DNA of 64,000 bases from Chthoniobacteraceae bacterium. GTDB taxonomy: Bacteria > Verrucomicrobiota > Verrucomicrobiia > Chthoniobacterales > Chthoniobacteraceae. The position numbers and the translations under genes are program-made. Numbering within the stretch: the first letter of the stretch is position 1; the number at the start of each line of letters is the position of its first letter. Positions 1 to 64,000 of this stretch are shown here, piece by piece. Below the pieces are notes generated by a model. That model was not told where the DNA came from and made no database searches. It worked only from the letters and a program-made list of their open reading frames with translations. Location of the stretch: NCBI GenBank assembly GCA_947471505.1, contig CANIWM010000025.1, positions 1 through 64,000 of the forward strand, written 5' to 3'.

Positions 1-300
1 CTACCAGATCGCACGCACGGCTAAATCCTCCGTCACCCTCATCCACCACCCAAAACTCAGGTTCTGGGTCGTTGAACATCCTCCAACCAACATTTGGCCC
101 CCTATTCTCGGCGCTTTTTCTCTGTAAAACACGGTCCGCTTTTGTACCGTCGCCGACAGATGATTCTTTGGGTCTTGCAGAGCGTGTGGATTGTGTTCAA
201 ATGGTGCATCGGAACTTTGGGGAGGGAAAAATCTTCAAAAAACAAGCCGTTGCTCAATCGGACTGCAGCACTTCGAAATCACGGAACATTATTGGGCAAT

Positions 301-510
301 CCGGGAGTCCTGATTTTCAATCCGGCAATGCGAATTCTAAACCCGGCAATGCGAATGCTAAACGCGGCAATGCGAATGCTAAACGCGGCAATGCGAATGC
401 TGAACCCGGCGATAAGAATGGTAAATACGGCAATAAGAATCCTAAATCCGAGAACTCCAAGTTTATATCCGGTAATGCGAATGTTAAATCCGGCAATGCC
501 AATGCTATAA
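301..510. repeat. 21-bp degenerate tandem repeat array, about 10 units
   Basis: Ten consecutive 21-bp units resembling GGCAATGCGAATGCTAAAC, the central four nearly identical and the outer ones diverged. Since 21 is a multiple of three and no unit contains a stop, several frames stay open through the array; the plus frame would read a heptapeptide like GNANAKR and the minus strand one like ALPRLAF. No reading frame around it has a recognisable protein outside the repeats, so it is annotated as a repeat. The rest of positions 1-590 holds no gene I can support. Confidence 0.85.
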
Positions 511-590
511 GCGGAGGAACTATTCCTTTATTCCGTAAACCAAACAACATGTAAGACATACAAAAATCCACACCGTAAAAGTCCATTCAT

Positions 591-1355
591 ATGCCCGAAA
601 ATCCAGAAAGCAGCAGTTCCAGCAGTTCCAGCGCAAGCTCCGAAGAGGAGAAAAAGCCCCGGAAATCACCCGGCCCCTTTAACCAAGCCAAACTCGACGA
701 GGTTGAGCGCACCCGAGACATCATCGCCGCCTACCGCAAACCCGAGTTTAAGCAAATCCTCATCGACAAACGCGACGTCCTCGAAGCCGACGTCAACACC
801 CTCGAAACCACCGTCAACCTCGCCGAGAATAAGATCACCGGAGGCCACGCCGCCACTGTCGCCAAAGAGCAACTCACCGCCGAAGAGGGAATCGCAAAAG
901 CCGCACTCCTTGCGGGCATCGCCACCACCCAGCGCGGCGCACTCCGCACCTTCCGCTCCGACCAGCGCGCCCGGCTCGAAGATTACTTCATCGGGGAAGA
1001 CCTCGACACCAATCTACCGCGCCTCAAAACCATCGCCATCGCCATTTTAGCCAAACTCCAACCCGGCCCCAACAACACCCCGCCGCCCGACGTCCTCAGA
1101 GGCGTCAAAGCCCCCGACATTCAGGCCCTCGCCGACGCCCTCGGCGTCCTGACCGCGAAAGACAACGAGCAAGGAGCCGCCCAAGTGATCGCCAGGGAAG
1201 AGCGCCGCACGGCCGACGAACTCCTTGCCGACATCGTAGCCGGACGCCTCGACATCCAGCTCGCCGCCGACCAGGAATGGCCGTGGAAGACCCGCGAACA
1301 CGACCTCATCCGCGCCCAATTCAAACTCCCGCTCACCCGCCCCATGACGGAATAA
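591..1355 (+). CDS. Hypothetical protein with Ser-rich N-terminus
   Basis: 254-aa protein of unknown function. Residues about 6-17 are almost pure Ser, followed by an acidic and then basic patch and a Pro-Gly stretch; residues about 30-120 are rich in Ala, Glu and Lys and probably helical, possibly coiled coil. No signal peptide or membrane segment is visible, so it is probably cytoplasmic or exported by an unseen route. The ATG at 591 is the first in frame and sits just after the 21-bp array. After the TAA at 1353-1355 a different frame carries another long Ser-rich stretch (to 1534), which suggests the original C-terminus was Ser-rich too and was lost by a frameshift. I do not recognise the family. 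Confidence 0.7.
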   Translation: MPENPESSSSSSSSASSEEEKKPRKSPGPFNQAKLDEVERTRDIIAAYRKPEFKQILIDKRDVLEADVNTLETTVNLAENKITGGHAATVAKEQLTAEEGIAKAALLAGIATTQRGALRTFRSDQRARLEDYFIGEDLDTNLPRLKTIAIAILAKLQPGPNNTPPPDVLRGVKAPDIQALADALGVLTAKDNEQGAAQVIAREERRTADELLADIVAGRLDIQLAADQEWPWKTREHDLIRAQFKLPLTRPMTE

Positions 1356-1534
1356 TCGCGCATCTCCGCGCCGAGCACCATCCCCACGAGGAAGAGCCCG
1401 GCCCGATTATTCCCAGCAGCAGTTCCAGCGCGGAAAGTAGTTCATCGAGCAGCAGCGAAAGCCTCACCAGCGACTCGTCGAGCAGTCTCGGCGGGAGCAG
1501 TAGCAGCGAAAGCAGCAGCTCTTCGAGCGATTGA
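1356..1534 (+). other. Out-of-frame Ser-rich tail downstream of 591-1355
   Basis: The frame starting around 1341 (reading ...DGIIAHLRAEHH...) runs to a TGA at 1532-1534 and ends in a long Ser-rich stretch with scattered Glu, Asp, Gly and Leu. It has no convincing start codon of its own, and its composition mirrors the Ser-rich N-terminus of the gene immediately upstream. It is most simply the displaced C-terminus of that gene after a small indel near 1340-1355; a separate small gene is possible. Confidence 0.4.
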
Positions 1535-1574
1535 GGGGTTGCGATTTCCCTAAAACACGAAAACCTTCGGTAAT

Positions 1575-1880
1575 ATGTGGAATGCAAAAACACGACTAAG
1601 GAACCCTGCGGCAATACTGGCCGCGCTATATTTGTTCTTCTCGTTAGTTCCGTTCATGTTCTCTATTTACTGGCTATACATTTGGTATCCGATGAATATG
1701 CCGCTTAGCAGAGTTGAATTGATTGAGCATGCCTTCTCCGAAGTTCCGGGCGCTGGTTTCCTCTATTATATTTTTGTCTCTTCGCTTAATGCCGTTGTTT
1801 TGTTTTTAACGAGTTACGCATTGATGGCCTTGGTAGGGCGAATTCGGAGACCGGGGGCAGGAGACAAAAAAGAAACATGA
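1575..1880 (+). CDS. Small two-helix membrane protein
   Basis: 101-aa protein with two hydrophobic segments, residues about 13-36 and 63-88, joined by a short polar loop and followed by a basic tail: an inner-membrane hairpin by appearance. No family recognised. Its TGA stop overlaps the ATG of the next small gene (ATGA at 1877-1880), so it heads a translationally coupled chain of three genes ending at 3678. Codon use is less GC-rich than in neighbouring genes. Confidence 0.55.
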   Translation: MWNAKTRLRNPAAILAALYLFFSLVPFMFSIYWLYIWYPMNMPLSRVELIEHAFSEVPGAGFLYYIFVSSLNAVVLFLTSYALMALVGRIRRPGAGDKKET

Positions 1881-2047
1881 CACACAATGAACCCGAAAAG
1901 TTTTCCATTCTTTCGCCTGAACCCGTTTCCCACGCACCCATGACCGCCCAGTCCCGCAATAGTCCAACAAAACTGTCGCCTATAAAGGTGGAGCACAAAC
2001 AAAAGGATTCGTTTGTGATCCAGTCGTTGGGCGAACGCTCATTATGA
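1877..2047 (+). CDS. 56-aa coupled small protein
   Basis: Short ORF starting at the ATG that overlaps the previous stop (ATGA) and ending with a TGA that overlaps the ATG of the next gene (ATGA at 2044-2047). The product (beginning MTHNEPEKFSILSPEPV) is hydrophilic, without membrane segment or known domain. The double ATGA overlap is the main evidence that it is translated. Its first residues resemble the 15-residue peptide encoded at 4268-4315 (shared FxxLSPxP pattern), also sitting just ahead of a larger gene, so it could serve as a translated leader. Confidence 0.5.
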   Translation: MTHNEPEKFSILSPEPVSHAPMTAQSRNSPTKLSPIKVEHKQKDSFVIQSLGERSL

Positions 2048-3678
2048 AACGGACCCTCCTCAGTATTCTCTTTGCGCTCGCGCTCACATGCGCGCTCACA
2101 CAGTCCTGTGCCGCACAACAATGGCCATGGAAACCCAGGGACTTCGCGCCGATGACCGAGCTGCCGTGGGCCAACGAAGGGGCGCCCTTTTCGGAGGTCA
2201 TCGCCACCATCTACCGCGATCCACGACCTAGGATTCGCTACGCGGTGCTTGCAGAGTATTTGCGGCACATTCCGTTGCCTAGATTCAACGAGGCGTTCAC
2301 ACTCTGCACGGAATTTGAGGGGACGCAGGACCCAGGGCAGGTAGTGCATCTCATCCTCTTTGTTTGGGCGCAACGTGATCCGGAGGCGGCATGGAAGAAA
2401 GCGATGGAATTGCTGGAATTCAGCGTGGTTCAGGGCGAACCGTCGGGGCTTGAGCGTTGGGACGGGCCAAAGCTTGTCGTGGCGAACGCGAAGGCGCTGC
2501 GTGCTTCGAAGTTCTATCTGAACGCCGATTGTGCAACCGGCTTCCTAGATGGGCTCGAAGAGCGGTGGAAGCGCGGAATCAAGGACAATACTCCAACTCG
2601 TGCCCGGAGCATCGAGATGCTAAAGGCGTTTTATCAGCGTTACGTCGAGATTTGTGCCGCCCCACCGCCACGCCTCGCCGAAAGGAATGATCCTGCTCTC
2701 TATGACCCATATCACATTCGTCACCCGGAAATGGTCATCGAAATGTTCAAGTGCAAGACGTCTGACCTGCCCGGGAAGTTAGGCGCCGCGGACACGAGCA
2801 TCGAAGCCGCAGAGGTTGCTGCCGGTCGCTGGCTCGCGGCCCAGCCCGCCAAGGCAACCAAAATCATAGACGCCCTTTACTCGAAGAAGGACAAAATATC
2901 ACCCCATGGACCTCCGATGGGGCCTGAGGAAAATGAGATGCTCAGGTGGGTTAACGCCACCAGTTTTTGGTTTGTCCCCCTTTGGAAACGTGTGGATCAG
3001 CCGGGGATGCTCAAGTGGATCGAGGCGCAAACGAAACCATCCGACCTGCTGTGTGCAGCTCATGGCGTGATGATGAGCGAGACGGATGCTGCGCCCCGTA
3101 AGCGTTGGATCAAACGGGAGGGTGCCCATGACACGCCACCAGGTCGCCTGACGGCTCCGCTGGTGTATCATTGGGCCATCTGGAATCCCGAGGATGCACT
3201 CAAGGCAATCAGCGTTTCGCATGATGAATCGCTGGTGACCACGGTTTTCCAGGCCCTGTATTCGGAAGACTCACCTTGGAATCTCGGCCCTTGGAGGATC
3301 AAGTTCGCCACTGAACTCGAATGGGAGAAGCATCCGTTCATAGTGCATGAGGTCCTCGGAGCAGTCGATATGATGGAGCAATGGCTTCATGTAGATGTCG
3401 GTGCCGCCGCACGCTTTGCCTTCAAAGCCATCACCACACCGGAAGCTCAGGAGCAGTTCCCTCGCGCCAAGTTAATCGAAGGATTTGCCGGGGCCGAGAC
3501 CTTCAGCACGGACCGTGACGCCTTAGACGAACAGTGCTTTGGTGCGTTGCGCTTCTGGGCGATGTGGAAGCCTGATGAGGTGCGCGCATGGATCGCCACC
3601 GTGCAGGGCGAGGACATGCGGACTGCACTCACTTGGTTGCTGGAGCACCCGTGGGGCACTGGAGCCGATCCTGAATGA
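2044..3678 (+). CDS. Secreted hypothetical protein with WA-x-DPEAA-type repeats
   Basis: 544-aa protein with a clear export signal (MKRTLLSILFALALTCALT, cleavage near AAQQ at residues 24-27). A Cys at residue 22 preceded by LTQS could make it a lipoprotein, but the lipobox is poor. The mature part contains recurring helical motifs of the type WAQRDPEAAWKKA, WAIWNPEDALKAI and WAMWKPDEVRAWI, which look like alpha-helical solenoid repeats common in secreted verrucomicrobial proteins of unknown function. ATG at 2044 overlaps the upstream stop, implying coupling. Acts outside the cytoplasm; no catalytic motif seen. Confidence 0.8.
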   Translation: MKRTLLSILFALALTCALTQSCAAQQWPWKPRDFAPMTELPWANEGAPFSEVIATIYRDPRPRIRYAVLAEYLRHIPLPRFNEAFTLCTEFEGTQDPGQVVHLILFVWAQRDPEAAWKKAMELLEFSVVQGEPSGLERWDGPKLVVANAKALRASKFYLNADCATGFLDGLEERWKRGIKDNTPTRARSIEMLKAFYQRYVEICAAPPPRLAERNDPALYDPYHIRHPEMVIEMFKCKTSDLPGKLGAADTSIEAAEVAAGRWLAAQPAKATKIIDALYSKKDKISPHGPPMGPEENEMLRWVNATSFWFVPLWKRVDQPGMLKWIEAQTKPSDLLCAAHGVMMSETDAAPRKRWIKREGAHDTPPGRLTAPLVYHWAIWNPEDALKAISVSHDESLVTTVFQALYSEDSPWNLGPWRIKFATELEWEKHPFIVHEVLGAVDMMEQWLHVDVGAAARFAFKAITTPEAQEQFPRAKLIEGFAGAETFSTDRDALDEQCFGALRFWAMWKPDEVRAWIATVQGEDMRTALTWLLEHPWGTGADPE

Positions 3679-3735
3679 TTCGAAGCAATGACCACAACCA
3701 TGCGCTGCAGACTCTAGGCGCTGCTAGCACGCACC

Positions 3736-4176
3736 ATGAACATGAAGGTTTTTAGCACACCATTTCTCACGCTCGCAGCCGCGATGTGCTTCGTAGCCTT
3801 CATTGCTTGGAGCCGCATTCCGGACTACCCGACTGAATTTAGTTCGCCTGTTGTTCCTTCCTCCTTGTTTGCGCCTTCACCCATGACCAGCTTTCCGGTC
3901 ACGCCTTCTACCCCCATTGCACTTGGCGGTTGGTCTTTTTCGGTCGGCTCTTACTCGTTTGGCATCACTGATTGTGCGACGGAGTTTATCGGCGACCAGT
4001 TCATAGGGGGCCGCTACACATTAGTTCAATTCGGGAAATGGAGCGCATTTTTCGCTTTTCACGCGCAGCATTTCTCACTCGCGGTCGCAACTGTCATTGC
4101 CGCATTATTTGCCATCGCCTGTTTTCGCCAACTTTCTAGCCGCCGTGAGCAACAGCCAAGAACCCGCAACGCCTAA
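3736..4176 (+). CDS. Small membrane protein, unknown
   Basis: 146-aa protein with an N-terminal hydrophobic helix (residues about 9-28), a Pro/Ser/Thr-rich middle that should lie outside the membrane, and a second hydrophobic helix (about 112-130) followed by a basic tail. No family recognised. It occupies the same relative position as the two-helix protein at 1575-1880: small membrane gene, then a stretch resembling 1851-1935, then a short leader-like ORF, then a larger gene. Confidence 0.5.
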   Translation: MNMKVFSTPFLTLAAAMCFVAFIAWSRIPDYPTEFSSPVVPSSLFAPSPMTSFPVTPSTPIALGGWSFSVGSYSFGITDCATEFIGDQFIGGRYTLVQFGKWSAFFAFHAQHFSLAVATVIAALFAIACFRQLSSRREQQPRTRNA

Positions 4177-4182
4177 ACTTTT

Positions 4183-4214
4183 CTGATGGCATCCGGGCTT
4201 GCCCCGGTGTCATC
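4183..4214. terminator. Imperfect hairpin after the 3736-4176 gene
   Basis: GATGGCATCCGGGC and CCCCGGTGTCATC form an imperfect stem with a two- to three-base loop immediately after the stop codon at 4176. No T-run follows, so a terminator role is inferred from position only. A second smaller hairpin (GAACCGGGAACCGGGTTC) follows at about 4223-4240. Confidence 0.35.
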
Positions 4215-4267
4215 ACGGTTGAACCGGGAACCGGGTTCAGGCGACAAAAAAGCAATAACAACACACG

Positions 4268-4315
4268 ATGACTTCGAGTAATTTTCTATCTCCTCGCCCA
4301 AGCCCGATTTTCTAA
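4268..4315 (+). CDS. Putative 15-aa leader peptide overlapping the next gene
   Basis: ATG at 4268 followed by 14 further codons (MTSSNFLSPRPSPIF) and TAA at 4313-4315; the last base of the stop is the first base of the next gene's ATG (TAATG). Both the peptide and about 80 bp around it resemble the 56-aa ORF region at 1851-1935. Two independent occurrences ahead of larger genes suggest a translated leader controlling re-initiation rather than a functional protein; this is inference. Confidence 0.35.
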   Translation: MTSSNFLSPRPSPIF

Positions 4316-5274
4316 TGAAGCGCGCAAAGTTGATCTCATACGACCTTCGTGAGCGTCCGGACTTCGAGGAGCTTTGGGAGTTGAGGTTCGCCGAGTTGGT
4401 GGAATTTCAGAAAAAGTATGGGCATACGCGGGTGCCTGCGCGGTGGAGCGGGAATCGCTCGCTGGGGCGATGGCTGGCGCATCAGCGGGACTTGCTGCGA
4501 CTGGAGGAACTTCGGAGGGATCGCGCTGAACGGCTGGACCAACTGGGGGCGGAATGGTCGCAAGTTCTCGAATGTTTCGATGGAAAGGAGCGGTATTTCG
4601 AATCGATGCTGGCGAGATTCGCGGCGTATCGGGAAAAGTTTGGGGATGCGGAGGTGTCGAGGGCGCAGGACCGGGATTTGGCGGTGTGGGTCGCGAATCA
4701 ACGCGGGAGTCGTAAGGCAGGAGCGATGAGTGAGAAACGGCTGGCCAAGCTGGAAGAGGCGAATTTTCCGTGGGGGAAGGATTTCCGAACTTGCGATGAA
4801 CAATTGATTCAGTTGCGAGTCTATAAGGCGAGGTTTGGCAACACGAAGGTCCCGGCCCGGTGGAGCGAGGATGCGGTCTTGGGGCGTTGGGTGGCGCATC
4901 AAAGGGAGCTTTTCCGTGTGGGGAAAATGCCGGAGAAAAGGCGTGCGGCTTTGGATTCGCTGGGATTTCAGTGGGTGGTGCGAAAGCCGAAAATTCGGAA
5001 GGAGAAGCGGAAGGTGAAGACGGTTCCGATGGGTGTGCACATTGAGGATCTGAAGAAATATCAAGAGCGTTTTGGGGATACGCTGATTCCAGCGCGATGG
5101 AAGGAGAACATGGCGCTCGGGCGTTGGGTGGCGCATCAACGGGAGCTTTTCCGGCAAGGGAGAATGCCGGAAGAACGGAAGCGAATGCTGGATGATTTGG
5201 GCTTCCAATGGGAGGTAACGAGAGATGAGGGAGCAGGGCCATTGGACAAAATAGGAAAACCCCCGCTGAAATGA
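4315..5274 (+). CDS. Helicase-associated (HA) repeat protein
   Basis: 319-aa protein made almost entirely of four copies of the roughly 65-residue helicase-associated domain (Pfam HA, PF03457): F..Y...FG.T.VPARW..N..LGRWVAHQRELFR.G.MPE.R...LD.LGF.W, at about residues 18-77, 80-150, 155-225 and 235-305. The second copy is the most diverged. In larger proteins this domain follows a superfamily-2 helicase core and probably binds nucleic acid; here the helicase is absent, so this is a stand-alone form of unknown role. ATG at 4315 overlaps the preceding leader stop. No signal peptide; cytoplasmic. Confidence 0.85.
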   Translation: MKRAKLISYDLRERPDFEELWELRFAELVEFQKKYGHTRVPARWSGNRSLGRWLAHQRDLLRLEELRRDRAERLDQLGAEWSQVLECFDGKERYFESMLARFAAYREKFGDAEVSRAQDRDLAVWVANQRGSRKAGAMSEKRLAKLEEANFPWGKDFRTCDEQLIQLRVYKARFGNTKVPARWSEDAVLGRWVAHQRELFRVGKMPEKRRAALDSLGFQWVVRKPKIRKEKRKVKTVPMGVHIEDLKKYQERFGDTLIPARWKENMALGRWVAHQRELFRQGRMPEERKRMLDDLGFQWEVTRDEGAGPLDKIGKPPLK

Positions 5275-5463
5275 CCGCATCCAAATCGAACTTCCGACGC
5301 GAGTAATCAACTGCTGTAAATCTGTTGCGAGCGGAACGAAGGCCCGTCTCCATACCAGCCCAGGGAAACGCACAACCGCGAGAGTTGATTGGATTCCGAT
5401 GCGCGCAGGAGCCATGCGAGGGGCGATAACATTGCGTCCGCTGCAACTCACGGACATTCCAAT

Positions 5464-6555
5464 ATGTCCAATGAACGCTCACCAGGCTCGCCGCCTTCGC
5501 TCACCGTCACGTGGGCCACGCTCTTCAAAATCCTCACGGTGGTGCTGCTGGCTTTTGTTGCGGTCAAGATCGCGCCTTTACTTGAGATTTTAATCCTCGC
5601 GCTCCTGATCGCGATCACGTTTTGGCCGATGATGCGCTGGACTCAAGCGCGTGGCTGGCCGGCGTGGACCGGCGTGCTGGTTGCGGCGCTGCTGGTGTTT
5701 GCGTTCGTGGTGGTATTTTTCGGAGTCCTCATCCCTGCGGCGGGGGCGCAGGCGACGGCTGTGATCAAAGACCTTCCGAAGTTCAAGGAGCACGTGCTCG
5801 TGAGCCTTCCGCCGAGCACGCGTGTCGCGGCGGCGCGTCTCATGGATGCCCCGTCCTTTTCCGATCCCGAACCGCTGATGAAATCATTCCTGTCTTGGGG
5901 GGTGCTGGCCGTCCAGTCACTGGCGAGATTCCTCGTGGTGCTGGCGGTGGCGATCTATCTGGTTGCGGATGGCTCGCGTGTTTTCCAATGGCTGCTGGCA
6001 TTCCTGCCGGTGGTGCATCGGCGGAAAGTGGCGGTCGCGGCACCGGAAATCGCGGATGTCGTCTCCAGCTACATGGCCGGGCAGCTCATCACGTCGCTCA
6101 TTTGCGCAGTCTATGTGTTCGCAATGTTGACGTTCCTGCATGTGCCGAACGCGCTTCTGCTCGCAGTCCTTGCGGGAATCTTCGATGTGCTCCCGATCAT
6201 CGGCTTTTTCCTCGCCGTGCTGCCGGCGGCGGCAGTGGCGCTAACGGTCAGCCCTGGGACGGCGTTTTTTGTGGTGGCCCTCTACCTCGTTTACCACCTC
6301 ATGGAAAACTATCTCATCGTTCCAAAAATCTATGGCAATCGTCTGCGGCTCTCGACTCTCACCGTCCTGGTTTCCTGTCTGGCGGGCGCGCTCCTTGCAG
6401 GAGTCACGGGCGCAATCGTGATTTTGCCTATCGTGGCGTCCTATCCCATCATCGAACGCATCTGGCTCCGCCCGCTGCTCGAGCAGGACACCATCGCGAA
6501 ACATGAAGCCATAGACGAACTTGAGCATGGGGAGGAGAAACGGAAGACGGACTGA
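5464..6555 (+). CDS. AI-2E family permease
   Basis: 363-aa integral membrane protein of the AI-2E transporter / YdiK-PerM family (PF01594). Typical layout: two to three N-terminal helices (residues about 15-85), a hydrophilic middle near 90-150, then a helix-rich C-terminal half including the signature-like run around LLAVLAGIFDVLPIIGFFLA and the family-typical HLMENYLIVPKIYGNRL. Members export small molecules or ions; the substrate cannot be told from sequence. The start at 5464 (MSNERS) is preferred over upstream in-frame ATG 5389, whose extension is low in codon bias. Length is normal for the family. Confidence 0.9.
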   Translation: MSNERSPGSPPSLTVTWATLFKILTVVLLAFVAVKIAPLLEILILALLIAITFWPMMRWTQARGWPAWTGVLVAALLVFAFVVVFFGVLIPAAGAQATAVIKDLPKFKEHVLVSLPPSTRVAAARLMDAPSFSDPEPLMKSFLSWGVLAVQSLARFLVVLAVAIYLVADGSRVFQWLLAFLPVVHRRKVAVAAPEIADVVSSYMAGQLITSLICAVYVFAMLTFLHVPNALLLAVLAGIFDVLPIIGFFLAVLPAAAVALTVSPGTAFFVVALYLVYHLMENYLIVPKIYGNRLRLSTLTVLVSCLAGALLAGVTGAIVILPIVASYPIIERIWLRPLLEQDTIAKHEAIDELEHGEEKRKTD

Positions 6556-6782
6556 GCAAAGAGAAATCCGTGATGCTGCGAAATGTTTCACCGACGCGCT
6601 GCTCGCAAAGTGAAGCACGGGTCTGGTCGGGCGAGGAAAGCGGGTCGAGTGACATGAAAGCTGATAAACACAGCGTTCCAGAGTGATCAAGGCGACGGGG
6701 GTGATTGGGTAGAGTGGAGGGCGTGACTTTGAGGTTTGCGAGCTTGCGTGGTCGCGGAGAAATCGTCCACACACTGCGGGAA

Positions 6783-9041
6783 ATGCGCACGCTTCTTTGC
6801 ACTCTCTCAGTCCTTTCCCTCATCGCCCACGCCGCCGAAACACCTTGGCAGCAAAAGGAAGACAACTGGGTGGATGACCGCTGGAGCCAGACGGACGTAG
6901 GCGGCTGGCTTGCCTCCACGTTGCCGCTGCCGGGCGGTGTGGTGAAAAAGGGGCTCTCCATCCGCGTCGGTGAAGGCGCTGCCGTGGGCTACGATACGGC
7001 GGCGTGCAACTGGCGCGCTGGGTGGACGGGCGGCTTCCTGCAATTCGGCCCCGCGCGCTACGGCCTCATGCACGCGCCGAAGCCCGCTGGCCCCGTCCAG
7101 TTCACCACCGCGCAAGGCTGGACGGGCGGCGAAGTCCGCTGGGGCGCGATGCACACGAACGGCCCGCGCGTCGTGCTCGAATATAAAGTGGGCGGGGCGC
7201 GAGTGCTGGAATCGCCGTGGTTTGCGGGCGGCGTGTTCACCCGCGCATTTACCGTCGCGCCGCATACGGCGGAGTTGCGCGTGGGCATTTCTGCAAAGGC
7301 TGGCGCGGTGAGCGGCAGCGCGAAGGGAGCCTCGCTCGTGGTGGAAAATGGCGATGCTTCGCTCGTCTTCCCCGCGAGCAGCGAGGTGCGCTCGCTCACC
7401 GTTTCGCTCGATGCAAAAGGCGCGCTTTCCCTCGCAGAAAGCGCCGCACTTTCCACCGCGCCCGGCGCACCGCGCTGGCAGCCGCTCACCACGCTCGGCG
7501 CCATCGGCGCAGGCGCGGAAGCCTACGTCGTAGATACGCTCACCGTGCCTTACGACAACCCGTGGAAGGCGCTCTTCTTCCTCTCCGGCGTGGATTTTCT
7601 CGCCAATGGCGACGCGGTCGTTTGCTCAATTCACGGCGACGTTTGGCTCGTCAGCGGGATCGACGACAAGCTCACCTCGCTGACGTGGCGGCGCTTTGCC
7701 ACCGGGCTCTTCCAGCCGCTCGGCCTGCGAGTCGTGGGTGGGAAAATCCTCGTCCTCGGGCGCGACCAGATCACCGAGTTGCGCGACGAAAACGGCGACG
7801 GCGAAGCGGATACCTACGAGAACTTCTCCAACCTCATAGATACCTCCAGCGGCGGACACGACTACGCGACCAGTCTGGAGGCGGACGCCGCCGGACGCCT
7901 CTACTTTATCGATCCCAAAGGCGTCCACCGCATCGCCGCCGACGGCTCGAAACTCGACACCCTCGCGACCGGCTGGCGCAACCCGAACGGCATGAGCGTG
8001 AACGCCGACGCCAGCATCATCACCGCCACGCCGCAGGAGGGAAACTGGACGCCGTCCTCATCCATCTGCGAAGTGAAACCCGGCGCCTACTACGGATACG
8101 GCGGGCCGCAAATCACGCCCGCTCGCCCCCTCGGCTACGACGCGCCGCTCTGCTGGATTCCGCACAGCGTGGATAATTCCAGCGGTAGCCAGCTCTGGGC
8201 TCCGCAAGGCTGGGGGCCGCTCGGCGGGCACATGCTGCACCTTTCTTTCGGCCTCTGCCGCAGCTACCTCGTCCTCCGCGAGAAGGTCGGCGACGTGGCG
8301 CAAGGCGGCGTCGTCCCGCTCACGCCGCGCTTCCTCTCCGGCGCAATGCGCGGCACTTTCCGCAAGCAAGACGGCCAGCTTTACGTCGTCGGCACGCGCG
8401 GCTGGCAGACGAGCGGCGTTCGCGACGGTTGCCTACAGCGCGTCCGCTACACGGGAAAAAAACTCGCTCTCCCCGTCGCGCTCCATGCCCGCGGAAACGG
8501 GCTGCTTGTCGAGTTCAGCGAGCCCCTCGACCGCGCCACTGCCGAGGATGTCGGGAGCTACGCTATCGAGCGCTGGAACTACCGCTACGCCGCCAGCTAC
8601 GGCTCGAAAGATTGGTCCGTCGCCGACCCGAACAAACAAGCGCACGACGTAGTGGAACTAAAATCCGCCAAGCTCCAGCCCGATGGCCGCAGCGTATTCC
8701 TCGAAATCCCGACCATCGCCCCTGTCATGCAAATGGCGCTAAAATACAGCCTCAATACCGCCGACGGCACGGCCTTCAGCGGCGACGTGTATCACACGAT
8801 CAACGTGCTGGCGAAATCACGCTACTCCGGCACGCGCTTGGCGAAGCGGGCGGGGTTTCCGGCGACGATGGTGCCGGGCGGCACGTTTTTGGTGACTACG
8901 GCTCCAGCGGCGATGATGGAGTCGTCGCCAATCGTCACGCCCTTTAGGACGATGGCGTTCATCCCGATCCAGACGTTGTTTCCGATCTTCACCGGGCGGG
9001 AGCGGACGGCTTCCAGCGGGCGCTGGGGCTTGTTTTCGTAG
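6783..9041 (+). CDS. Secreted DUF6797 / beta-propeller-like protein, run-on C-terminus
   Basis: 752-aa exported protein: signal peptide at residues 1-18 ([19 protein letters not shown]), then a DUF6797-like N-terminal region with W.....DVG.WLA..LPLPGG and [15 protein letters not shown], followed by an NHL/sorbosone-dehydrogenase-like propeller (motifs [28 protein letters not shown]). Such proteins occur in planctomycetes and verrucomicrobia near secreted cytochromes and are thought to act on sugars outside the cell; activity is unproven. The last about 75 codons (after 8820) lie antisense over the acetyltransferase gene 8822-9418 and do not look like family sequence, so the native stop seems to have been lost. 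Start at 6783 chosen for the signal peptide. Confidence 0.8.
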
Positions 9042-9418
9042 TAGGGCGCGAGCGCTTCGGCGTCGATGCGGCGCTGGGCGGCGGAGACGGGGTGAAAGTC
9101 GCTGTCGGCGATTCCGACGCCCCATGAGATGAGGCAGTGCGAGCCGATCTCCACGCTCGTCTCGCACGTAATGAGCGCGCCGACGAGCAGGGTGAAATCG
9201 CCGATTTTCACATGCGCATCGCCGCTCACTGCGAACTGGCAGGCGGCATAGACGCTGACGTGATTGCCGAGTTCCACGGCAGGCTGGCGTTTGCCTTTGA
9301 AATGAAGAAAGCACTGTGCGCTCTCGCAGTAAAAGCCTTCGCCCCAAGTGATGTTTTCCGGGATGCGACGAGGCGACCAGTCGTGCTCTACAGTGCGGTC
9401 GGGACGGATATTGGACAT
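8822..9418 (-). CDS. Hexapeptide-repeat acetyltransferase (WcaF/Maa type)
   Basis: 198-aa left-handed beta-helix acyltransferase. Hexapeptide repeats ([LIV]GxxxxI) run through the C-terminal half, including [18 protein letters not shown] and [18 protein letters not shown], closing with the family-typical [15 protein letters not shown]. Catalytic His is probably in the SDFHPV segment, in the position usual for the maltose/galactoside/WcaF acetyltransferases. It would transfer acetyl or acyl from CoA to a sugar or polysaccharide intermediate in the cytoplasm. Convergent with, and overlapping by 220 bp, the run-on tail of the 6783 gene. Confidence 0.9.
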
Positions 9419-9493
9419 GGGCGATTCATGGGGAAAGCGGGCGACTCCAACAACGCAAAAACGCTGCTCGATGAAAAACAGTGAAAATGATCC

Positions 9494-9521
9494 TTGCGCA
9501 AAAAGCGCGGGCCGCTAGTTT
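9494..9521 (+). promoter_or_regulatory. Possible sigma-70-like promoter for the small basic protein gene
   Basis: TTGCGC at 9494-9499 and TAGTTT at 9516-9521, separated by 16 bp, lie 27-54 bp before the ATG at 9548. Matches to the consensus are moderate and there is no Shine-Dalgarno sequence before the ATG (the leader is T- and A-rich). Confidence 0.3.
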
Positions 9522-9547
9522 CCGCCCCTCTTTTCCAAAAATATCAT

Positions 9548-9703
9548 ATGTCGCAGCACCGCAGTCTCAAAGGTTCAAGCACCATCGCAGCAAAACGCAA
9601 CGTCCTAAAGCGCTTCGAGCGCGTCGAGGTTCTTAAGCGCCGTAATCAATGGAAGGAAGGCGACCGCGTGATCGGTCTGCGCAAGACGAAGCCCGACGCA
9701 TAG
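9548..9703 (+). CDS. PVC small basic protein (TIGR04137-like)
   Basis: 51-aa strongly basic protein beginning MSQHRSLKGSSTIAAKRN and ending RKTKPDA. It matches the 'small basic protein' known from Chlamydiae, Verrucomicrobia and Planctomycetes (TIGR04137), a conserved family of unknown function that may associate with RNA or the ribosome. It is one of the best phylogenetic markers in the window. The start at 9548 follows the family; an in-frame ATG at 9494 would add a non-conserved extension. Isolated monocistronic unit: its own upstream promoter-like sequence and a strong terminator 31 bp after the stop. Confidence 0.93.
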   Translation: MSQHRSLKGSSTIAAKRNVLKRFERVEVLKRRNQWKEGDRVIGLRKTKPDA

Positions 9704-9734
9704 GTCGGCAATCAATTTCTGGTTTGTGTTTTTC

Positions 9735-9779
9735 GGAGCCGCTGGATGGAAATGTCCAGCGGCTCCGTTTTCTTTGTTT
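9735..9779 (+). terminator. Rho-independent terminator
   Basis: Perfect 12-bp stem GGAGCCGCTGGA / TCCAGCGGCTCC (9735-9746 and 9755-9766) with an 8-nt loop, followed by a T-rich run (GTTTTCTTTGTTT). It lies just after the small basic protein gene and ahead of the next gene on the same strand, which it separates transcriptionally. Confidence 0.9.
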
Positions 9780-9854
9780 CCGGTGCTTCTAAAAGAACGC
9801 TTGCTCCGCAGGCGTTCGGGGCATTCAGTCTTTCCATCAATCCGTAATCGTTCC

Positions 9855-10658
9855 ATGACGAAATCTCTTCTCACTTTAGCCATCCTTTCATCCGCCGCAT
9901 TTGCCGACGATCCAGCCCCAAAGATCGACATCTCGAAGCTGCCCCAGCAGACACAAATGGTGGACGAAGTGGTGGTGCCCGTGCCGAGCGAGATTTTCAC
10001 CGTCCTCGATAAACTCGGGAAGCCGAACTGGACCGCCGTCCTCCGCGCTCCGAAGGGCACGCTGAAATCGTTTGGCAGTGAGCCGCAAATCGCGCTCCGC
10101 CTCGGGACGGTCATCGCGGAGGGGTTCGTCGCCGTGCAGGCCGAAGACGCGACGGCGGTAAAGGACATCGGCAAGAGCGTCCTGAGCCTCGCCACGGCGC
10201 TCAGTGTGGACAAGGAAGTCAAGCGGCGCGCGAACGCCATCATCGGTGCGGCAGATGCGAAAGACTGGAAGCTCGTCCGCAAAGAACTCGACGGCGCGCT
10301 CCGCGAAGTCAAAGACGCGATGAAAAGCCTGAACTCCGAACAGCTCTCACACCTCGTCAGCCTCGGCGGCTGGCTACGCGGGACGGAGGCGCTTTGCGAC
10401 GTGGTGAACAAGAACTACAGCAAGGACGGTGCAGACCTTTTGCGCCAGCAGATGTTGCTCTCGTATTTCGATGGGAAGCTCAAAGTCATGAGCAAAGACA
10501 AGGCGCTCAAGCACGCGCTCATCCCGAAAATCCAAGCGGGGCTCACCGGCATCCAGCCGCTCATTGGGCTCTCTCCCGACGCGGACATCTCCGCAAAATC
10601 CGTGAAAGAAATCGGTGACATCACCGCCGGACTCGTCAAAGCCATTCAAACCAAGTAA
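9855..10658 (+). CDS. Secreted hypothetical protein
   Basis: 267-aa protein with a short signal peptide (MTKSLLTLAILSSAAFA, cleavage near residue 17). The mature part is mostly helical: a VP.P.EIFTVLDKLG segment near residue 45, then several amphipathic helices and conserved-looking HLVSLGGWLRGTEALCDVV near residue 170. No known domain recognised; verrucomicrobial periplasmic proteins of similar size and layout exist without assigned function. Start at 9855 is fixed by the signal peptide. Followed at 17 bp by another exported protein gene, probably co-transcribed, and then by phoH. Confidence 0.75.
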   Translation: MTKSLLTLAILSSAAFADDPAPKIDISKLPQQTQMVDEVVVPVPSEIFTVLDKLGKPNWTAVLRAPKGTLKSFGSEPQIALRLGTVIAEGFVAVQAEDATAVKDIGKSVLSLATALSVDKEVKRRANAIIGAADAKDWKLVRKELDGALREVKDAMKSLNSEQLSHLVSLGGWLRGTEALCDVVNKNYSKDGADLLRQQMLLSYFDGKLKVMSKDKALKHALIPKIQAGLTGIQPLIGLSPDADISAKSVKEIGDITAGLVKAIQTK

Positions 10659-10675
10659 ACACTCCTCAGCAGACC

Positions 10676-11104
10676 GTGAAGCGCTTCATTTTCCAACTAC
10701 TCACCATCCTCACTCTTTCGCTGACGACTGTCTGCGCGACGGTGGACGACGCACTTTCCTACGCCCTCGAAGGCGCGACGCCGTATGTCAAAGAAGGCTT
10801 CACCGTCCGCGAGGATTGGTGGGGCGGCGACTTGGCCGTGAAGACGCAAAAGGCCGTCGTGCATCAGCTCTTCAAGAACAACCAATACTGGTTCTGGATC
10901 GGCACCGAGTCGCCCAACTCGAAAGTGACCGTCCACGTCTATGACTCCGACGGCAACCTTTGCGAAGTCGAAGCCTTCTCGAAAGGCCGCATCGCAGGAG
11001 CGCGCGTCATCCCGAAGAAAACCGGCACGTATTACATCATCGTAGAAATCGAGAAGTCCGACCGCGAGCGCACGCACTGGGCGATGGCTTACGGATTTCG
11101 GTGA
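10676..11104 (+). CDS. Small secreted hypothetical protein, GTG start
   Basis: 142-aa protein with signal peptide (MKRFIFQLLTILTLSLTTVCA, cut near residue 21). The mature domain alternates hydrophobic and polar residues in beta fashion (KVTVHVYDSDGNLCEVEAF, GTYYIIVEIE) and probably folds as a small beta-sandwich like the bacterial pre-peptidase C-terminal domain. The start is GTG at 10676; no ATG lies in the signal peptide. Spaced 17 bp from the upstream gene and 1 bp from phoH, so the three form one transcription unit. Confidence 0.7.
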   Translation: MKRFIFQLLTILTLSLTTVCATVDDALSYALEGATPYVKEGFTVREDWWGGDLAVKTQKAVVHQLFKNNQYWFWIGTESPNSKVTVHVYDSDGNLCEVEAFSKGRIAGARVIPKKTGTYYIIVEIEKSDRERTHWAMAYGFR

Positions 11105-11105
11105 A

Positions 11106-12059
11106 ATGGAGAGAACCTTTGAATTTGAAAGCGCCCGCACGCTCGGGACGCTATTCCTGAACGACCTCAGCAACCTCCAGCTCATCGAGCGCACGCTCGG
11201 AGTGAAGCTCACCACTCGCGAGGGCTGGCTGCGGGTGGAAGGCGACGCACCAGCCATCGAGCTGACCGGCGAGATTTTCCGCCAGCTCGAAGACGCTCGG
11301 AAAAGCGGGCTCACCATACGTAAGTTCGAGTTTAACTACGCCGTTCGCTCCGTGCAGGACGCGGGCACGCCCACGCTCGACGCGCTCGTGGTCACAAAAA
11401 TCCAGTGCTCCGCAAAGCGTCCGCCCATCGTGCCGAAGACGGCCGTGCAGCGCGCTTACATTCAGGCGATTCAGCAGCACGACATGACGTTCGGAATCGG
11501 CCCGGCGGGCACGGGGAAGACATATCTCGCGATGGCGATGGCGGTGTCCGCTTTGAAAAAGGAGCAAGTCCACCGCATCATCCTCACGCGGCCTGCGGTC
11601 GAGGCGGGCGAGGCGCTGGGCTTTTTGCCAGGCGACTTGAAAGAGAAGATCATGCCCTACCTGCGCCCGCTCTACGACGCGCTCCACGACATGATTGATG
11701 CGGAGGATATGCAGCGGCTTTTCGAGCGCGGCGTCATCGAGGTCGCCCCGCTCGCTTACATGCGCGGGCGGACGCTGAATCACGCATTTGTCGTCCTCGA
11801 CGAAGCGCAGAACACGACCACGGAGCAGATGTTCATGTTCCTCACGCGGCTTGGTGCGGACAGCAAAGCAGTCATCACCGGCGACCCGACGCAGATCGAT
11901 CTTCCCGGCAACAAACGCAGCGGCCTCGTCGAAGCACTCGCCGCACTGCGCGACATCGAAGGCATCAACTTCACCCACTTCGGCGAGCGCGATGTGATCC
12001 GTCACGAACTCGTTCGGCGCATCGTGAACGCCTACCGCTCGCACCGCACCACGGCGTAA
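11106..12059 (+). CDS. phoH: PhoH-like ATPase (YbeZ type)
   Basis: 317-aa cytoplasmic P-loop NTPase of the PhoH family (PF02562). Walker A GPAGTGKT at residues 132-139, Walker B FVVLDE at 228-233 followed by AQNTT, and the family motifs TRPAVEAGE.LGFLPGD and GDPTQIDLP. The N-terminal about 100 residues form the KH-like leader region seen in YbeZ proteins. YbeZ works with the RNase YbeY in RNA metabolism and ribosome quality control in studied bacteria; ybeY is not adjacent here. Length is normal. Its stop lies 3 bp from the convergent cardiolipin-synthase-like gene. Confidence 0.95.
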   Translation: MERTFEFESARTLGTLFLNDLSNLQLIERTLGVKLTTREGWLRVEGDAPAIELTGEIFRQLEDARKSGLTIRKFEFNYAVRSVQDAGTPTLDALVVTKIQCSAKRPPIVPKTAVQRAYIQAIQQHDMTFGIGPAGTGKTYLAMAMAVSALKKEQVHRIILTRPAVEAGEALGFLPGDLKEKIMPYLRPLYDALHDMIDAEDMQRLFERGVIEVAPLAYMRGRTLNHAFVVLDEAQNTTTEQMFMFLTRLGADSKAVITGDPTQIDLPGNKRSGLVEALAALRDIEGINFTHFGERDVIRHELVRRIVNAYRSHRTTA

Positions 12060-12062
12060 TTT

Positions 12063-13304
12063 TTACAACACGCCGACGACGAAACGCCCCCATAGTCCGC
12101 GAAAGCGGCGGGCGAGGCTGAGGTGCAGCGTTTCTTCGGTGAGCCGTTTGCTGCGCGCGAGATCGCGCTGGAACATCGCGCGCTGCTCGTGCGCGAAGGC
12201 AGGGGAGAGGACGTGGAGGTTGTTCTCGTCATTGATGAAAAAGGAGCGCGGGTCCAGATTCCCCGAGCCGGCGATGATGAGGTGATCGTCGATGGCGACG
12301 AGCTTGCCGTGCAGCATCGTGGGTTGAAACTCATACAGCTCCACGCCTGCATCCATGAGCCTTCGGAGGGTGCCTTGCATGATTTCTTTCGCGAAAGGCA
12401 TGTCTGTGTTTTCGCCGGGCATGATGATTTGCACGCGCACGCCGCGCTCGGCGGCGGCGAGCAGTGCATCGCGAATCTCCGCCGTCGGGAGAAAGTAAGA
12501 GTGCTCGATGAGGATGGACTTCTGCGCGGCGCGGATGGCGAGAAGCGTCGCGCTGCCGAGCGTGTCCCGCTGTTTCATCGGCGAGCCCGCGACCATCTGC
12601 GCGGTGAGCGTGCCCGCATTGCGCAGCGGCGGATAATACGCCGGGCCGCTCAGCTTTGTTCCCGTGAGTTCCTGCCAATTGTCCGCGAAGTTATCCTGGA
12701 GCTGCGCGACAACCGGGCCGCGCAGCTCATATTGCGTATCGCGCCAGTGCCCGCGATCCTGCGCGCACCCGGTCCAATTATACGCCCAGCCCGCGCCGCC
12801 GCAAAACCCCACGCGGCCGTCGCAGACGAGCACCCGGCGGTGCGTGCGGTGATTGTAGGCGAGCGGGAGGAAGAAATTGAACGGGCTATAGAGCTTCAAC
12901 TGCACGCCAGCTTTTCGCATCGCGGCGATATAATCATCGCCCCACGGCGCGCACCCAAAAGCATCCAGGATCACGTGGACGCGCACCCCAGCTCGCGCCC
13001 GCTCGATGAGGATGCGGCTCAGCAGCGCCACCGGCATACAGTCCCGCGCCGTGTAGCATTCAAAAGTGATGCTCTCTTTCGCCGAGATCGCCGCACGTAG
13101 CATCGGCGGGAAAAACCCGTCCCCATTCTCCAGCGTCCGCACCGAGTTCCCCGTCGTCCAAGGCGTCATCGACATCTCCGCGAGAGCAGTCGTAAAAGCC
13201 GCAGATTGCACGGGCGGCGGCGCACTCGGGACATGGCGAAACGAGCCCGTCGAACAAGCGCCCAACACCAAGACCCAAGCGGCGAAAACGGAACGCAAAC
13301 TCAC
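12063..13304 (-). CDS. Phospholipase D / cardiolipin synthase-like lipoprotein
   Basis: 413-aa protein with two phospholipase-D (HKD) domains. The C-terminal motif is canonical (LHGKLVAIDDHLIIAGSGN); the N-terminal one reads HRTHRRVLVCDGRVGFCGG, with Arg where Lys is expected in HxK. The N-terminus looks like a lipoprotein signal with lipobox LGAC (Cys17). Start is GTG at 13304 preceded by a GAAGG ribosome binding site; the reading frame stays open far upstream but without coding character. Family members make cardiolipin or cleave phosphodiesters at the membrane. A lipoprotein anchor instead of transmembrane helices is unlike classic cardiolipin synthase ClsA. Confidence 0.88.
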   Translation of the reverse strand: MSLRSVFAAWVLVLGACSTGSFRHVPSAPPPVQSAAFTTALAEMSMTPWTTGNSVRTLENGDGFFPPMLRAAISAKESITFECYTARDCMPVALLSRILIERARAGVRVHVILDAFGCAPWGDDYIAAMRKAGVQLKLYSPFNFFLPLAYNHRTHRRVLVCDGRVGFCGGAGWAYNWTGCAQDRGHWRDTQYELRGPVVAQLQDNFADNWQELTGTKLSGPAYYPPLRNAGTLTAQMVAGSPMKQRDTLGSATLLAIRAAQKSILIEHSYFLPTAEIRDALLAAAERGVRVQIIMPGENTDMPFAKEIMQGTLRRLMDAGVELYEFQPTMLHGKLVAIDDHLIIAGSGNLDPRSFFINDENNLHVLSPAFAHEQRAMFQRDLARSKRLTEETLHLSLARRFRGLWGRFVVGVL

Positions 13305-13559
13305 TTCGCGACCTTCGCTCCCTGCCTGCCCGCCATCACAAAGCCCCTGCCATCCGTGAACTGCGCAAACTCCCCCGCATCCACCCCCAGCACCGCAGCA
13401 AAGCGCGACGCAACCCGCGCAAACCCGACAGCAAAAAACAACAACGAACCCATCCCTCACACATACAACCCCACACCTCCACTCCGCCAGCCGAAACATC
13501 CGCAAAACAACACCAAATCCAGTTGCCGCCCCCTCGCGAAACTGGCACAATCCGCCTCG

Positions 13560-14075
13560 ATGAAAACACTTCTCGCACTCGCCTTCACCGCCACCTCCAT
13601 CCTCGCCGCGCAGCCCGCAATCACGCCTGCCGACGCCTTTGCCACCATCAAAAAATTCGCTGGAGAATGGCACGGCCCCGCCGCAATGAAAGGAATGCCC
13701 GCATCCCACTCCATCTATCGCATCACCGCGGGCGGAAGCGCCGTCGAAGAAATCATCTTCCCCGGCACAAAAATGGAAATGATCTCCATGTATCACATGG
13801 ACGGCAGCGATCTCCTTATGACCCACTACTGCGTCATCGGCAACCAACCCCGCATGAAGTTCAACCCCTCCACAAGCACACCCACCGAACTCGTCTTCGA
13901 CTTCGACGGCGGCACAAACTTCAACAAACGCCGCGACCAGCACATGCACAGCGCCAAATACACCATCACCCCCGGCAAATCCGGCCCGCAAAAAATCACC
14001 CAGTCCGGCACAAGCTGGAAAGACGGCAAGCCCGCCGACTCCTGCGGTGCCGTCACCATGACCCGCCACAAATAG
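13560..14075 (+). CDS. Secreted lipocalin/DUF1579-like protein
   Basis: 171-aa protein with signal peptide (MKTLLALAFTATSILAAQ). The mature part starts with ...FAGEWHGPAAMKGMPA... and has repeated beta-strand patterns (SIYRITAGGSAVEEIIFPG, MISMYHMDGSDLLMTHYC, GNQPRMKF) as in small lipid- or haem-binding beta-barrels of the DUF1579/lipocalin-like type. The GEW..G near the N-terminus is typical for such barrels. Ligand unknown. The ATG at 13560 is chosen for the signal peptide; the frame is open upstream only because of composition. Divergent from the phospholipase gene. Confidence 0.7.
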   Translation: MKTLLALAFTATSILAAQPAITPADAFATIKKFAGEWHGPAAMKGMPASHSIYRITAGGSAVEEIIFPGTKMEMISMYHMDGSDLLMTHYCVIGNQPRMKFNPSTSTPTELVFDFDGGTNFNKRRDQHMHSAKYTITPGKSGPQKITQSGTSWKDGKPADSCGAVTMTRHK

Positions 14076-14133
14076 CCGGAATGGATGACTCCGTCGGCTG
14101 CGCACACGAGCGAACACCACTAACGAACGGATG

Positions 14134-14592
14134 CTATCCTCGCCCAGTCCAGACTCGCATGAGGAAGTTCCAATTGAAAAACCAAAGGAAGTAGCCGACA
14201 AACAATATCGAGTAGCTGACAAAGTTGCTCATCGTCACCGCGCGGATCAGGAGTCTGAGGTCATTGGGGAGTAGTGGACGCAATACGCCGTATTCAATCG
14301 GCACCGTGACTAGGTACGCGGCGAGAAATGCGAGAGCAGTCTCCGGGAGGCTGTTCTTATGGACAAAACCTATGACGAATGGGAGCAGCAAGTGTCCGGC
14401 GATATATGAGGCAAGGTTCGCCAAAGCGAGATCCCGAACGGCCCCCCAAAGTGCGAGCCGCGGTCGAATGTAAATCCAGAACACCCAGCACTCGGCGATG
14501 AACGCGATGAGGAAGCTCAATAGCGCAGAAGCCGTGTCGTAGCGATATACGAAGAGCGGACCCCAGATGGTGTTGGCTAGAATTGGAAGCAT
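14134..14592 (-). CDS. Four-helix membrane protein, unknown
   Basis: 152-aa hydrophobic protein with about four transmembrane helices (residues about 20-43, 58-80, 83-105 and 118-145). Similar short verrucomicrobial and planctomycetal membrane proteins have no assigned function. It lies 19 bp downstream of the giant CotH gene on the same strand and could be its last operon partner. Lower GC than neighbours. Confidence 0.65.
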   Translation of the reverse strand: MLPILANTIWGPLFVYRYDTASALLSFLIAFIAECWVFWIYIRPRLALWGAVRDLALANLASYIAGHLLLPFVIGFVHKNSLPETALAFLAAYLVTVPIEYGVLRPLLPNDLRLLIRAVTMSNFVSYSILFVGYFLWFFNWNFLMRVWTGRG

Positions 14593-14611
14593 GGAGCGCT
14601 CGCGCGGTGTT

Positions 14612-17600
14612 TTACGGCGTTTGTAGCCGGTAGAATCGCTGGGGGGTGCCGGTGGAGTCGGTGACTTGCGCGGTGGCGTCGGTGTTGGTGGCGGCTCGGG
14701 TGGTGAGGGGGAGCCAGGTGCCGGTGGTGAGGGAGTCGCGGTAGGTGATGCGGTAGGTGCGGCCTGCGAGGGCGGTGTGGGTGAGGGTGACTTGGCCGGT
14801 GGCTGTCATGGTGAGGACGCTGGCAGCGTTGCGGGGGTCGGTTCCGGCGAGGTATTCGGCGGCGTTGCTTTGGCCGTCGCCGTCGGTGTCGGTGGTTGCG
14901 GCGGTGAGGTCGGGGAGTTGGTCGAGGGCGTTGGTTTTTTCCCATGCGTCTGGGAGGCCGTCGGCGTCGGTGTCGATGAAGCCGGTGGTGGCGGTGCTGA
15001 TGATGGTGAAGGTTTGTGTGCCGGTGGTGACGCCGTGGACGTCGGTGCCGGTGAGGGTGACGATGTTGGTGCCGAGGAGGAGGGGCATGGTGGCGGCCCA
15101 GTTGTCGATGGTGGAGAATGTGACGTCGAGGACGCCGCCGGGGCCGCTGAGTGTGACGTTGGCGGAGCCCCAGGGGGCGGTGCCGCTGAGTGCGAGGGAG
15201 GTGGCGGCGGTGAGGGTGCCGTTTGCGGGTGGGCTGGCGATGGTGAGGGCGGATGGGGAGGGGAGTTGGCTGAGGACGTAGGTGCGGCGGTCGCTGATGT
15301 AGGTGAGGATGCTGCTGTAGTCTTGGCCGGGGGTGAAGTTGTCGTAGTGGTTGGTCCAATACGCCATGTAGGTGGTGTTGAAGGTGGTGGTGCAGATGTC
15401 TTGGAGGTGGGCGTAGTAGAGGCGGAGGTATTGGGGGCGCTGAAGGACGGTGGTGGTGATTTGATCGCCGAAGATGGAGGCGTTTGTGGCTTGGATGAAG
15501 GCGAAGTCCCAATCCCACGGGAGGGTAAGGAGGCGACCGTCGGCGGGGCGCTGGTAGAGGTAGATGTTGTGGTTGTTGCCGCGGGTGTATGCGTCGCTGA
15601 TTCCGCAGAGTGTCTGGAGGGCGAAGCAGCGCGCCCATTCGCTGCCGTCGATGAGGGGGGCGACTGCGGTGTCTAGTGCGGCGCCGGTTTTTGAAAAGGC
15701 GCTGCCGAGGGCGATGACGGCGTCCCAGTCGTCGCGCTCGGTCTGGTTTTCGTGAAGGAAGAACCAGCGGTAGCTTTCTTTGTCGGTGCCGCGGTCGGTG
15801 ATGTCGGTGCCGGTGACGCTGTCGGGGCTGGGGAGCTTGTACCCGCCGCCGTTGGTGGTGAGGGGAAAGTAGATGAGCTCCATTTTCCAGAGCGAGCCGT
15901 CGCTTCCGGAGTCGAACGCGCTGTTTAGGTAGTCGCCGCCGTAGCCGCCCATCTGCATGAGTGCGGGTCCGGTGTGGGTGGTGCCGGGGACGATGATGCG
16001 GACGATGTCGTCGTAGAGGCTGCTGACGCCGCCTGCCGCTGCGATGATGTGTTTGACGAGGATTTCGTTTTGGCCGAACGGCGCGCCCGCGTAGCCCCAG
16101 TTGCCGCTGCGGTCGAGGGCGACGGAGCTTTTTACGCCGCGGAAAAGTTGGGCGGGGTCGAAGGCAACGCGGTAGCTGATACGGCTGGAGTCCACGCGTC
16201 CGCGCTCGCTGCCTTTGAGTCGGACGTCCACGTTGTAGAAGACTTCGCTTTCGTCGTAGATGAGGGTGGCGCGGGTGGCGGCGTTGCTCATCAGCTCGAC
16301 ATCGGTGAAGAGCGTGGCGAGGTCTGCGGCGGTAAGGATGAGGCGGAGGTTGTGGGCGAGCGGGAGGTTGGCGAGGCTGTCGTTCCAAATGACGAGCGCG
16401 CGGGAGGCTGCACCGGCGGCGGGGAAATCGGCGGTGGCGCCGAGGGAGTCGGTGGCGCGGACGTAGAACTGTGCGATGGCTCCGGCGCTTTGTGCGGGGA
16501 TGGCGGCGCTCCACGTGCCGCTGCCGAGCGTCATCGCTGCGGAGGAAAATGCGCCGCCATTTACGGAGTAGAAAAGTGTGGCGCTGGTGACGTTGTTTGG
16601 GTCGGCGGCTTCGACGCTCACGGTGACGCTTTGCGCCGCTGCGGGGACGACGGGGGAGTGGCGGAAGTTGCGGAAGGTCGGCCCGATGTTGGCGACGGCG
16701 CGGGAGTTGACGGAGCCGGGCGTGCCGCTGATCGCGGGGACGACAAGCTCGGTGATCCGGGAAACTCGGTTGTGGTAGAGCCGCGTGTGGAGTTGGCGCG
16801 AGCCGCTGATGACTTTCGCGCGGAAGGAGATTTCGTATTCGCGACCGTCCACGATGGGGGTGTTGCCGATGTAGGTGGCTTCGATGTGATTGTGCATGTG
16901 CTCCATCGCGCCGGTGGCGCGGATGTGGAGGACTTGGTTGGTGAGGTTGCCGGGCTCGGCTTTGACGGTGCTGGTCTTGTGGGTGCCGAGAAAGCGCCAG
17001 CCGGTCGCGCCGCTGGAGAAGTTGCCGTTTGTGATTTTTTGCACGGGCGCGGTGGAGGGTGATTCGATGACGCTGACATCATCGACGAGACACTCGCCGG
17101 AATCGAGGAGCCCGAGGGCGAGTTCGTTCCATTGCGTAGGGCCACCGTCGGCAGCGGCGGTCTTTCGGTAGGTATAGGTCTGCCATGTGGCGCGTGCCGA
17201 TTCATCACTCGCGGCCCATGCTTCGGGTGCGGTGTTGTCTGCGGCTGCATTGCGGAGTTCGAGTGAGGAGCCGCCGCCGTCCGCAATTTCCGGCCAGCGC
17301 CCGCCGTCGAAATACTCGACGCTGTCGGCTTTGTTTCCCGCCGCGTCTTTGAGCACGATCTTGTCGCCGCCGCGCCCGAGCTTATTTGCAAAGGGACCGA
17401 TGGCGGTGATGCCGGGGAACTTGAGCAGTAGAGCCGCCGGGTCTTTCGCGACGACGAGGTAGCCGCCCGCCGCGAGGGTGGTGGCGTTTGGAAATGCGAA
17501 GTCCACGCCGTTATCGAGCCGCCAGCCGGTGAGGTCCACGGGTGCGCCGCTTTTGTTGAAAAGCTCGACCCATTGCTCGGTGCTCTCGGTGAAAACCATG

Positions 17601-19753
17601 GCCGGAGAGAGCGTCTCGGTGGCGGTGAGTTCGAGGCCGAAGAGCACATCGTTTGCGCCGGTGCTTTGATGCACCTCCACGGCGAGCACGTTGTTGCCGC
17701 TGAGCAACGCCGCAGCGGGCACGCTGATGGTTCCGGTGAATGCTTGCGTGGTCACATCGCTACTCGCGGGAGTGGTGTAGCCGACCGCTCCGGCGGGCAT
17801 GTTGTGCCGGTAAAGTTCCTGCCCGTTCAGCCACACCACCGCGCCGTCGTCCACAGCGAGATTCAGTGACAGAGCAGTGTTTGCGGGGTTTCCAGTGAAG
17901 CTGAAGCTGCGGCGGAAGTAGTGTGTCGCGGGCCCCGCTGTGAGCGTCGTATTGCGCGGGCCGGGTGCATTTCCCGCAGTGAAGTGCGCGGCGACTCGCG
18001 TGCTGCTCAGCGGCTTGTTGTAGAGCGCGACCTCGTCGATGACGTAGCTGCCGCTCGCTGCCTCGCGATTGTCGTAGCCGATGAAGACCATGTTGTTTCC
18101 CGTGGTGCCCGCAGCGGGGACGTTGCGCGTGACAGTCGTGGTGCGGTCGGCGACGCCGTTGAAGTAGATGATGCCGTTGTTTGTCGTGTTCACCGCGTCC
18201 CAAGTCGTGACGACATGATAGGTCTGTCCGACGGCGAGCGCGGCGTTGCTGTCGAGCGAGACGGGCGAGTTGCCGAAGCTGTAGTGCGGGCGGATGATGC
18301 GACCTGGGGAGAGGTAGTTCATCATGAAGAAATCGCCGCCGCTTTCCCCATCGCCCACGAGGTTCATGAATCCCGTGGGGCTGGAGAGAATCTTTACCCA
18401 AAACTCCACCGTGTAACCCTGGCTCCCAATCTTTTCAAAGCCCGGCACCGTCACGCGATTCGCGCCGGTGAGCGTGATGGCCTTGCTCGTCGGCGAGGCA
18501 CCGACAATAGGCGTAGTGGCGAGCGTAACGCCCGCCGTCGCTGTGCCCGTGCGGCTGTTCCCGCTGCTGTCCGCGATGCTCGTCGTCGCGTCGTCCAGCT
18601 TCCAATATGCAATCGGCGCATCCGCCAGCACCTCGCCCGAGTAGCTGCCCGCACCCGCGCTGGCGAAAAGCCCTGCACCCGCCGACCATGCGCTGTCGTC
18701 GTAGCCTGGTTGCCGCCAAGCAGTGCCGAGGTCGGTGCCGGACTGATTGCTTTTCCATGTCGCGGCAAATGCGGATGGCGTCGTCGCCTGCGTCACGGCG
18801 GACTGAGGGAGCGTTGGGCGCCCGTGGTAAAAAATCTCGTTAATCACCACCGCATCGTTGAACGCGAAAGTGTTCGCAGTCCCCGGAGTTGCCGCTGTGG
18901 GGAAGGCCCATTCGCCCAGCGAGGAAAGCCGCGCCCGCGGGACAGCCTGCACACTCACAGCATCAAGCACCTGCGCGCCGCTCGCCGAACGCAGTGCAAA
19001 GCGGTCGCCAGCGAGCGTGGTCACGCCGAGCGTCGCTGCGGAAAATGAAACGAGTGCGCCGGGAGTCAGCGTCTGCGAGGGAATCGTATAGCTCGTCACG
19101 CCGCCGGAGTAACGCGCGAGCGACATTCCGCCAAGGTCCACATTCGCCGCACCGTGATTCGTCAGCTCGATAAAAAACCCCGCGCCCGCCGCACCGACCT
19201 CATTGATAGAAACGCTCGCCGCAGCCGCGCCGGGAAAGTTTGCCGCGCCCGGTGTTCCGCCGACTTGAGCGGATTGCGCCCACGAATCCGCGCGATCGCT
19301 CCCGAGATTCGGCGCACGTTTTGCCAGCGTGGTACCCGCGCCATCTGCCGATGCAGGCCACGCGTCGTCGGTGCCGTAGCTCACTTCATCCATCGTGCGG
19401 TCGCTATTGTCCCACAGTTCCAGCTTCTCGCCCGAGTTCGACAGCCGGCCGGTGAAAGGACCGAGCACGCCCGTCAGTCCCGGCACCGCCGTCATCAATG
19501 CGCCCGGATTTACCGCCACGACGAGATAGCCACGCCCCGCGATGCGTGTGCCAGCGGGAAAAGTAAAGCCTACGCCATTCGCGAGCTTCCATCCCGAGAT
19601 GTCCACATCCACCGCTTGCTGGTTGTGCAGTTCCACCCACTCCATCGCCGGCTCGCTCGCCGCCGGGTGATACATCACTTCATTGAAGACGACGACGCTG
19701 TCAGCGAGCGCACCCACTGCGAAGAGCAGGAGAAGTGAGAGAATCCGGGACAT
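14612..19753 (-). CDS. Giant secreted lamin-tail / LamG / CotH-kinase protein
   Basis: 1713-aa exported protein: signal peptide (MSRILSLLLLFAVGALA), lamin-tail domain at about 20-130 (FNEVMYHP......EWVELHN), a second such domain near 190-290, a third around 720-830 (TEQWVELFNKSG), a LamG/concanavalin-like domain at about 375-570, and a CotH-type region at about 1130-1500 with VRLKGSERG and LPWDWDFAFI, the DxD near residue 1410 matching the CotH kinase-fold metal site. Close to the C-terminus lies a DTDADGLPDAWE calcium-binding thrombospondin-3-like motif followed by a short sorting-type domain. Probably a cell-surface or secreted adhesin/enzyme; CotH proteins are secreted protein kinases in spores. 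ATG 19753 preferred over the adjacent TTG. Confidence 0.88.
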   Translation of the reverse strand: MSRILSLLLLFAVGALADSVVVFNEVMYHPAASEPAMEWVELHNQQAVDVDISGWKLANGVGFTFPAGTRIAGRGYLVVAVNPGALMTAVPGLTGVLGPFTGRLSNSGEKLELWDNSDRTMDEVSYGTDDAWPASADGAGTTLAKRAPNLGSDRADSWAQSAQVGGTPGAANFPGAAAASVSINEVGAAGAGFFIELTNHGAANVDLGGMSLARYSGGVTSYTIPSQTLTPGALVSFSAATLGVTTLAGDRFALRSASGAQVLDAVSVQAVPRARLSSLGEWAFPTAATPGTANTFAFNDAVVINEIFYHGRPTLPQSAVTQATTPSAFAATWKSNQSGTDLGTAWRQPGYDDSAWSAGAGLFASAGAGSYSGEVLADAPIAYWKLDDATTSIADSSGNSRTGTATAGVTLATTPIVGASPTSKAITLTGANRVTVPGFEKIGSQGYTVEFWVKILSSPTGFMNLVGDGESGGDFFMMNYLSPGRIIRPHYSFGNSPVSLDSNAALAVGQTYHVVTTWDAVNTTNNGIIYFNGVADRTTTVTRNVPAAGTTGNNMVFIGYDNREAASGSYVIDEVALYNKPLSSTRVAAHFTAGNAPGPRNTTLTAGPATHYFRRSFSFTGNPANTALSLNLAVDDGAVVWLNGQELYRHNMPAGAVGYTTPASSDVTTQAFTGTISVPAAALLSGNNVLAVEVHQSTGANDVLFGLELTATETLSPAMVFTESTEQWVELFNKSGAPVDLTGWRLDNGVDFAFPNATTLAAGGYLVVAKDPAALLLKFPGITAIGPFANKLGRGGDKIVLKDAAGNKADSVEYFDGGRWPEIADGGGSSLELRNAAADNTAPEAWAASDESARATWQTYTYRKTAAADGGPTQWNELALGLLDSGECLVDDVSVIESPSTAPVQKITNGNFSSGATGWRFLGTHKTSTVKAEPGNLTNQVLHIRATGAMEHMHNHIEATYIGNTPIVDGREYEISFRAKVISGSRQLHTRLYHNRVSRITELVVPAISGTPGSVNSRAVANIGPTFRNFRHSPVVPAAAQSVTVSVEAADPNNVTSATLFYSVNGGAFSSAAMTLGSGTWSAAIPAQSAGAIAQFYVRATDSLGATADFPAAGAASRALVIWNDSLANLPLAHNLRLILTAADLATLFTDVELMSNAATRATLIYDESEVFYNVDVRLKGSERGRVDSSRISYRVAFDPAQLFRGVKSSVALDRSGNWGYAGAPFGQNEILVKHIIAAAGGVSSLYDDIVRIIVPGTTHTGPALMQMGGYGGDYLNSAFDSGSDGSLWKMELIYFPLTTNGGGYKLPSPDSVTGTDITDRGTDKESYRWFFLHENQTERDDWDAVIALGSAFSKTGAALDTAVAPLIDGSEWARCFALQTLCGISDAYTRGNNHNIYLYQRPADGRLLTLPWDWDFAFIQATNASIFGDQITTTVLQRPQYLRLYYAHLQDICTTTFNTTYMAYWTNHYDNFTPGQDYSSILTYISDRRTYVLSQLPSPSALTIASPPANGTLTAATSLALSGTAPWGSANVTLSGPGGVLDVTFSTIDNWAATMPLLLGTNIVTLTGTDVHGVTTGTQTFTIISTATTGFIDTDADGLPDAWEKTNALDQLPDLTAATTDTDGDGQSNAAEYLAGTDPRNAASVLTMTATGQVTLTHTALAGRTYRITYRDSLTTGTWLPLTTRAATNTDATAQVTDSTGTPQRFYRLQTP

Positions 19754-19771
19754 CAAAATGAGCCCCGTGAT

Positions 19772-22700
19772 TTATGCGCGACGGCGGCGGAATGCGGCGA
19801 GGATGCCGAGCCCGCTGAGTAGCGAAATGATCGCGCCGGGCTCCGGCACTACGACGATGCTTCCGTCCGCGGACAGCGCACTGGTGTCCCATGTGTAGTC
19901 GAACGTGAGCGACGGCAGATTGAGCGTGGCGAACGAACCGGCGAAGCTCGCGGCATCGAACAAATTGAACGAATCGCCGGGCGTGAGCGTATCGCCGGTG
20001 GCGGTGACGTTGAGCGTTCCGCCGAGCGTGAGTGCGCCGGTGACGTTGGCGAGATCCGCACTGAGCGTGAAGCCGCTCTTGTTGAGTTCAAATGCCGCCG
20101 TTCCTCCGAGTGCGAGCGTGCCGCTGACGTTCAGCGTCCCGATGCTTGCTCCGGGCGCGAAGGTGCCGCCGTTATTCACCGTCGTTGCGCCGACCGTGCC
20201 GCCGCTTCCGCCGAGGGTTCCGCCGTCCACCGTCACGGTGCTGCCGCTGATGCTGCCCGAGACGAGCAGCGTGCCCGCCGTTACCAGCGTCGCACCGGTG
20301 TAGGTGTTCACTCCGCTGAGCGTCTGTGTGCCCGTGCCGACTTTCGTCAGTGCCGTGGAGCTAGGATTGTCGAAACTGTCGGCGATGACCCCCGAGAATG
20401 TGGTGCTCGAATTATCCCCGCCCGTCTTCAGTGTGTGCGTGCCGAAATACTCGCCGCGCACCGTTCCCGTGCCGGACAGCGATCCAATCGCGACGGTGGT
20501 GTTCGCGCCTGCGCTGTAGAGTGTGAGGAAGGATCCCGCGCCTACCGTTACCGGTGATCCGAGACCATTGGTTCCGGCACCGAACGGCGTGCCGTCATTC
20601 ACGGTGTCGTAGTAGTTCGCCTGCAGCTCGCTGCTTGCAGCGACGACCGTCGGCCCCGTGTAGGCCGCGCTGCCGACGATGAGGAAGCGCGCGCCGCCAG
20701 TCTGCACGGTGAGTCCGCCACTGCCCGTGATGCTGCTCCCATTGAGATGCGCGAACGAACTGCGATTCGGGCCCATCGCAAGCTGCACGGTGCCGCCGCC
20801 CGCGTTGAGTGAGAGGCCCTTCTTAGCGTTGTCCGGCAAAAAATTGCCGCCGGTGTAGCGCAGCGTGCCCATCGTGCTCGCGCCGCCGAGAGTTACCGGC
20901 AGTGCGCTATTGCCCAGCGGGCCGTCAGTGCCGTCGTTGTTCCAGTTGTTCGTCATGAGCGTGCCGTCCGCGACGGTGACTGCGCCGGTGAACGTGTTGG
21001 CACCAGGGATGGTGGCGGTGCCGCCGTTCACCGTGAAGGTGGAGCCGATCCCCGCGATGACGCTGGCGCCAGCTTGCGTGAACACCGTCGATGCACCGCT
21101 CACCGTGATGCTCGTGCCTGAGAGTGTCCCGGTGAGACTCAACGTGCCATCGTTGACCGCCGTCGCGCCAGTGTAGGTATTCGCATTGGAGAGTGTGACC
21201 GTGCCGTTACCCGTCTTTGTCACGCCACCCGCGCTCGCGCCATTGGCGATCACGCCCGCGATGGTGTGGTTTCCGACGACTTCGAGTCCCGCACTGCCAG
21301 CCACATTAAAGCCAATATTCACGGGAACCGTCGTAGGAACACCCGTGTAAGTGAGCTGAAATTTCGCGCCGTTATTGATCGTGATGAAATCAGGCACCAA
21401 CGCCACCGGCGCCGGCATACTGCCCGCGCCGAACCAATCGAGCGCTCCCGCATTGATCGTCACCTTTCCCGTGAAGACATTGTTCGCGATGCCGTTGGAG
21501 CCGAGTTGCAGCGTTCCGCCGCCTTCCTTGATGAGATTGCCGCCGTTGGACTGGAAGCGGTTGAACCCACCTGCGAAATTCAGCGTCGAGCCCGTGATGA
21601 CATCGATCGTGTTGTTGCCCGAGACGAGATTCACGCCGCGCAAATCCCCGCTGGCGCTTGCACCGGTGTAATTGATGCGTCCGCCATTCATCTGGATGAA
21701 CGTCGTCGCAGCGGCTCCCGGATTGTTCCCAGCAGTTCCCCACGGGCCTGCGACGCCCGAGAGATTCCACGATGGCACGCTGATCGCGCCGCCGTTGATC
21801 GTCACGAGTCCGTTGTGCGAGTTTGCACCGGAGAGTGTGAGTGCGCCGTTGCCGATCTTGGTCAAACTGCCGCCGCCGCCGGAAAGAACACCGGCAAACA
21901 CGGTCGATGTGTTGTCGCCGCCCACAGTGAGCGTCTTCGCCCCGAGGACGACGGAAGAGCCGCTCACTCCCGCGAGCGATCCGACCGTTTCGCCGCCTGC
22001 GGTGATTCCGGAGATATTCAGCACCGCCGTCGCACCGGAGACATTTACTGCAGAAGTATCCGCAATCGCCCCCGCACCGCTCAGCGTAAGCGTTCCACCG
22101 CTAATCGTGGTCGCGCTGCTGTAGGTGTTCGCCGCCGTCAGAGCGAGGTTGCCGTTCCCAGATTTTGTGATTCCGCCCGCGCTGGCACCGTCGGAAATCA
22201 CACCGGGAATCGTGTGCGTGGCCGCAGGAATCGAGAATCCCGCATTCCCCACCACTTTGAAGCCCACGTTTGCATTCACTGTGGAACCGCCGACATAGGA
22301 CAACTGGAATGTCGCGCCGTTATTGATCGTGATGAAATCCGACACGAGAGCCGCGGGAGACGGCATACTTTCGCCGCCGAACCATTCGAGCGTCCCGGCA
22401 TTGAGGGTCACTTTTCCGGTGAAAACATTGTTCGCGATGCCGTCGGTGCCAAGTTGCAGCGTGCCGCTGCCTTCCTTGATGAGATTGCCGCCGTTCGACT
22501 GGAATGTGTTGAAGCCTGCGAAATTGAGCGTCGAGCCCGTTATGATGTCGATCGTGTTGTTGCCCGAGACGAGATTTACCCCGCGCAAATTGCCAGTCGC
22601 AGATGGGCCGGTGTAGTTGATGCGTCCGCCATTCATCTGGATGAACGTCGTCGCCGGTGCCCCGGTATTATTCGCCACGGCTCCCCACGGGCCCGCGGCA

Positions 22701-25700
22701 CCGGAGAGATTCCATGTCGGGACGGAGATCGCGCCGCCATTGATCGCGAAGAGTCCAGTGTGAGTACTCGCGCCCGAGAGCGTCAGCGTTCCGGTGCCCA
22801 CTTTCGTGACTGCTACTGGTCCACCGTTGTTTTGAAAAATGCCGGAAAACGCGGTGCTTGTGCCGTCCCCTCCGATCTTGAACGTATGGATCCCGCCACC
22901 CTCGCCCTGCGCAGTACCCGAGCCTGAAAGCGAACCCAGCGCGACCGTTGTGTTGGCATTGTTACTGTAAAAAGAGAGCAACCCACCGCTATTCACCGTC
23001 ACTGCCGAACCGAGGCCGTTCAGTCCCGCGCCAAACGGGGTGCCGTCATTCACCGTGTCGAGGTAGTTCGTCTGTATTTCGCTGCCTGCGGCAACCACAG
23101 TCGGCCCGGTGTATGGAGCACTGCCTATCACGATGAACCGCGACGTGGCACCACCAGCGAACGTATCCACGGTGAGTCCGCCGCTGCCGGTGATCCTGTC
23201 ACCGTTGATGTGGATGTAGTTACTACCCCGATTTCCCGCCACATACACCATCTCCACTTTCCCACCGCCCGCAGCGAGACTCAGTAGTTTGATAGTTGTC
23301 GGCACATTGTTCGAGCCTCCGCCCGTAAAGCGCAGCGTGCCCTGCGTCGTCGCGCTGCCGAGTGTCAATGGCAGCGCGCTATTCCCGAGCGGGCCGTTCG
23401 TGCTGCTGTTGTTCCATACTGGCACACTCAGCGTTCCCGCCTCGACCGTCAGCGCGCCGGTGAATGTATTGGCACCCGTGAGTATCTGCGTGCCCGTACC
23501 GATCTTGGTGACCGCACCGCCCACACCGGAAATGACGCCCGCATACGCTGCCGGGCTGGTGTTGTCGCCGCCAAGCCTCAGGGTTGCAGCCCCGAGGGTG
23601 ACGTTTCCGCCGGTCGCACCACCGCCGGTGAGTGAGCCGATTTGCGTATTGAAGCCGGTGATATCCAAGGCCACTCCCGCGACGTTGGACAAGTTGACCG
23701 CAGAGTTTTTGCCGAACGCACCGCTGGCATTGGCCACCGAAGCCACGCCCGCCTTGAGCGTCCCGCCGTTGACGTTGGTCGCCCCGGTGTAGGTGTTCGC
23801 GCCGCTCAATGTGACGGCTCCTGCTGATGTCAGGGCCGCAGCCCCGGTGAGCGCGCTCGATACCGTCAACGTGCCGCCACCACCACCGAGGCGGAAGCCG
23901 TTGCTTCCCGGCGTGAGCGTTCCGCTATAGGTGAAATTCCCAGTCGTTCCGAGGAAGAGGCTGCTCGTGCTCGAAAAGTCCACGTTGGAACTATCATTGG
24001 CCGGCAGCGCCAGCACACCGGAGGAGGCCGCAGCGATTCGTCCGCTGCCCGCCCACAGACCAGCGGTCGTGAAGCCGGCGGGACCTGTCGCTGCCAGTAC
24101 TCCGCTTGCGTTGATCGTCACATTGCCGGTGGCGGGCACGGAGCCAGCCCCCGCGCCAAACACGAGGAGTCCGGCGTTCACAATCGTGCCGCCAGTGTAC
24201 GTGTTCGCACCCGAGAGTGTGAGATTGCCTGCGCCCGTCTTGGTGACGCTGCCTGGGTTGGCACCGTTGGCGATGGCACCGGCAATGGTGTGATTTCCAA
24301 GAATTTCGATGCCCGCACTGTCGCTCACCTTAAAGCCGATGTTCGCGGGAACCGTCGTAGGCGCACCGGTGTAGGTCAGTTGGAACTTCGCGCCGTTATT
24401 GATCGTGATGAAATCAGACACCAGCGCGCCCGGACTCGGCATGCTCCCCGCGCCGAACCAATCGAGCGCTCCCGCATTGATCGTCACCTTTCCCGTGAAG
24501 ACATTGTTCGCGATGCCGCTGGAGCCGATTTGCAAAGTTCCTCCGCCCTCCTTGATAAGGTTCCCTCCGTTGGACTGGAAGCGGTTGAACGCACCTCCAA
24601 AAGTGAGCGTCGAGCCCGTGATGATATCGATGGTGTTGTTGCCGGAGACGAGATTCACGCCGCGCAAATCACCGCTCGCCGCTGCGCCGGTGTAGTTGAT
24701 ACGCCCGCCGTTCATCTGGATGAATGTCGTGGCCGCCGCTCCGTTCGCCGCCGCTCCCCACACACCGGCTGCCCCGGAAAGATTCCACGACCCCACATTC
24801 ACCGCGCCGCCATTGATCGACACCAACCCGGTGAAAGTATTCGCACCGCTCAGCGTCAGCGTGCCGTTGCCGGTCTTTGTCAGCTTCCCGCTGCCCGTGC
24901 TGTTTTGCAGCACACCGCCGATGGTCGTATTCCCCGCGCCGCCGACCGTCAGCGTTTGGTTTTTCAAATCAAACGCACTGCCCGTGAAAGCAAGCGTCCC
25001 GCCCGCAGTCGCACTCGTCGTCAAGTCCGCGTCCAGAAACACGCCGCCCGAGAGCGTGTTTGTCCCGCTCGTATTCTGCGAAGCAATCGTCCGTGTGCCC
25101 TGCGTCCCGCTCGCCGATGGACGCACCACCAGCGTGCTCGCCAGTGTCTGTGCGCCCGCCGCCGCCGTGAGGCTCACCGTCGCCGCGCCGCTATCCGCCG
25201 CGGTGCTGCCGAGACGGATGATGCTCCCGTTCACCGAGCCACCCGCCGCAAACGCCAGAGTCCCCGCATTCACAAAAGTATCGCCCGTGTAAATATGTGC
25301 GCTTTGGAAAACAACCGTGTTCGCCTGCTCGATGGCAAACGAACCGCCCTGCGAAATCACCGTCCCTGCCCCGAATGTCACCGTCCGATTATTCGGTCCA
25401 TAGACGTGCAGCGCGTTTCCATTCGTGAACACGTTCGCGCTATTGATCACCAAATCGCCGTTCACCGGATTGAACTCACCCGTGCCCGCCTGACCCGCAT
25501 TGATTGCCAGACTCGCCAGCGAAACCGTCTGCGTCACCGTGCTGTAGTTCTCAATCTTTCCGAAAAGATCGATGGCATTCCCGCCCACGTTAAATTGCCC
25601 CGCCGTTGCCGCGAAGAACAGCGAATGAAAATCATCAAACGCCGTGTAGTTGTTGAAAGGAGTCAGGCGCGTCGTTCCGTCAAACGTCAAATCTACCGTC

Positions 25701-25882
25701 GCACCGACCGGCGGCGGGCCGTCCGGGCTCCAGTTCGCGCCGGTCCCCCAATTGTCATCCGCTCCGCCGCCATCCCAAATGACTCCTGCGTTTGCAGGCA
25801 CGATCAAGAAGGGTGAAAGGAGCGCGATGCTGGTGAGGAGGATGGAACGTGGGGTTCTGAAGAAAGGTGGAGTCATGTTCAT
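19772..25882 (-). CDS. Autotransporter-associated beta-strand repeat PEP-CTERM protein
   Basis: 2036-aa surface protein. Signal peptide spans about residues 10-35 (SILLTSIALLSPFLIVPANA), then DGGGADDNWGTGANWSPDG, then dozens of copies of the autotransporter-associated beta-strand repeat (PF12951; pattern K.G.GTLTLSGANTYTG...V..G.L). It ends in a PEP-CTERM sorting signal: VPEPG, a hydrophobic helix and the basic tail RRRRA, meaning exosortase-dependent processing and anchoring or release. No C-terminal autotransporter barrel is present. The protein would form a long beta-helix on the cell surface, probably in a biofilm or exopolysaccharide context. Start ATG 25882; ATG 25876 is also possible. 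Confidence 0.93.
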   Translation of the reverse strand: MNMTPPFFRTPRSILLTSIALLSPFLIVPANAGVIWDGGGADDNWGTGANWSPDGPPPVGATVDLTFDGTTRLTPFNNYTAFDDFHSLFFAATAGQFNVGGNAIDLFGKIENYSTVTQTVSLASLAINAGQAGTGEFNPVNGDLVINSANVFTNGNALHVYGPNNRTVTFGAGTVISQGGSFAIEQANTVVFQSAHIYTGDTFVNAGTLAFAAGGSVNGSIIRLGSTAADSGAATVSLTAAAGAQTLASTLVVRPSASGTQGTRTIASQNTSGTNTLSGGVFLDADLTTSATAGGTLAFTGSAFDLKNQTLTVGGAGNTTIGGVLQNSTGSGKLTKTGNGTLTLSGANTFTGLVSINGGAVNVGSWNLSGAAGVWGAAANGAAATTFIQMNGGRINYTGAAASGDLRGVNLVSGNNTIDIITGSTLTFGGAFNRFQSNGGNLIKEGGGTLQIGSSGIANNVFTGKVTINAGALDWFGAGSMPSPGALVSDFITINNGAKFQLTYTGAPTTVPANIGFKVSDSAGIEILGNHTIAGAIANGANPGSVTKTGAGNLTLSGANTYTGGTIVNAGLLVFGAGAGSVPATGNVTINASGVLAATGPAGFTTAGLWAGSGRIAAASSGVLALPANDSSNVDFSSTSSLFLGTTGNFTYSGTLTPGSNGFRLGGGGGTLTVSSALTGAAALTSAGAVTLSGANTYTGATNVNGGTLKAGVASVANASGAFGKNSAVNLSNVAGVALDITGFNTQIGSLTGGGATGGNVTLGAATLRLGGDNTSPAAYAGVISGVGGAVTKIGTGTQILTGANTFTGALTVEAGTLSVPVWNNSSTNGPLGNSALPLTLGSATTQGTLRFTGGGSNNVPTTIKLLSLAAGGGKVEMVYVAGNRGSNYIHINGDRITGSGGLTVDTFAGGATSRFIVIGSAPYTGPTVVAAGSEIQTNYLDTVNDGTPFGAGLNGLGSAVTVNSGGLLSFYSNNANTTVALGSLSGSGTAQGEGGGIHTFKIGGDGTSTAFSGIFQNNGGPVAVTKVGTGTLTLSGASTHTGLFAINGGAISVPTWNLSGAAGPWGAVANNTGAPATTFIQMNGGRINYTGPSATGNLRGVNLVSGNNTIDIITGSTLNFAGFNTFQSNGGNLIKEGSGTLQLGTDGIANNVFTGKVTLNAGTLEWFGGESMPSPAALVSDFITINNGATFQLSYVGGSTVNANVGFKVVGNAGFSIPAATHTIPGVISDGASAGGITKSGNGNLALTAANTYSSATTISGGTLTLSGAGAIADTSAVNVSGATAVLNISGITAGGETVGSLAGVSGSSVVLGAKTLTVGGDNTSTVFAGVLSGGGGSLTKIGNGALTLSGANSHNGLVTINGGAISVPSWNLSGVAGPWGTAGNNPGAAATTFIQMNGGRINYTGASASGDLRGVNLVSGNNTIDVITGSTLNFAGGFNRFQSNGGNLIKEGGGTLQLGSNGIANNVFTGKVTINAGALDWFGAGSMPAPVALVPDFITINNGAKFQLTYTGVPTTVPVNIGFNVAGSAGLEVVGNHTIAGVIANGASAGGVTKTGNGTVTLSNANTYTGATAVNDGTLSLTGTLSGTSITVSGASTVFTQAGASVIAGIGSTFTVNGGTATIPGANTFTGAVTVADGTLMTNNWNNDGTDGPLGNSALPVTLGGASTMGTLRYTGGNFLPDNAKKGLSLNAGGGTVQLAMGPNRSSFAHLNGSSITGSGGLTVQTGGARFLIVGSAAYTGPTVVAASSELQANYYDTVNDGTPFGAGTNGLGSPVTVGAGSFLTLYSAGANTTVAIGSLSGTGTVRGEYFGTHTLKTGGDNSSTTFSGVIADSFDNPSSTALTKVGTGTQTLSGVNTYTGATLVTAGTLLVSGSISGSTVTVDGGTLGGSGGTVGATTVNNGGTFAPGASIGTLNVSGTLALGGTAAFELNKSGFTLSADLANVTGALTLGGTLNVTATGDTLTPGDSFNLFDAASFAGSFATLNLPSLTFDYTWDTSALSADGSIVVVPEPGAIISLLSGLGILAAFRRRRA
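20390..24830. repeat. Two families of long internal repeats in the beta-strand gene
   Basis: A roughly 620-bp module occurs three times (about 21190-21810, 22160-22790, 24210-24830), coding for TTFIQMNGGRINYTG, RGVNLVSGNNTID, NGGNLIKEG and VFTGKV.INAG. A second module of about 600 bp occurs twice (about 20390-21000 and 22870-23480), coding for GNSALP.TLG, TGSGGLTV, YTGPTVVAA and NDGTPFGAG.NGLGS. Copies are similar but not identical in DNA, so they arose by older tandem duplication within the gene. Boundaries are approximate. Confidence 0.8.
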
Positions 25883-26036
25883 GGTGATATTCTTAAGGAT
25901 AGGATGGAGCACTCAACTGCTGAGTTCAAGGGAAGGTAATTACATTAGAGGAAACGTCCATCACGCATTCGCGGGATGATGCGATCCGAGTTTGCGGCTT
26001 TGCGGGGTGGGGGATTCCTACGATACTGGGAACTTC

Positions 26037-28001
26037 ATGCCTGCTCCATCGCTGCCAATCATCTCGACGCTCGCTGCGTTGCTTGCGAATGCCGCACTGG
26101 CCTCGGGGCCGGCGGATGCGCTTGCGCGGTTGGGTTCGGCGGAGCTTCGGGGGCATGATGCGCGGGTGGATTCCCTGCAAGCGGAAATGGCGAGTCTGCC
26201 TCCTGTGCCGGAGGCGCAAACGGTGGCGCGGGTGGGGTGGCACAGCACGTTTAGCCGTGGGGAGCGCGCGGCGGATGTGTTACAGAGTGTGGTGGTCGAT
26301 CTCGGTGCGAGCGGGGCTTTTGATTCGGTGGTACTGGTGCCGGTGAATGTGGCGTATGGGACCCATCCGGGGCCGGGCTATGGATTTCCGCGCCGCTTCC
26401 GGATTGAGTCGGCGGAGGACGCAGAGTTTTCAATGCCGCTGGTGCTGGCGGATTTTGGTGGGGCGGATTTTCAAAATCAGGGGAGTCTTCCGGTCTGTGT
26501 GGAGACGCCAGGTGCGCGTGGGCGTTTTGTGCGTGTGACGGCGACGCGGCTTTTCTCGCGGGGAAATGAAGCGCTGTTTGCGCTGGGTGAGCTCATCGTG
26601 TGGCGCGGTCCGGTGAATATCTCGGCGGGCGCGATGTGTCGGACGAGTAGTAATTATGAAAACGCGCCGACATGGCAGCCGGGAAATCTCACCGATGGCC
26701 AGACGGTGCTCGGGCCGCCGGTGATCATCGGACCTACGCCGGGCAACGGATATCACTCGCTGGAGCGGCAGTCGGAGTTTTCGGAAAAGTGGGTGCAGCT
26801 CGACCTCGGTAGCACGCAGTCGCTTGATGAAGTGCGGCTGTTTGCGGCGCGGCCAAAGGATTTCCCCGTCCGTCCGGGTTTTGGTTTTCCGAAACGCTTT
26901 CGGGTAGAAGCGAGCGAGATGGAGGACTTTGCGAAGCGGGTTTCGTTGGTGGAGTTTGCCGACACTGATTGCGAGAGCCCCGGCGATAATCCGTTCGTGG
27001 TCGCAGCGCGGGGAATCTCCGCGCGCTATGTGCGGGTGACGGCGACGCGACTGTGGGCGCGGCACAATGATTTCGTCTTTGCGTTGAGCGAAATGGAGGT
27101 GTTCTCGGGAGGTAGAAATATCGCGCTGGGGGCCACCCCGTCGGCTTTGGAGGACATCAATCTGCCGAACTGGAGGCTCATGTTTTTGAACGATGGCTTC
27201 ACGAGTGCAGGCTGGCTCACGGACTGGAGCGGGTGGCTGCGCGGGCTTTCGCGGCGGCGCGAAGTGATGCAGGAGCTCGCGGCGCTGGAAGCCGCCCGCG
27301 AGCCGCTGGTGACGGCTGCATTTTGGCGGCTCGGGAAATGGACGGCTGTCGCTGCGGGCGGCGTCGCGCTTCTCGGGGCGTGGTGGAGCGTGCGCCAGCG
27401 CAAGGCGCGGCGGCGGGAGTTGGCGAGATTGCGCCAGCGCATAGCGGGCGATTTGCACGACGAAATCGGGAGCAACCTCGGCAGCATCGCGATGCTCGCG
27501 AACCTCGCGTCCGACCATGGTGACAACAAGTCCGAGCTCGCGGAGATTCAGCGCATCGCACAGGAGACGGCGGATTCTATGCGCGACATCGTGTGGCTCA
27601 TCCAGCCGGGCCGCGGTAATTCGTCGGACCTTGCGGGTCGGATGAGGGAGATCGCGCTGAAGCAGCTTGCTGGGAGCGAATGCGTGTTTGAAGCGGAGGG
27701 CGTGTGCGGGCCATTCTCGCTGGATTTTGAGCGGCAGGTAATCCTGTTTTTCAAGGAGGCTCTGAACAACATCCGCAAGCACGCCCGCGCCCGGCGCATC
27801 GGCATCCGTCTCACGCAGAAAGGACGCGACTTTTCCCTGCTCATCGCGGACGACGGCGAGGGCTTCGACATGGCCACGCCACGCCACGGTCACGGGCTCG
27901 TGAGCATGAATCACCGCGCCGGGCTCATCGGCGCGACGCTCGCCGTGGAGTCCAGCCCGAGCAACGGAACCCACCTCGCGCTTCACGCCCGCATTCCATG
28001 A
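26037..28001 (+). CDS. Sensor histidine kinase with two discoidin-like modules
   Basis: 654-aa membrane kinase. Signal peptide/anchor (about 1-22), then two roughly 150-residue discoidin (F5/8 type C)-like modules at about 66-200 and 235-390, each with GFPRRFR.E or GFPKRFRVEA and FVRVTATRL or YVRVTATRL. One transmembrane helix at about 435-452 (AVAAGGVALLGAWW), then a HisKA_3 dimerisation domain with phospho-acceptor His474 in DLHDEIGSNLGS and a HATPase_c domain (EALNNIRKHA N-box, DDGEGFD G-box). Discoidin modules bind glycans, so the input is probably a polysaccharide outside the cell (inference). Start at ATG 26037 with GGGA upstream. Overlaps the regulator gene by 4 bp (ATGA). Confidence 0.93.
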   Translation: MPAPSLPIISTLAALLANAALASGPADALARLGSAELRGHDARVDSLQAEMASLPPVPEAQTVARVGWHSTFSRGERAADVLQSVVVDLGASGAFDSVVLVPVNVAYGTHPGPGYGFPRRFRIESAEDAEFSMPLVLADFGGADFQNQGSLPVCVETPGARGRFVRVTATRLFSRGNEALFALGELIVWRGPVNISAGAMCRTSSNYENAPTWQPGNLTDGQTVLGPPVIIGPTPGNGYHSLERQSEFSEKWVQLDLGSTQSLDEVRLFAARPKDFPVRPGFGFPKRFRVEASEMEDFAKRVSLVEFADTDCESPGDNPFVVAARGISARYVRVTATRLWARHNDFVFALSEMEVFSGGRNIALGATPSALEDINLPNWRLMFLNDGFTSAGWLTDWSGWLRGLSRRREVMQELAALEAAREPLVTAAFWRLGKWTAVAAGGVALLGAWWSVRQRKARRRELARLRQRIAGDLHDEIGSNLGSIAMLANLASDHGDNKSELAEIQRIAQETADSMRDIVWLIQPGRGNSSDLAGRMREIALKQLAGSECVFEAEGVCGPFSLDFERQVILFFKEALNNIRKHARARRIGIRLTQKGRDFSLLIADDGEGFDMATPRHGHGLVSMNHRAGLIGATLAVESSPSNGTHLALHARIP

Positions 28002-28645
28002 AATCGACCAGCAACATCAGCATCTGGCTCATCGAGGACAACGCGACCTTTCGCCGCACCATCGCGCGCACCATCGCGAAGCAGCCGGGGTTCTCGTGCG
28101 ACGGCGATTTTGGCCGCGCCGAGGACGCGCTCGCCGCGCTGAAGACGCAGGCCAAACCGGCAATCATCCTCCTCGATGTCGGGCTGCCCGGCATGAGCGG
28201 AATCGAAGCCATCCCGCAACTCCGCGCCCTTGCGCCGGATACGGCGATGCTCATTCTCACGGTGTTTGAGGATGAAGAAAAAATCGTCGCCGCCATCTGC
28301 GCCGGGGCATCCGGGTATTTGCTAAAAACCGCCCCCGCCGAAGAACTCATCCGGGCAATGCGCGACGTCCTCGCCGGATGCGCGCCGATGAACGGCCGCA
28401 TCGCCCGCCGCGTGCTCGAAATGTTTAGCAAGCTCTCGCCGCGCAGAAACGACTACCACCTCACCGAGCGCGAGAAGGCGGTGCTCCAACAAATGACGGA
28501 GGGATTCATCAAAAAAGAAATCGCCGATCACCTCGCTCTCAGCGTCCACACCGTGGACACGCACCTACGCAACATCTACGCAAAGCTCCAAGTGAACACA
28601 CGCACCGGCGCAGTCTCGAAGGCGCTCAAAGAAGGGTTGGTGTAG
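27998..28645 (+). CDS. NarL/FixJ-family response regulator
   Basis: 215-aa regulator: receiver domain at residues 8-125 with acidic pair E13/D14, phospho-acceptor Asp60 in IILLDVGLPGMSG, conserved Thr and Lys in LILTVF and YLLKTA; LuxR-type HTH at about 150-213 (LTEREKAVLQQMTEG...IADHLALSVHTVDTHLRNIYAKL). Partner of the upstream kinase, with which it shares an ATGA overlap. Targets are unknown, but its last 14 codons recur as fragments upstream of other genes here (30978-31022 and, shorter, 33566-33591 and 40253-40265). Confidence 0.95.
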   Translation: MKSTSNISIWLIEDNATFRRTIARTIAKQPGFSCDGDFGRAEDALAALKTQAKPAIILLDVGLPGMSGIEAIPQLRALAPDTAMLILTVFEDEEKIVAAICAGASGYLLKTAPAEELIRAMRDVLAGCAPMNGRIARRVLEMFSKLSPRRNDYHLTEREKAVLQQMTEGFIKKEIADHLALSVHTVDTHLRNIYAKLQVNTRTGAVSKALKEGLV

Positions 28646-28703
28646 GGCGTCCATTCGCATTCGAGGTCGTAGGATGCGGATTTGCACGGGGAACGACCGC
28701 TAC

Positions 28704-30854
28704 TTACGCACCGGCGGCGACGAGGGTTTTGATCCGCCGCTCCAAGTCTTGCCGGGAAACGATGTCCACTACCTCTACGGTGTGCGGAGTGAGGCGGAAG
28801 AGCATCCGGTGATCGATCCCCAGCCGGATTCGCGAAATGCCGGGGAGTGCTTTGAGGCGGACGACTTGCATGAACGCAGTGGATTCGCCCGACGCGATTC
28901 GCCCGAGCGCCTGCATGGCTTGCTTCGCGATCTGGCGGGGAAGCCCATCGATGGTGTTTTGAAAACGCGACGGAAAAGTGATGAGCCGCACGGGCTGCAC
29001 GCCGAGTTGTTCGGGAGGTAGTTCGTGGGCGTCCTCTCGCGAGTCTTGCGCAGACGCGGCTGCGTGTTTTCCGGTTGGCGCGGCGCGGAGTTCTTCCAGA
29101 TCGTGGTGGAGTTTTTGGAGTTCCTTGCGCAGTCCGGCGCGTTCTTCGTTGTGCTCTTTGAGGGAGCCTTTGAGTGCCGCGACTTTGAGGCGGAGGTCGT
29201 GCAGTGCCGCATCATCCTTCGGCGGAAGCGCGGAGTTCGATGTCGGCTGGGCGGCACGCTTCTTTTCCCGGCGCTCGATTTCGCGCCGCGCGTTGTCCAT
29301 GTCGAGTTTCAGTCTGCGGACCTCGGCCGCCTTCGCCTCCAAGTTGCGTCGTGCTTCGCGCAGTTCTTCCGTGTCATGGCCGGCGGCGTGCGACTCCTCG
29401 GCGATTCGCTTTTCGAGGATGTCTGCAAACGGGTCATCCGGCGGGAGTGCGAGTTTATCGTGAGCCTTGACAACGATTTCCAGCAGCCGCGAAGCGTCCT
29501 TGGTGGAAACGAGGGGGATGACGCTGCGGGCGACAAGAATCCCGAGTGCTTTGAGCGGAGAGGAGAGCAATGCGTAGGCGAGGTTTTGGAGGTAAAGGGT
29601 ATCTGTTTTCTGGAGCGCTTCAAGGGAGAGGCCCTTCAGTGCCTCGACAAAATCGCGGGGTTCACTTCCTGCACCGAGCATCTTGATTCCCATGTGCAGC
29701 TCCTCAGGCTCCAGCCCGGACGCCGTGCGGACGGCCAGCAGCCGCATGAGAGGCTCCCGCCGCCAGGCATACATGCAGAGCCACCCGACGCGCTCCCACA
29801 CCTCGTGGAGCTCGATGCGAAAACCGGTCTTCTCAAACGCGGCGGCGGCTTCATCCACGAGCATGAATAGGGCGAGTTGATCAAAGCAGGCCTGATGAAG
29901 CGCCGGGTCTATCTTCGCGAAGTCCCAGCGTGCGACCTCAAAGCCCACGGCCTTTTTTACTTGCGCAAGCGTGAGGTGCTCCTCCGGCGAGCGATACACC
30001 TCATCCACCGTTTTACCGGCGACACTCGACGAATGGCGCAGCCGCTCCTTATCTTTTTCCTCACAGCAGCGCTTGTATTTTTTCCCGCTGCCGCACGGGC
30101 AGAGTTCGTTGCGGCTGTGTTTCTCCACGGCCCGGCGCACGGTGCCGGATTTCACGACACGCGCTTCTTCCGTCCCCTTCACGAGGATAAGGATGGGGTT
30201 CTTCGCCAGCGTAAAAATAGACTCCACATACGAGGTCGAAGTTCGTTTGATTTCTTCGTTTGCCAGCTCCGGTGAAATCTTGATGAGGAAAGCCGAAAGG
30301 TCCGAATCCCCGGCGATTTTTCCGACGTGGCAAAGCACGCTCAAGGCAAGTCGTCTCATCTCACGATCCGGGAATTTGCAGGCATGACGGGCGACGCTCT
30401 TGATTGCGGCGATGAGTTCCGGCGGCAGAGGGCTGTCTCCCTGGCTCTTGTGGGCGTTCACCGCCAAGCAGAGCGCCATCGCCTCATGGTGCGGTTGGAT
30501 CAGTGTCGCGCAGAGCGCATCGACTACATGCTTCACCAAATCGCCCGTCATCCGGGACACGAGCGCTACGAGCAAAATTACATCCCGAAAGTAAGCCAGC
30601 GAGCGAACAATGTGGCGCGAATCGATCGCCCGCCCGGACGCTGCAGCGGCGAACGCGAGGATAAAAAACCCGCCCCAGTCATTGTTATGCAAGACTTCGG
30701 CCAGCCACGCATCCAGCACTAAATCGTCGGCGGGTAGCAGCCCAGCCACCCGCTCCACATTTGCCCGGTGAAACTGCCGTGGCGGGAAAAGTTCCCGCAC
30801 TTCATCGGGGATTAGCGATGACGTTTCCGAAGGTGTAGATTCATGTGAGGACAT
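28704..30854 (-). CDS. SEC-C / coiled-coil / RelE-like fusion protein
   Basis: 716-aa cytoplasmic protein. The N-terminal about 240 residues are helical and unrecognised. A SEC-C zinc-binding motif follows at about 248-265 (RNELCPCGSGKKYKRCC), then a helical region, then long coiled coils at about 500-610 (KAAEVRRLKLDMDNARREIE, LKEHNEERAGLRKELQKLHH). The last about 85 residues (FPSRFQNTIDGLPRQIAKQA to the end) resemble a RelE/ParE-type fold: VRLKALPG..RIRLG.DHR.LFR plus VVDIVSRQDLERRI. No antitoxin gene is adjacent. Function unknown; a ribosome- or RNA-directed role is inference. Start ATG 30854 (MSSHES) is preferred; an in-frame GTG at 30917 would add 21 residues. Confidence 0.7.
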   Translation of the reverse strand: MSSHESTPSETSSLIPDEVRELFPPRQFHRANVERVAGLLPADDLVLDAWLAEVLHNNDWGGFFILAFAAAASGRAIDSRHIVRSLAYFRDVILLVALVSRMTGDLVKHVVDALCATLIQPHHEAMALCLAVNAHKSQGDSPLPPELIAAIKSVARHACKFPDREMRRLALSVLCHVGKIAGDSDLSAFLIKISPELANEEIKRTSTSYVESIFTLAKNPILILVKGTEEARVVKSGTVRRAVEKHSRNELCPCGSGKKYKRCCEEKDKERLRHSSSVAGKTVDEVYRSPEEHLTLAQVKKAVGFEVARWDFAKIDPALHQACFDQLALFMLVDEAAAAFEKTGFRIELHEVWERVGWLCMYAWRREPLMRLLAVRTASGLEPEELHMGIKMLGAGSEPRDFVEALKGLSLEALQKTDTLYLQNLAYALLSSPLKALGILVARSVIPLVSTKDASRLLEIVVKAHDKLALPPDDPFADILEKRIAEESHAAGHDTEELREARRNLEAKAAEVRRLKLDMDNARREIERREKKRAAQPTSNSALPPKDDAALHDLRLKVAALKGSLKEHNEERAGLRKELQKLHHDLEELRAAPTGKHAAASAQDSREDAHELPPEQLGVQPVRLITFPSRFQNTIDGLPRQIAKQAMQALGRIASGESTAFMQVVRLKALPGISRIRLGIDHRMLFRLTPHTVEVVDIVSRQDLERRIKTLVAAGA

Positions 30855-30977
30855 GGCCGCAGGAGATAACCGGCCCTTCAAAGAAAACTCAAGCGTCGCG
30901 AAGTCCGGAATACCCACGAGCGATTGCCGAAGGCGGCGAAACGCCGGCGCAAGGCTTGTGGAACATCGGGGAACGCC

Positions 30978-31022
30978 CGCACCGGCGCAGTCTCGAAGGC
31001 GCTGAAGGAAGGGCTGGTGTAA
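30978..31022 (+). pseudogene. Fossil 3' end of a response-regulator gene
   Basis: These 15 codons translate to RTGAVSKALKEGLV and a stop, identical in protein to the C-terminus of the regulator at 27998-28645; 41 of 45 bases agree with 28601-28645 and the four differences are synonymous or in the stop codon. Upstream similarity fades within a few codons (N-A for N-T). It sits 127 bp before the XRE gene and has no start, so it is a remnant. Confidence 0.8.
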
Positions 31023-31148
31023 GTGTTAGGCGGGCAATCACGGCGTTCGGGTTGATGCGAACAGCGCCGCATTTTCCGAGGTGTGGCTGCGCACATCGGA
31101 GCGTGCGATTTCCTGAAAGATTCGGCAAAACGCTCCGTATTGAGTGGT

Positions 31149-31505
31149 ATGAAGCCTCCACTTTCCACCAATCCGACCACCGCACCGCGCCGCCATCGCG
31201 CATCCCTCCGCGACGCAGTGCGCATCAGCCGCGAGACCGCGTGGGGCGCATCCACGCCGCCGCGCCCATCGCTGCTCGGCGAGCCAACCATGGATGAAGC
31301 CGTGCGCATCCTCCACACCGAGCGGCTCCACCAGCGCAAATCGCTCCAAGCCGTCGCGATGTCTGCGGGCATCTCGCATCAAGCGCTCAGCCTCATCGAA
31401 GCAGGCGGGCGCACCCCGCTCGGCGAGACATTCGTGAACCTCTGCCACGCGCTCGGGCAATCGCCAGGCGCGGTGATGCTCGCTGCGGAAGGGCGGGTAA
31501 AGTAG
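31149..31505 (+). CDS. XRE-family DNA-binding protein
   Basis: 118-aa protein with a basic, Pro-rich N-terminal arm (residues 1-47) and a Cro/C1-type helix-turn-helix at about 55-112: LHQRKSLQAVAMSAGISHQALSLIEAG followed by RTPLGETFVNLCHALGQSPG, the standard five-helix HTH_3 pattern. Probably a transcriptional regulator with an unknown target. ATG 31149 is used; MDEAVR at 31290 would give the bare domain, so the start is uncertain. Single gene between repeats. Confidence 0.75.
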   Translation: MKPPLSTNPTTAPRRHRASLRDAVRISRETAWGASTPPRPSLLGEPTMDEAVRILHTERLHQRKSLQAVAMSAGISHQALSLIEAGGRTPLGETFVNLCHALGQSPGAVMLAAEGRVK

Positions 31506-31532
31506 GCGAGGGTTACTACCTTGCACCCCAGC

Positions 31533-31607
31533 GGGGCCGTCCCGGCCCCAAGCGCCAAGACGGCTGTGTCCGCGTTTTGCGCTTGCGGGGGGACCGCCTG
31601 AAGGCGG
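31533..31607. repeat. GC-rich palindrome pair
   Basis: A hairpin GGGGCCGTCCCGGCCCC at 31533-31549 is followed by AAGCGC...GCGCTT and a second hairpin CCGCCTGAAGGCGG at 31594-31607. The first stem matches the arms of the 32061-32141 element. Probably a degenerate member of the same REP-like family; it can also terminate transcription of the XRE gene. Confidence 0.6.
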
Positions 31608-31739
31608 GACTCCGAACGGGTGTTTCTCCATAAAACCCTCCCTGCCGCTGTGTTGCGGCTGCAACAACTGTTGCAGAGACGCTTTGCCGGGGTTCGGGTT
31701 TTCTTTGCGTCATGCTCGCTTGGGTTTTCAGCACGGCTT

Positions 31740-32054
31740 GGTGGTTTTGTCGTTCGACGGAATGGTTTTGTCGGACGACAGAATCATTCTGCGGCGGTGC
31801 AGGATGGTTTTGCAAAGGAACAGAATCATTCTGTTGCACGACAGAATCGTTCGGCGGGACGATAGGATGGTTTTGCGACGCGACAGAACCAGCCCGTCGC
31901 GCGACGGAATCGTTTTGGAAAACGACAGAATCATCCTGCGACGGTGCGGGGTCGTTTTGTCGGACGACGGAACCAGCTTGCGCTACGACGGAATCATTCT
32001 GCGACGGCGCAGAACCAGTGTGCGGTGCGACAGAACCATTCTGTTTTCCATCCG
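31740..32054. repeat. 21-bp degenerate tandem repeat array, 15 units
   Basis: Fifteen exact-length 21-bp units resembling AATCRTTYTGCGACGCGACAG, from 31740 to 32054. The period is the same as in the array at 301-510 but the sequence differs. All frames are largely stop-free: the plus strand reads heptapeptides like ESFCRTT, the minus strand like QNDSVVR. The plus frame runs in phase into the gene at 32269, giving a long artificial ORF. The intergenic block 31506-32268 contains nothing else except the palindromic elements on both sides. Confidence 0.88.
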
Positions 32055-32060
32055 CCAGGG

Positions 32061-32141
32061 AGGGGGGCCGTCCCGGCCCCCTGAGACGCGGTGCGTCTGC
32101 CCAGACATCCCTGCTTCAAGGGGCCGGGACGGCCCCTCTAC
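32061..32141. repeat. REP-like inverted pair (GC family)
   Basis: Left hairpin GGGGGCCG-TCC-CGGCCCCC (32063-32081), small inner hairpin AGACGC-GGT-GCGTCT, then right hairpin GGGGCCG-GGA-CGGCCCC (32120-32136) followed by TCTAC, that is, GTAG in inverted orientation. The layout matches elements at 60011-60114 and 60741-60829 although the stem bases differ. Confidence 0.8.
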
Positions 32142-32268
32142 TTGCGGTCGCTACGAGGAGGGCTGGGTGATGGCGCTTTGGGGCGCGGGGAACTGGAACT
32201 CGGGAATTTTGTGGGGGCCATCAGCGCCTTCACCAAACAACAAAACAACACATAAAAAGAAACATACT

Positions 32269-32970
32269 ATGAAACGACAACCATACTTCCCCCGCACAAT
32301 CGACAGACGGCCCGAGTGGTTCGCCGCATTCGCCACGCAGCTCGCGCTCGCCAATGGGACGCTCGGTCTGCCGGCCGATGACGTGACCGATATCGTGGCC
32401 GATGCCCGCTTTTGCGAATACGCGTGCGGCGTGTGGCTTACTGCGGTGCGCGAGTTTGGCCCGGCGGCGACGGCGTCTGTCGAGGAGCTGCTTTCGGGCA
32501 GCGTGGGCGCTTCGTTTACGCTGTCGGTCTTCACTGCGCCTGCGCTGCCCAGCGGTGTGTCGCTGGTGGCGGCGGGTGCGCTGGATCGTATCTTCCTGTT
32601 TGTGCAGACGATCAAAGCGTGCCCGAATTATACGGAGTCGATTGGCCTGCAACTCGGCATCGTGGGCGCGGAGGATGCGGCGGAAAATCCGGTGCCGACT
32701 TTCACGCTGAAGGTGGAGCGCGGCTCGGGCTGTGAGTGTGTGCGTCTGGCGTTCAAAAAATACGGCCATGCCGGTGTGGTGATTCACTGCCGTCGCAATG
32801 GGGGCGCGTGGGAGATGCTGGCGATCGACCTCGCTTCGCCGTATCTCGACGAGCGTCCGCTGCTGGTGCCGACTGCGCCGGAGGTGCGCGAATACCGGCT
32901 TCAGTTTTTCGATGGCTCGGAGGCGACGGGCGAGTTTTCACCTACGCAATCGGTGACGGTGGCTCCGTAG
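32269..32970 (+). CDS. Hypothetical protein, possible beta-sandwich C-terminus
   Basis: 233-aa protein starting MKRQPYFPRTIDRRPEWFAA. The N-terminal half is helical (LALANGTLGLPADDVTDIV, a helix-rich ADARFCEYACGVWLTAVRE), the C-terminal about 90 residues look like a fibronectin-III-type beta domain (GGAWEMLAIDLASPYLDERP, EYRLQFFDGSEATG). Related proteins are known to me only as unassigned verrucomicrobial hypotheticals. No signal peptide. ATG 32269 is preceded by an A-rich leader without Shine-Dalgarno. It is followed after 3 bp by the small gene 32974-33270, so the two form an operon. Confidence 0.8.
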   Translation: MKRQPYFPRTIDRRPEWFAAFATQLALANGTLGLPADDVTDIVADARFCEYACGVWLTAVREFGPAATASVEELLSGSVGASFTLSVFTAPALPSGVSLVAAGALDRIFLFVQTIKACPNYTESIGLQLGIVGAEDAAENPVPTFTLKVERGSGCECVRLAFKKYGHAGVVIHCRRNGGAWEMLAIDLASPYLDERPLLVPTAPEVREYRLQFFDGSEATGEFSPTQSVTVAP

Positions 32971-32973
32971 TTT

Positions 32974-33270
32974 ATGGCATTCGATCCATCACTCCCGCAG
33001 GAGGGCACGGAGATCGACGCCGTGCAGATGCGCTCGCAATTGAACGGCCTCAAAGCGCTCATCGATGCCGTGCCCGCTGGTCCTCCGGGGCCGCAGGGGC
33101 CGGTGGGGGAGGTGTCGAACGCGGCGCTGGCGGCCCAGATCGCGGGGACGGCGCAAAACCCGAACGTCGGCACGTTTAACATCGCGCTGAGCGATCCGCC
33201 GACACGCCCGGAGGTGCAGGCGATCCTCGATTTTGTGAACGCGCTGGTGAATTCGCTGACGCGGGTGTAG
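32974..33270 (+). CDS. Small protein with short collagen-like stretch
   Basis: 98-aa protein downstream partner of the 32269 gene. It has an N-terminal helical part (GTEIDAVQMRSQLNGLKALI), a short collagen-like stretch GPPGPQGPVG, and a C-terminal helix pair (PPTRPEVQAILDFVNALVNS). The arrangement recalls tail-fibre or surface-fibre tips, where coiled coils alternate with Gly-Pro runs, but nothing phage-like surrounds it. A diverged copy of its C-terminus follows at 33324-33428. Confidence 0.7.
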   Translation: MAFDPSLPQEGTEIDAVQMRSQLNGLKALIDAVPAGPPGPQGPVGEVSNAALAAQIAGTAQNPNVGTFNIALSDPPTRPEVQAILDFVNALVNSLTRV

Positions 33271-33323
33271 CGGGGGCGCAGCCGAGGTGCAGGTGATCAA
33301 AGGCGACGGCGCGGAATCCGAAC

Positions 33324-33428
33324 ATGGTGTCGGATTTAGTGCTCACGCCGAGCGACCCGCCGACGCAGGGGGATTTGCTGGCGGTGATCGCGAAGCTCAA
33401 TGAGCTGATCAACGCGCTGCGGCGGTAG
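33324..33428 (+). pseudogene. Partial duplicate of the 32974-33270 C-terminus
   Basis: Read from the ATG at 33324 it encodes MVSDLVLTPSDPPTQGDLLA and on to INALRR-stop, parallel to NPNVGTFNIALSDPPTRPEV...VNSLTRV of the upstream gene; the codons just before the ATG (..ARNPN) also match (..AQNPN). The N-terminal helix and collagen-like part are missing. Either a decayed paralogue or a 34-aa protein. Confidence 0.55.
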
Positions 33429-33444
33429 GCGGCGGCGGCGCGGC

Positions 33445-33540
33445 GTAGCTCGACTTTCCAAAGTCGAGGTTTGAGGCAGCCATCAGAAAGACCGGCGTCC
33501 TTTTCTCCGGCTACAACTCGACATTGGAATGGCGAGCTAC
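33445..33540. repeat. REP-like inverted pair (CTCGAC family), copy 1
   Basis: GTAG (33445-33448) then palindrome CTCGACTTTCCAAAGTCGAG (33449-33468); about 48 bp later the inverted partner CTCGACATTGGAATGGCGAG (33517-33536, one mismatch in the stem) and CTAC (33537-33540). Same design as 43338-43432 and 58588-58683. Confidence 0.85.
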
Positions 33541-33565
33541 GCCATTGCGACCGCATGTTATCGAA

Positions 33566-33650
33566 CGAAGGCGCTGAAGGAGGGCTGGTGTCGGGCGTCC
33601 GTTGTTTGCGGGACTATGGGAATGTGCTGCGTGCGGTTATTGGAAGGCGT
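33566..33650 (+). promoter_or_regulatory. Shared upstream leader of the DUF1592 gene with regulator-tail fossil
   Basis: 33566-33591 matches the last 26 bp before the stop of the response-regulator gene with few changes, and the GGGCGTCC after it matches the bases after the real regulator stop. The segment GTTTGCGGGACTATG at about 33604-33618 and the bases up to and beyond the start codon (GTATGTTTCGCTC) are shared with 40263-40333 upstream of the DUF1549 gene. It probably contains the promoter inherited by both genes. Confidence 0.6.
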
Positions 33651-36110
33651 ATGTTTCGCTCTACACCTGTCATTTTGTCACCGTCCGTCGCTGCGCTGCT
33701 TCTCGCTGTCAGCGTCGGACTGGCTGGTGCCGGTGGTGCTGCGGAGCCGTTTGATGCTTTCTTGGAGACGCATTGCATCCGCTGCCACGGGCCGGAGAAG
33801 GAGAAGGGGGATTTGCGCATCGACAGGCTTTCGCGCGATTTCAAGGTGGGCGCGGATACGCATCATTGGGCGGAGATGATCGAGCAGGTGAATTCCGGGG
33901 AGATGCCTCCGAAGAAGGAGAAGAAACCGACGCAGGAGGAGATGGCGGCGTTTGTGACGAGTCTCGATGCGCGGATCAAAGAAGGTCGGGCGGCGCGCAT
34001 GGCGGCGCGTCCGGCGGTGTCGCATTATCGGCTGAGCCGGAAGGAGTATCAAAACACCGTCTATGATCTACTCGGTGTGCGCTATGACCCTGCGAAGCCG
34101 GGGGAGCTGAACGAGGATACGCTGTGGCACGGCTTTGAGCGCATTGGGTCGGAGCTTTCGCTCTCGCCGTCGCATGTGGACCGATACTACCGCGCGGCGG
34201 AATTGGTGCTGGACCGCGCCTTTCCCGCTGAGTCGAGCGAGACTCGGAAGGTGCGCAAGACGGCGGCGGAGTTGCGTTACGGCGGAGGGAAGGAACAGCA
34301 GGCGGCGCTGGATCGCTTTGGTATCAAGCGGCCGCTGCGTTATCTCCTTTTCCCCGGCAGTAACCAGCAGGCGCTTTCGCCCGGTTGGCTGGGAAAGACG
34401 GGGCCGGAGCAGAGCGGGCTCTATAAAGTGCGCATTCAGGCCAGCGGTATCCGTCCGCCCGGTGGTCAGCCGGCGCATTTGAGTATTGGGAAGCGGACTG
34501 GCGAGGAAACGGTGGATGGGCTGGTGGAGTTCGACATTAGGGCTCCGGAGGACAAGCCGCAGGTTTATGAGTTCGAGGTGTTTCTTGAGATGCCTGTGGA
34601 CCTGGAGTTCTGCGTGGTGGCGACGGATGTGGTGGACCGGAGGGCTGGGGCGGCCTTTCGCGGTGCGCTCGGCAGCAGGAGCGGGTATATTTTCACGCAT
34701 AGCAGCGAGACTCTGCTCTTAAACCCGAACGCGCCGCAGATGTTCGACGACAAGGGAAACGGCATCTTTTCGACGGTGCTCCTTGATTGGATCGAATGGG
34801 AAGGGCCGCTGGTGTCGGAGGCGGAAAAATCGCGCCGCAAAGACCTGTTGCCGCCTGATGACGCGACGCCGGAGGTGGTCGCGGAGCATTTGCAGCGCTT
34901 TGCCGAACGCGCCTGGCGGAGGCCGGTGAAGAAGGAGGAGCTGGAGCAATATTTGCAATCCTACCGCACCGAGCGCGAGGCTGGCGAGAAGACCGCCGAG
35001 GCCTATCGCGTGGCTCTGAATGGCGTGCTGACTTCGCGACACTTCATTTACCTCGTCGAGGGCGACACGGTGCCACGCGAACGTCTCACGGACGCCGAAC
35101 TCGCCTCGCGCCTTTCGTATTTCCTGTGGAGCTCGATGCCGGACGACGCGCTCTTTAGCGCTGCGAAAGGCGGCACGCTGAATGGCGACGGCCTCGCGAA
35201 AGAAGTGGACCGCATGCTCGCGGACGGCAAAGCCAGCCGCTTCATCGATGATTTCTCACGCCAGTGGCTGCAACTGCACCGCGTGGGCATGTTCCCGCCG
35301 GACAAGAAGCTCTACCCGCTTTATGACGCGTGGCTTGAGCAAAGCATGCGAGCCGAGCCGGTGGAGTTTTTCCGCGAGATGTTCGGCAAAAACATTCCCA
35401 TCGATGCCTTCATCGATTCCGACTGGACCGTGGCCAACGCGCGGCTGTGCGATTTTTACGGACTGCCGGAGCCGATGTCGGGCGGCTTCCAGCGAGTCTC
35501 GCTCAAGCCCGAGGATCGTCGCGGCGGGCTGCTCACGATGGGCGCAGTGCTCGGCCTGACTTCCGACGGCACGCGCCACCGTCCGGTGCATCGCGGCGTG
35601 TGGCTCAGCGAGGTGGTCCTCGGCAAGGCGCCGCCGCCGCCGCCGGCGAACGTGCCCGCCATCGAACCCAACCCGCCGAAAGACCCCAAGGCCACCCTGC
35701 GCGACAAACTTGCGTTGCATGCAAAAGACGCAAACTGCGCCGCCTGCCACGCGAGAATCGACCCGCTTGGCTTGGCCTGGGACAATTACGATGCCATCGG
35801 CCAGTGGCGCACGCGCGAGAAAGTCCCCGCTGGAGTGGGCGAGGACCCATTGGTCAATCCCGCCGGCGTGATGTCCGACGGACGCGCGTTCAAGGATGCC
35901 AACGAATTTAAGCGCCTGCTCCTCGAAGACCGCGACAAAATCGCGAGGGCCTTCATCGAGCACCTCTGCACCTACGCCCTCCGCCGCGCTATTGCCTTCG
36001 ACGACCAGGACGAGCTCAAGGCCATCCAGGCCGAAGCGAAGAGGAACGATTACCGCATCAAAGACATCGTCCGTGCCGTTGCGATATCGGAGTTGGCGAG
36101 GAAGCGATGA
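33651..36110 (+). CDS. Secreted cytochrome / DUF1587-1595-1592-1588-1585 protein
   Basis: 819-aa exported protein with signal peptide (about residues 1-30) and an N-terminal cytochrome-like CIRCH at 42-46 (haem c site). Then the planctomycete/verrucomicrobial series DUF1587 ([18 protein letters not shown]), DUF1595 ([18 protein letters not shown]), DUF1592 ([18 protein letters not shown]), DUF1588 ([18 protein letters not shown]...RGVWL) with a second CAACH at 696-700, and DUF1585 at the end. Such proteins act outside the cytoplasm and are thought to take part in oxidation or breakdown of complex carbon. Usually followed directly by a DUF1552 gene; here one gene lies between. Start ATG 33651 chosen for the signal peptide. 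Confidence 0.93.
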
Positions 36111-36142
36111 TCATACCTGCCGCCGCAACATCATAGACCGCC

Positions 36143-37414
36143 ATGTCCGAACGCATTCCCTGCTCGAATCCAGACTGTCACAACACGATCTTGCCATCCA
36201 CAGCGGCGGCAAATAATGGCCTGTGTGCGCCTTGCATTGGTGAAATCAGAAAGAAGGAGCATGAAGAGTATATTCGGCTGAATCGCCGCACGGTTGATCA
36301 GTATGAAGGCATTGCGGACCGAGTTGAAATCGCAGTGATCATGTTGTCGCCCAGAAAATATGATCCGCTGGTAGCCTATGCTCCAGCTCCGTTGTCCGTG
36401 GAGCAACTGTTCGCATCATTGTCCGCAGAAGATGCCTGCCGACTCGCTGCCATCGCATCTCGGGCAATGGAGGATGGCAACGTCGATTTGGCAGAGGATA
36501 TCGGGAAGTCGCTGGCCACCCTCACAGATTTGGATCTGACTGAGATGCTACACGCATGGGTGGCAAAGGATCGCCACTGGCCATCGATCACATTCAGGAT
36601 GGCGAAGCCTGAGATTCGTGACGCCATTATTCAATCTTTGACCGCAGGCCGAGCGAATGCCCATCATGCACTAAGTTCTCTAGCTTGGATTGGTGACGCT
36701 GTAGTCAAGAATGCCTTCGTTGAGTGGGATGTTCAGAGGCCAATTTGGGCGTCTTCCTTGCACGTCAGTCCTTCTGCATACGCTCACACCGCCGGCTGGG
36801 AAATTGTTAACAATTCTCGGTGTGATCTCTTCCACGAGCATTGTCTTGCTTTGACCCAAGCGGATGATGGAAATGCCATCTTTACTGTCAGAACGTTTCA
36901 GGGCACTGGGAGGCCGTGCCCTTGGTGTGGCCATGAGCTATCAAACATGCTGGATATTGATCTCTCAGACCGGGCATTTGCGTTCCTGCGATTTGCGGGT
37001 TCCCGCCTTCCCATTCTTACATGCCATGGATGCACATCTTATGGTGGAGCGTTCTTCTCCAAGGTGGACCTAGATGGAACAGCTCAGCCACATCCGCGCG
37101 GAATCCGCCCCAAGTGGTTGCCCGACACTTCGCAGCCCTGGTCAGAACCCGCTTGGAGAAACATTGGCGTCAAACTCACTTCTCGCCGCGCCATTCACGC
37201 CGCTGATTGGTGCGTGGATATGAAGACGTCGCAAATCGGCGGACTTCCCTGCTGGGTTCAAGACTCCGATTTCCCGCAATGCCCTGATTGCGCCAAGACA
37301 ATGATTTTTATCGCTCAACTGAACGAAGACGACTTCCCAGCCTGTGAGGGCACGTACTATGCGTTTCTTTGCGCTTCGTGCCGCACAACAGCCACAAACT
37401 ACCAACAGACCTGA
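36143..37414 (+). CDS. Cysteine-rich hypothetical protein
   Basis: 423-aa protein with several zinc-ribbon-like Cys pairs: CSNPDC and CAPC in the first 35 residues, CPWCGHE near 265, CHGC near 302, CPDC and CASC near the end. The C-terminal part ([28 protein letters not shown]) resembles DUF1963-type proteins in pattern only. No signal peptide, so cytoplasmic. GC content and codon use are clearly lower than in both flanking genes, and it splits the usual DUF1592-DUF1552 pair, which suggests insertion by transfer. Function unknown. Confidence 0.75.
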
Positions 37415-37467
37415 GTCATCACAAAAGACTCCATTGCACATCAACTATCACTTCAACACTCCATTTT

Positions 37468-38844
37468 ATGAGCAACTACCTATCTCAATCCTGGCTTATC
37501 AACCGTCGCCACGCTCTCAAGGCGCTCGGCAGTTGCATCTCGCTTCCTTTGCTCGAATGCATGGTGCCGCTGCGTGCCGCAGAAAATGCCACCGCCACAC
37601 CAAAGCGTAGCGCTTTCATCTACCTCGCGAACGGCGTGCATTCGCTGAACTACCAGATCACCACGGAGGGCAGGGATTACCAGTTCTCCCGGTCGCTGAA
37701 GCCATTGGAGAAACACCGCGAAGTCATCACGCCCATCAGCGGACTGCATCACCCGGGCAGCCTCAGTTATCACCACAACTGCATCAATGTCTTCCTGACT
37801 GGCGGGAAGCTCGGCCCGTCGGACCGCAACACGATCTCCGTGGACCAAAAGATGGCCGAGATTACCGCGCAGCAGACCCGTGTCGCTTCGATGGAAATCG
37901 CGCTCACGCAGGGCTCCCTTGCTTGGACGGCGGACGGGGTTCAGTTGCCCGCGCTGCGTCGTTGCAGCGAGATTTTCACCTCCCTCTTTGAAGAGCCCAA
38001 AGGCGGAAAAACGGTCCAACGCCGCGCCTTGCGCCGCAAAGGCAGCGTGCTGGACGCCAACCTCGCGGAAGTGCGCCAACTCGAGCAGAAGATGGGCAAG
38101 GAAGACAAAGGGCGCATGGAGCAATACCTCACCTCCGTGCGTGAGGCCGAGATCCGCTCGCGGCGCGCCGATGCGTGGCTCGACACGCCGCTGCCGGCCA
38201 TTTCCGACGCCGACCGCAAACGCACCAATCGCGACATCGCCGCGACCATGGCGGGCGATTATTTCCGCACCGTCTATGACCTCATGGTGCTCGCCTTCCA
38301 GACCGATGTGACGCGGGTGGCCACCTTCAGCCTGGGGGGCGAAGGGGATGCCTTTGCCATTCCCGAAATCGGCATCACCGAGTCGCGCCACCAGCTCAGC
38401 CACCACGGCGGCGATGCCGGCTACATGGAGAAACTCACCAACTACGACGCCTTCGCCATCGAGCAGTTCAGCTACTTCCTCACCCGCCTCGCGGAGACGA
38501 AGGACCTCGGTGGCAAGCCGCTCATCGGTTCCACGATGGCGCTCTTTGGCAGCGGCATGTCCTACGGCCACAGCCACGGCAATGCGAACCTCCCGTTGGT
38601 GCTCGCCGGTGGCTCCGACCTCGGGCTAAAACACGGCAGCCATCTCGACTTCAATAAGACGGCCAAAGGATTCCAAGGCTACGCGCTCGGCGCGGACGGA
38701 GGGCTCACCACCGCTCACTACCAAGTCTGCAGCCGCCCGGTGAACACCGACGCACACATGAGCAACTTGCTCCTCCTCATGGCCCAACGCATGGGCGTGG
38801 AAACCGACAAGTTCGGCGACAGCAACAAGGTCGTCGCGCTGTGA
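37468..38844 (+). CDS. DUF1552 secreted protein
   Basis: 458-aa protein of the DUF1552 family (PF07586), partner of DUF1592 cytochromes. The N-terminus has a twin-arginine signal ([18 protein letters not shown]), implying export in folded form. Family motifs include [22 protein letters not shown]...[21 protein letters not shown], and [20 protein letters not shown]; conserved His and Asp residues suggest a metal site, as in alkaline-phosphatase-like folds. Start ATG 37468 follows an A- and T-rich leader without Shine-Dalgarno. A 28-bp perfect inverted repeat follows the stop. Confidence 0.92.
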
Positions 38845-38867
38845 GGTGGTCGTCAGGGTTTTTGATT

Positions 38868-38943
38868 TCCAGCAGATTCAGGGAGGCCAGCAGATGAAGA
38901 CAAATCAGATCAGAAATCTGCTGGCCTCCCTGAATCTGCTGGA
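38868..38943. repeat. 28-bp perfect inverted repeat
   Basis: Arms 38868-38895 and 38916-38943 are perfect reverse complements (starting TCCAGCAGATTCAGGG), loop of 20 nt. Located between the DUF1552 stop and the next start, so it could end transcription or protect the mRNA, but there is no T-run. Within each arm CAGCAGAT recurs, so each arm can also fold internally. Confidence 0.9.
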
Positions 38944-38967
38944 GACAACATCGAAAAACAAAGAAAC

Positions 38968-40224
38968 ATGATCAAAGAACTGCATCTGATGGCCTTTTGC
39001 CTCGGCATCTCCCTGCTCGCAAACGCCGCCGCCGAGGAGGTTTTTCGCCCCGAAGCTGGCAAATTCCCGCCTTTGGAAAAAGCGCACTCCTACCGGGGCG
39101 AACTGGTGTTCGTGGACCACGCCAACCGCCGCGGCAGCATCCGCGTGCAGGGGTCGGGCATGTTTTTCCGTAACGACCCGCACCCCTTTGCCATGCTACC
39201 CTATGGCATCGTCCGCTATCACGGCGCGCCCGCGGATTTGCGGGACATCCCGCTCGGCACCGTGCTGCACGTCCGGGCCTTTCTCCCGCCCGACCCGAAG
39301 ACTTCCGCCGTTCCGGTGCTGCCCGTCGATAACAGGAAGACCGACGCGAACCACAATCGCGGCACCGGCATCGCACCCGCCGAGAATCACGTCCTCCTCC
39401 TCGAGGACGAGCCCAGCCACTGCCAGCGCGAGGGGATGGTGTGGAAGCTCAAGGAAGTGGACCTCAAAAACCGCGAAGGCATGATCGTCGCCACCCTCGA
39501 GCCGAAGCAAGGCGGAGACAGCAAGGCCAGCGAGGAAAAGATGACCTTCGATGCCGCCACCCGCATCTGGCGCGGACGCGAAGGCCTCAGCATTGAGGAA
39601 CTCATCACCGAGGGCGCATGGCCCGCCGATGGCAAAAAATCCCTCGGCGGCCAGACTGTGCTGCTCGGAATCACATGGAAACCCACACCCGATGGTATCT
39701 TCACCCGCTTCCACATCTCGGACATCTGGCTGGACGACGCCTCCATGCAACGTGCCGCCCACCACCAAACCGAAACGCATAATGCCTTCATCCGCAGCCG
39801 CTGGATGCCCGCGTGGATCGACGCCGTCGAGTATGGGAAGTTTGGCCGCGCCACCGTGACCGCGACCTTGTTCGGCGGCATGGACGACTCGCTCTACGCC
39901 GATTTCAAAAAAGACACCTCTGCCGCGATGAATTCCGTCGAGAATACCTTGAAGCACACCCACGGTGCCTACGGACCCGCGCACATGGCCTCACGAGGAA
40001 CCATCCTCGACGCCATCAAACTGCCCGACCCGGCACCGACGGGCAGCAGCGGCATCCAGATCCGATTTGATACGGACCTCATCATCGAAGGCATCCGCCC
40101 CGGTCGAGTCGTCCGCGTCCGCCCCGCCAACTGGCCCCAAGTCCAAGTGCCACGCGAGGAATACCTCAGCGATACAAGTCCCGAAGAGCGCTTCCCGACC
40201 CCGGCCATCTTCCCGAAATACTGA
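38968..40224 (+). CDS. Secreted hypothetical, companion of DUF1552
   Basis: 418-aa exported protein with signal peptide ([23 protein letters not shown]). The mature part opens with [28 protein letters not shown], an OB-like beta region, and continues with a mostly beta domain carrying [17 protein letters not shown] and [10 protein letters not shown]. The family is not named to me but fits the secreted companions found next to DUF1592/DUF1552 genes in planctomycetes and verrucomicrobia. No Shine-Dalgarno before ATG 38968 (leader AAAAACAAAGAAAC). Same strand and order suggest the cluster is co-regulated. Confidence 0.75.
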
Positions 40225-40247
40225 GTGGCGTGCGTGTCGCCGACGCA

Positions 40248-40321
40248 AACGGAGAGGCTGGTGTAGAGATTCCCGCGTTTGCGGGACTATGAGACCCGCA
40301 AGCTGCGGGTATAACGGCCGT
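40248..40321 (+). promoter_or_regulatory. Shared upstream leader of the DUF1549 gene
   Basis: Begins with GAGAGGCTGGTGTAG (about 40251-40265), the same end-of-regulator remnant as at 33566-33591, followed by two perfect hairpins: CCCGCGTTTGCGGG (40272-40285) and ACCCGCA-AGC-TGCGGGT (40294-40310). The core GTTTGCGGGACTATG and the bases around the start codon match the DUF1592 leader. Likely a promoter with hairpin structure in the 5' untranslated region. Confidence 0.55.
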
Positions 40322-43279
40322 ATGTTTCGCTCGTTACCCGTGTTTTTAGTCGCTGCCGCTTGTGCTGCGGAGTTGCCGCCTGCTGCGGTCGCGCCGGTGG
40401 ATTTTGTGCGCGATGTGCAGCCGATTTTTGCGGAGCATTGCTTGTCGTGTCATGGGCCGAAGAAGCAGAAGAGCGAGTATCGCGTGGATGTGAAGCAGCT
40501 CGCGCTGTCGGGCGGGGAGAATTCGGCGCCGAATATCGTGCCGGGGAAAAGTGCGGAGAGTCCGCTGATGAAATACGTCGCAGGGCTCGATGATGATATG
40601 TTGATGCCGCCGAAGAAGTCGGACGCAAAACGGCTGACGGCGGTGCAGGTCGGGGTGCTTCGGCGCTGGATCGATGACGGGGCGGTGTGGCCGGATTCGG
40701 CGAGCGCGAAGGTGGTGGATAAGAAGGACTGGTGGTCGCTGAAGCCGCTGCCCGCTGTGCAAGGTGCGGGCGGTGGGATCGATGGGTTTATCAATGCGAA
40801 GCTGGCGGAGAAGGGCTTGGCGATGTCGCCGGAGGCGGATCCGCGGACGTTGATTCGGCGTGTGTATTTTGATCTGACGGGGCTGGCCCCTTCGCCGGAC
40901 GAGGTGTCGGCGTTCGAAGATGAATGCCGCGAAGGTTCGTCATTCGTTATTCGTCATTCGTCATTAGAGCGCGTCGTGGACAAGCTCCTCGCCTCGCCCC
41001 GCTACGGGGAGCGATGGGCGCGGCATTGGCTGGACGTGGTGCATTTTGGCGAGACGCATGGCTACGATAAGGACCAGCCGCGTCCGAATGCTTGGCCGTA
41101 TCGCGACTATGTGATTCGGGCGCTGAATGAGGACCGGCCTTATGCGCGGTTTGTGGAGGAGCAGGTCGCGGGGGATGTGCTTTTTCCCGGCAGTCGCGAT
41201 GGCGTGGAGGCGTCGGGGTTTATTTCTGCGGGGCCTTGGGATTTCATCGGTCACGCGGAGGTTCCGGAGGAGAAGATCGATGGGAAAATTGCGCGTCATC
41301 TCGACCGCGATGACATGGTCGCGAATACGATGAATACGTTTACGTCGATGACGGTGCATTGTGCGCAGTGTCACGACCACAAGTTCGACCCGATTTCGGC
41401 GGAGGACTATTATTCATTGCAAACGGTGTTCGCCGCGCTGGACCGTGCTGACCGGCAGTATGACATCGACCCGGCTGTGGCGCAAAAACGTCTTGGTTTG
41501 TCTGCACGGAAACAGGCTGCGGCGGCTGTGGGCGATGCTTTGCGCAAGCAGGCGACGGAGAAGGCGGGCGACGTGCTGGCTGCACTGGAAAAGAAAATCG
41601 CGGATGCAAAAAAGCCGGCGGGGGATTTGAAGGGGCAGTTTGGTTTTCACTCGGCGATCTCCACAAAGCAGGACGATGCGAAGTGGGTGCAGGTGGACCT
41701 GGGGAAAAAGTCGGCGCTGAGTCAGGTGGTGTTGCATCCGTGCAGCGATGATTTTAACGGGATCGGCGATGGGTTTGGTTTTCCGGTGCGATTCAAGGTG
41801 GAGGCGTCGGACGATGCGGCGTTTGCGTCGGGCGTGACGGTGATTGCGGATGAGACGGCGAAGGATTTTGCGAATCCGAAGATCGCAGCGGTGAGCTACG
41901 GAGCGGGCGCGGCGGCGCGCTATGTGCGTGTGACGGCGACGCGGCTGGCTGTGCGGAAAGACGATTTTATTTTAGCGCTCGCGGAGCTGGATGTAATGGA
42001 CGCCGCAGGGCGCAATCTCGCTGCGAAGGCGGTGGTGACTTCGCTCGATAGCATCGAGGCGGGGCCGCGGTGGAGTCGTGGGAATCTCACGGACGGCTGG
42101 TACATCGGCGCAAACGTTGCGAAGATAGCCGCCGCCGATACGACGAAACTGGAGCAGGCGCGGCGGTTGATCTTGGAATCCATGCTGGGCGATAAAGCGA
42201 CCGCCGACCTCGACGCGGCCGAACGGGAGATCGCCGCCGCAGATAAAGAGCTCGCCGCTTTGCCAAAACCGAGCGTCGTCTATGCAGGCACGATTCACAG
42301 TGGAAGCGGCGCATTCAAGGGAACGGGTGGAAAGCCCCGCCCCATCACCCTGCTCGCCCGTGGTGATGTGAAACGTCCCGGCGCACCGATGAAAGCGGGT
42401 GCCATCGGCGTGCGCTTCGATATCGCGGAAACCGCGCCGGAGGGCGAACGCCGCGCTGCGTTGGCGCGGTGGATTTCCGATAAAAGCAATCCGCTCACAT
42501 GGCGCAGTGCGGTGAATCGCGTGTGGCACTATCATTTCGGACGCGGCCTCTCCGACACTCCGAATGACTTTGGCCGGATGGGCGGAATCCCGACGCACCC
42601 CGAGTTGCTCGACTATCTCGCAGCGACGTTTCGCGACGAGATGGGCGGTTCATTTAAGAAGCTGCATCGGGCCATCGTGCTGAGCGCGGCGTATCGGCAG
42701 CAGAGCACGACGGACTCCGCGAAAGCCCGCGAAGTGGATGGAAACAACACGCTGCTATGGCGGCAAAACCGGCGCAAACTCGAAGCCGAAGCGCTGCGCG
42801 ACAGCGTGCTCGCGGTCGCCGGTAAACTCGACCTGACGATGGGCGGGCCGAGTTTTCAGGACTTCGTGATCACGCATCCGGAGCATTCGCCGCATTACGA
42901 ATACCAGCTCGCCGATATGGAGAATCCCGCGCTGCACCGGCGGTCGGTGTATCGCTTTCTCGCGCGCAGCCAGCAGCAGCCGTGGATGGCCGCGCTCGAT
43001 TGCGCCGACCCGTCGATGCTCGTCGAAAAGCGCAACCAAACCATCACGCCGCTGCAAGCGCTCGCACAGCTCAACAATCAGCTCATGGTCGTGATGGCGA
43101 AACACTTCGCGGCCCGCGTGGAAAAGAGCGGGGGAATCGAACAAGCAATCCGGCTCGCCTTTCAACGCCCGCCGACCGACTCGGAAAAAACGGCGCTGAT
43201 GGAATACGCCGCGAAGCACGGCCTGGCGAATGCGTGCCGACTGATCGTGAACATGAACGAGTTCGCGTTCGTGGATTGA
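40322..43279 (+). CDS. Cytochrome/DUF1549-DUF1553 protein with inserted discoidin module
   Basis: 985-aa exported protein: signal peptide (about 1-15), cytochrome-type haem site CLSCH at 40-44, DUF1549 around 145-350 (RVYFDLTGLAPSP, SPRYGERWARHWLDVVHFGE) with a second CAQCH at 347-351, a discoidin-like module at about 440-595 (GFGFPVRFKVEAS, ARYVRVTATRL), and DUF1553 in the last about 280 residues (RAALARWISDKSNPLTWRSA, NRVWHYHFGRGL, TITPLQALAQLNN). The discoidin module is strikingly like those in the kinase at 26037. An in-frame heptamer repeat inserts SFVIRHSS before residue 220. Probably binds and oxidises complex carbohydrate at the cell surface. Start ATG 40322. Confidence 0.93.
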   Translation: MFRSLPVFLVAAACAAELPPAAVAPVDFVRDVQPIFAEHCLSCHGPKKQKSEYRVDVKQLALSGGENSAPNIVPGKSAESPLMKYVAGLDDDMLMPPKKSDAKRLTAVQVGVLRRWIDDGAVWPDSASAKVVDKKDWWSLKPLPAVQGAGGGIDGFINAKLAEKGLAMSPEADPRTLIRRVYFDLTGLAPSPDEVSAFEDECREGSSFVIRHSSLERVVDKLLASPRYGERWARHWLDVVHFGETHGYDKDQPRPNAWPYRDYVIRALNEDRPYARFVEEQVAGDVLFPGSRDGVEASGFISAGPWDFIGHAEVPEEKIDGKIARHLDRDDMVANTMNTFTSMTVHCAQCHDHKFDPISAEDYYSLQTVFAALDRADRQYDIDPAVAQKRLGLSARKQAAAAVGDALRKQATEKAGDVLAALEKKIADAKKPAGDLKGQFGFHSAISTKQDDAKWVQVDLGKKSALSQVVLHPCSDDFNGIGDGFGFPVRFKVEASDDAAFASGVTVIADETAKDFANPKIAAVSYGAGAAARYVRVTATRLAVRKDDFILALAELDVMDAAGRNLAAKAVVTSLDSIEAGPRWSRGNLTDGWYIGANVAKIAAADTTKLEQARRLILESMLGDKATADLDAAEREIAAADKELAALPKPSVVYAGTIHSGSGAFKGTGGKPRPITLLARGDVKRPGAPMKAGAIGVRFDIAETAPEGERRAALARWISDKSNPLTWRSAVNRVWHYHFGRGLSDTPNDFGRMGGIPTHPELLDYLAATFRDEMGGSFKKLHRAIVLSAAYRQQSTTDSAKAREVDGNNTLLWRQNRRKLEAEALRDSVLAVAGKLDLTMGGPSFQDFVITHPEHSPHYEYQLADMENPALHRRSVYRFLARSQQQPWMAALDCADPSMLVEKRNQTITPLQALAQLNNQLMVVMAKHFAARVEKSGGIEQAIRLAFQRPPTDSEKTALMEYAAKHGLANACRLIVNMNEFAFVD
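40936..40963. repeat. Heptamer TTCGTCA x4 inside the DUF1549 gene
   Basis: Four tandem heptamers (TTCGTCA, TTCGTTA, TTCGTCA, TTCGTCA) with a fifth partial TT. They are translated as SFVIRHSS in a surface position of DUF1549, between two conserved blocks, and keep the frame. Confidence 0.9.
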
Positions 43280-43337
43280 TGCGGGTGTTGACGTGCTGCG
43301 GACCGGTGGCGAGTTTTGGAGATGCGGACGCAAAAAC

Positions 43338-43432
43338 GTAGCTCGACATTCCAATGTCGAGTTCTGGCGCCTTCACGGGGAAGGCTCTCCCTGTCGAGAG
43401 AGCCAAGTCTCGACTTTGGAAAGTCGAGCTAC
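43338..43432. repeat. REP-like inverted pair (CTCGAC family), copy 2
   Basis: GTAG (43338-43341) and palindrome CTCGACATTCCAATGTCGAG (43342-43361); an inner hairpin GGCTCTC...GAGAGAGCC; then CTCGACTTTGGAAAGTCGAG (43409-43428) and CTAC (43429-43432). Flanked by GCAAAAA and TTTTTGC, extending the dyad as in copy 3. It sits between convergent genes and could terminate both. Confidence 0.92.
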
Positions 43433-43470
43433 GCCGCGCATCCGACTTTTTGCGCCGGAGTTTTGGTGCC

Positions 43471-46400
43471 TTACTTCGTGGCCACTACGCGGAAGTAGCG
43501 CGGGGTGCTGCCGGTGGCGGAGGTCGAGCGGTAAGTGACTTGCTCGATGCCGTTGCCGAGCTGCGTCGTGCTGACGAGGACGGTCGTGGCGGCCCACGCG
43601 GTGAGGTTCGTGGATTCTTGCACGGACCATGCGACGTCCACTGCGAGGTGTCGGCGGGTGAATGTCACGGATGGGTAGTCGGTGCCGGAGATGTTCACTT
43701 TCCCCGCGCTGCTGAGGCTGGAGTTGTCGTGGGTGCGTGGGTTTTTGCCGTAGGCATATTCGGCGAAGTTGCTCATGCCGTCGCCGTCTGCGTCGTCCGT
43801 GGTGCCGACGGGTGCGCCGAGTGTGCTGACTTCGCCGAGGGTCCAGTGGTTGAAGCGCCAGCCTTCGAAACCGTTTGCATTATCGGTGTCGCCGAGGCCG
43901 GGCGAGCCGCCTGCTGCGGCGCTGAGCGCCCAGACATTAGGCAGCGGTGCGGAGGGCGAGCCGTAGTCGGCCCAGCCGGGTGCGGCGTTGCGGTTGACGA
44001 GCGTGTATCCGCCGCCGTCTGTCTGCGGGAACCATGACGGCTCGTAGTGAAACTCGAGAACTTCTTCGCCTTGCGAATCAACGATGCGGAGGGTGTCGCC
44101 GCTGTTGCTGAGGTTGCCGATGTATTGTCCGCCGATGGTCGCGCCCGCGCCGTAGCGGTAGGTGAATGCGGGCTGGTTGCTGACGAGGACGACGCGGGCG
44201 CCGGGCGCGAGGGATGCACCGACGGGGAATGCGAAGTCGATGCCTTTTGTGAACCGCGAGCCAGCGAGGCTGAGCGTGGTGCCGCCGGTGTTCACGAGTT
44301 CGATGTATTCAAAGTCGGACGCGGTGACGCCGGGAATGGCGGTCGTCTCGGCGGGTGTCGGGGCAGAAGGGGAGTAGTTGATTTCGGAAACGCGGAGTTG
44401 GTTCTGCGAGGGAGTCGGCGCGGCGGTCCACGTTTGCGTTGTCAGCAGGGTGTTGTCCGGGCGGCGGAGTTCGATGGTTTCGCCGCGTGCGGAAAGCGAG
44501 CCGTCGTACGGGCCGACGACGAGCCGGTATTGTCCGCCGGTCGCGCCTGCGGTGCGGACGCGGAATGCGGCGGGTGATTTGGCAATGTGGAGACGCCCGA
44601 TGTTGTCCGTGCCGGTGGTGTAGGCGGGGATGACGGTGCCGGAGGGGAATGTGTATTCGACTGCGCCGGTGATGTGCCAGCCGGAGAGATCTACGGCTGC
44701 GCCGCTGGTGTTTTTGATGGTGAAATACTCGTCGTCTTGATTTGCGGAGGCGGGGTTGAAATCAACGTCCTCAATCGTGAGTGCCGGGCTTGTGTTCTGC
44801 GATGAGGGGATGCCGAGCGCGGCGGCGTTGTTGAACAGGTATTGTCGGCGTCCGGTGAGGAAGGGGAACGTGGAGTTGCCCGTCTCGTGGCCGGTGAGTT
44901 GCGAGGTCTGCGGGGGATTTGGGTTGCTGTTCAAAATGCGCATCGCCTGCAAACGCGCGCCGTGTGCGTGCGTTGCCGCGTCGAGCACGCCGCCGAATTG
45001 CTGTGTGGCATTGCCATCCACCCACCAGCCCCATTTTTGCAGCTCGCGGTCGGCGTCTGTGAGGTATGCCGGACCGCCACCGGGCGGGATGTAGCTGAGC
45101 TTTGGCACCATGATCATGTCGCTCGAGGCTGCTGGGGTGTTGAGGCAGTGGATGGCGAGGACGTTGGTGCCGACGCGGAGCGCGGGCCGCCCGAGCGTGG
45201 TGATGTCGGTGGTGGTGAACTGCACGGCGAGGGTTTCATCGCGAGCTCCTCCGGAGGCGATGGCAGTTCCGGGGCTGCTGGTCATTGTGCCGTCTTGATC
45301 CTGGTCGCCCGCGACGGCCACTCCGTTGATGTAAGCGCGGAATCCGTCGTCGTATTTCATGCCGAGCAGGAGTGTGCCGATGTTCGCAAGCGCCGCAGCA
45401 TCGGGGATCGTAAATGCGACGCGCACGTAGCAGGTGGCGTTGATGGTGTACATTTCTGCGCCGACATTGGAGTTGATGAGCGCGGCGTAGTTGCCGTCGC
45501 CAACGTCGTAGCCGACGCCGGTCGTGCCGGTGGTCCAATTAGCGATGTTCGTCGGGTCGGTGTAGTTGGTCCATTGGCTCGCGCCTGTGCCGGCGGTGAG
45601 TGAGAGACCACCGTTTGCTGCGGAAGGGACGAGCCATTTACACGGCGTAGCGGTTCCGTCAAAGACGGTGACTTCCACCGGCGGCGGGCCGGCAGGTGGG
45701 TCGATGAGGTCGATGAGCGACGTGACGCGGTTGTCCCAGATTCCGTTGGTCGCCGTGGAGGAGATGAAGATCTGGTCCATCAGCGTGCGTGAGCGCCGGA
45801 GGAACATCTCGTTCAGCTCGGGCACGCTATAGACGAGCTGCATGAGCTGGTTGCCGCCACCGCCGGATGGGAAGGTGCCTTGGCTGTGAATCTCGTCGTC
45901 GAAGTAATTTTGCGCGCCCCACCACGAGTGGCCGAAGCTGAGGTCTTGGTCCCACGGGAGCGGATACCATTCGCCGCTGCCCGCAGTGTCGCGATAGATG
46001 TAGTAGTTCTTGTGGCCCCAATCGGTGTTCGCGATGAGGCTATGGACGACGCAGAAATTGATGAGCGCAGGGACGTTCACATTGTCGTAGAGATACTGGC
46101 GGCGCTGCGCGGTGGTGCGTCCGCTATTGACGCCGCTGACGAGCGCCTGAAGGTCGGAGTTGTCCTCAAACTCGCGGGTCTTTTTCTCCGCACCGGGGGC
46201 AGTAGCGCCTTCGAGAGAGTTGTACATTTTATAAAGTGCGCCGTCCTTATCGAGGCCGCAGCGTTCGAGATATTCCTCGTTCCCGTCCTCGACCATATCC
46301 GTGAGGGAGTAGAACTGCATGGCTTCCGTCGATGTGGCGCGGCGGACGTGGAGTTGCTGGGAAAAATGGGACGCGGCGTGTTTGCTATCGGCCCACGCGG

Positions 46401-48861
46401 ACCATGCGAGGGTATTGCGAAGCTTGGATTGGTCGGCGTAGTTTGAGAGGAAGTTCACGCTGCGAATCGCCTGCTCGCCTTCTTTCCATTTGAAGCGGTT
46501 GTCTTTGTTGAAGTTGAGGTTGTAGCTCTTCTTCGGGAAGCCCTGCGTGCTTTGGCCGTGGATATTGACGTACACGTAGTCGTAAAACCGCCCGAGGAAA
46601 AACACGCTCGCTCGGGTGCCTGTCGCATTGTCCGCATTGGCAGGAGTCTCCAAGAACCAGTGCAGTACGGGCAGTCCCGTCGTGTAGCCCGCGTCGGGGG
46701 CGACGGTGCCGTAATATTGGTCGGTGTCCTGCCCGGCGACGCCGTCGAGGTCGATGAAAAGCGGGTCGGTCGTCGCGGTGTTTGCGCTGTCTTTTGCGAT
46801 GATACGCCAGCGGATCATCTGCCCGGCGGTGATGCCGGTCGTGGGGATCTGTGCGGTGTAGATTTTGTCGCCTGCGAGGACGTCCGGGGCGACGCCGTTG
46901 TCGAGCATGGTCACGAGCGCCTCGGCATTCCACATGGTGCGGTAGGCGACTTGCACGGTGCCGACTGCGTTGAGCGTCGATTTCACCTCCGTGGTGATGG
47001 TGAGCGGTGGGCTGCCCGCGCCGCCGACTGGAGGGACGGGATTTTTCGTGGTGTTCGCGACGTGTGGCCCGATGGCCGAGAGAGGCGCGCTGTTGGCGGT
47101 GCCGGGCGTCTCGGGGTTGAAGTAGGACGATACGCCGCTGATTGAGGAAATCCCGTCCAACTGCGGACGCACCAGCACGTTCGGCTCGGTGGTTGAGTTG
47201 TTGATGATTTGGACCGCCATGATGTTTGCCCCGGTGACGAGTCCGCCCGCTGCCACGGAGATCGAGGTCAGCCGGGATCGCCCTGGGTCCTGCCCAGTCG
47301 TGGAGAGCGCGCCACTGTTCCACGCGGGGACGGCGGGCGCGTTGTAGGATGCGACCTGGTTTCCATTGATCCACACAACGTAGCCGTCCACCGCACGCAT
47401 GGTGAGCAGTAAGCCGCTGATGGTCGTGACATTTGAAATCGTAAATGGAATGCGGACGTAGGCCGATCGATTGGTGCTCACCATGCCCGAGAGGGTGGTC
47501 GCTATGTCGCCCGTATCGACTCCTGTCGTGCTGAAGAGTGTCGTCCCGGTCGTCGTGTCCGCGCCGATGGCTATCTGGGCAATTTCGGTAGCGGTCAGGT
47601 TTCGATTGTAAAAGCGGATGTCATCCAGAAGGCCGTTGTATTTTCTCCAATAGGTATCGTGAGAGCGTCCAATCTCGATGGGTTGCCCCGAAGTCCACCC
47701 ATTCGCCGCCCCGCCCCATGCTGCCGTGTTGTTCGCAGTGGTCGCCAATGCACCGTCCACATACAGTGTCACGGGCTGGCCGGAGCCTGTATTCATCGTC
47801 ACTGCGATGTGATGCCATTGGTTGTCGCTCACATTTACCGTCCCGGCAAAAGCGACGTAGTTGTTGTTCGACTGGATGAAAATCTTCCCGTCGTCCTGCT
47901 GTACGATGACGACACCCGCTGTGGCACTGCGGCGATCCCAGAGCATGGCCCCTGAGTTCCCGGAACCAATCGGAAGACTCGCCTTCATCCAAAAACACAC
48001 CGTCGGAGCTGCCACATCGTAAACCGGATCTCCCAAGACCAAAAACTGATCGTTCTCCGAGCTCACAAAATTCAGCACTCCTGTCCGTTTGAGCGGCGTT
48101 ACTCCGGTATCGGTAGCCGATGCAAGAAACGAAGCACTCGTGCTGTTTGCCAGATACGACGATGGCCCAGTGTCATACGTCAGGGACGTTTCTGTGGAGT
48201 TGTAACGGTGAACGATTGACGCCATCGCGACGATCTCCGGCACTGGCACGCCGCCATTTCCCAGTGCGGCGACGCCTGCGGTCCAGCCCGTCTCGTTAAA
48301 CGGTTCATTGGCACCGCGCCACGTGGTCCCCATCGCTGGGCCCGTCGAGGAATTTGGAACGCGCCATTTGACTGCCGTGGTTGCCGACACATAAGGAATC
48401 GCCGTCCCCGCCTCCGAGAGCCCGTAAGAAACATCCGCAGCCTGCGGCGGGTAGGGGGCCCACGAATTAATCACCGTGGTCGCACCCGTTGTCTCGGCTT
48501 TCGTCAGCGCGAGATACTCGCCCCCGGAATCGAGCTTGAAGTTGGTGTGCAGGTTTCCGGTCGCATTCCGGCGGTCTTTATTTGAGGCAAAGATGACGAG
48601 GTAACTCCTCGGCTGAATGAGCCGGTCCGGCATCGCCCATTTGCGAAGCTGTGTGCTATTGTCCGTGAGATACCAGCCGGACAGGTTCACAGAGGACAGA
48701 CTCGAATTGTAGATCTCAATCCAGTCTTCGTGATTCCCGTCCTCATCCAAGATTCCTTCGACGTTGTTCGCTACAAACTCGGAGATCGAGAGTTGGGCAT
48801 AGAGGGCGCGTGAACTAAAGAGCGCGATCAGGGCGAGAATAGAGCAACGGAGAAAGTGCAT
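43471..48861 (-). CDS. Second giant lamin-tail / LamG / CotH-kinase protein
   Basis: 1796-aa exported protein (signal peptide about 1-22, ending ALYAQ). Lamin-tail domain at about 22-130 (ISEFVANNVEGILDEDGNHE...DWIEIYNSS), LamG-like domain at about 260-420 (PTVCFWMKASLP, WHHIAVTMNTG), a Pro/Gly-rich linker, CotH-type region at about 730-1010 (VYVNIHGQSTQGFPKKSYN) with DxD in LPWDQDLSFGH near 970, then two more lamin-tail domains at about 1380-1480 and 1510-1620, and a C-terminal thrombospondin-3-like DDADGDGMSNFAEYAYGKNP. Same domain kit as the gene at 14612, but different order and low identity. Secreted or surface-bound; the enzymatic activity of the CotH part is unproven. Confidence 0.9.
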   Translation of the reverse strand: MHFLRCSILALIALFSSRALYAQLSISEFVANNVEGILDEDGNHEDWIEIYNSSLSSVNLSGWYLTDNSTQLRKWAMPDRLIQPRSYLVIFASNKDRRNATGNLHTNFKLDSGGEYLALTKAETTGATTVINSWAPYPPQAADVSYGLSEAGTAIPYVSATTAVKWRVPNSSTGPAMGTTWRGANEPFNETGWTAGVAALGNGGVPVPEIVAMASIVHRYNSTETSLTYDTGPSSYLANSTSASFLASATDTGVTPLKRTGVLNFVSSENDQFLVLGDPVYDVAAPTVCFWMKASLPIGSGNSGAMLWDRRSATAGVVIVQQDDGKIFIQSNNNYVAFAGTVNVSDNQWHHIAVTMNTGSGQPVTLYVDGALATTANNTAAWGGAANGWTSGQPIEIGRSHDTYWRKYNGLLDDIRFYNRNLTATEIAQIAIGADTTTGTTLFSTTGVDTGDIATTLSGMVSTNRSAYVRIPFTISNVTTISGLLLTMRAVDGYVVWINGNQVASYNAPAVPAWNSGALSTTGQDPGRSRLTSISVAAGGLVTGANIMAVQIINNSTTEPNVLVRPQLDGISSISGVSSYFNPETPGTANSAPLSAIGPHVANTTKNPVPPVGGAGSPPLTITTEVKSTLNAVGTVQVAYRTMWNAEALVTMLDNGVAPDVLAGDKIYTAQIPTTGITAGQMIRWRIIAKDSANTATTDPLFIDLDGVAGQDTDQYYGTVAPDAGYTTGLPVLHWFLETPANADNATGTRASVFFLGRFYDYVYVNIHGQSTQGFPKKSYNLNFNKDNRFKWKEGEQAIRSVNFLSNYADQSKLRNTLAWSAWADSKHAASHFSQQLHVRRATSTEAMQFYSLTDMVEDGNEEYLERCGLDKDGALYKMYNSLEGATAPGAEKKTREFEDNSDLQALVSGVNSGRTTAQRRQYLYDNVNVPALINFCVVHSLIANTDWGHKNYYIYRDTAGSGEWYPLPWDQDLSFGHSWWGAQNYFDDEIHSQGTFPSGGGGNQLMQLVYSVPELNEMFLRRSRTLMDQIFISSTATNGIWDNRVTSLIDLIDPPAGPPPVEVTVFDGTATPCKWLVPSAANGGLSLTAGTGASQWTNYTDPTNIANWTTGTTGVGYDVGDGNYAALINSNVGAEMYTINATCYVRVAFTIPDAAALANIGTLLLGMKYDDGFRAYINGVAVAGDQDQDGTMTSSPGTAIASGGARDETLAVQFTTTDITTLGRPALRVGTNVLAIHCLNTPAASSDMIMVPKLSYIPPGGGPAYLTDADRELQKWGWWVDGNATQQFGGVLDAATHAHGARLQAMRILNSNPNPPQTSQLTGHETGNSTFPFLTGRRQYLFNNAAALGIPSSQNTSPALTIEDVDFNPASANQDDEYFTIKNTSGAAVDLSGWHITGAVEYTFPSGTVIPAYTTGTDNIGRLHIAKSPAAFRVRTAGATGGQYRLVVGPYDGSLSARGETIELRRPDNTLLTTQTWTAAPTPSQNQLRVSEINYSPSAPTPAETTAIPGVTASDFEYIELVNTGGTTLSLAGSRFTKGIDFAFPVGASLAPGARVVLVSNQPAFTYRYGAGATIGGQYIGNLSNSGDTLRIVDSQGEEVLEFHYEPSWFPQTDGGGYTLVNRNAAPGWADYGSPSAPLPNVWALSAAAGGSPGLGDTDNANGFEGWRFNHWTLGEVSTLGAPVGTTDDADGDGMSNFAEYAYGKNPRTHDNSSLSSAGKVNISGTDYPSVTFTRRHLAVDVAWSVQESTNLTAWAATTVLVSTTQLGNGIEQVTYRSTSATGSTPRYFRVVATK

Positions 48862-49099
48862 TCACCTCACGTAACACAGTGCCCATTTTTCGCGAGCGGG
48901 AATTCGAAATCCAAATGCTTCCACCGTCAGAACCCCAAGCTGCTCGCAACTTTCAATCTTCTGGGGGAGCCCTCACAATACGGGCGTCTGATTGTGTCCG
49001 AGCACGGGCTGTGCGTGCCGATTTGACTGGGCGTCTTGATGGTGCGCTCGCGCTAAACTCGTCTAGGGAAACGCCGATTTCATCGAAGGATGGAAAAGT

Positions 49100-49183
49100 A
49101 AACCGCTAATCTCCGCTCATCGTCGCTAATTTTGAGGGAGAAAGCGCCAAGGATTAGCGACGATGAGCGGAGATTAGCGGTTT
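49100..49183. repeat. 31-bp perfect inverted repeat
   Basis: Arms 49100-49130 and 49153-49183 are perfect reverse complements (starting AAACCGCTAATCTCCGCTCA) separated by 22 nt. The arms contain near-repeats of CGCTAAT. It lies in the 355-bp space between the divergent/convergent flanks of the CotH gene start and the YHYH gene end. No coding ORF in this space is convincing; the short plus ORF 48879-49109 has no family or start signal. Confidence 0.92.
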
Positions 49184-49216
49184 CAAAACTTGGTTCCCGC
49201 TTTATTCAGCGTTTCC

Positions 49217-50446
49217 CTAAGCGCCTGAACGCGGCGGTGGTCCGCCGAGGCCGGGTGGGCGATACTCTTCGGGTGTCAGTTTGCCGTCGCCGTTTTTGTC
49301 GAGGGCTTTGAGGGATTCGGCTGCTTTGGTGATCTCGTTGGCATCGAGAGCGCCGTCTTTGTTGAGGTCGAGCGCGTTGATGACGGGCATGGCCATTGCG
49401 CCGCCGCGAGTTGGCTCGGGGCCGTTGGGGGAAGGGCCGGGGCCTCCTTCAAGGATGCCGCGTGGCGCGCCGCCGAGCGGGGCGGGGCGTTGGGCTCCGC
49501 CGGGTGGACGGTCGCCTTTTGAAAAGCTCTGGTCGGGTGTGCCGCGCCACATTCGCGCGACGAACGGATACTCGGCGCTGATGCAGTAGTAGTAAGTGCC
49601 CTCGGGGAACTCGGGCGTGACGCCAGTGCGGCCGTTGGTTTCGTCGAGTTCGCCAGCGCCTGCGACGAACTCGAAGTCTTGCGAAAAGCGTCCGTCGTAG
49701 CTCCCGCCGGGTCCGCCTTCCTGCGCGGGGCGGGGGCCTTTTTTGAGTTGGTAGCTGGATTTCATTTTGCGCAATTCGCTCTTTGCGTCCTTCGCATCGG
49801 CGAAGGCCCAGCTTGTGTAAACGGGGAATCCATCGGCAGCCCATCCGACTTGCAGCATCCTTTTGCCGTCGCCGCCAAGCCGCTCGACGAGGCCGACGGG
49901 CAGTGCGTGGTAGTGGTAGGAGCCGTTTGGCTGAACGTGCGCGTTGTGTTCGTCGAGGCCGAGATTGAGGAATCCCGTCGCGGCTTCGTAGCGCCAGCCG
50001 GACTGCGGGTCGTTGTTCCAAGTCTCGCCGGTGCCGGGCTCGAAAGGCACGCCGTTCAGCGCGACGCCCCACCACCAGCCGCCGCGACGTTGCGGAGACT
50101 CGCCGGCCTTTGGCTTGAGCGGGACGCGGAACGTGTAGTTCTGGGCGGTCGGAACGTTTGGATTTCCGCGACGCGGAAAAGTGCCCGGCGTATGGTCCGG
50201 CCAGCCGTTCGCTTTGATGACGCGAAACTCGCCGTCGGTCGTGAATGTCACGGAGTTCTCCACTTTCGCGGCAGCCGCAGTCGCAGCGGGGCGACGCGGC
50301 GAAACATCGGCTTGCGCGAGAAGAAGTGCAGCGGTGTGTGTGACGTCAACGTTGCCCTCGTGCCCCGGATGCGCCGCGGCGGAAGCGACGAGCAAGAGGG
50401 TCGAGGCGCTACAAAATAGGAAATCTAGGCGTTCTTTTCGAGTCAT
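49217..50446 (-). CDS. YHYH-domain protein with EF-hands
   Basis: 409-aa exported protein (signal peptide about 1-25, then HPGHEGN). The central region is the YHYH domain (PF14240-like): GWWWGVALNGVPFEPGTGE, HNAHVQPNGSYHYHALPVGL, VGWAADGFPVY, ending in GTYYYCISAEYPFVARMW. The C-terminus has a Pro/Gly linker and two EF-hand loops, DLNKDGALDANE and DKNGDGKLTPEE. The family is found in secreted proteins of marine and soil bacteria, function unknown; calcium binding follows from the loops. Its C-terminal part resembles the neighbouring small EF-hand protein at 50544. ATG 50446 chosen by the signal peptide. Confidence 0.87.
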   Translation of the reverse strand: MTRKERLDFLFCSASTLLLVASAAAHPGHEGNVDVTHTAALLLAQADVSPRRPAATAAAAKVENSVTFTTDGEFRVIKANGWPDHTPGTFPRRGNPNVPTAQNYTFRVPLKPKAGESPQRRGGWWWGVALNGVPFEPGTGETWNNDPQSGWRYEAATGFLNLGLDEHNAHVQPNGSYHYHALPVGLVERLGGDGKRMLQVGWAADGFPVYTSWAFADAKDAKSELRKMKSSYQLKKGPRPAQEGGPGGSYDGRFSQDFEFVAGAGELDETNGRTGVTPEFPEGTYYYCISAEYPFVARMWRGTPDQSFSKGDRPPGGAQRPAPLGGAPRGILEGGPGPSPNGPEPTRGGAMAMPVINALDLNKDGALDANEITKAAESLKALDKNGDGKLTPEEYRPPGLGGPPPRSGA

Positions 50447-50488
50447 ACTTGGGTCCGTGTGGTTTTTAGGATGCGGCTGCAATTCACG

Positions 50489-50522
50489 AGCAGAGCCCCA
50501 CCGGTAATGGTGCGGCTCTGCT
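50489..50522 (-). terminator. Hairpin between the two EF-hand genes
   Basis: AGCAGAGCCCCACC and GGTGCGGCTCTGCT pair with one mismatch over 14 bp, loop 6 nt; outer bases ATTCAC/GTGAAT extend the dyad. It follows the stop of the 50544 gene on the minus strand. No T-run, so terminator or mRNA-stability role is inference. Confidence 0.5.
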
Positions 50523-50543
50523 GTTGTGAATCATATTCCCCGA

Positions 50544-51059
50544 CTACTTCTCGAGCTCGGGACGCTGAGGCCGACCTTCGCCACCGGGCGCGGGTTGTCC
50601 GCCGCCGGGAGGACGACCTTCTCCGCGTCCGCCGGGCGCGGCACCGCCGGGACCACCTTGCGGACGGCCTTCGCCGGGACCGCCTTGTCCGGCTGGGCGT
50701 TGCGGGCGAAACTCTTCTTCGGTAATTTTCCCGTCGCCATTTTTGTCGAGCTTCTTGAGGGACTCAGCAGCTTTGGCGAGTTCTTCGGCGTCGATGGTCC
50801 CGTCTTTGTTGATGTCGAGCGCTTCGATGATCGGGCTGACTGGACGGAATCCTTGTCCGCCGGGGCGAACATCACCGGGAGGACGATCTCCTTGTGGACG
50901 ATCTCCTTGTGGACGATCTCCTCGTGGTTGGTCGCCCGGCGGGCGTTCTCCGGGAGGACGATCTCCGCCGGGTGGTCGGGGCGGCGGCGCGTCTTGGGCG
51001 ATGATGAGGTTCGACGATGCGCCGATTGCCAGCGCGAGGATGATGCTTTTTGTTTTCAT
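50544..51059 (-). CDS. Secreted EF-hand, Pro/Gly-rich protein
   Basis: 171-aa protein: signal peptide (MKTKSIILALAIGASSNLIIA), a low-complexity stretch of RPPGD/RPQGD pentapeptides at about 30-70, then two EF-hand loops (DINKDGTIDAEE, DKNGDGKITEEE) around residues 82-121, then a Gly/Pro-rich tail. Calcium-binding extracellular protein of unknown role. The EF-hand pair and RP-rich flanks are clearly related to the end of the YHYH protein downstream, so the two probably derive from one duplication. Confidence 0.85.
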   Translation of the reverse strand: MKTKSIILALAIGASSNLIIAQDAPPPRPPGGDRPPGERPPGDQPRGDRPQGDRPQGDRPPGDVRPGGQGFRPVSPIIEALDINKDGTIDAEELAKAAESLKKLDKNGDGKITEEEFRPQRPAGQGGPGEGRPQGGPGGAAPGGRGEGRPPGGGQPAPGGEGRPQRPELEK

Positions 51060-51266
51060 GGTATCTGTTGGTTAATTCATCGGTGTTTGAGAATTGGTCC
51101 GGTCTGCTAACGACAAAACCGACCTCCACCGTGAATAACTCCGCCGAAGCATGAAAGACGCGTCTTTTTACCGTCTCTTTACAAAACGACTCTCCCGAGA
51201 CCGCTGCAGTCGCCGATTTTTCTCCGAGGCCCCGCGGCACGATAGGTCGTGCTGAAACGCCGAGTT

Positions 51267-52301
51267 TTACAGTGCGCGTTTGGCTTCGCCGCGCGGTACT
51301 GCTTTGAGGACTCGTGCGATGATGTCGTCCACAGTCACGCCTTCGGCTTCCGCATTGAAAGTGGGCACGACGCGGTGGCGGAGGACGGGCATCGCGAGGG
51401 CTTCGATGTCGTCGATGGTGACGTGGAAGCGGCCTTGGAGCACGGCGCGGACTTTTCCGGTGAGGATGAGGTTTTGGCACGCACGAGGTCCGGCACCCCA
51501 GGCGATGAGTTCTTTGATGAATGCGGGGGCGTCTTTTTCGTTGGGGCGGGTGTAGCGGACGAGATCGAGGACGAAGTCGGTGACATGGTCGGGGACGGGG
51601 ACTTTGCGGACGACTTTCTGGAGTTCAAGAATCTGTGCGCCGGAAAGTACGGGCTGGATGTCGGCTGCGAAGTTGCCGGTGGTGCGGGCGATGATTTGGC
51701 GTTCTTCTTCGCGGCTCGGGTAATCGACTTTAACGAGGAAGACGAAGCGGTCGCGCTGGGCCTCGGGGAGGGGATAGGTGCCTTCTTGTTCAATCGGGTT
51801 TTGGGTAGCGAGGACGAAGAAAGGCTGGTCGAGCTTTAGCGTGTTGCCGCCGACGGTGACGCAGCGCTCTTGCATGGCTTCGAGGAGGGCTGCTTGGGTC
51901 TTGGGCGGCGTGCGGTTGATTTCGTCCGCTAGGAGCATCTGGGTGAAGAGCGGGCCTTTTTGGAAGACGAAATTGCGGCGTCCGGTGGCAGGGTCCTCTT
52001 GGATGATGTCGGTGCCGGTGATGTCGCTCGGCATGAGGTCGGGCGTGAACTGGATGCGGCGGAAGCCCATGTTGAGCGTCTTGGCGAGGGTGCTGACCAT
52101 GGCAGTCTTGGCGAGCCCGGGGACACCTTCGAGGAGGCAGTGGCCGCCCGCGAGAACGGCGATGAGGAGTTCTTCGATGACTGCTGCTTGCCCGACGATG
52201 AATTTGCCCATCTCTGCCGCGATCTTCGCGTAGGAAGATTTGAGCAGTTCAGCGGCGGTTTTATCGTCGAGTTGAGAAATTGCGGATGCTTCAGTGGTCA
52301 T
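51267..52301 (-). CDS. MoxR-family AAA+ ATPase
   Basis: 344-aa cytoplasmic AAA+ ATPase of the MoxR group (AAA_3, PF07726, plus the lid domain). Walker A GVPGLAKT at residues 59-66, Walker B LLADEIN at 123-129, sensor [22 protein letters not shown] around 165-190. MoxR proteins act as chaperones or activators of metal-binding or VWA-domain proteins. VWA and DUF58 partners usually follow; here none is adjacent on this strand, though a secreted VWA protein lies 1.4 kb away on the other strand. Full length. Confidence 0.95.
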
Positions 52302-52366
52302 GGCCTGTCCTTTATCGGGAGGCGCGAGCGTTCTTAGGCGCGGACTGGAGAAATTGTGAAATAGCG

Positions 52367-53554
52367 TTACGAAAGTAGTGCGCGGAGGCTGGAACGAAGG
52401 AGCACGTCGCGGAGATGCTTCATGTCAGCGGCGGACATTGCGGAAGGCCGTCCCTTCTTCCCGCACACGAAGATGCGGAGTGCGGCGAAGATGGCTTCGT
52501 GGTCTTCGAGTGGAATCTCGGCATCGAGAATCCACGCGCCAAACTCGGACAACTCCGCCAGCTCTTCCAGCCAGCGCATGACGGTGTCTTCCGGCGGGCC
52601 GGAAAAGCGCTCAGCGACCATGCTGAGGATGTCACGCCGAGTGGGGACGTTGAGCAGGAGCGCGAGGAAGAAGCGGTGCTCGACTTCGGTGATGGATTTG
52701 CGCAGCTCCACGAGCCCGTCGCGGCGGACGATTTCGTCGAGCGTCGGGAGGGCGAAGTCTGCGAGGCGACCGTGCTTTTTACGGAAGATGCCCGCGCACT
52801 CGTCCCAGCGATCCAGCGCACGGAGATGGCCGAGGCAGTTTTGCAAAATGAAAAGCCCGCGCTCGAAATCCAGGTCCCGCAGCATCTCGGCGACGAGGTC
52901 TGCGTAGGCGTCGTCGTGCGTCCTTTCGAGCACGTCGAGGAGTTGCTTGCGGCGGGTGGTGAGGGCGTCGTTGTAGAAAGGGTCCACGGCGAGGTGGGGC
53001 GGGAGATAGGTAAATTGCGGGCCGGTGCCGGGGTCGGAGTGGGTGCGGATGACCACGCTGATGGAGGGCGAGTCGAGGTGAAAGAGCGCGTGAATCTGCG
53101 AACTTCCGGAGATGATCTCCACGGTGCTGCCGGTGGGGAGAAGCTGCGTCTCCTGCATCCGTAGATTGCCGACCCGGAGGTGCGCGGTGACGGGCTCCGC
53201 CTGCTCAAACACAAAGCGCGAGTGGATGCTGGAGCCTGCGAGGACGTGGAACGCGCCGGAGAATTTGTGCTGGTGGATGTCCGTCGTCCCTTCAAGCCAG
53301 AAGAGAATCTGGATGTAAAAGCGTGGGTCGTCGAAGACGATCAGCTCCGGCTGGCCGAAGCCCGACTGCGTCTGGAATGGCTGCGCGTCGTCGAGCAGGA
53401 ACTCCCGCATGAGCGCAGGGACATCGACATGCTTGGAAGGCGGGCGCTTTTCAAACGCACGGCGCGCGATTGCGGGGAACTTGGCGAGTGAGAAATTGGT
53501 CTGCTTCCATTGTGCTAGGACGGTGCGCCCGAGTTCTGCAAAAAATTGGTTCAT
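52367..53554 (-). CDS. Hypothetical protein with cupin-like N-terminus
   Basis: 395-aa cytoplasmic protein. Residues about 70-180 look like a small cupin barrel: [36 protein letters not shown] (only [10 protein letters not shown] and HSRF are the likely metal-site region), then [18 protein letters not shown]. The C-terminal 200 residues are helical ([20 protein letters not shown]). The family is unknown to me. The gene precedes moxR on the same strand with 65 bp between, so they may be co-transcribed; divergent from the VWA gene at 53655. Confidence 0.7.
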
Positions 53555-53654
53555 GCGCCGTTGTGCAGACCCGCCGGAGTGAGCGCTACAATTCTTTTAC
53601 AAACGTCGCACATCAACGGAACACTCCGGCGCGGGTTTGTGTCACTATCGCACC

Positions 53655-54794
53655 ATGAAACTAAAACTCGCATTCGCAACACTCGCCCTCGCCGGACTCA
53701 CTATCACACACGCCGCAGGTGACGCTGCTACGGATGACCGCCCGGTCGTCCAAATCGCCATCCTGCTCGACAACTCCGGGAGTATGCAGGGGCTCATCCA
53801 GCAGGCCAAAACGCAGATTTGGCAGATCGTCAATGAGTTCATCTCCGCCAAGCAGGACGGCAAGGCGCCCCGCGTGCAAGTGGGGCTTTACGAATACGGC
53901 ATCAAGGACGCACAGGACGACGGCTCCTACGTTCGTCAGCTCGTGCCGCTCACCGAAGATCTCGACAAGCTGAGCGAGAAACTCTTCGCCATCAACAAGG
54001 CCGACTCCGGCGGCTCGGAGTTTTGCGGGTGGGTGATCAAAGAGGCCGTCGAGCACTTCAAATGGGACAAGTCCGCGAAGGCATACAAAGCCATCTTCAT
54101 CGCGGGCAACGAGGAGTTCACCCAAGGCAGCGTGAGCTACAAAACGTCCTGCAAATCCGCCATCGAGAAAGGCATTATCGTCAACACCATCCACTGCGGC
54201 GACGAACAAGAAGGCATTCGCGGCATGTGGAAAGACGCCGCCGCCATGTCCGACGGACGATTCCTCATCATCAACCACAACGCCACCACCGTCAGCATCC
54301 CAGCTCCGCAGGACAAAAGTATCGCCGAGCTGAACGGCAAATTGAACGACAGCTACATCGGCTACGGAAAAGGCGGCGGTGCAGGAAAGGCAAACCAAGT
54401 CGCGCAGGACGGCAATGCGGCGTCTGCGCCCGGCGGCTCCTCGATCTTCGCATCGCGTGCGCTGTCGAAGAGCGCCGCAGTTTACTCGAACTCATCGTGG
54501 GACCTCGTGGATAAATCGAAGGAGAAGGGCTTCGACATCACCAAACTGAGCGAGGCCGACCTCCCCGAAGAGATGAAAAAGATGACGCCCGCCGAGCGCG
54601 TAGCCTACGTGGAAAAGAAGCGCACCGAGCGCGAGGAGCTGCAAAAGAAGATCAAATCCCTCGCCGAAGAACGGGACAAATTCATCGCCGAGAAATCCAA
54701 GAGCGACGCGAAGGAAAGCACGCTCGGCAAGGCCGTGACGACCGCCGTCCGCGAGCAGGCGGAGAAGAAGGGCGTGACGTTCGAGAAGAAGTAA
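53655..54794 (+). CDS. Secreted VWA-domain protein
   Basis: 379-aa exported protein: signal peptide (MKLKLAFATLALAGLTITHA), then a von Willebrand factor A domain at about 30-235 with complete MIDAS start DNSGSM (Asp39, Ser41, Ser43) and a conserved Asp/Gly-rich GGSEFCGWVI region. A Gly/Ala-rich linker follows, then a coiled-coil, Lys/Glu-rich C-terminus (KKMTPAERVAYVEKKRTERE). VWA domains bind divalent metals and protein ligands; this one works in the periplasm or outside. No Shine-Dalgarno before the ATG. Convergent with the EF-hand gene at 54800, 5 bp apart. Confidence 0.9.
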   Translation: MKLKLAFATLALAGLTITHAAGDAATDDRPVVQIAILLDNSGSMQGLIQQAKTQIWQIVNEFISAKQDGKAPRVQVGLYEYGIKDAQDDGSYVRQLVPLTEDLDKLSEKLFAINKADSGGSEFCGWVIKEAVEHFKWDKSAKAYKAIFIAGNEEFTQGSVSYKTSCKSAIEKGIIVNTIHCGDEQEGIRGMWKDAAAMSDGRFLIINHNATTVSIPAPQDKSIAELNGKLNDSYIGYGKGGGAGKANQVAQDGNAASAPGGSSIFASRALSKSAAVYSNSSWDLVDKSKEKGFDITKLSEADLPEEMKKMTPAERVAYVEKKRTEREELQKKIKSLAEERDKFIAEKSKSDAKESTLGKAVTTAVREQAEKKGVTFEKK

Positions 54795-54799
54795 GCCGC

Positions 54800-55192
54800 C
54801 TATTTCTTTTTCGGTGGAGCCTTCGGGGCGGGCTTTGCCGGAGCGGGTTTCGCCGGCGGTGGTGCGGCGGTCCATTTGATCTCGGAGATTTCCGTGTCGT
54901 CGAGAGAGTGATTTCCGTTGCCATCGTAGATTGACAGCCAGCTCTTCGGGTTGTTGCGGTAAACTGCCTGAAGCTTTGAGACTTCGATGCCGGTGATTTT
55001 TCCGTCGTGGTTCTCGTCAACCTTCTTGGCTTCGTCCAGTGCGAGATCGCCGATGGATCGTTGAGGCTTCGCTCGTGTCGGTTTTTTCCCAGGGGCACCG
55101 GGCTTTTTGGCTGGGGCGGCGGGTTTCTTCGGTGCCGGGTCTGCTGCGCTGGCTGCGATGGCTGTGATGATGAGAAGTGCGATGAGTTTCAT
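54800..55192 (-). CDS. Secreted EF-hand protein with Lys/Pro-rich ends
   Basis: 130-aa protein: signal peptide (MKLIALLIITAIAASAA), a Lys/Pro/Ala-rich segment (about 19-45), two EF-hand-like loops DENHDGKITGIE (about 60) and DGNGNHSLDDTE (about 90), and another Lys/Pro/Ala-rich tail. The first loop is near-canonical; the second is slightly diverged. Calcium binding in the periplasm or outside is likely. It is the third small EF-hand protein in this part of the window. 12 bp downstream of trpA on the same strand, so possibly in its operon. Confidence 0.8.
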   Translation of the reverse strand: MKLIALLIITAIAASAADPAPKKPAAPAKKPGAPGKKPTRAKPQRSIGDLALDEAKKVDENHDGKITGIEVSKLQAVYRNNPKSWLSIYDGNGNHSLDDTEISEIKWTAAPPPAKPAPAKPAPKAPPKKK

Positions 55193-55204
55193 AATGATCC
55201 GATG

Positions 55205-56011
55205 TTACGACTTACGAGTCGCTTGAGCAAGCGGTCGGACGAAATCGGCGACTTTGCGCACGAGGTCGGGGTCTGCGCCGAACTCTTCGATGCGCCGGAC
55301 GATTGCGCTGCCGACGATGACGGCGTCTGCCACGGCGGCGATGGCTTTCACTTGTTCCGGCTTGCCCACTCCGAAGCCGACCGCGATCGGCAGTGAAGTG
55401 GTCTTTTTGATCGCCGCGACTTGCTGCGCCATGTCTTCCGCGACGTCCGAGCGTTCGCCCGTGACGCCCGTGCGGCTGACGTAGTAGATGAACCCGCCTG
55501 CGTCCTTAGTGAGCAGCGCGATGCGCTCGGGGGGCGTGGTCGGCGCGATGAGGCGGATGCGCTTCAGCGGGCCGTGCATCCGAAGTTCGGGCGACGCCTC
55601 GTCTTCATCCGGCGGTAGGTCGAGAAACAGAATACCGTCGGCACCAGCGGTGGCTGCATCGGCGAGGAAGGTGTCGAAGCCGTAGCGATACACCGGGTTC
55701 ATGTATGTATAGAGCACGATGGGAATCTGGCTCTTCACACGGATCTCCCGGATACATGCGAAGACGCCGAGCACGCTGGCTCCAGCAGCGAGCGCCCGAG
55801 TGGATGCCATCTGGTTCACCACGCCATCGGCGAGCGGATCGCTAAATGGAACGCCGATTTCGATGAGGTCCACGCCCGCATCCTCCATTGCCCATACGAG
55901 TTCGCGCGTTGCGGCAAGCGTTGGGTCGCCGCCGCAGATGTAGGCGATGAATCCGGCGCGGGATTCCGAGCGGAGTTGAGCAAACTTTTGGTCGATGCGA
56001 TTCGTGGACAT
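55205..56011 (-). CDS. trpA: Tryptophan synthase alpha subunit
   Basis: 268-aa TIM-barrel enzyme that splits indole-3-glycerol phosphate into indole and glyceraldehyde 3-phosphate, handing indole to TrpB. Catalytic Glu51 and Asp62 lie in DLIEIGVPFSDPLADG; GVTGERSDV and the phosphate-binding GFGVGKPEQ and VGSAIVRRI are in place. The residue after the catalytic Asp-Gly is V-V-N-Q rather than the more usual P-x-I-Q, a small deviation. Length is normal. trpB is not next to it: the upstream neighbour is divergent, so the trp genes are probably dispersed. Start ATG 56011. Confidence 0.95.
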   Translation of the reverse strand: MSTNRIDQKFAQLRSESRAGFIAYICGGDPTLAATRELVWAMEDAGVDLIEIGVPFSDPLADGVVNQMASTRALAAGASVLGVFACIREIRVKSQIPIVLYTYMNPVYRYGFDTFLADAATAGADGILFLDLPPDEDEASPELRMHGPLKRIRLIAPTTPPERIALLTKDAGGFIYYVSRTGVTGERSDVAEDMAQQVAAIKKTTSLPIAVGFGVGKPEQVKAIAAVADAVIVGSAIVRRIEEFGADPDLVRKVADFVRPLAQATRKS

Positions 56012-56093
56012 GAGGAGCAAGACTGGCGGATTTCGCTGCTGCGCTGCAAGCACGGCGTTGACCGCGAGGCGGGAATCATTCTAAATCTAGCCC

Positions 56094-56357
56094 ATGTCCG
56101 AGCCGACCGAACCAAATCAACCCACTGCCACGAAAAAACCGCTCCGTGACCTCGTGGAAAAGACCGCCAGCGGCGTGCAAAAACGCCCCGTCAACTCGAT
56201 TGTCTGGGCGTTCTTCGTCGGCATTTTCCTCACCATCGTTCCCGTCGGTCGCATCGTGGGAGCCGTGGTGAGTCTCGCGGTCGCGCTCATTCGCCCTGTT
56301 CTCCTGCTCCTCGGAGTCGTGAAGCTCTTCGAAGAAGTGGAACAGCGCCGGAAATGA
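56094..56357 (+). CDS. Small membrane protein
   Basis: 87-aa protein with a polar N-terminus (about 1-33) and a hydrophobic region of two helices (about 36-56 and 58-75), then a charged tail KLFEEVEQRRK. No family known to me; similar short proteins occur next to trp or envelope genes in verrucomicrobia. Divergent from trpA with 82 bp between, and coupled by ATGA overlap to the next, even shorter, gene. Confidence 0.65.
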   Translation: MSEPTEPNQPTATKKPLRDLVEKTASGVQKRPVNSIVWAFFVGIFLTIVPVGRIVGAVVSLAVALIRPVLLLLGVVKLFEEVEQRRK

Positions 56358-56485
56358 CCCGCGAACTGGCGAGGAAATGGGCGGAAACATGCAAGCGCAG
56401 TCCGTCTGTGGCCCTTATGTCTGCGGTAGCCGTGGGCTTTCTTGCTGGCATGGTTCTTCGGGTTTTTGAACGCCGGAAAGAATAA
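56354..56485 (+). CDS. 43-aa single-helix protein, ATGA-coupled
   Basis: ATG at 56354 overlaps the previous stop (ATGA). The product starts MTRELARKWAETCKRSPSVA, has one hydrophobic helix (ALMSAVAVGFLAGMVL) and a basic tail ERRKE. The overlap, coherent topology and membrane neighbour support translation; together the two could form a membrane complex of unknown role. Confidence 0.5.
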   Translation: MTRELARKWAETCKRSPSVALMSAVAVGFLAGMVLRVFERRKE

Positions 56486-56600
56486 TCGCATCCTCTTTGC
56501 GGCGGCGATTGCTTGTTAGATTCGCATTCGCGTTGTCAAAAGGAGCGAGTCTCGCGCTATTGGTCCCGATCAGTCCTTTGCGGGCGATCACACTTCTATC

Positions 56601-58568
56601 ATGAAATTCTCCACGAAATATCGACCGCTGCTCCGTGCTGTCTGTCTCCTTGCACTCACTCTCGTGGCCGCTCTCTCGCACGCCGCCGAGCAAAAGAAAA
56701 ACATCCTCTTCATCCTCGCCGACGACCTCGGCTGGAGCGACACGACGCTTTACGGGAATACGAAATACTACAAGACCCCGAACCTCGAACGCCTCGCGAA
56801 ACGCGGGATGCTTTTCTCCCGCGCGTACTCCGCGAGTCCGCTGTGCTCGCCGACGCGAGCGAGCATTCTCACAGGCCTGCATCCGGCGCGCACGGGCGTC
56901 ACCACGCCGAATTGCCATGTCCCGCAAGTCGTGCTCAAAGCCACGCCCGGCGTGAAGGCTGCGGCGGGGAATAAAGCCGTGGAGCCGGTTCCCGTCACGC
57001 GCCTCAACACCAGCTACACCACGCTCGCCGAGACGCTCAAAGCTGCGGGCTACGCGACCGGGCATTTTGGAAAATGGCACCTCGGCCCCGAGCCGTACTC
57101 GCCGCTTCAGCAGGGCTTCGATGTCGATGTCCCGCACTGGCCCGGACCCGGACCCGCGGGCGGTTACGTGGCTCCGTGGAAGTTCAAGGACTTCGACGCC
57201 GACCCCGCAGAGCCCGACCAACACATCGAAGACCGCATGGCGAAGGAAGCCGTCGCCTTTTTGGAGAAACACAAAGACGAGCCGTTTTTCCTCAACTACT
57301 GGATGTTCAGCGTCCACGCGCCGTTCGACGCGAAGAAGGCGCTCATCGAAAAATACGCGAAGACCGCCAACCCCGCCGACCCGCAGCACTGCCCCACGTA
57401 TGCCGCGATGGTCGAGAGTATGGACGACGCCATCGGCACGCTGCTCGACACGCTCGACCGGCTGAAGCTCGCCGACAAAACCATCGTCGTCTTCACCTCC
57501 GACAACGGCGGCAATATGTATAGCGATGTGGACGGCGTCGTCCCCACCAGCAACGCCCCGCTCCGCGGCGGAAAAGCGACCACGTTTGAAGGCGGCATCC
57601 GCGTCCCGTGCGTCGTCAGCGCCCCCGGCATCACCGCCCCCGGCACCCGCAGCGAAGCCATGATCCAAAGCACCGACTTTTTCCCCACGCTCCTCGAACT
57701 CCTCGCCCTGCCGCGCCCCGCCGACATCCCGTTCGACGGAAAAAGCATCGTCCCCGCCCTGCGCGGACAGCCCTTTGAGCGCGGCCCCATGTTCACCTAC
57801 TTCCCTCACAACCCGCCCGTGCCCGAATGGCAGCCGCCCTCCGTCGTCGTCCACGAAGGCGATTGGAAACTCATCCGCCTTTTCCATCAGGGCGAAAACG
57901 GCGCGCACCGCTGGAAGCTCTTCAACCTCCGCGAAGACATCGGCGAACGCAACGACCTCGCCGCCAAACAGCCCGACCGCGTGAAATCGATGGACGCCCT
58001 CATTGGAAATTTCCTCACCGAAACCAGCGCCGTCCTGCCCGTCCCAAACCCCGACTTCGACCCCGCGAAGTATCGCCCCGACGAGGAAGGAAAAGGCAAA
58101 ATCCGCGACAACGCAAAACCCGACCGCGCCCCGAAGAAAACCCATGCACCCGCTCCCGCCGCCGCCGCGCCGGAGAAAGTGGACGCCGCCCTGCAAGGCT
58201 GGCGCGCCCGTGCCTGCACGGCCACGGTGAAAGACGGCATTGTCACCATCACAGCCACCGGCGACGCACCATTTCTCGGCTTCGCCCCCGGCCCGCTCGA
58301 CGCCGGAGCCACCCTGAAGGTCCGCATCAAAAGCAACGGCGGCACCGGCAAAGTCGCGTGGCTACCTTCCCCCGCCACACCCGCAGCCGAAGCACCCAAG
58401 CCCGCCGAGTTCAGCATCAAAGCAGGCGACTGGACTGAAATCACATCGCCCATCCCCGCCCAGTCCGACAAACCCGGAGTCCTCCGCCTCTTCCTCCCCG
58501 GCGACGCCACCGCCATCGACTGGATCGAACTCACCACCGCAGGGAAAGCGCGGCGCTGGGAGTTTTAA
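56601..58568 (+). CDS. Secreted sulfatase (arylsulfatase A-like)
   Basis: 655-aa exported sulfatase (PF00884). Signal peptide to about residue 28; metal ligands ADDLGW (Asp41, Asp42); the formylglycine site [12 protein letters not shown] with Cys82 in CxPxR; GKWHLG and SDNGG motifs later. A long Ala/Pro-rich linker (about 520-550) leads to a C-terminal beta-sandwich module. It removes sulfate esters from glycans or similar substrates outside the cytoplasm. Activation needs a formylglycine-generating enzyme, not found in this window. Substrate subfamily cannot be decided here. No Shine-Dalgarno before ATG 56601. Confidence 0.95.
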
Positions 58569-58587
58569 CAGGCGCAGGCGCAAAAAC

Positions 58588-58683
58588 GTAGCTCGACATT
58601 CCGATGTCGAGTCGCGGTCACAGAAAAACAGGACGCTCTCTCTGATAGGGACGGCAAAACTCGACTTTGGAAAGTCGAGCTAC
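58588..58683. repeat. REP-like inverted pair (CTCGAC family), copy 3
   Basis: GTAG (58588-58591), palindrome CTCGACATTCCGATGTCGAG (58592-58611), spacer of 48 bp, then CTCGACTTTGGAAAGTCGAG (58660-58679) and CTAC (58680-58683). The flanks GGCGCAA (left, near 58579) and TTGCGCC (right, near 58700) extend the inverted repeat beyond both ends, as in copy 2. Located just after the sulfatase stop. Confidence 0.92.
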
Positions 58684-58788
58684 GTCGCGCCTCCGACTTA
58701 TTGCGCCCGTATCTTAACCAGACGGTGAATCGCGCTGCGCCGCATCATGCCAGTTGCATCCGGCACCTGTAGTCGGTATGCGGTCCGT

Positions 58789-59844
58789 ATGAAAATCATC
58801 CACTGCATCTCCACCGGAATCTTCCTTCTCTCCGCCAACCTTTATGCGCAAGTCGCGCGCCCGGTCGAACCGCTCGCCGAAAACCCCGGCAACGATGGCG
58901 ACGGCAGTTTCACCGTCGGCCCTGATTACCCGAAAGCCCCGGACCTCACCGACCTCGGAAACCCGAAGGGCAAACAGTTCCAGTTCTCGATGAAGCTGGC
59001 CGACAGCAAAATCTTCCGCGGCGACGACACCACGCTGGAGCCCTCGAAAAAGGAAGTCCGCACGGAGCGCAAGATCTTCGTTTACATCCCGGCCGCGTAC
59101 AAAGACGGCACCGCCGCGCCGCTCATGATCATCCACGACGGAGCCGGCCCGCTGAATCTCGTCCGTAACGCGCTCGACAATCTCACGATTTCCAAAGACC
59201 CAAAACGCAAGCTGCCGGCGTTCATCGCCATCGCCGTGGAGAACGGAGGGAACGACGGAAAGAACAGCCAGCGCGGGCTTGAATACGACACGATGTCCGA
59301 CCGCCTCGCACGTTTCATCAACGACGAAGTGCTTCCCGCCGTCCTCGCAAATGCGGAAATCAAAGCCGCGTATCCGAAGCTCGCTTTCACCAAAAACCCA
59401 TGGGGCCGCGCGGCGCTCGGCTGTAGCTCCGGCGGCGCAGCGGCGCTGAGCATGGGCTGGTTCCGCCCCGACCTCTTCCGCCGGATCGTGGCATACTCCG
59501 GCACGTTTGTGGACCAGCAGGACGACGACGCGCCCGAGGAGGCGAAGTTCCCGCTCGGCGCGTGGGAATACCACTCCAGCATGAAGCTTATCGAGAAGAG
59601 CGAGAAAAAGCCGCTGCGCATTTTCACGCATGTCTCGGAGAACGACCTGCGCGCGAAAGATCCCGAGAGCACCAACCACAATTGGGTGATGGCCGGCGAA
59701 CGCACCGCCGCCGCGCTCAAGGCGAAAGGCTATCACCAGCGCTTCGTCTTTTCAAAAGGCACCGGCCACTGCGACGGCAAAGTCTTCCAGCTCACGCTCG
59801 CCGACACGCTCGTGTGGCTGTGGCAGGGGTATCGCGCGGAGTAA
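58789..59844 (+). CDS. Secreted esterase (Fes/PF00756-like)
   Basis: 351-aa exported alpha/beta hydrolase. Signal peptide MKIIHCISTGIFLLSANLYA. The nucleophile Ser lies in ALGCSSGGAAAL, an acidic residue probably in HVSENDLRA, and the His in FSKGTGHCDGKV; the core begins with FVYIPAAY.......PLMIIHDG, as in the esterase D/putative esterase family that includes carbohydrate esterases and enterochelin esterases. Downstream of the sulfatase, so a role in removing acyl groups from polysaccharides is plausible but inferred. Start ATG 58789 chosen for the signal peptide. Confidence 0.9.
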   Translation: MKIIHCISTGIFLLSANLYAQVARPVEPLAENPGNDGDGSFTVGPDYPKAPDLTDLGNPKGKQFQFSMKLADSKIFRGDDTTLEPSKKEVRTERKIFVYIPAAYKDGTAAPLMIIHDGAGPLNLVRNALDNLTISKDPKRKLPAFIAIAVENGGNDGKNSQRGLEYDTMSDRLARFINDEVLPAVLANAEIKAAYPKLAFTKNPWGRAALGCSSGGAAALSMGWFRPDLFRRIVAYSGTFVDQQDDDAPEEAKFPLGAWEYHSSMKLIEKSEKKPLRIFTHVSENDLRAKDPESTNHNWVMAGERTAAALKAKGYHQRFVFSKGTGHCDGKVFQLTLADTLVWLWQGYRAE

Positions 59845-60010
59845 GGAGCGATAGTTTGGAGTGAGACCGACCCAAACTAAGCGCATCTCTCCATACCGCG
59901 TCCCGTCTTTCGTATCTGAACAATCCCCGCACAAAGTTAAAGGGGTGTGGTTAAAAGTGGAAAAGTGGAAAGGCGGGCAGACGTTGGCGCACGGACGGGA
60001 TCCGCATCAA

Positions 60011-60114
60011 GGAGGGGGAACGTCTCGTTCCCCTGAACCACGAAGTGGTTCCCGAGCTGCTCGCAGGTTAAGGGAGGCGCTTCGCGCTTCAGGGGAACGG
60101 GACGTTCCCCCTCC
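60011..60114. repeat. REP-like inverted pair (GC family), GGAG type
   Basis: GGAG (60011-60014) and hairpin GGGGAACG-TCT-CGTTCCCC (60015-60033); inner hairpin GAACCAC-GAA-GTGGTTC; then GGGGAACG-GGA-CGTTCCCC (60092-60110) and CTCC (60111-60114), the inverted GGAG. In the repeat-rich spacer 59845-61020, which contains no gene I can support; a 370-aa plus ORF through it is composed of repeat translation. Confidence 0.9.
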
Positions 60115-60227
60115 TTGGGGGCTTTCGCCCTTTTGGTACCGTTCCCGTTTGCAATCCACTTTTAATCACACCCAAGTTAAAGCCCGCAGTCGTCGCGCCG
60201 ACGCACGAGTGGCAGCACCGCCCCGCA

Positions 60228-60500
60228 GCGAATACAGTTTCGCCGCCGTCGGATCGCTCCGCCCGTCAAAAGCCTCCGTTCCGCCCGCGTCGGTTCGCTC
60301 CGTGCTCGCCCGCTCGCCGATCCCTCCGGCGTCGGACCACACCCTGCGCCAAAAGTGCCCCATCCGCCTGCGTCGGACCGCACCCCGCGCCAAAAGCCCA
60401 CCATCCGCCGCCGTCGGATTGCAGACTGGGCTAAAATTGACCAATCCGCCCCCGTCGGATCGGTCAATTCTCCAGAAGACCCCGATCCGACGGTGTCGTA
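60228..60500. repeat. 41-bp degenerate tandem repeat array, about 6.5 units
   Basis: The sequence GTCGG recurs at 60248, 60289, 60331, 60372, 60413, 60454 and 60495, spacing 41 or 42 bp. Each unit has an ATCCGCC...GTCGGAT dyad and a CGCCAAAAG-like part. With a period of 41 no frame stays constant, so it is not coding. Function unknown. Confidence 0.75.
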
Positions 60501-60740
60501 ACTCACCGCCCAACAGAGAAAATCGCGTAATTTACGCAAAAAGTGGTCAAAAAGCACCAGCCCCACCACCCGCGCCGCGTTCCATGGAACAAAACTACCC
60601 CGAAAGCCCACCCGCAAAAAGTAGCTCGCCAGTCCCTTGGTGGCTAAAAAGACATCGGCAAAGCCGCATAAAGAAATGTGAGAAAAAGAAGATCGCTAAG
60701 CAACTGATACCAACTTCCATAAATAAAGAGACGGGAGAAA

Positions 60741-60829
60741 GTAGCGGGGCCGTCTCGGCCCCGTCGCGACACGCAGTGTCGCAGCGCGGCAAGCGCCTTC
60801 AGCGCTCGGGGGCGGGACGCCCCCGCTAC
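60741..60829. repeat. REP-like inverted pair (GC family), GTAG type
   Basis: GTAG (60741-60744) with hairpin CGGGGCCG-TCT-CGGCCCCG (60745-60763); inner hairpin GCGACAC-GCA-GTGTCGC; then CGGGGGCG-GGA-CGCCCCCG (60807-60825) and CTAC (60826-60829). Stem differs from 60011-60114 but pairing, loop bases and layout are the same. The rest of 60830-61020 shows nothing. Confidence 0.9.
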
Positions 60830-61020
60830 GATTGGTTCCTCTCCGCAGTCTCGTTATTTCAGGAAGATGGGATGACCGGCAATTTTCCACGTCTGCGCAA
60901 AGTAGTCAGCGACTTCAGTCGGCACGGCGCGGCAGGAAGTGAAGCCGTCCGATCTCCGAGCGAATCGTGTTAGGAAAAAGCGTAGCTTTTTTTGGGCTTG
61001 GTCGGTTTGGTGCCGTCGCT

Positions 61021-61770
61021 CTAGGCGCTCTGCCGAGGTAAGAAGCGGCCGGGGTAGAGTCTGCGGAAGTGTCTCACTGCGCTTCCCGGATACACATAGC
61101 CGGTGTGTCGTTTGATTTCCTCCAAGCTCGCTCCCGCATTCCAGAGGGTTTCCAGCAGTTGAAGCTTTTCGAGGTAGGCTGCTTTCTTCCGGGCGAGAGC
61201 TGCTGCCCTCGCTGCACGGGCCGGAGCGGATTTCGCGCGAGCGGCTTTTGACCCGCTCGGGCGGCGATAGGGAAAGCGGCCGGGGAAGCGTTTGCGCAGG
61301 CTCCCCATGTTCGCTGCGGCCGAACGGAAGCCGGTTTTGAGGAAGATTTCTTCGTTGTTTGCTCCGGCGATCCACAGGGCCTCGATGGCATCGAGCATTG
61401 GCGCACGAGCGGCATCCCTGATTGCTTTCCGGTCCCGTGCAGCCGCTTTGCGCTCGGCTTTACGCTCGGCTTTGCGCTGGGCGGTCCGGGCTCTGCACTG
61501 GGCGTTGTTGTAGTAGGTGATGCCTTCTTTCCGGGCATACACCCGGATCATTTCGCGGGTGACGCCATATTTTTTGGCGATGTCGGCGAGGGTGGGGGAC
61601 TCGTAGGAGCGCAGCTCTGCCAGCATGCGCTTGCGCTGGGCAAAGGTCAGTTTGCCCTCACGCTTGGTGCCCGGTCGCCCCCCCTCGGGCGGATGGAGAC
61701 ACCTGCTTGGCGGAGAGCGCTGTAAATCTTGGTAGTGCTGACCCCGGCTTCGAGGGCAAGCGCGGTGCAT
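61021..61770 (-). CDS. Frameshifted HTH-repeat protein, C-terminal part
   Basis: Up to 249 aa, but the first about 27 codons overlap the 61647-61847 gene out of phase and look non-coding; the likely real content starts near GRPGTKREGKLT (about 61680). It has an HTH (LADIAKKYGVTREMIRVYARKEG), a Lys/Arg/Ala-rich linker, and two copies of a roughly 45-residue module LDAIEALWIAGANNEEIFLKTGF..PGRF and LQLLETLWNAGASLEEIKRHTGY..PGRF. Strongly basic: DNA or RNA binding is likely. Joining with the upstream frame by one added base at the C7 run (61678-61684) restores one protein. A start at ATG 61626 is an alternative for this part alone. Confidence 0.65.
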   Translation of the reverse strand: MHRACPRSRGQHYQDLQRSPPSRCLHPPEGGRPGTKREGKLTFAQRKRMLAELRSYESPTLADIAKKYGVTREMIRVYARKEGITYYNNAQCRARTAQRKAERKAERKAAARDRKAIRDAARAPMLDAIEALWIAGANNEEIFLKTGFRSAAANMGSLRKRFPGRFPYRRPSGSKAARAKSAPARAARAAALARKKAAYLEKLQLLETLWNAGASLEEIKRHTGYVYPGSAVRHFRRLYPGRFLPRQSA

Positions 61771-61847
61771 GGTTCGCCGGCCTGGTAGCGGCGGATTAGT
61801 TCATCAATGCTGAGGTTGGACGCTTTGTCTGTTCGGCCGCGTTTCAT
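61647..61847 (-). CDS. HTH-repeat protein, N-terminal part
   Basis: 66-aa ORF starting MKRGRTDKASNLSIDELIRR, with an HTH (YQAGEPCTALALEAGVSTTKIYSALRQ). The N-terminal portion flows in sense into the 61021-61770 frame if one base is inserted in the run of seven C at 61678-61684 (minus-strand G7): the junction becomes RPRGG-RPGTKREGK. Thus it is probably the start of that gene, divided by a frameshift or joined by -1 slippage. Its ATG abuts the TAA of the upstream 61848 gene, a sign of coupled translation. Confidence 0.65.
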   Translation of the reverse strand: MKRGRTDKASNLSIDELIRRYQAGEPCTALALEAGVSTTKIYSALRQAGVSIRPRGGDRAPSVRAN

Positions 61848-62201
61848 TTACATTGTTGGTTTTGCGCTGGTTTTTCGTTGCCGTCGAGCCTTTGTCGGGA
61901 GGAGGGGGGCGGTGAGGCGTTCGTAGAGGGCGAAGAGGTGCTCGACTCGGGCGCGGTCGGTGGGGAAGGGGGCGCTGCCTTTGAGGGCGGAGGCGACGGC
62001 GTAGGCGCGGTCCACGGCGCGGTCGAGGGCGGCGTGGGCAGCAGCCAGAGGGGCGGGCATGGAGAGCGGGTCGTAGAGGTCCGCAAGGGTGGAGGCGGGG
62101 TAGGCGGCGCGGGCGGTGAGGACGGCTTGCGGGGGCGTATTGCTCCCGATGAAGCGCGGATTTTTGCGCGAATCGGCGATTGCGAAGCACGAGTGTTTCA
62201 T
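61848..62201 (-). CDS. MmeI C-terminal-domain-like fragment
   Basis: 117-aa protein whose middle (AVLTARAAYPASTLADLYDP, LSMPAPLAAAHAALDRAVDR, ARVEHLFALYERL) matches the C-terminal domain of MmeI-type restriction-methylation enzymes (type IIL, about 900 residues). The rest of MmeI (nuclease, helicase-like, methyltransferase and recognition parts) is absent: a TAA directly precedes the ATG in frame and the first about 22 residues are unrelated. It is either a remnant of a lost MmeI gene or a stand-alone use of this domain. Divergent from the methyltransferase at 62216, 14 bp between. Confidence 0.6.
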   Translation of the reverse strand: MKHSCFAIADSRKNPRFIGSNTPPQAVLTARAAYPASTLADLYDPLSMPAPLAAAHAALDRAVDRAYAVASALKGSAPFPTDRARVEHLFALYERLTAPLLPTKARRQRKTSAKPTM

Positions 62202-62215
62202 TTAGTCCTTTGAGC

Positions 62216-63088
62216 ATGGTTGCTCCGCTCAGTCATTCTAAAAACGCACAGGAAAATGTTGAGATCATTTGTGGCGACGTGCGCAGTGAATTGCGTCGCT
62301 TGCCTGCTGATTCGGTTCAATGCGTCGTGACTTCGCCGCCATATTGGGGGGTTCGCGATTATGGAGTGAGTGAGCAGATCGGAGCGGAACCGGTGCTCAG
62401 AGATTACGTGAACACGTTGACGGAAGTTTTTCGGGAAGTTCGCCGTGTGCTTCGTCCCGACGGGACTCTCTGGCTGAACATCGGGAATACCTACTCAAGC
62501 GGCGGGCGAACATGGCGTGGTGCTGATGCGAAGAACAAAGGGCGAGGGATGTCGTATCGCCCGCCGACGCCGGATGGGCTGAAGCCTAAGGACCTCATCG
62601 GGGTCGCTTGGATGGTGGCGATGGGGCTCCAGCTCGATGGTTGGTTTCTCCGCAACGACATCATCTGGAACAAGCCGAACTGCCAGCCAGAAAGTGTGAA
62701 AGACAGGCTGACTGTTTCACACGAATACCTGTTCATGTTTAGCAAAGAGGAGCGGTATCATTTTGATCAGGAAGCAATCCGGGAACCGCGAAAAGATGGC
62801 AACGGTTTCAAGAACCGGAGGACGGTCTGGAATATCAACACCGAGCCGTATTCGGAGGCGCACTTCGCAGTTTTCCCGACGGAGCTTGTGCGCCCGTGCA
62901 TCCTCGCGGGAAGTCGCGCCGGGGATACGGTGCTGGATCCGTTTTTTGGCTCGGGAACGGTGGGTCTTATCGCGCTGGAAACGAATCGTCGCTGCGTGGG
63001 AATCGAGTTAAACGAAGAGTACGTCGCGATGGCGCGGCGGCGGATGGAGGCAGTTCAATTGGATTTTCTCACTGAGGGGATTGCGTGA
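62216..63088 (+). CDS. Probable N4-cytosine DNA methyltransferase
   Basis: 290-aa type II modification enzyme of the N4/N6-methylase family (PF01555). The catalytic motif IV is TSPPYWGVRDYG (SPPY, typical of N4-cytosine enzymes), near residue 40; the SAM-binding motif I is DPFFGSGTVGL near the C-terminus, so the order IV...I is that of the beta class. GTLWLNIGNTYSSGG and RNDIIWNKPNCQPESVKDR are also family motifs. It protects the site cut by the restriction enzyme encoded convergently at 63069-63836; the two ends overlap by 20 bp. Start ATG 62216 gives a normal length. Confidence 0.92.
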   Translation: MVAPLSHSKNAQENVEIICGDVRSELRRLPADSVQCVVTSPPYWGVRDYGVSEQIGAEPVLRDYVNTLTEVFREVRRVLRPDGTLWLNIGNTYSSGGRTWRGADAKNKGRGMSYRPPTPDGLKPKDLIGVAWMVAMGLQLDGWFLRNDIIWNKPNCQPESVKDRLTVSHEYLFMFSKEERYHFDQEAIREPRKDGNGFKNRRTVWNINTEPYSEAHFAVFPTELVRPCILAGSRAGDTVLDPFFGSGTVGLIALETNRRCVGIELNEEYVAMARRRMEAVQLDFLTEGIA

Positions 63089-63836
63089 ACTTCCACTCTG
63101 CGTGGACGGTGCATGCGGACTTCTGGAGTGCCTTTATCTGTAGCTTCCGTTCGGTGCCGCCATCGAAATAGAGCTCAAAAAGCGGATGCCCTTCATCGTC
63201 CCGAACACGGCAGTATCCAGGCTTCGGGTGCTGTTTGCTGTCGCGTTTCATTTCGAGAACCCCGAGCTTTGCGCGCTCCAATACCGCCTTGTGAATCTCG
63301 ACGAGTTCGTATTGCCAGTTCGGTGCCTTGCCGACGGCGCGCAGTGTGAGGATTCGGTCGTAACGAGCGAGATGCTCGAGGAATGCATCCCGGAGGGGAC
63401 CAAGGTCCGACTCGTGTTTACCCCACTTGCCCTTGCCCATTTCCATGAACTTTGAAATCCAGATTTCCGTTGGCTTGATGCCTTTGTCCGCTTGGGTCTT
63501 CAGGCTGAAGCGATGGCCATCCACCGTTGCGTCGTGTCCGGGATTACCTTTGGTGGCTAAAGCTGCGTGCTTGCCGTGCCAGCCGAGGACTTGGACCAAC
63601 GCATACTCGAATTTGTCTTTGGTAAAGGGCTCAGCCGAGAAGATGTGATGAATCTTCAAAATATCGCCGAAATCGTAAGCGCTCATGGAATTAAGCAAGT
63701 CGCTTTGCATCAGGGATGTCTCGCTCGGAGCGCTGAGCGCCGCTGTAACCTTTTCCACCCAATAGAGCTGCCCATCCCGAAGATGGCGCACAGCAGTCGT
63801 GAGTTTTTCTATTCGTTCGTCGAGATTGTCGAGCAT
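63069..63836 (-). CDS. Probable type II restriction endonuclease
   Basis: 255-aa protein with no named family that I can give, but context and motif suggest a PD-(D/E)xK nuclease: HDATVDGHRFSLKTQADKG has an Asp (102) and, ten residues later, SLK (111-113), a layout seen in restriction enzymes that carry xLK instead of ExK. A helical N-terminus (about 1-60) precedes it. The gene is convergent and overlapping with a methyltransferase. Assignment rests on context plus motif; no purified homologue is recalled. Start ATG 63836; an in-frame extension to 63893 is less likely. Confidence 0.7.
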   Translation of the reverse strand: MLDNLDERIEKLTTAVRHLRDGQLYWVEKVTAALSAPSETSLMQSDLLNSMSAYDFGDILKIHHIFSAEPFTKDKFEYALVQVLGWHGKHAALATKGNPGHDATVDGHRFSLKTQADKGIKPTEIWISKFMEMGKGKWGKHESDLGPLRDAFLEHLARYDRILTLRAVGKAPNWQYELVEIHKAVLERAKLGVLEMKRDSKQHPKPGYCRVRDDEGHPLFELYFDGGTERKLQIKALQKSACTVHAEWKFTQSPQ

Positions 63837-63846
63837 CCGATTTCGC

Positions 63847-64000
63847 CTATAGGTGGAGGACGAATGACTCAAGGTCATTCGCCGGAACGACATCGACGTG
63901 GATGAGGTCGCGGACGTTGAGGACTTGCTGGACTTTTCCGCCGAGGGTGTGGAGGGCGGTGACGGTGGCGTTTTCGAGGCGGCGGAGCTCGCGGTAGGCG
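63847..64000 (-). CDS. Partial gene cut by the window edge
   Basis: Open frame ending in TAG (63847-63849); the visible end reads AYRELRRLENATVTALHTLG and later VDVVPANDLESFVLHL. It lies 10 bp upstream of the restriction gene start on the same strand, so it is probably the first part of the same operon. Only the C-terminal about 50 residues are inside the window; no domain can be recognised. Confidence 0.5.
   Translation of the reverse strand, partial: AYRELRRLENATVTALHTLGGKVQQVLNVRDLIHVDVVPANDLESFVLHL

Follow-up and report, generated by a model that had tools for sequence, protein, structure and literature searches.

The discoidin-bearing sensor kinase and its cytochrome partner

A sensor histidine kinase (HK) with two discoidin modules and its response regulator (RR) are a real, conserved partner of one particular planctomycete-type cytochrome, as observed in module homology, gene order, strand and repeated pairing. 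The pair was found in the window, by which we mean the whole stretch of 64,000 nucleotides analysed from Chthoniobacteraceae bacterium contig CANIWM010000025.1. The sensor is likely a switch for the linked cytochrome-type proteins, since the same kind of module is present in sensor and cytochrome and the gene order is kept in dozens of related genomes.

The gene order in the window is HK, RR, an insert, and then the genes for a DUF1592 protein, a DUF1552 protein, a 418-aa protein and the cytochrome (C). The features are given below with their identities to three loci of a second family (L260, L264 and L265), and the discoidin modules are referred to as K1 and K2 in the kinase and C in the cytochrome.

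26037-28001, + strand: sensor histidine kinase (ORF 25992-28001, ATG at 26037; Pfam and translation)
26232-26609, + strand: core of module K1 (BLASTP, genome search)
26658-27146, + strand: module K2, the best PF00754 stretch of the kinase (also BLASTP)
about 27327-27386, + strand: transmembrane segment WTAVAAGGVALLGAWWSV, the one such segment of the HK (translation)
27432-27986, + strand: HisKA_3 and HATPase_c domains (Pfam; motifs from translation)
27998-28645, + strand: response regulator with receiver and LuxR/GerE DNA-binding domain, overlapping the HK gene by 4 nt (Pfam)
28704-30917, - strand: SEC-C/ParE-like gene, part of an apparent insertion parting HK-RR from the cytochrome genes
33471-36110, + strand: DUF1587-1595-1592-1588-1585 cytochrome-type protein with PSCyt1, 85-86% identical to L260/L264/L265
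37369-38844, + strand: DUF1552 protein, 89-91% identical to L260/L264/L265, with homology beginning near 37474
38968-40224, + strand: 418-aa conserved cluster protein, family unknown, up to 85% identical to the L260/L264/L265 genes between DUF1552 and DUF1549
40322-43279, + strand: C-type protein, secreted PSCyt1-PSCyt2 (DUF1549)-module-PSD1 (DUF1553), ATG at 40322 (Pfam and translation)
41624-42061, + strand: discoidin module of the C-type protein (BLASTP, genome search)

The kinase is ordered as signal peptide, K1, K2, transmembrane segment, HisKA_3 and HATPase_c (Pfam and translation), and its H-box (DLHDEIGSN), N-box (NNIRKHA) and G-box (DDGEGFD) are intact, which makes it a HisKA_3 kinase. 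Two HisKA_3 matches above the cut-off were found in the window's genome. The UhpB model matched the HK at 7e-19, along the catalytic part alone and far under the model's cut-off. The RR is of the NarL/LuxR type by its Pfam matches (Response_reg 3e-20, GerE 3e-16). The C-type protein matched PSCyt1 (9e-15), PSCyt2 (4e-76) and PSD1 (3e-83) in Pfam and contains CLSCH and CAQCH in its translation, as expected of a planctomycete-type cytochrome; about 45 DUF1549 genes are present in this genome of 6.07 Mb. Divergent from the HK gene lies the gene of a 2046-aa protein (19772-25912) with 13 passenger-associated (PATR) repeats and a PEP-CTERM-like end.

Homology and type of the discoidin module

The original prediction of two modules in the kinase and one in the cytochrome was confirmed by Pfam F5_F8_type_C matches in both proteins (PF00754/PF22633; 36.7 and 28.1 bits in the HK, 28.2 and 31.9 bits in the cytochrome, against cut-offs of 28.2 and 27.8), and the module coordinates then given were correct to within tens of bases. 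The modules, which had been expected to align by profile, do so at or above cut-off and also align in pairwise BLASTP, with 37% identity for K1/K2 (E 4e-26), 39% for K1/C (E 2e-21) and 42% for K2/C (E 2e-30). The strong sequence block proposed as common to all three is exact in K2 (GFPKRFRVEA ... YVRVTATRLWARHNDFVFALSE) and C (GFPVRFKVEA ... YVRVTATRLAVRKDDFILALAE) and occurs as a variant in K1 (GFPRRFRIES ... FVRVTATRLFSRGNEALFALGE). When the whole genome was searched with K2, this module subfamily was found at K1, K2 and C only (E<=1e-3), all three copies lying within 16 kb; F5/8 domains as such are more numerous in this genome, about 13 of whose genes give 18 matches.

A structure model of the module, of low confidence (pLDDT 65), gave CBM32 and chitosan- and fucose-binding modules among its best Foldseek matches, with TM scores mostly of 0.45-0.58. 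F-type (fucose-binding) lectins carry the ligand motif H-x(about 26)-R-x-D-x4-[RK]; this motif was present in 0 of 200 modules, and membership of the F-type lectins was rejected. The N-terminal 38 residues of the module resemble fucolectins (E 1e-4). A relation to the rhamnose-binding CBM67 (SaRha78A, 3w5m domain D) was examined by phmmer with L241, a GH78 protein carrying the module, but was not confirmed: the best stretch of alignment to 3w5m covered residues 345-1086 with none over the module; the position of the module in the GH78 protein presumably agrees with that of domain D.

Behind the C module, to about 42136, lies a conserved segment, NLAxxxVTSLDSIExxPRWxxxNLTDG. In the cytochrome (42000-42136) and in rhamnosidase modules the canonical discoidin start (NxAxGxxVTxxDSxExxxRWxxxNLTDG) sits 3' of the core, as if circularly permuted. 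Placing the C-terminal segment first raised PF00754 scores by 2.2, 1.8 and 3.7 bits, compared with 0.6 bits for a shuffled segment, and the structure model leaves the segment unresolved; these scores lend weak support to a circular permutation of the module.

Linkage to the cytochrome in two families

The linkage of kinase and cytochrome was compared in 40 genomes of the window's family and then in a second family. Many of the genomes used look like draft assemblies, with simple ORFs as gene calls and with contig ends hiding neighbours. A C-type DUF1549 gene was found in 22 of the 40 genomes, always one per genome, and the double-module HK in 18. Both were present in 17 genomes, the HK only in 1, C only in 5 and neither in 17, giving a p-value of 5e-6 that is optimistic because the genomes are related. 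HK-RR adjoins C in nine other genomes of the family. Within the HK-bearing genomes, the HK lies beside 9 of 17 module-bearing DUF1549 genes versus 6 of about 796 other DUF1549 genes (Fisher 3e-13). An all-against-all comparison of the fetched neighbourhoods found shared runs of flanking genes mainly among L078, L087 and L112, and most of the nine units therefore stand in different contexts. At L087, a C-DUF1501 pair is absent from an otherwise syntenic place.

The second family (f18, 68 genomes, with the search centred on G273) contained at least 23 genomes with the HK upstream of C, always on the same strand. Sixteen of these pairs are adjacent, their module starts being about 3.7-3.9 kb apart; the other 7 have intervening genes, spanning up to 12.5 kb. 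Where adjacent, the gap from RR to C is mostly below 240 nt, so co-transcription is likely. Of the 33 linked pairs in both families and the window, 32 have the HK upstream of C in the same orientation, against an expected 1/4 (binomial 1e-18, although the pairs are not independent). L260, L264 and L265 have the order HK-RR-DUF1592-DUF1552-genes of 420 to 500 aa-C, which is the window's order.

Downstream of C or its neighbour, an L-lactate (or glycolate) permease gene was observed at seven examined loci of the second family (L263, L265, L269, L274, L277, L278 and L279), and L272 has a FAD-linked oxidase and a class-V aminotransferase after C. An esterase-like hydrolase gene follows C in some second-family loci. 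Given these genes, a link to hydroxy acids is to be kept in mind.

Kinase lineages and the phylum-wide pattern

In a tree of 79 HKs, linkage to C required 4 changes against a mean of 16.3 when shuffled, a value reached in 0 of 500 shuffles. Most C-linked HKs belong to one clade (SH-aLRT 98), where they account for 25 of 31 rows, while the window's HK is in a second C-linked group together with L065 and L066, and L271 forms a third. HKs linked to DUF1592/DUF1552 alone mostly make up a group of their own. As C-linked HKs fall in several groups, pairing with this one DUF1549 orthologue has come about in different HK lineages of the same ectodomain type.

The original prediction had also made its case depend on kinases of this type lying non-randomly to DUF1549 genes in other genomes. 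For the C-type gene this is borne out by the counts in both families, but it does not extend to the phylum: in a sample from outside the window's family, module HKs were near any cytochrome gene in 7 of 39 cases and control kinases in 2 of 18, which is not different, so that no rule can be set up for the HK type at large. The pairing holds for certain HK lineages. The double-discoidin HK-RR would be a sensor type of general occurrence in Verrucomicrobiota, some lineages of which serve cytochromes. With about 45 DUF1549 genes per genome one might lie near any kinase, and the two control kinases had theirs within 5 kb. The probability that the neighbourhood arose by such chance is nevertheless negligible, as this explanation is ruled out by the counts: a single DUF1549 orthologue is involved throughout many genomes, and its order and strand relative to the HK are constant.

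Relatives of the module in rhamnosidases

In a tree of 112 modules, all 27 from cytochromes form a single clade (support 98), and every kinase module falls outside it. Closest to this clade are modules (R) of GH78 alpha-L-rhamnosidases, identified by Pfam where tested, with a support of 90 for C plus R and with K1 and K2 outside. The GH78 rhamnosidases with this module between Ig_Rha78A_N and Bac_rhamnosid_N were found at L228, L233, L235, L239-L241, L243 and L244; no rhamnosidase-borne module was found in the window's genome at E<=1e-3. Elsewhere, some relatives of the HK adjoin genes for GH78 and GH106 rhamnosidases and lambda-carrageenase-like genes.

Because the cytochrome modules group apart from those of the kinase, the kinase was not the source of the cytochrome module. 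That the three genomic copies all lie so close together would suit a functionally meaningless copy passed on between neighbours by gene conversion or duplication, but such local copying is highly improbable: the 27-member clade rules it out unless the tree is badly wrong, and the segment of C that differs from its closest orthologue (see below) resembles K2 no more than other cytochromes do.

Ligand and control

Of the glycan sensing originally proposed, a carbohydrate ligand is favoured, because the other carriers of the module are GH78 rhamnosidases and some HK relatives adjoin rhamnosidase or carrageenase genes. The ligand would then be a glycan, rhamnose-containing polymers being one candidate. 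On balance we consider the following reading somewhat probable: HK-RR reads an extracellular carbohydrate and switches on the linked cytochrome cluster. The two tandem CBM32-like discoidin modules of the HK would read the carbohydrate in the periplasm, its binding would trigger the kinase, and the LuxR-type RR would activate the linked DUF1592, DUF1552, 418-aa and DUF1549 genes. The secreted products of the cluster would bind related material or act on it, with the C module binding the same class of ligand.

Three parts of the original prediction fared less well. Kinase and cytochrome may bind the same class of polymer, as it suggested, but the nearest kin of the cytochrome module is the rhamnosidase module, the kinase modules being more distant, and the ligand of the cytochrome module could therefore differ. 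The RR probably drives the cytochrome genes; a regulatory motif common to the upstream regions of HK and orphan cytochrome genes was sought, and none was found above shuffles. The view of DUF1549 proteins as degradative was unsupported. A CCCGA-N4-TCGGG palindrome was observed upstream of DUF1592/DUF1552-linked HKs at 5 of 10 loci (L070 to L183), which are probably close orthologues.

It is possible, if rather unlikely, that HK-RR controls the cytochrome genes while the module is a general-purpose verrucomicrobial discoidin with different ligands; the HK might bind a free sugar or hydroxy-acid-linked product, for example, and the cytochrome the cell surface or a polymer. The position of the kinase modules outside the cytochrome and rhamnosidase modules, the mutual divergence of K1 and K2 (37%) and the permease, FAD oxidase and aminotransferase genes behind C in the second family agree with this reading. 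However, the subfamily occurs in no other gene of the window's genome, and the repeated pairing of double-discoidin HK lineages with one DUF1549 orthologue is easier under a shared ligand.

Discoidin folds also bind proteins and lipids. The HK could accordingly sense the presence or redox state of a cytochrome assembly, the discoidin modules mediating surface or protein contacts in place of glycan binding; the cytochrome-type proteins suggest redox and the gene linkage is equally well explained. We regard such docking as improbable, as the same subfamily is present in GH78 glycosidases, HK relatives adjoin glycosidases, and HKs of the same kind also occur where no cytochrome is linked.

Comparison with known systems

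The HisKA_3 and HATPase_c kinase with a LuxR/GerE-type RR in the next frame resembles NarL/UhpB-type systems, but the input of the window's HK consists of two periplasmic discoidin modules and no UhpB or NarX/NarQ match was found outside the catalytic part. In biomass sensing through RsgI/SigI in Clostridium thermocellum, a membrane regulator bears a carbohydrate-binding module outside the cytoplasm, and CBMs are also present on the controlled enzymes (PMC4711584). The window's HK is, by its sequence, likewise a membrane regulator with an extracytoplasmic module of a kind also found on a linked protein. The RsgI proteins are anti-sigma factors with CBM3, CBM42, PA14 or GH10, whereas the window combines an HK bearing F5/8 modules with an RR, and its putative targets have no assigned activity. 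The verrucomicrobial GH78 module is of the same subfamily and nearest to the cytochrome module, but sits on a glycosidase.

Rhodopirellula baltica is reported to have 41 copies each of the PSCyt1, DUF1549 and DUF1553 domains (PMC2754498). The C-type protein is a full member of this group by Pfam and differs in being a one-per-genome orthologue, in its discoidin insert between DUF1549 and DUF1553 and in its linked HK-RR. No sensor linked to PSCyt1-DUF1549-DUF1553 proteins was found in the literature searched (DUF1549/DUF1553/DUF1501, planctomycete cytochromes and polysaccharide, discoidin kinases). The functionally uncharacterised DUF1549/DUF1553 and DUF1592/DUF1552 proteins occur in tens of copies in many genomes of Planctomycetota and Verrucomicrobiota. 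Through a dedicated conserved sensor one gains a handle on when one DUF1549-type protein is used, and what DUF1549/DUF1592-type proteins act on would follow from the inducer of the HK or from the ligand that the shared module binds.

Indications of exchange at the locus

Three further features of the window bear on its history.

25946-28648, + strand: HK-RR unit, 95.5% DNA-identical to genus mate G006, with unrelated flanks
30971-31021, + strand: 51-bp remnant or duplicate of the RR 3' end, 90% identical to the window's RR, 94% to that of G006 and 84-87% to the RR ends of L264/L265
41455-42278, + strand: central segment of C with the module, 31-58% protein identity to the G006 orthologue (L101), with 84-86% DNA identity on either side and sharp drops

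Another region of the window is 90% identical to G006, and the ends of the C gene have 84-86% DNA identity. Judged from these breaks in identity, the central segment of C is an exchanged one relative to the G006 orthologue. The middle genes (33471-40224) mostly have 75-91% protein identity to L260/L264/L265, while in the second family the HK reaches about 40% at best, the RR about 61% and C about 57%. The middle genes being far closer to the second family than HK, RR and C, the cassette of DUF1592, DUF1552 and 418-aa genes therefore seems, from sequence comparison, to have moved recently between families and into the same slot. The 51-bp copy lies 2.4 kb behind the intact RR with the SEC-C/ParE-like gene between, and suggests that the DUF1592 cassette was once preceded by another HK-RR, either an older or a second one.

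More speculatively, and with a probability that we judge to be low, the locus could be a mobile, re-targetable island for sensing and surface redox, in which HK-RR lineages, a jumping DUF1592-DUF1552-418-aa cassette and a DUF1549 protein with an exchanged module keep a fixed order, and in which sensor and cytochrome would be fitted to a new glycan by swaps of parts. Between the 51-bp copy and the DUF1592 gene, an ORF at 31684-32970 contains imperfect short tandem-like repeats (CGACAGAATCATTCTGCG-like) at 31740-32045.

Follow-up and report, generated by a model that had tools for sequence, protein, structure and literature searches.

A GTAG/GGAG-tagged REPIN family with covarying stems in a Chthoniobacteraceae genome, and RAYT transposases apparently resident in frame inside housekeeping genes

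The 64,000-nucleotide stretch of DNA analysed here (the window, contig C25 of the genome) holds at positions 60741-60829 a hairpin element that the initial annotation had taken to be REP-like, raising the question of what kind of repeat this is and which enzyme may have spread it. The element opens with a REP unit on the plus strand (60741-60762; GTAG followed by a CGGGGCCG-TCT-CGGCCCCG hairpin), continues with a spacer of 45 bases (60763-60807) in which sequence and DNA folding place two smaller hairpins, CGACAC-GCA-GTGTCG and GCGC...GCGC, and closes with a unit on the minus strand (60808-60829; GTAG followed by a CGGGGGCG-TCC-CGCCCCCG hairpin), the two halves being unlike each other (CGGGGCCG-TCT against CGGGGGCG-TCC). 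As single-stranded DNA it folded at -39.7 kcal/mol (z -6.9), with one long arm as the best fold and the two-hairpin form as an alternative. A second element at 60011-60114 (GGAG with GGGGAACG-TCT and GGGGAACG-TCC, tags outermost) shares with it the interval between a putative esterase gene (end 59844) and a DNA methylase gene (start 62180), and a third lies at 32059-32141 (GGAG with GGGGGCCG-TCC, GTAG with AGGGGCCG-TCC). All three consist of two facing hairpins with a GTAG or GGAG tag outside and a TCT or TCC loop; sequence and pattern matches bore out the layout first described for them, with stems that differ and remain paired, and gave the same coordinates for the first two elements and a start of 32059, not 32061, for the third. 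The best explanation as a whole is that 60741-60829 is a REPIN, one of about 40 doublets that together with single units form a GTAG/GGAG-tagged REP family, and we put the probability of this at roughly 0.88.

When the target was compared with the whole genome (6.07 Mb in 153 contigs, 96.7% complete), blastn returned 54 matches, and the pattern GKAG-N-GGGNNN-G-TCY-C-NNNCCC (GKAGNGGGNNNGTCYCNNNCCC) was found exactly 98 times, 50 forward and 48 reverse, with 0 and 0 matches for a control in which the pattern was reversed; the family thus goes far beyond the three copies seen in the window. The units carried GTAG (56) or GGAG (42) tags, the latter also found in REPs flanking RAYT genes, and TCC (65) or TCT (33) loops. 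Pairing of units gave 39 head-to-head doublets of 64-104 bp, that is, REPINs (78/98 units, the remainder being single), with preferred lengths of 87-89 and 103-104 bp. The REPIN family is mostly extragenic: among 22 doublets with sequenced flanks, 16 have no long open frame running across them, and a codon-position test was passed by none. The same REP family was present in the congeners G001, G005, G006 and G007 and was undetected in five others. No doublet joined two TCT units (0/39, all being mixed or double TCC), though TCT makes up about a third of units. One borderline copy, a GTAG-tagged REPIN on contig C12 (G000:C12:59828-59908; L089 1501-1581), lies in frame within an open frame of 1006 aa, to which it would add about 30 residues.

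That the stems covary was examined at the free stem triplets of the 98 units, where 291 of 294 cells pair, compared with a mean of 189 and a maximum of 218 in 2000 shuffles. Since three stem types account for 94/98 units, these unit counts are not independent, and it could be supposed that the covariation records a few subfamilies copied many times and not continuing selection. A second set of 20 distinct repeats, collected by similarity and not by pattern, still gave 95% paired cells, double changes at 3/8 pairs, 20 cells with a double change (shuffle mean 6.5) and a covariation score of 0.330 against 0.087 in shuffled alignments, with 0/500 shuffles reaching the observed value and every slid register scoring far lower. 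At the outermost pair of this set CG (8), GC (5), AT (3), TA (1) and unpaired bases (3) were seen, so that all four Watson-Crick types occur, a variety that is hard to obtain otherwise; stem pairs 5 and 6 likewise change on both sides, and rarer paired types (GAC/GTC, AGC/GCT) exist. Copying of a few subfamilies is therefore an unlikely source of the whole pattern. The covariation claimed at the outset holds up genome-wide, and only its wording, that structure and not sequence is selected, went too far: pairing is kept, but the tag, the GGG base and the G-TCY-C apex hardly vary, and covariation is confined to about three of the eight stem pairs. Such a near-invariant tag and apex with limited covariation agrees with a transposase recognising the folded single strand, and not with an RNA role.

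Mobilisation by a RAYT had been suggested from the tag-hairpin layout, together with the remark that no such gene lies in the window, and a profile search of the genome indeed gave no Y1/RAYT match on C25; five RAYTs of one profile were found on other contigs. Two of these are flanked by REPINs of their own: the C100 gene has a tandem array of GGAG-CGGGGCTT-TCCT REPINs upstream (period about 121 bp; L014 1-1450) and one REPIN downstream, and the C97 gene has GGAG-CGGCGGCA-TTCC REPINs on both sides. Two further RAYTs lie inside genes, and around the stand-alone copy on C1 no REP was seen. None of the RAYTs found in the 96.7% complete assembly is flanked by REPs of the G-TCY-C family. In the sister species G007, a RAYT at C85:5105-5728 bears complete GGAG-AGGGGCCG-TCC REPINs of this family on both sides, and the REP family thus belongs to a RAYT of that species, to which the nearest enzymes of the present genome are only 50-51% identical. 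Either this genome has lost the cognate gene, or the gene falls within the missing 3%, or a different RAYT acts in trans; with 153 contigs at 96.7% completeness, it could simply be absent from the data. The suggested mobilisation by a RAYT is thus only part of the picture: a RAYT carrying this family was found in a congener and none in this genome, where many copies have moved inside a different element (below). Three IS200-type TnpA genes (L009-L011) were set aside as not REP-linked. A distant RAYT-like gene on C77 (L062 1060-1640; HYH, Y..HRN) has GTAG hairpins of another REP family just downstream.

The different element was recognised around the second REPIN, where a MITE-like unit at 59943-60173 (TIR GGGTGTGRTTAAAAGTGGAW; TIR search, paired-unit reading and flank comparison) ends in inverted copies of GGGTGTGATTAAAAGTGGAA and is bordered by a perfect 9-bp target duplication, AAGTTAAAG, at 59934-59942 and 60174-60182. 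Allowing up to 3 mismatches, the TIR GGGTGTGATTAAAAGTGGAA matched the genome 129 times (control, 0). We read 26 distinct paired units, the window's 59934-60182 and 25 others (L003, L006, L027, L075, L292-L321), of which 11 hold the REPIN family of the window and the others different inner palindromes, among them those of the REPIN family that flanks the C97 RAYT; flanking 9-mers were alike at 7/9 or more positions in 14 of the 26 (shuffled mean 0.6, maximum 5). Two units (223 and 186 bp, with two REP units each) are absent from the sister species G006, whose empty sites have the duplicated bases once. TIRs, 9-bp target duplications and empty sites are the features of a MITE that is mobilised by a DDE-type enzyme, which would imply a different transposase acting in trans; among 30 loci read, no TIR pair 0.7-2.7 kb apart was present as a parent element. 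Either the REPIN is a passenger of the TIR element or the TIR element is a favoured REPIN target. As a vehicle it is not expected to need a RAYT, and since REPINs can ride in this independent element, their spread need not depend on one. Di Nocera et al. (PMC3733652) described similar REP nesting in long palindromes in other species; we have found no earlier account of REPINs riding inside an independent TIR element.

This anatomy, with the failure to find a cognate RAYT in the genome, is also what would be expected if the REPs were merely the inner part of a DDE-type MITE with no role for a RAYT. Against this, the TIRs enclose several different REPIN families, among them the one flanking the C97 RAYT, the G007 RAYT is flanked by the same REP family as the window's elements, and the window REPINs at 32059 and 60741 fall outside the TIR element, the target being placed in a different imperfect palindrome (60709-60876), recognised by blastn of its flanks and 96% matched to a copy on contig C3; we regard this reading as improbable. 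Selection as RNA, for transcription terminators or mRNA-stabilising hairpins, would account for strong hairpins with compensatory changes and for the lack of a long open frame across 16/22 doublets, but is very improbable: the doublets are nearly symmetrical and keep a conserved tag beyond the stem, copies occur in either orientation, there is no T run, one copy falls within a long open reading frame, and presence across the genus is patchy.

For the REPIN reading, the following mechanism is the most likely. Each half of the doublet would fold during a single-stranded DNA phase, for example on the lagging strand, and its tag and hairpin loop would be recognised in trans by a RAYT, a HuH single-strand transposase, which would cut the hairpin element and join it elsewhere; published biochemistry describes RAYTs as acting on single-strand hairpins via tag and loop (PMC8266576). 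Stem bases would be free to drift while pairing holds, with tag and apex fixed. A RAYT probably made copies of this family in the present genome, and some copies also spread as passengers of the larger TIR element with its 9-bp target duplications, as the empty sites show for two loci; no REPIN lying outside that element was found to have an empty site.

The family extends the REP/REPIN kind, already known from Verrucomicrobia, by one new member and, on its own, by one further genome, with the GGAG tag variant and the nesting in a MITE as extras. As in the REPINs of Pseudomonas fluorescens SBW25 (PMC3116915), inverted REP doublets with a spacer occur in tens to hundreds of copies and RAYTs have cognate REPINs beside the gene, whereas here GGAG makes up 42/98 tags, stem covariation is seen within the family, extra hairpins occupy the spacer, and a TIR element surrounds some of the copies. 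Di Nocera et al. (2013, PMC3733652) described GTAG REP families from Opitutus terrae and other PVC bacteria that likewise form GTAG-tagged dimers in Verrucomicrobia, with hairpins in the spacer, dimers contained in longer palindromes and REPs inside genes; that paper does not mention GGAG tags, shows no target duplications or empty sites and does not describe transposase genes inside housekeeping genes. The TIR element resembles MITEs in general (PMC3733652) in being short and non-coding with TIRs and a target duplication, and differs from them in that its centre is held by interchangeable REPIN families. TnpA_REP and the REPtron (PMC8266576; PMC6006769) share with the RAYTs found here a HuH-and-Tyr protein of about 200 aa, REP flanks and recognition by tag and loop, whereas many PVC copies are embedded within housekeeping proteins.

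The two RAYTs lying inside genes of this genome were read in frame within clpB (G000:C42:4637-7804; L108/L173) and alaS (G000:C1:54792-58181; L110/L193), and both genes also bear a RAYT in G008 (L096 and L172, respectively) and G004 (L103/L167 and L107). Pfam placed ClpB or AlaRS domains on both sides of the inserts, and the NCBI equivalog models were passed despite the insert, ClpB with 1320 bits (cut-off 1232) and AlaS with 711 (cut-off 457); no AlaS match other than this insert-bearing one was found in the genome. In clpB the insert occupies the same linker in the three congeners, which probably lies before the second ATPase domain, and in AlaS it appears to fall in a stretch that varies, also in length, in all congeners. 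The sister species G006 has ClpB (L176) and AlaS without a RAYT, their host parts being 96% (ClpB) and 94% (AlaS) identical, and alaS without a RAYT was seen at L194-L199. Where dS could be measured, dN/dS of the alaS and clpB inserts was about 0.19-0.44. Simple vertical inheritance of the inserts is doubtful, as their synonymous divergence exceeded that of the host in all measurable pairs (1.71 versus 0.585 for alaS of G000 and G008); dS is near saturation, and codon bias in highly expressed hosts may account for part of the difference. With that caveat, the excess speaks more for recurrent insertion at one site than for plain descent.

To see how far this extends, 387 genomes of the phylum, mostly metagenome assemblies, were surveyed. 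At least 55 of roughly 150 RAYT matches listed lie in frames of 450-2175 aa, stand-alone RAYT genes being about 190-300 aa, and 30 long RAYT proteins pass the curated cut-off of a host, representing 17 families: ClpB, AlaS, LeuS, ValS, ThrS, PriA, XseA, RecF, IspG, MetH, CarB, HypF, MvaD, NspC, HsdR, a RarA-like ATPase and aspartase, with the RecF and aspartase cases being end fusions and not insertions. One IspG case comes from G334, whose assembly consists of one 5.7-Mb contig, and assembly error is thus not the explanation. Among 80 named loci about a third look embedded, and the range extends to Planctomycetota. The embedded RAYTs look functional as judged from their sequences, both histidines of the HuH motif and the catalytic tyrosine being kept in 84/86. 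They also appear to carry flanking REPs on both sides: the longest word shared up- and downstream had a median of 22 nt (control 9), resembling stand-alone copies, and a shared word of at least 15 nt was present in 68/86 compared with 2/83 in the control. Insertion sites are reused, for example in the LeuRS editing domain after 'ELPI.QVV', and in a tree of 152 RAYT domains the host-gene labels clustered strongly, the 18 groups requiring 20 changes where shuffled labels required 52 on average, the tree having been made by a fast method and trusted for label clustering only. In-frame residence of RAYTs inside housekeeping genes is thus well supported by the predicted proteins and very probably real; among open-licence papers, no report of embedded RAYTs was found. 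L097 was rejected as an embedded RAYT, its long upstream frame having no family match.

Inteins and homing endonucleases reside in frame at recurrent sites of essential genes with a patchy presence, and the embedded RAYTs are like them in all three respects; they differ in that no splicing domain was seen and that the insert is a REP-flanked HuH transposase. RAYT units may occupy recurrent tolerant sites, with a separate RAYT lineage at each; a frameshift or nonsense change in the embedded transposase would then break an essential protein, and the host's own selection would keep the transposase frame open. We lean slightly towards the joint reading that REP-flanked RAYTs lie in frame in housekeeping genes of Verrucomicrobiota and neighbouring phyla, selected with the host and persisting like inteins but without splicing. 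RAYTs were described by Bertels and Rainey in 2011 as single-copy and seemingly unable to move themselves, their persistence being unexplained and their upkeep ascribed either to addiction or to a host function (PMC3116915). Persistence via the selection on a host gene is a candidate answer to this question of RAYT extinction, for which we hold the odds to be even, and a transposase as part of an alanyl- or leucyl-tRNA synthetase would be a concrete, testable form of addiction. A survey in 2018 reports having dropped family members of unexpected length, which it took for fusions or annotation errors (PMC6006769); the long members seen here are abundant, host-specific and in frame, and the long 'fusion' RAYTs removed from surveys may be real. 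DNA methylases were seen among further RAYT hosts (loci L113-L172 and L212-L291; Verrucomicrobiota and Planctomycetota), and the RAYT-bearing alaS also has a tandem-repeat insert (THPAGQTPSDSPVG).
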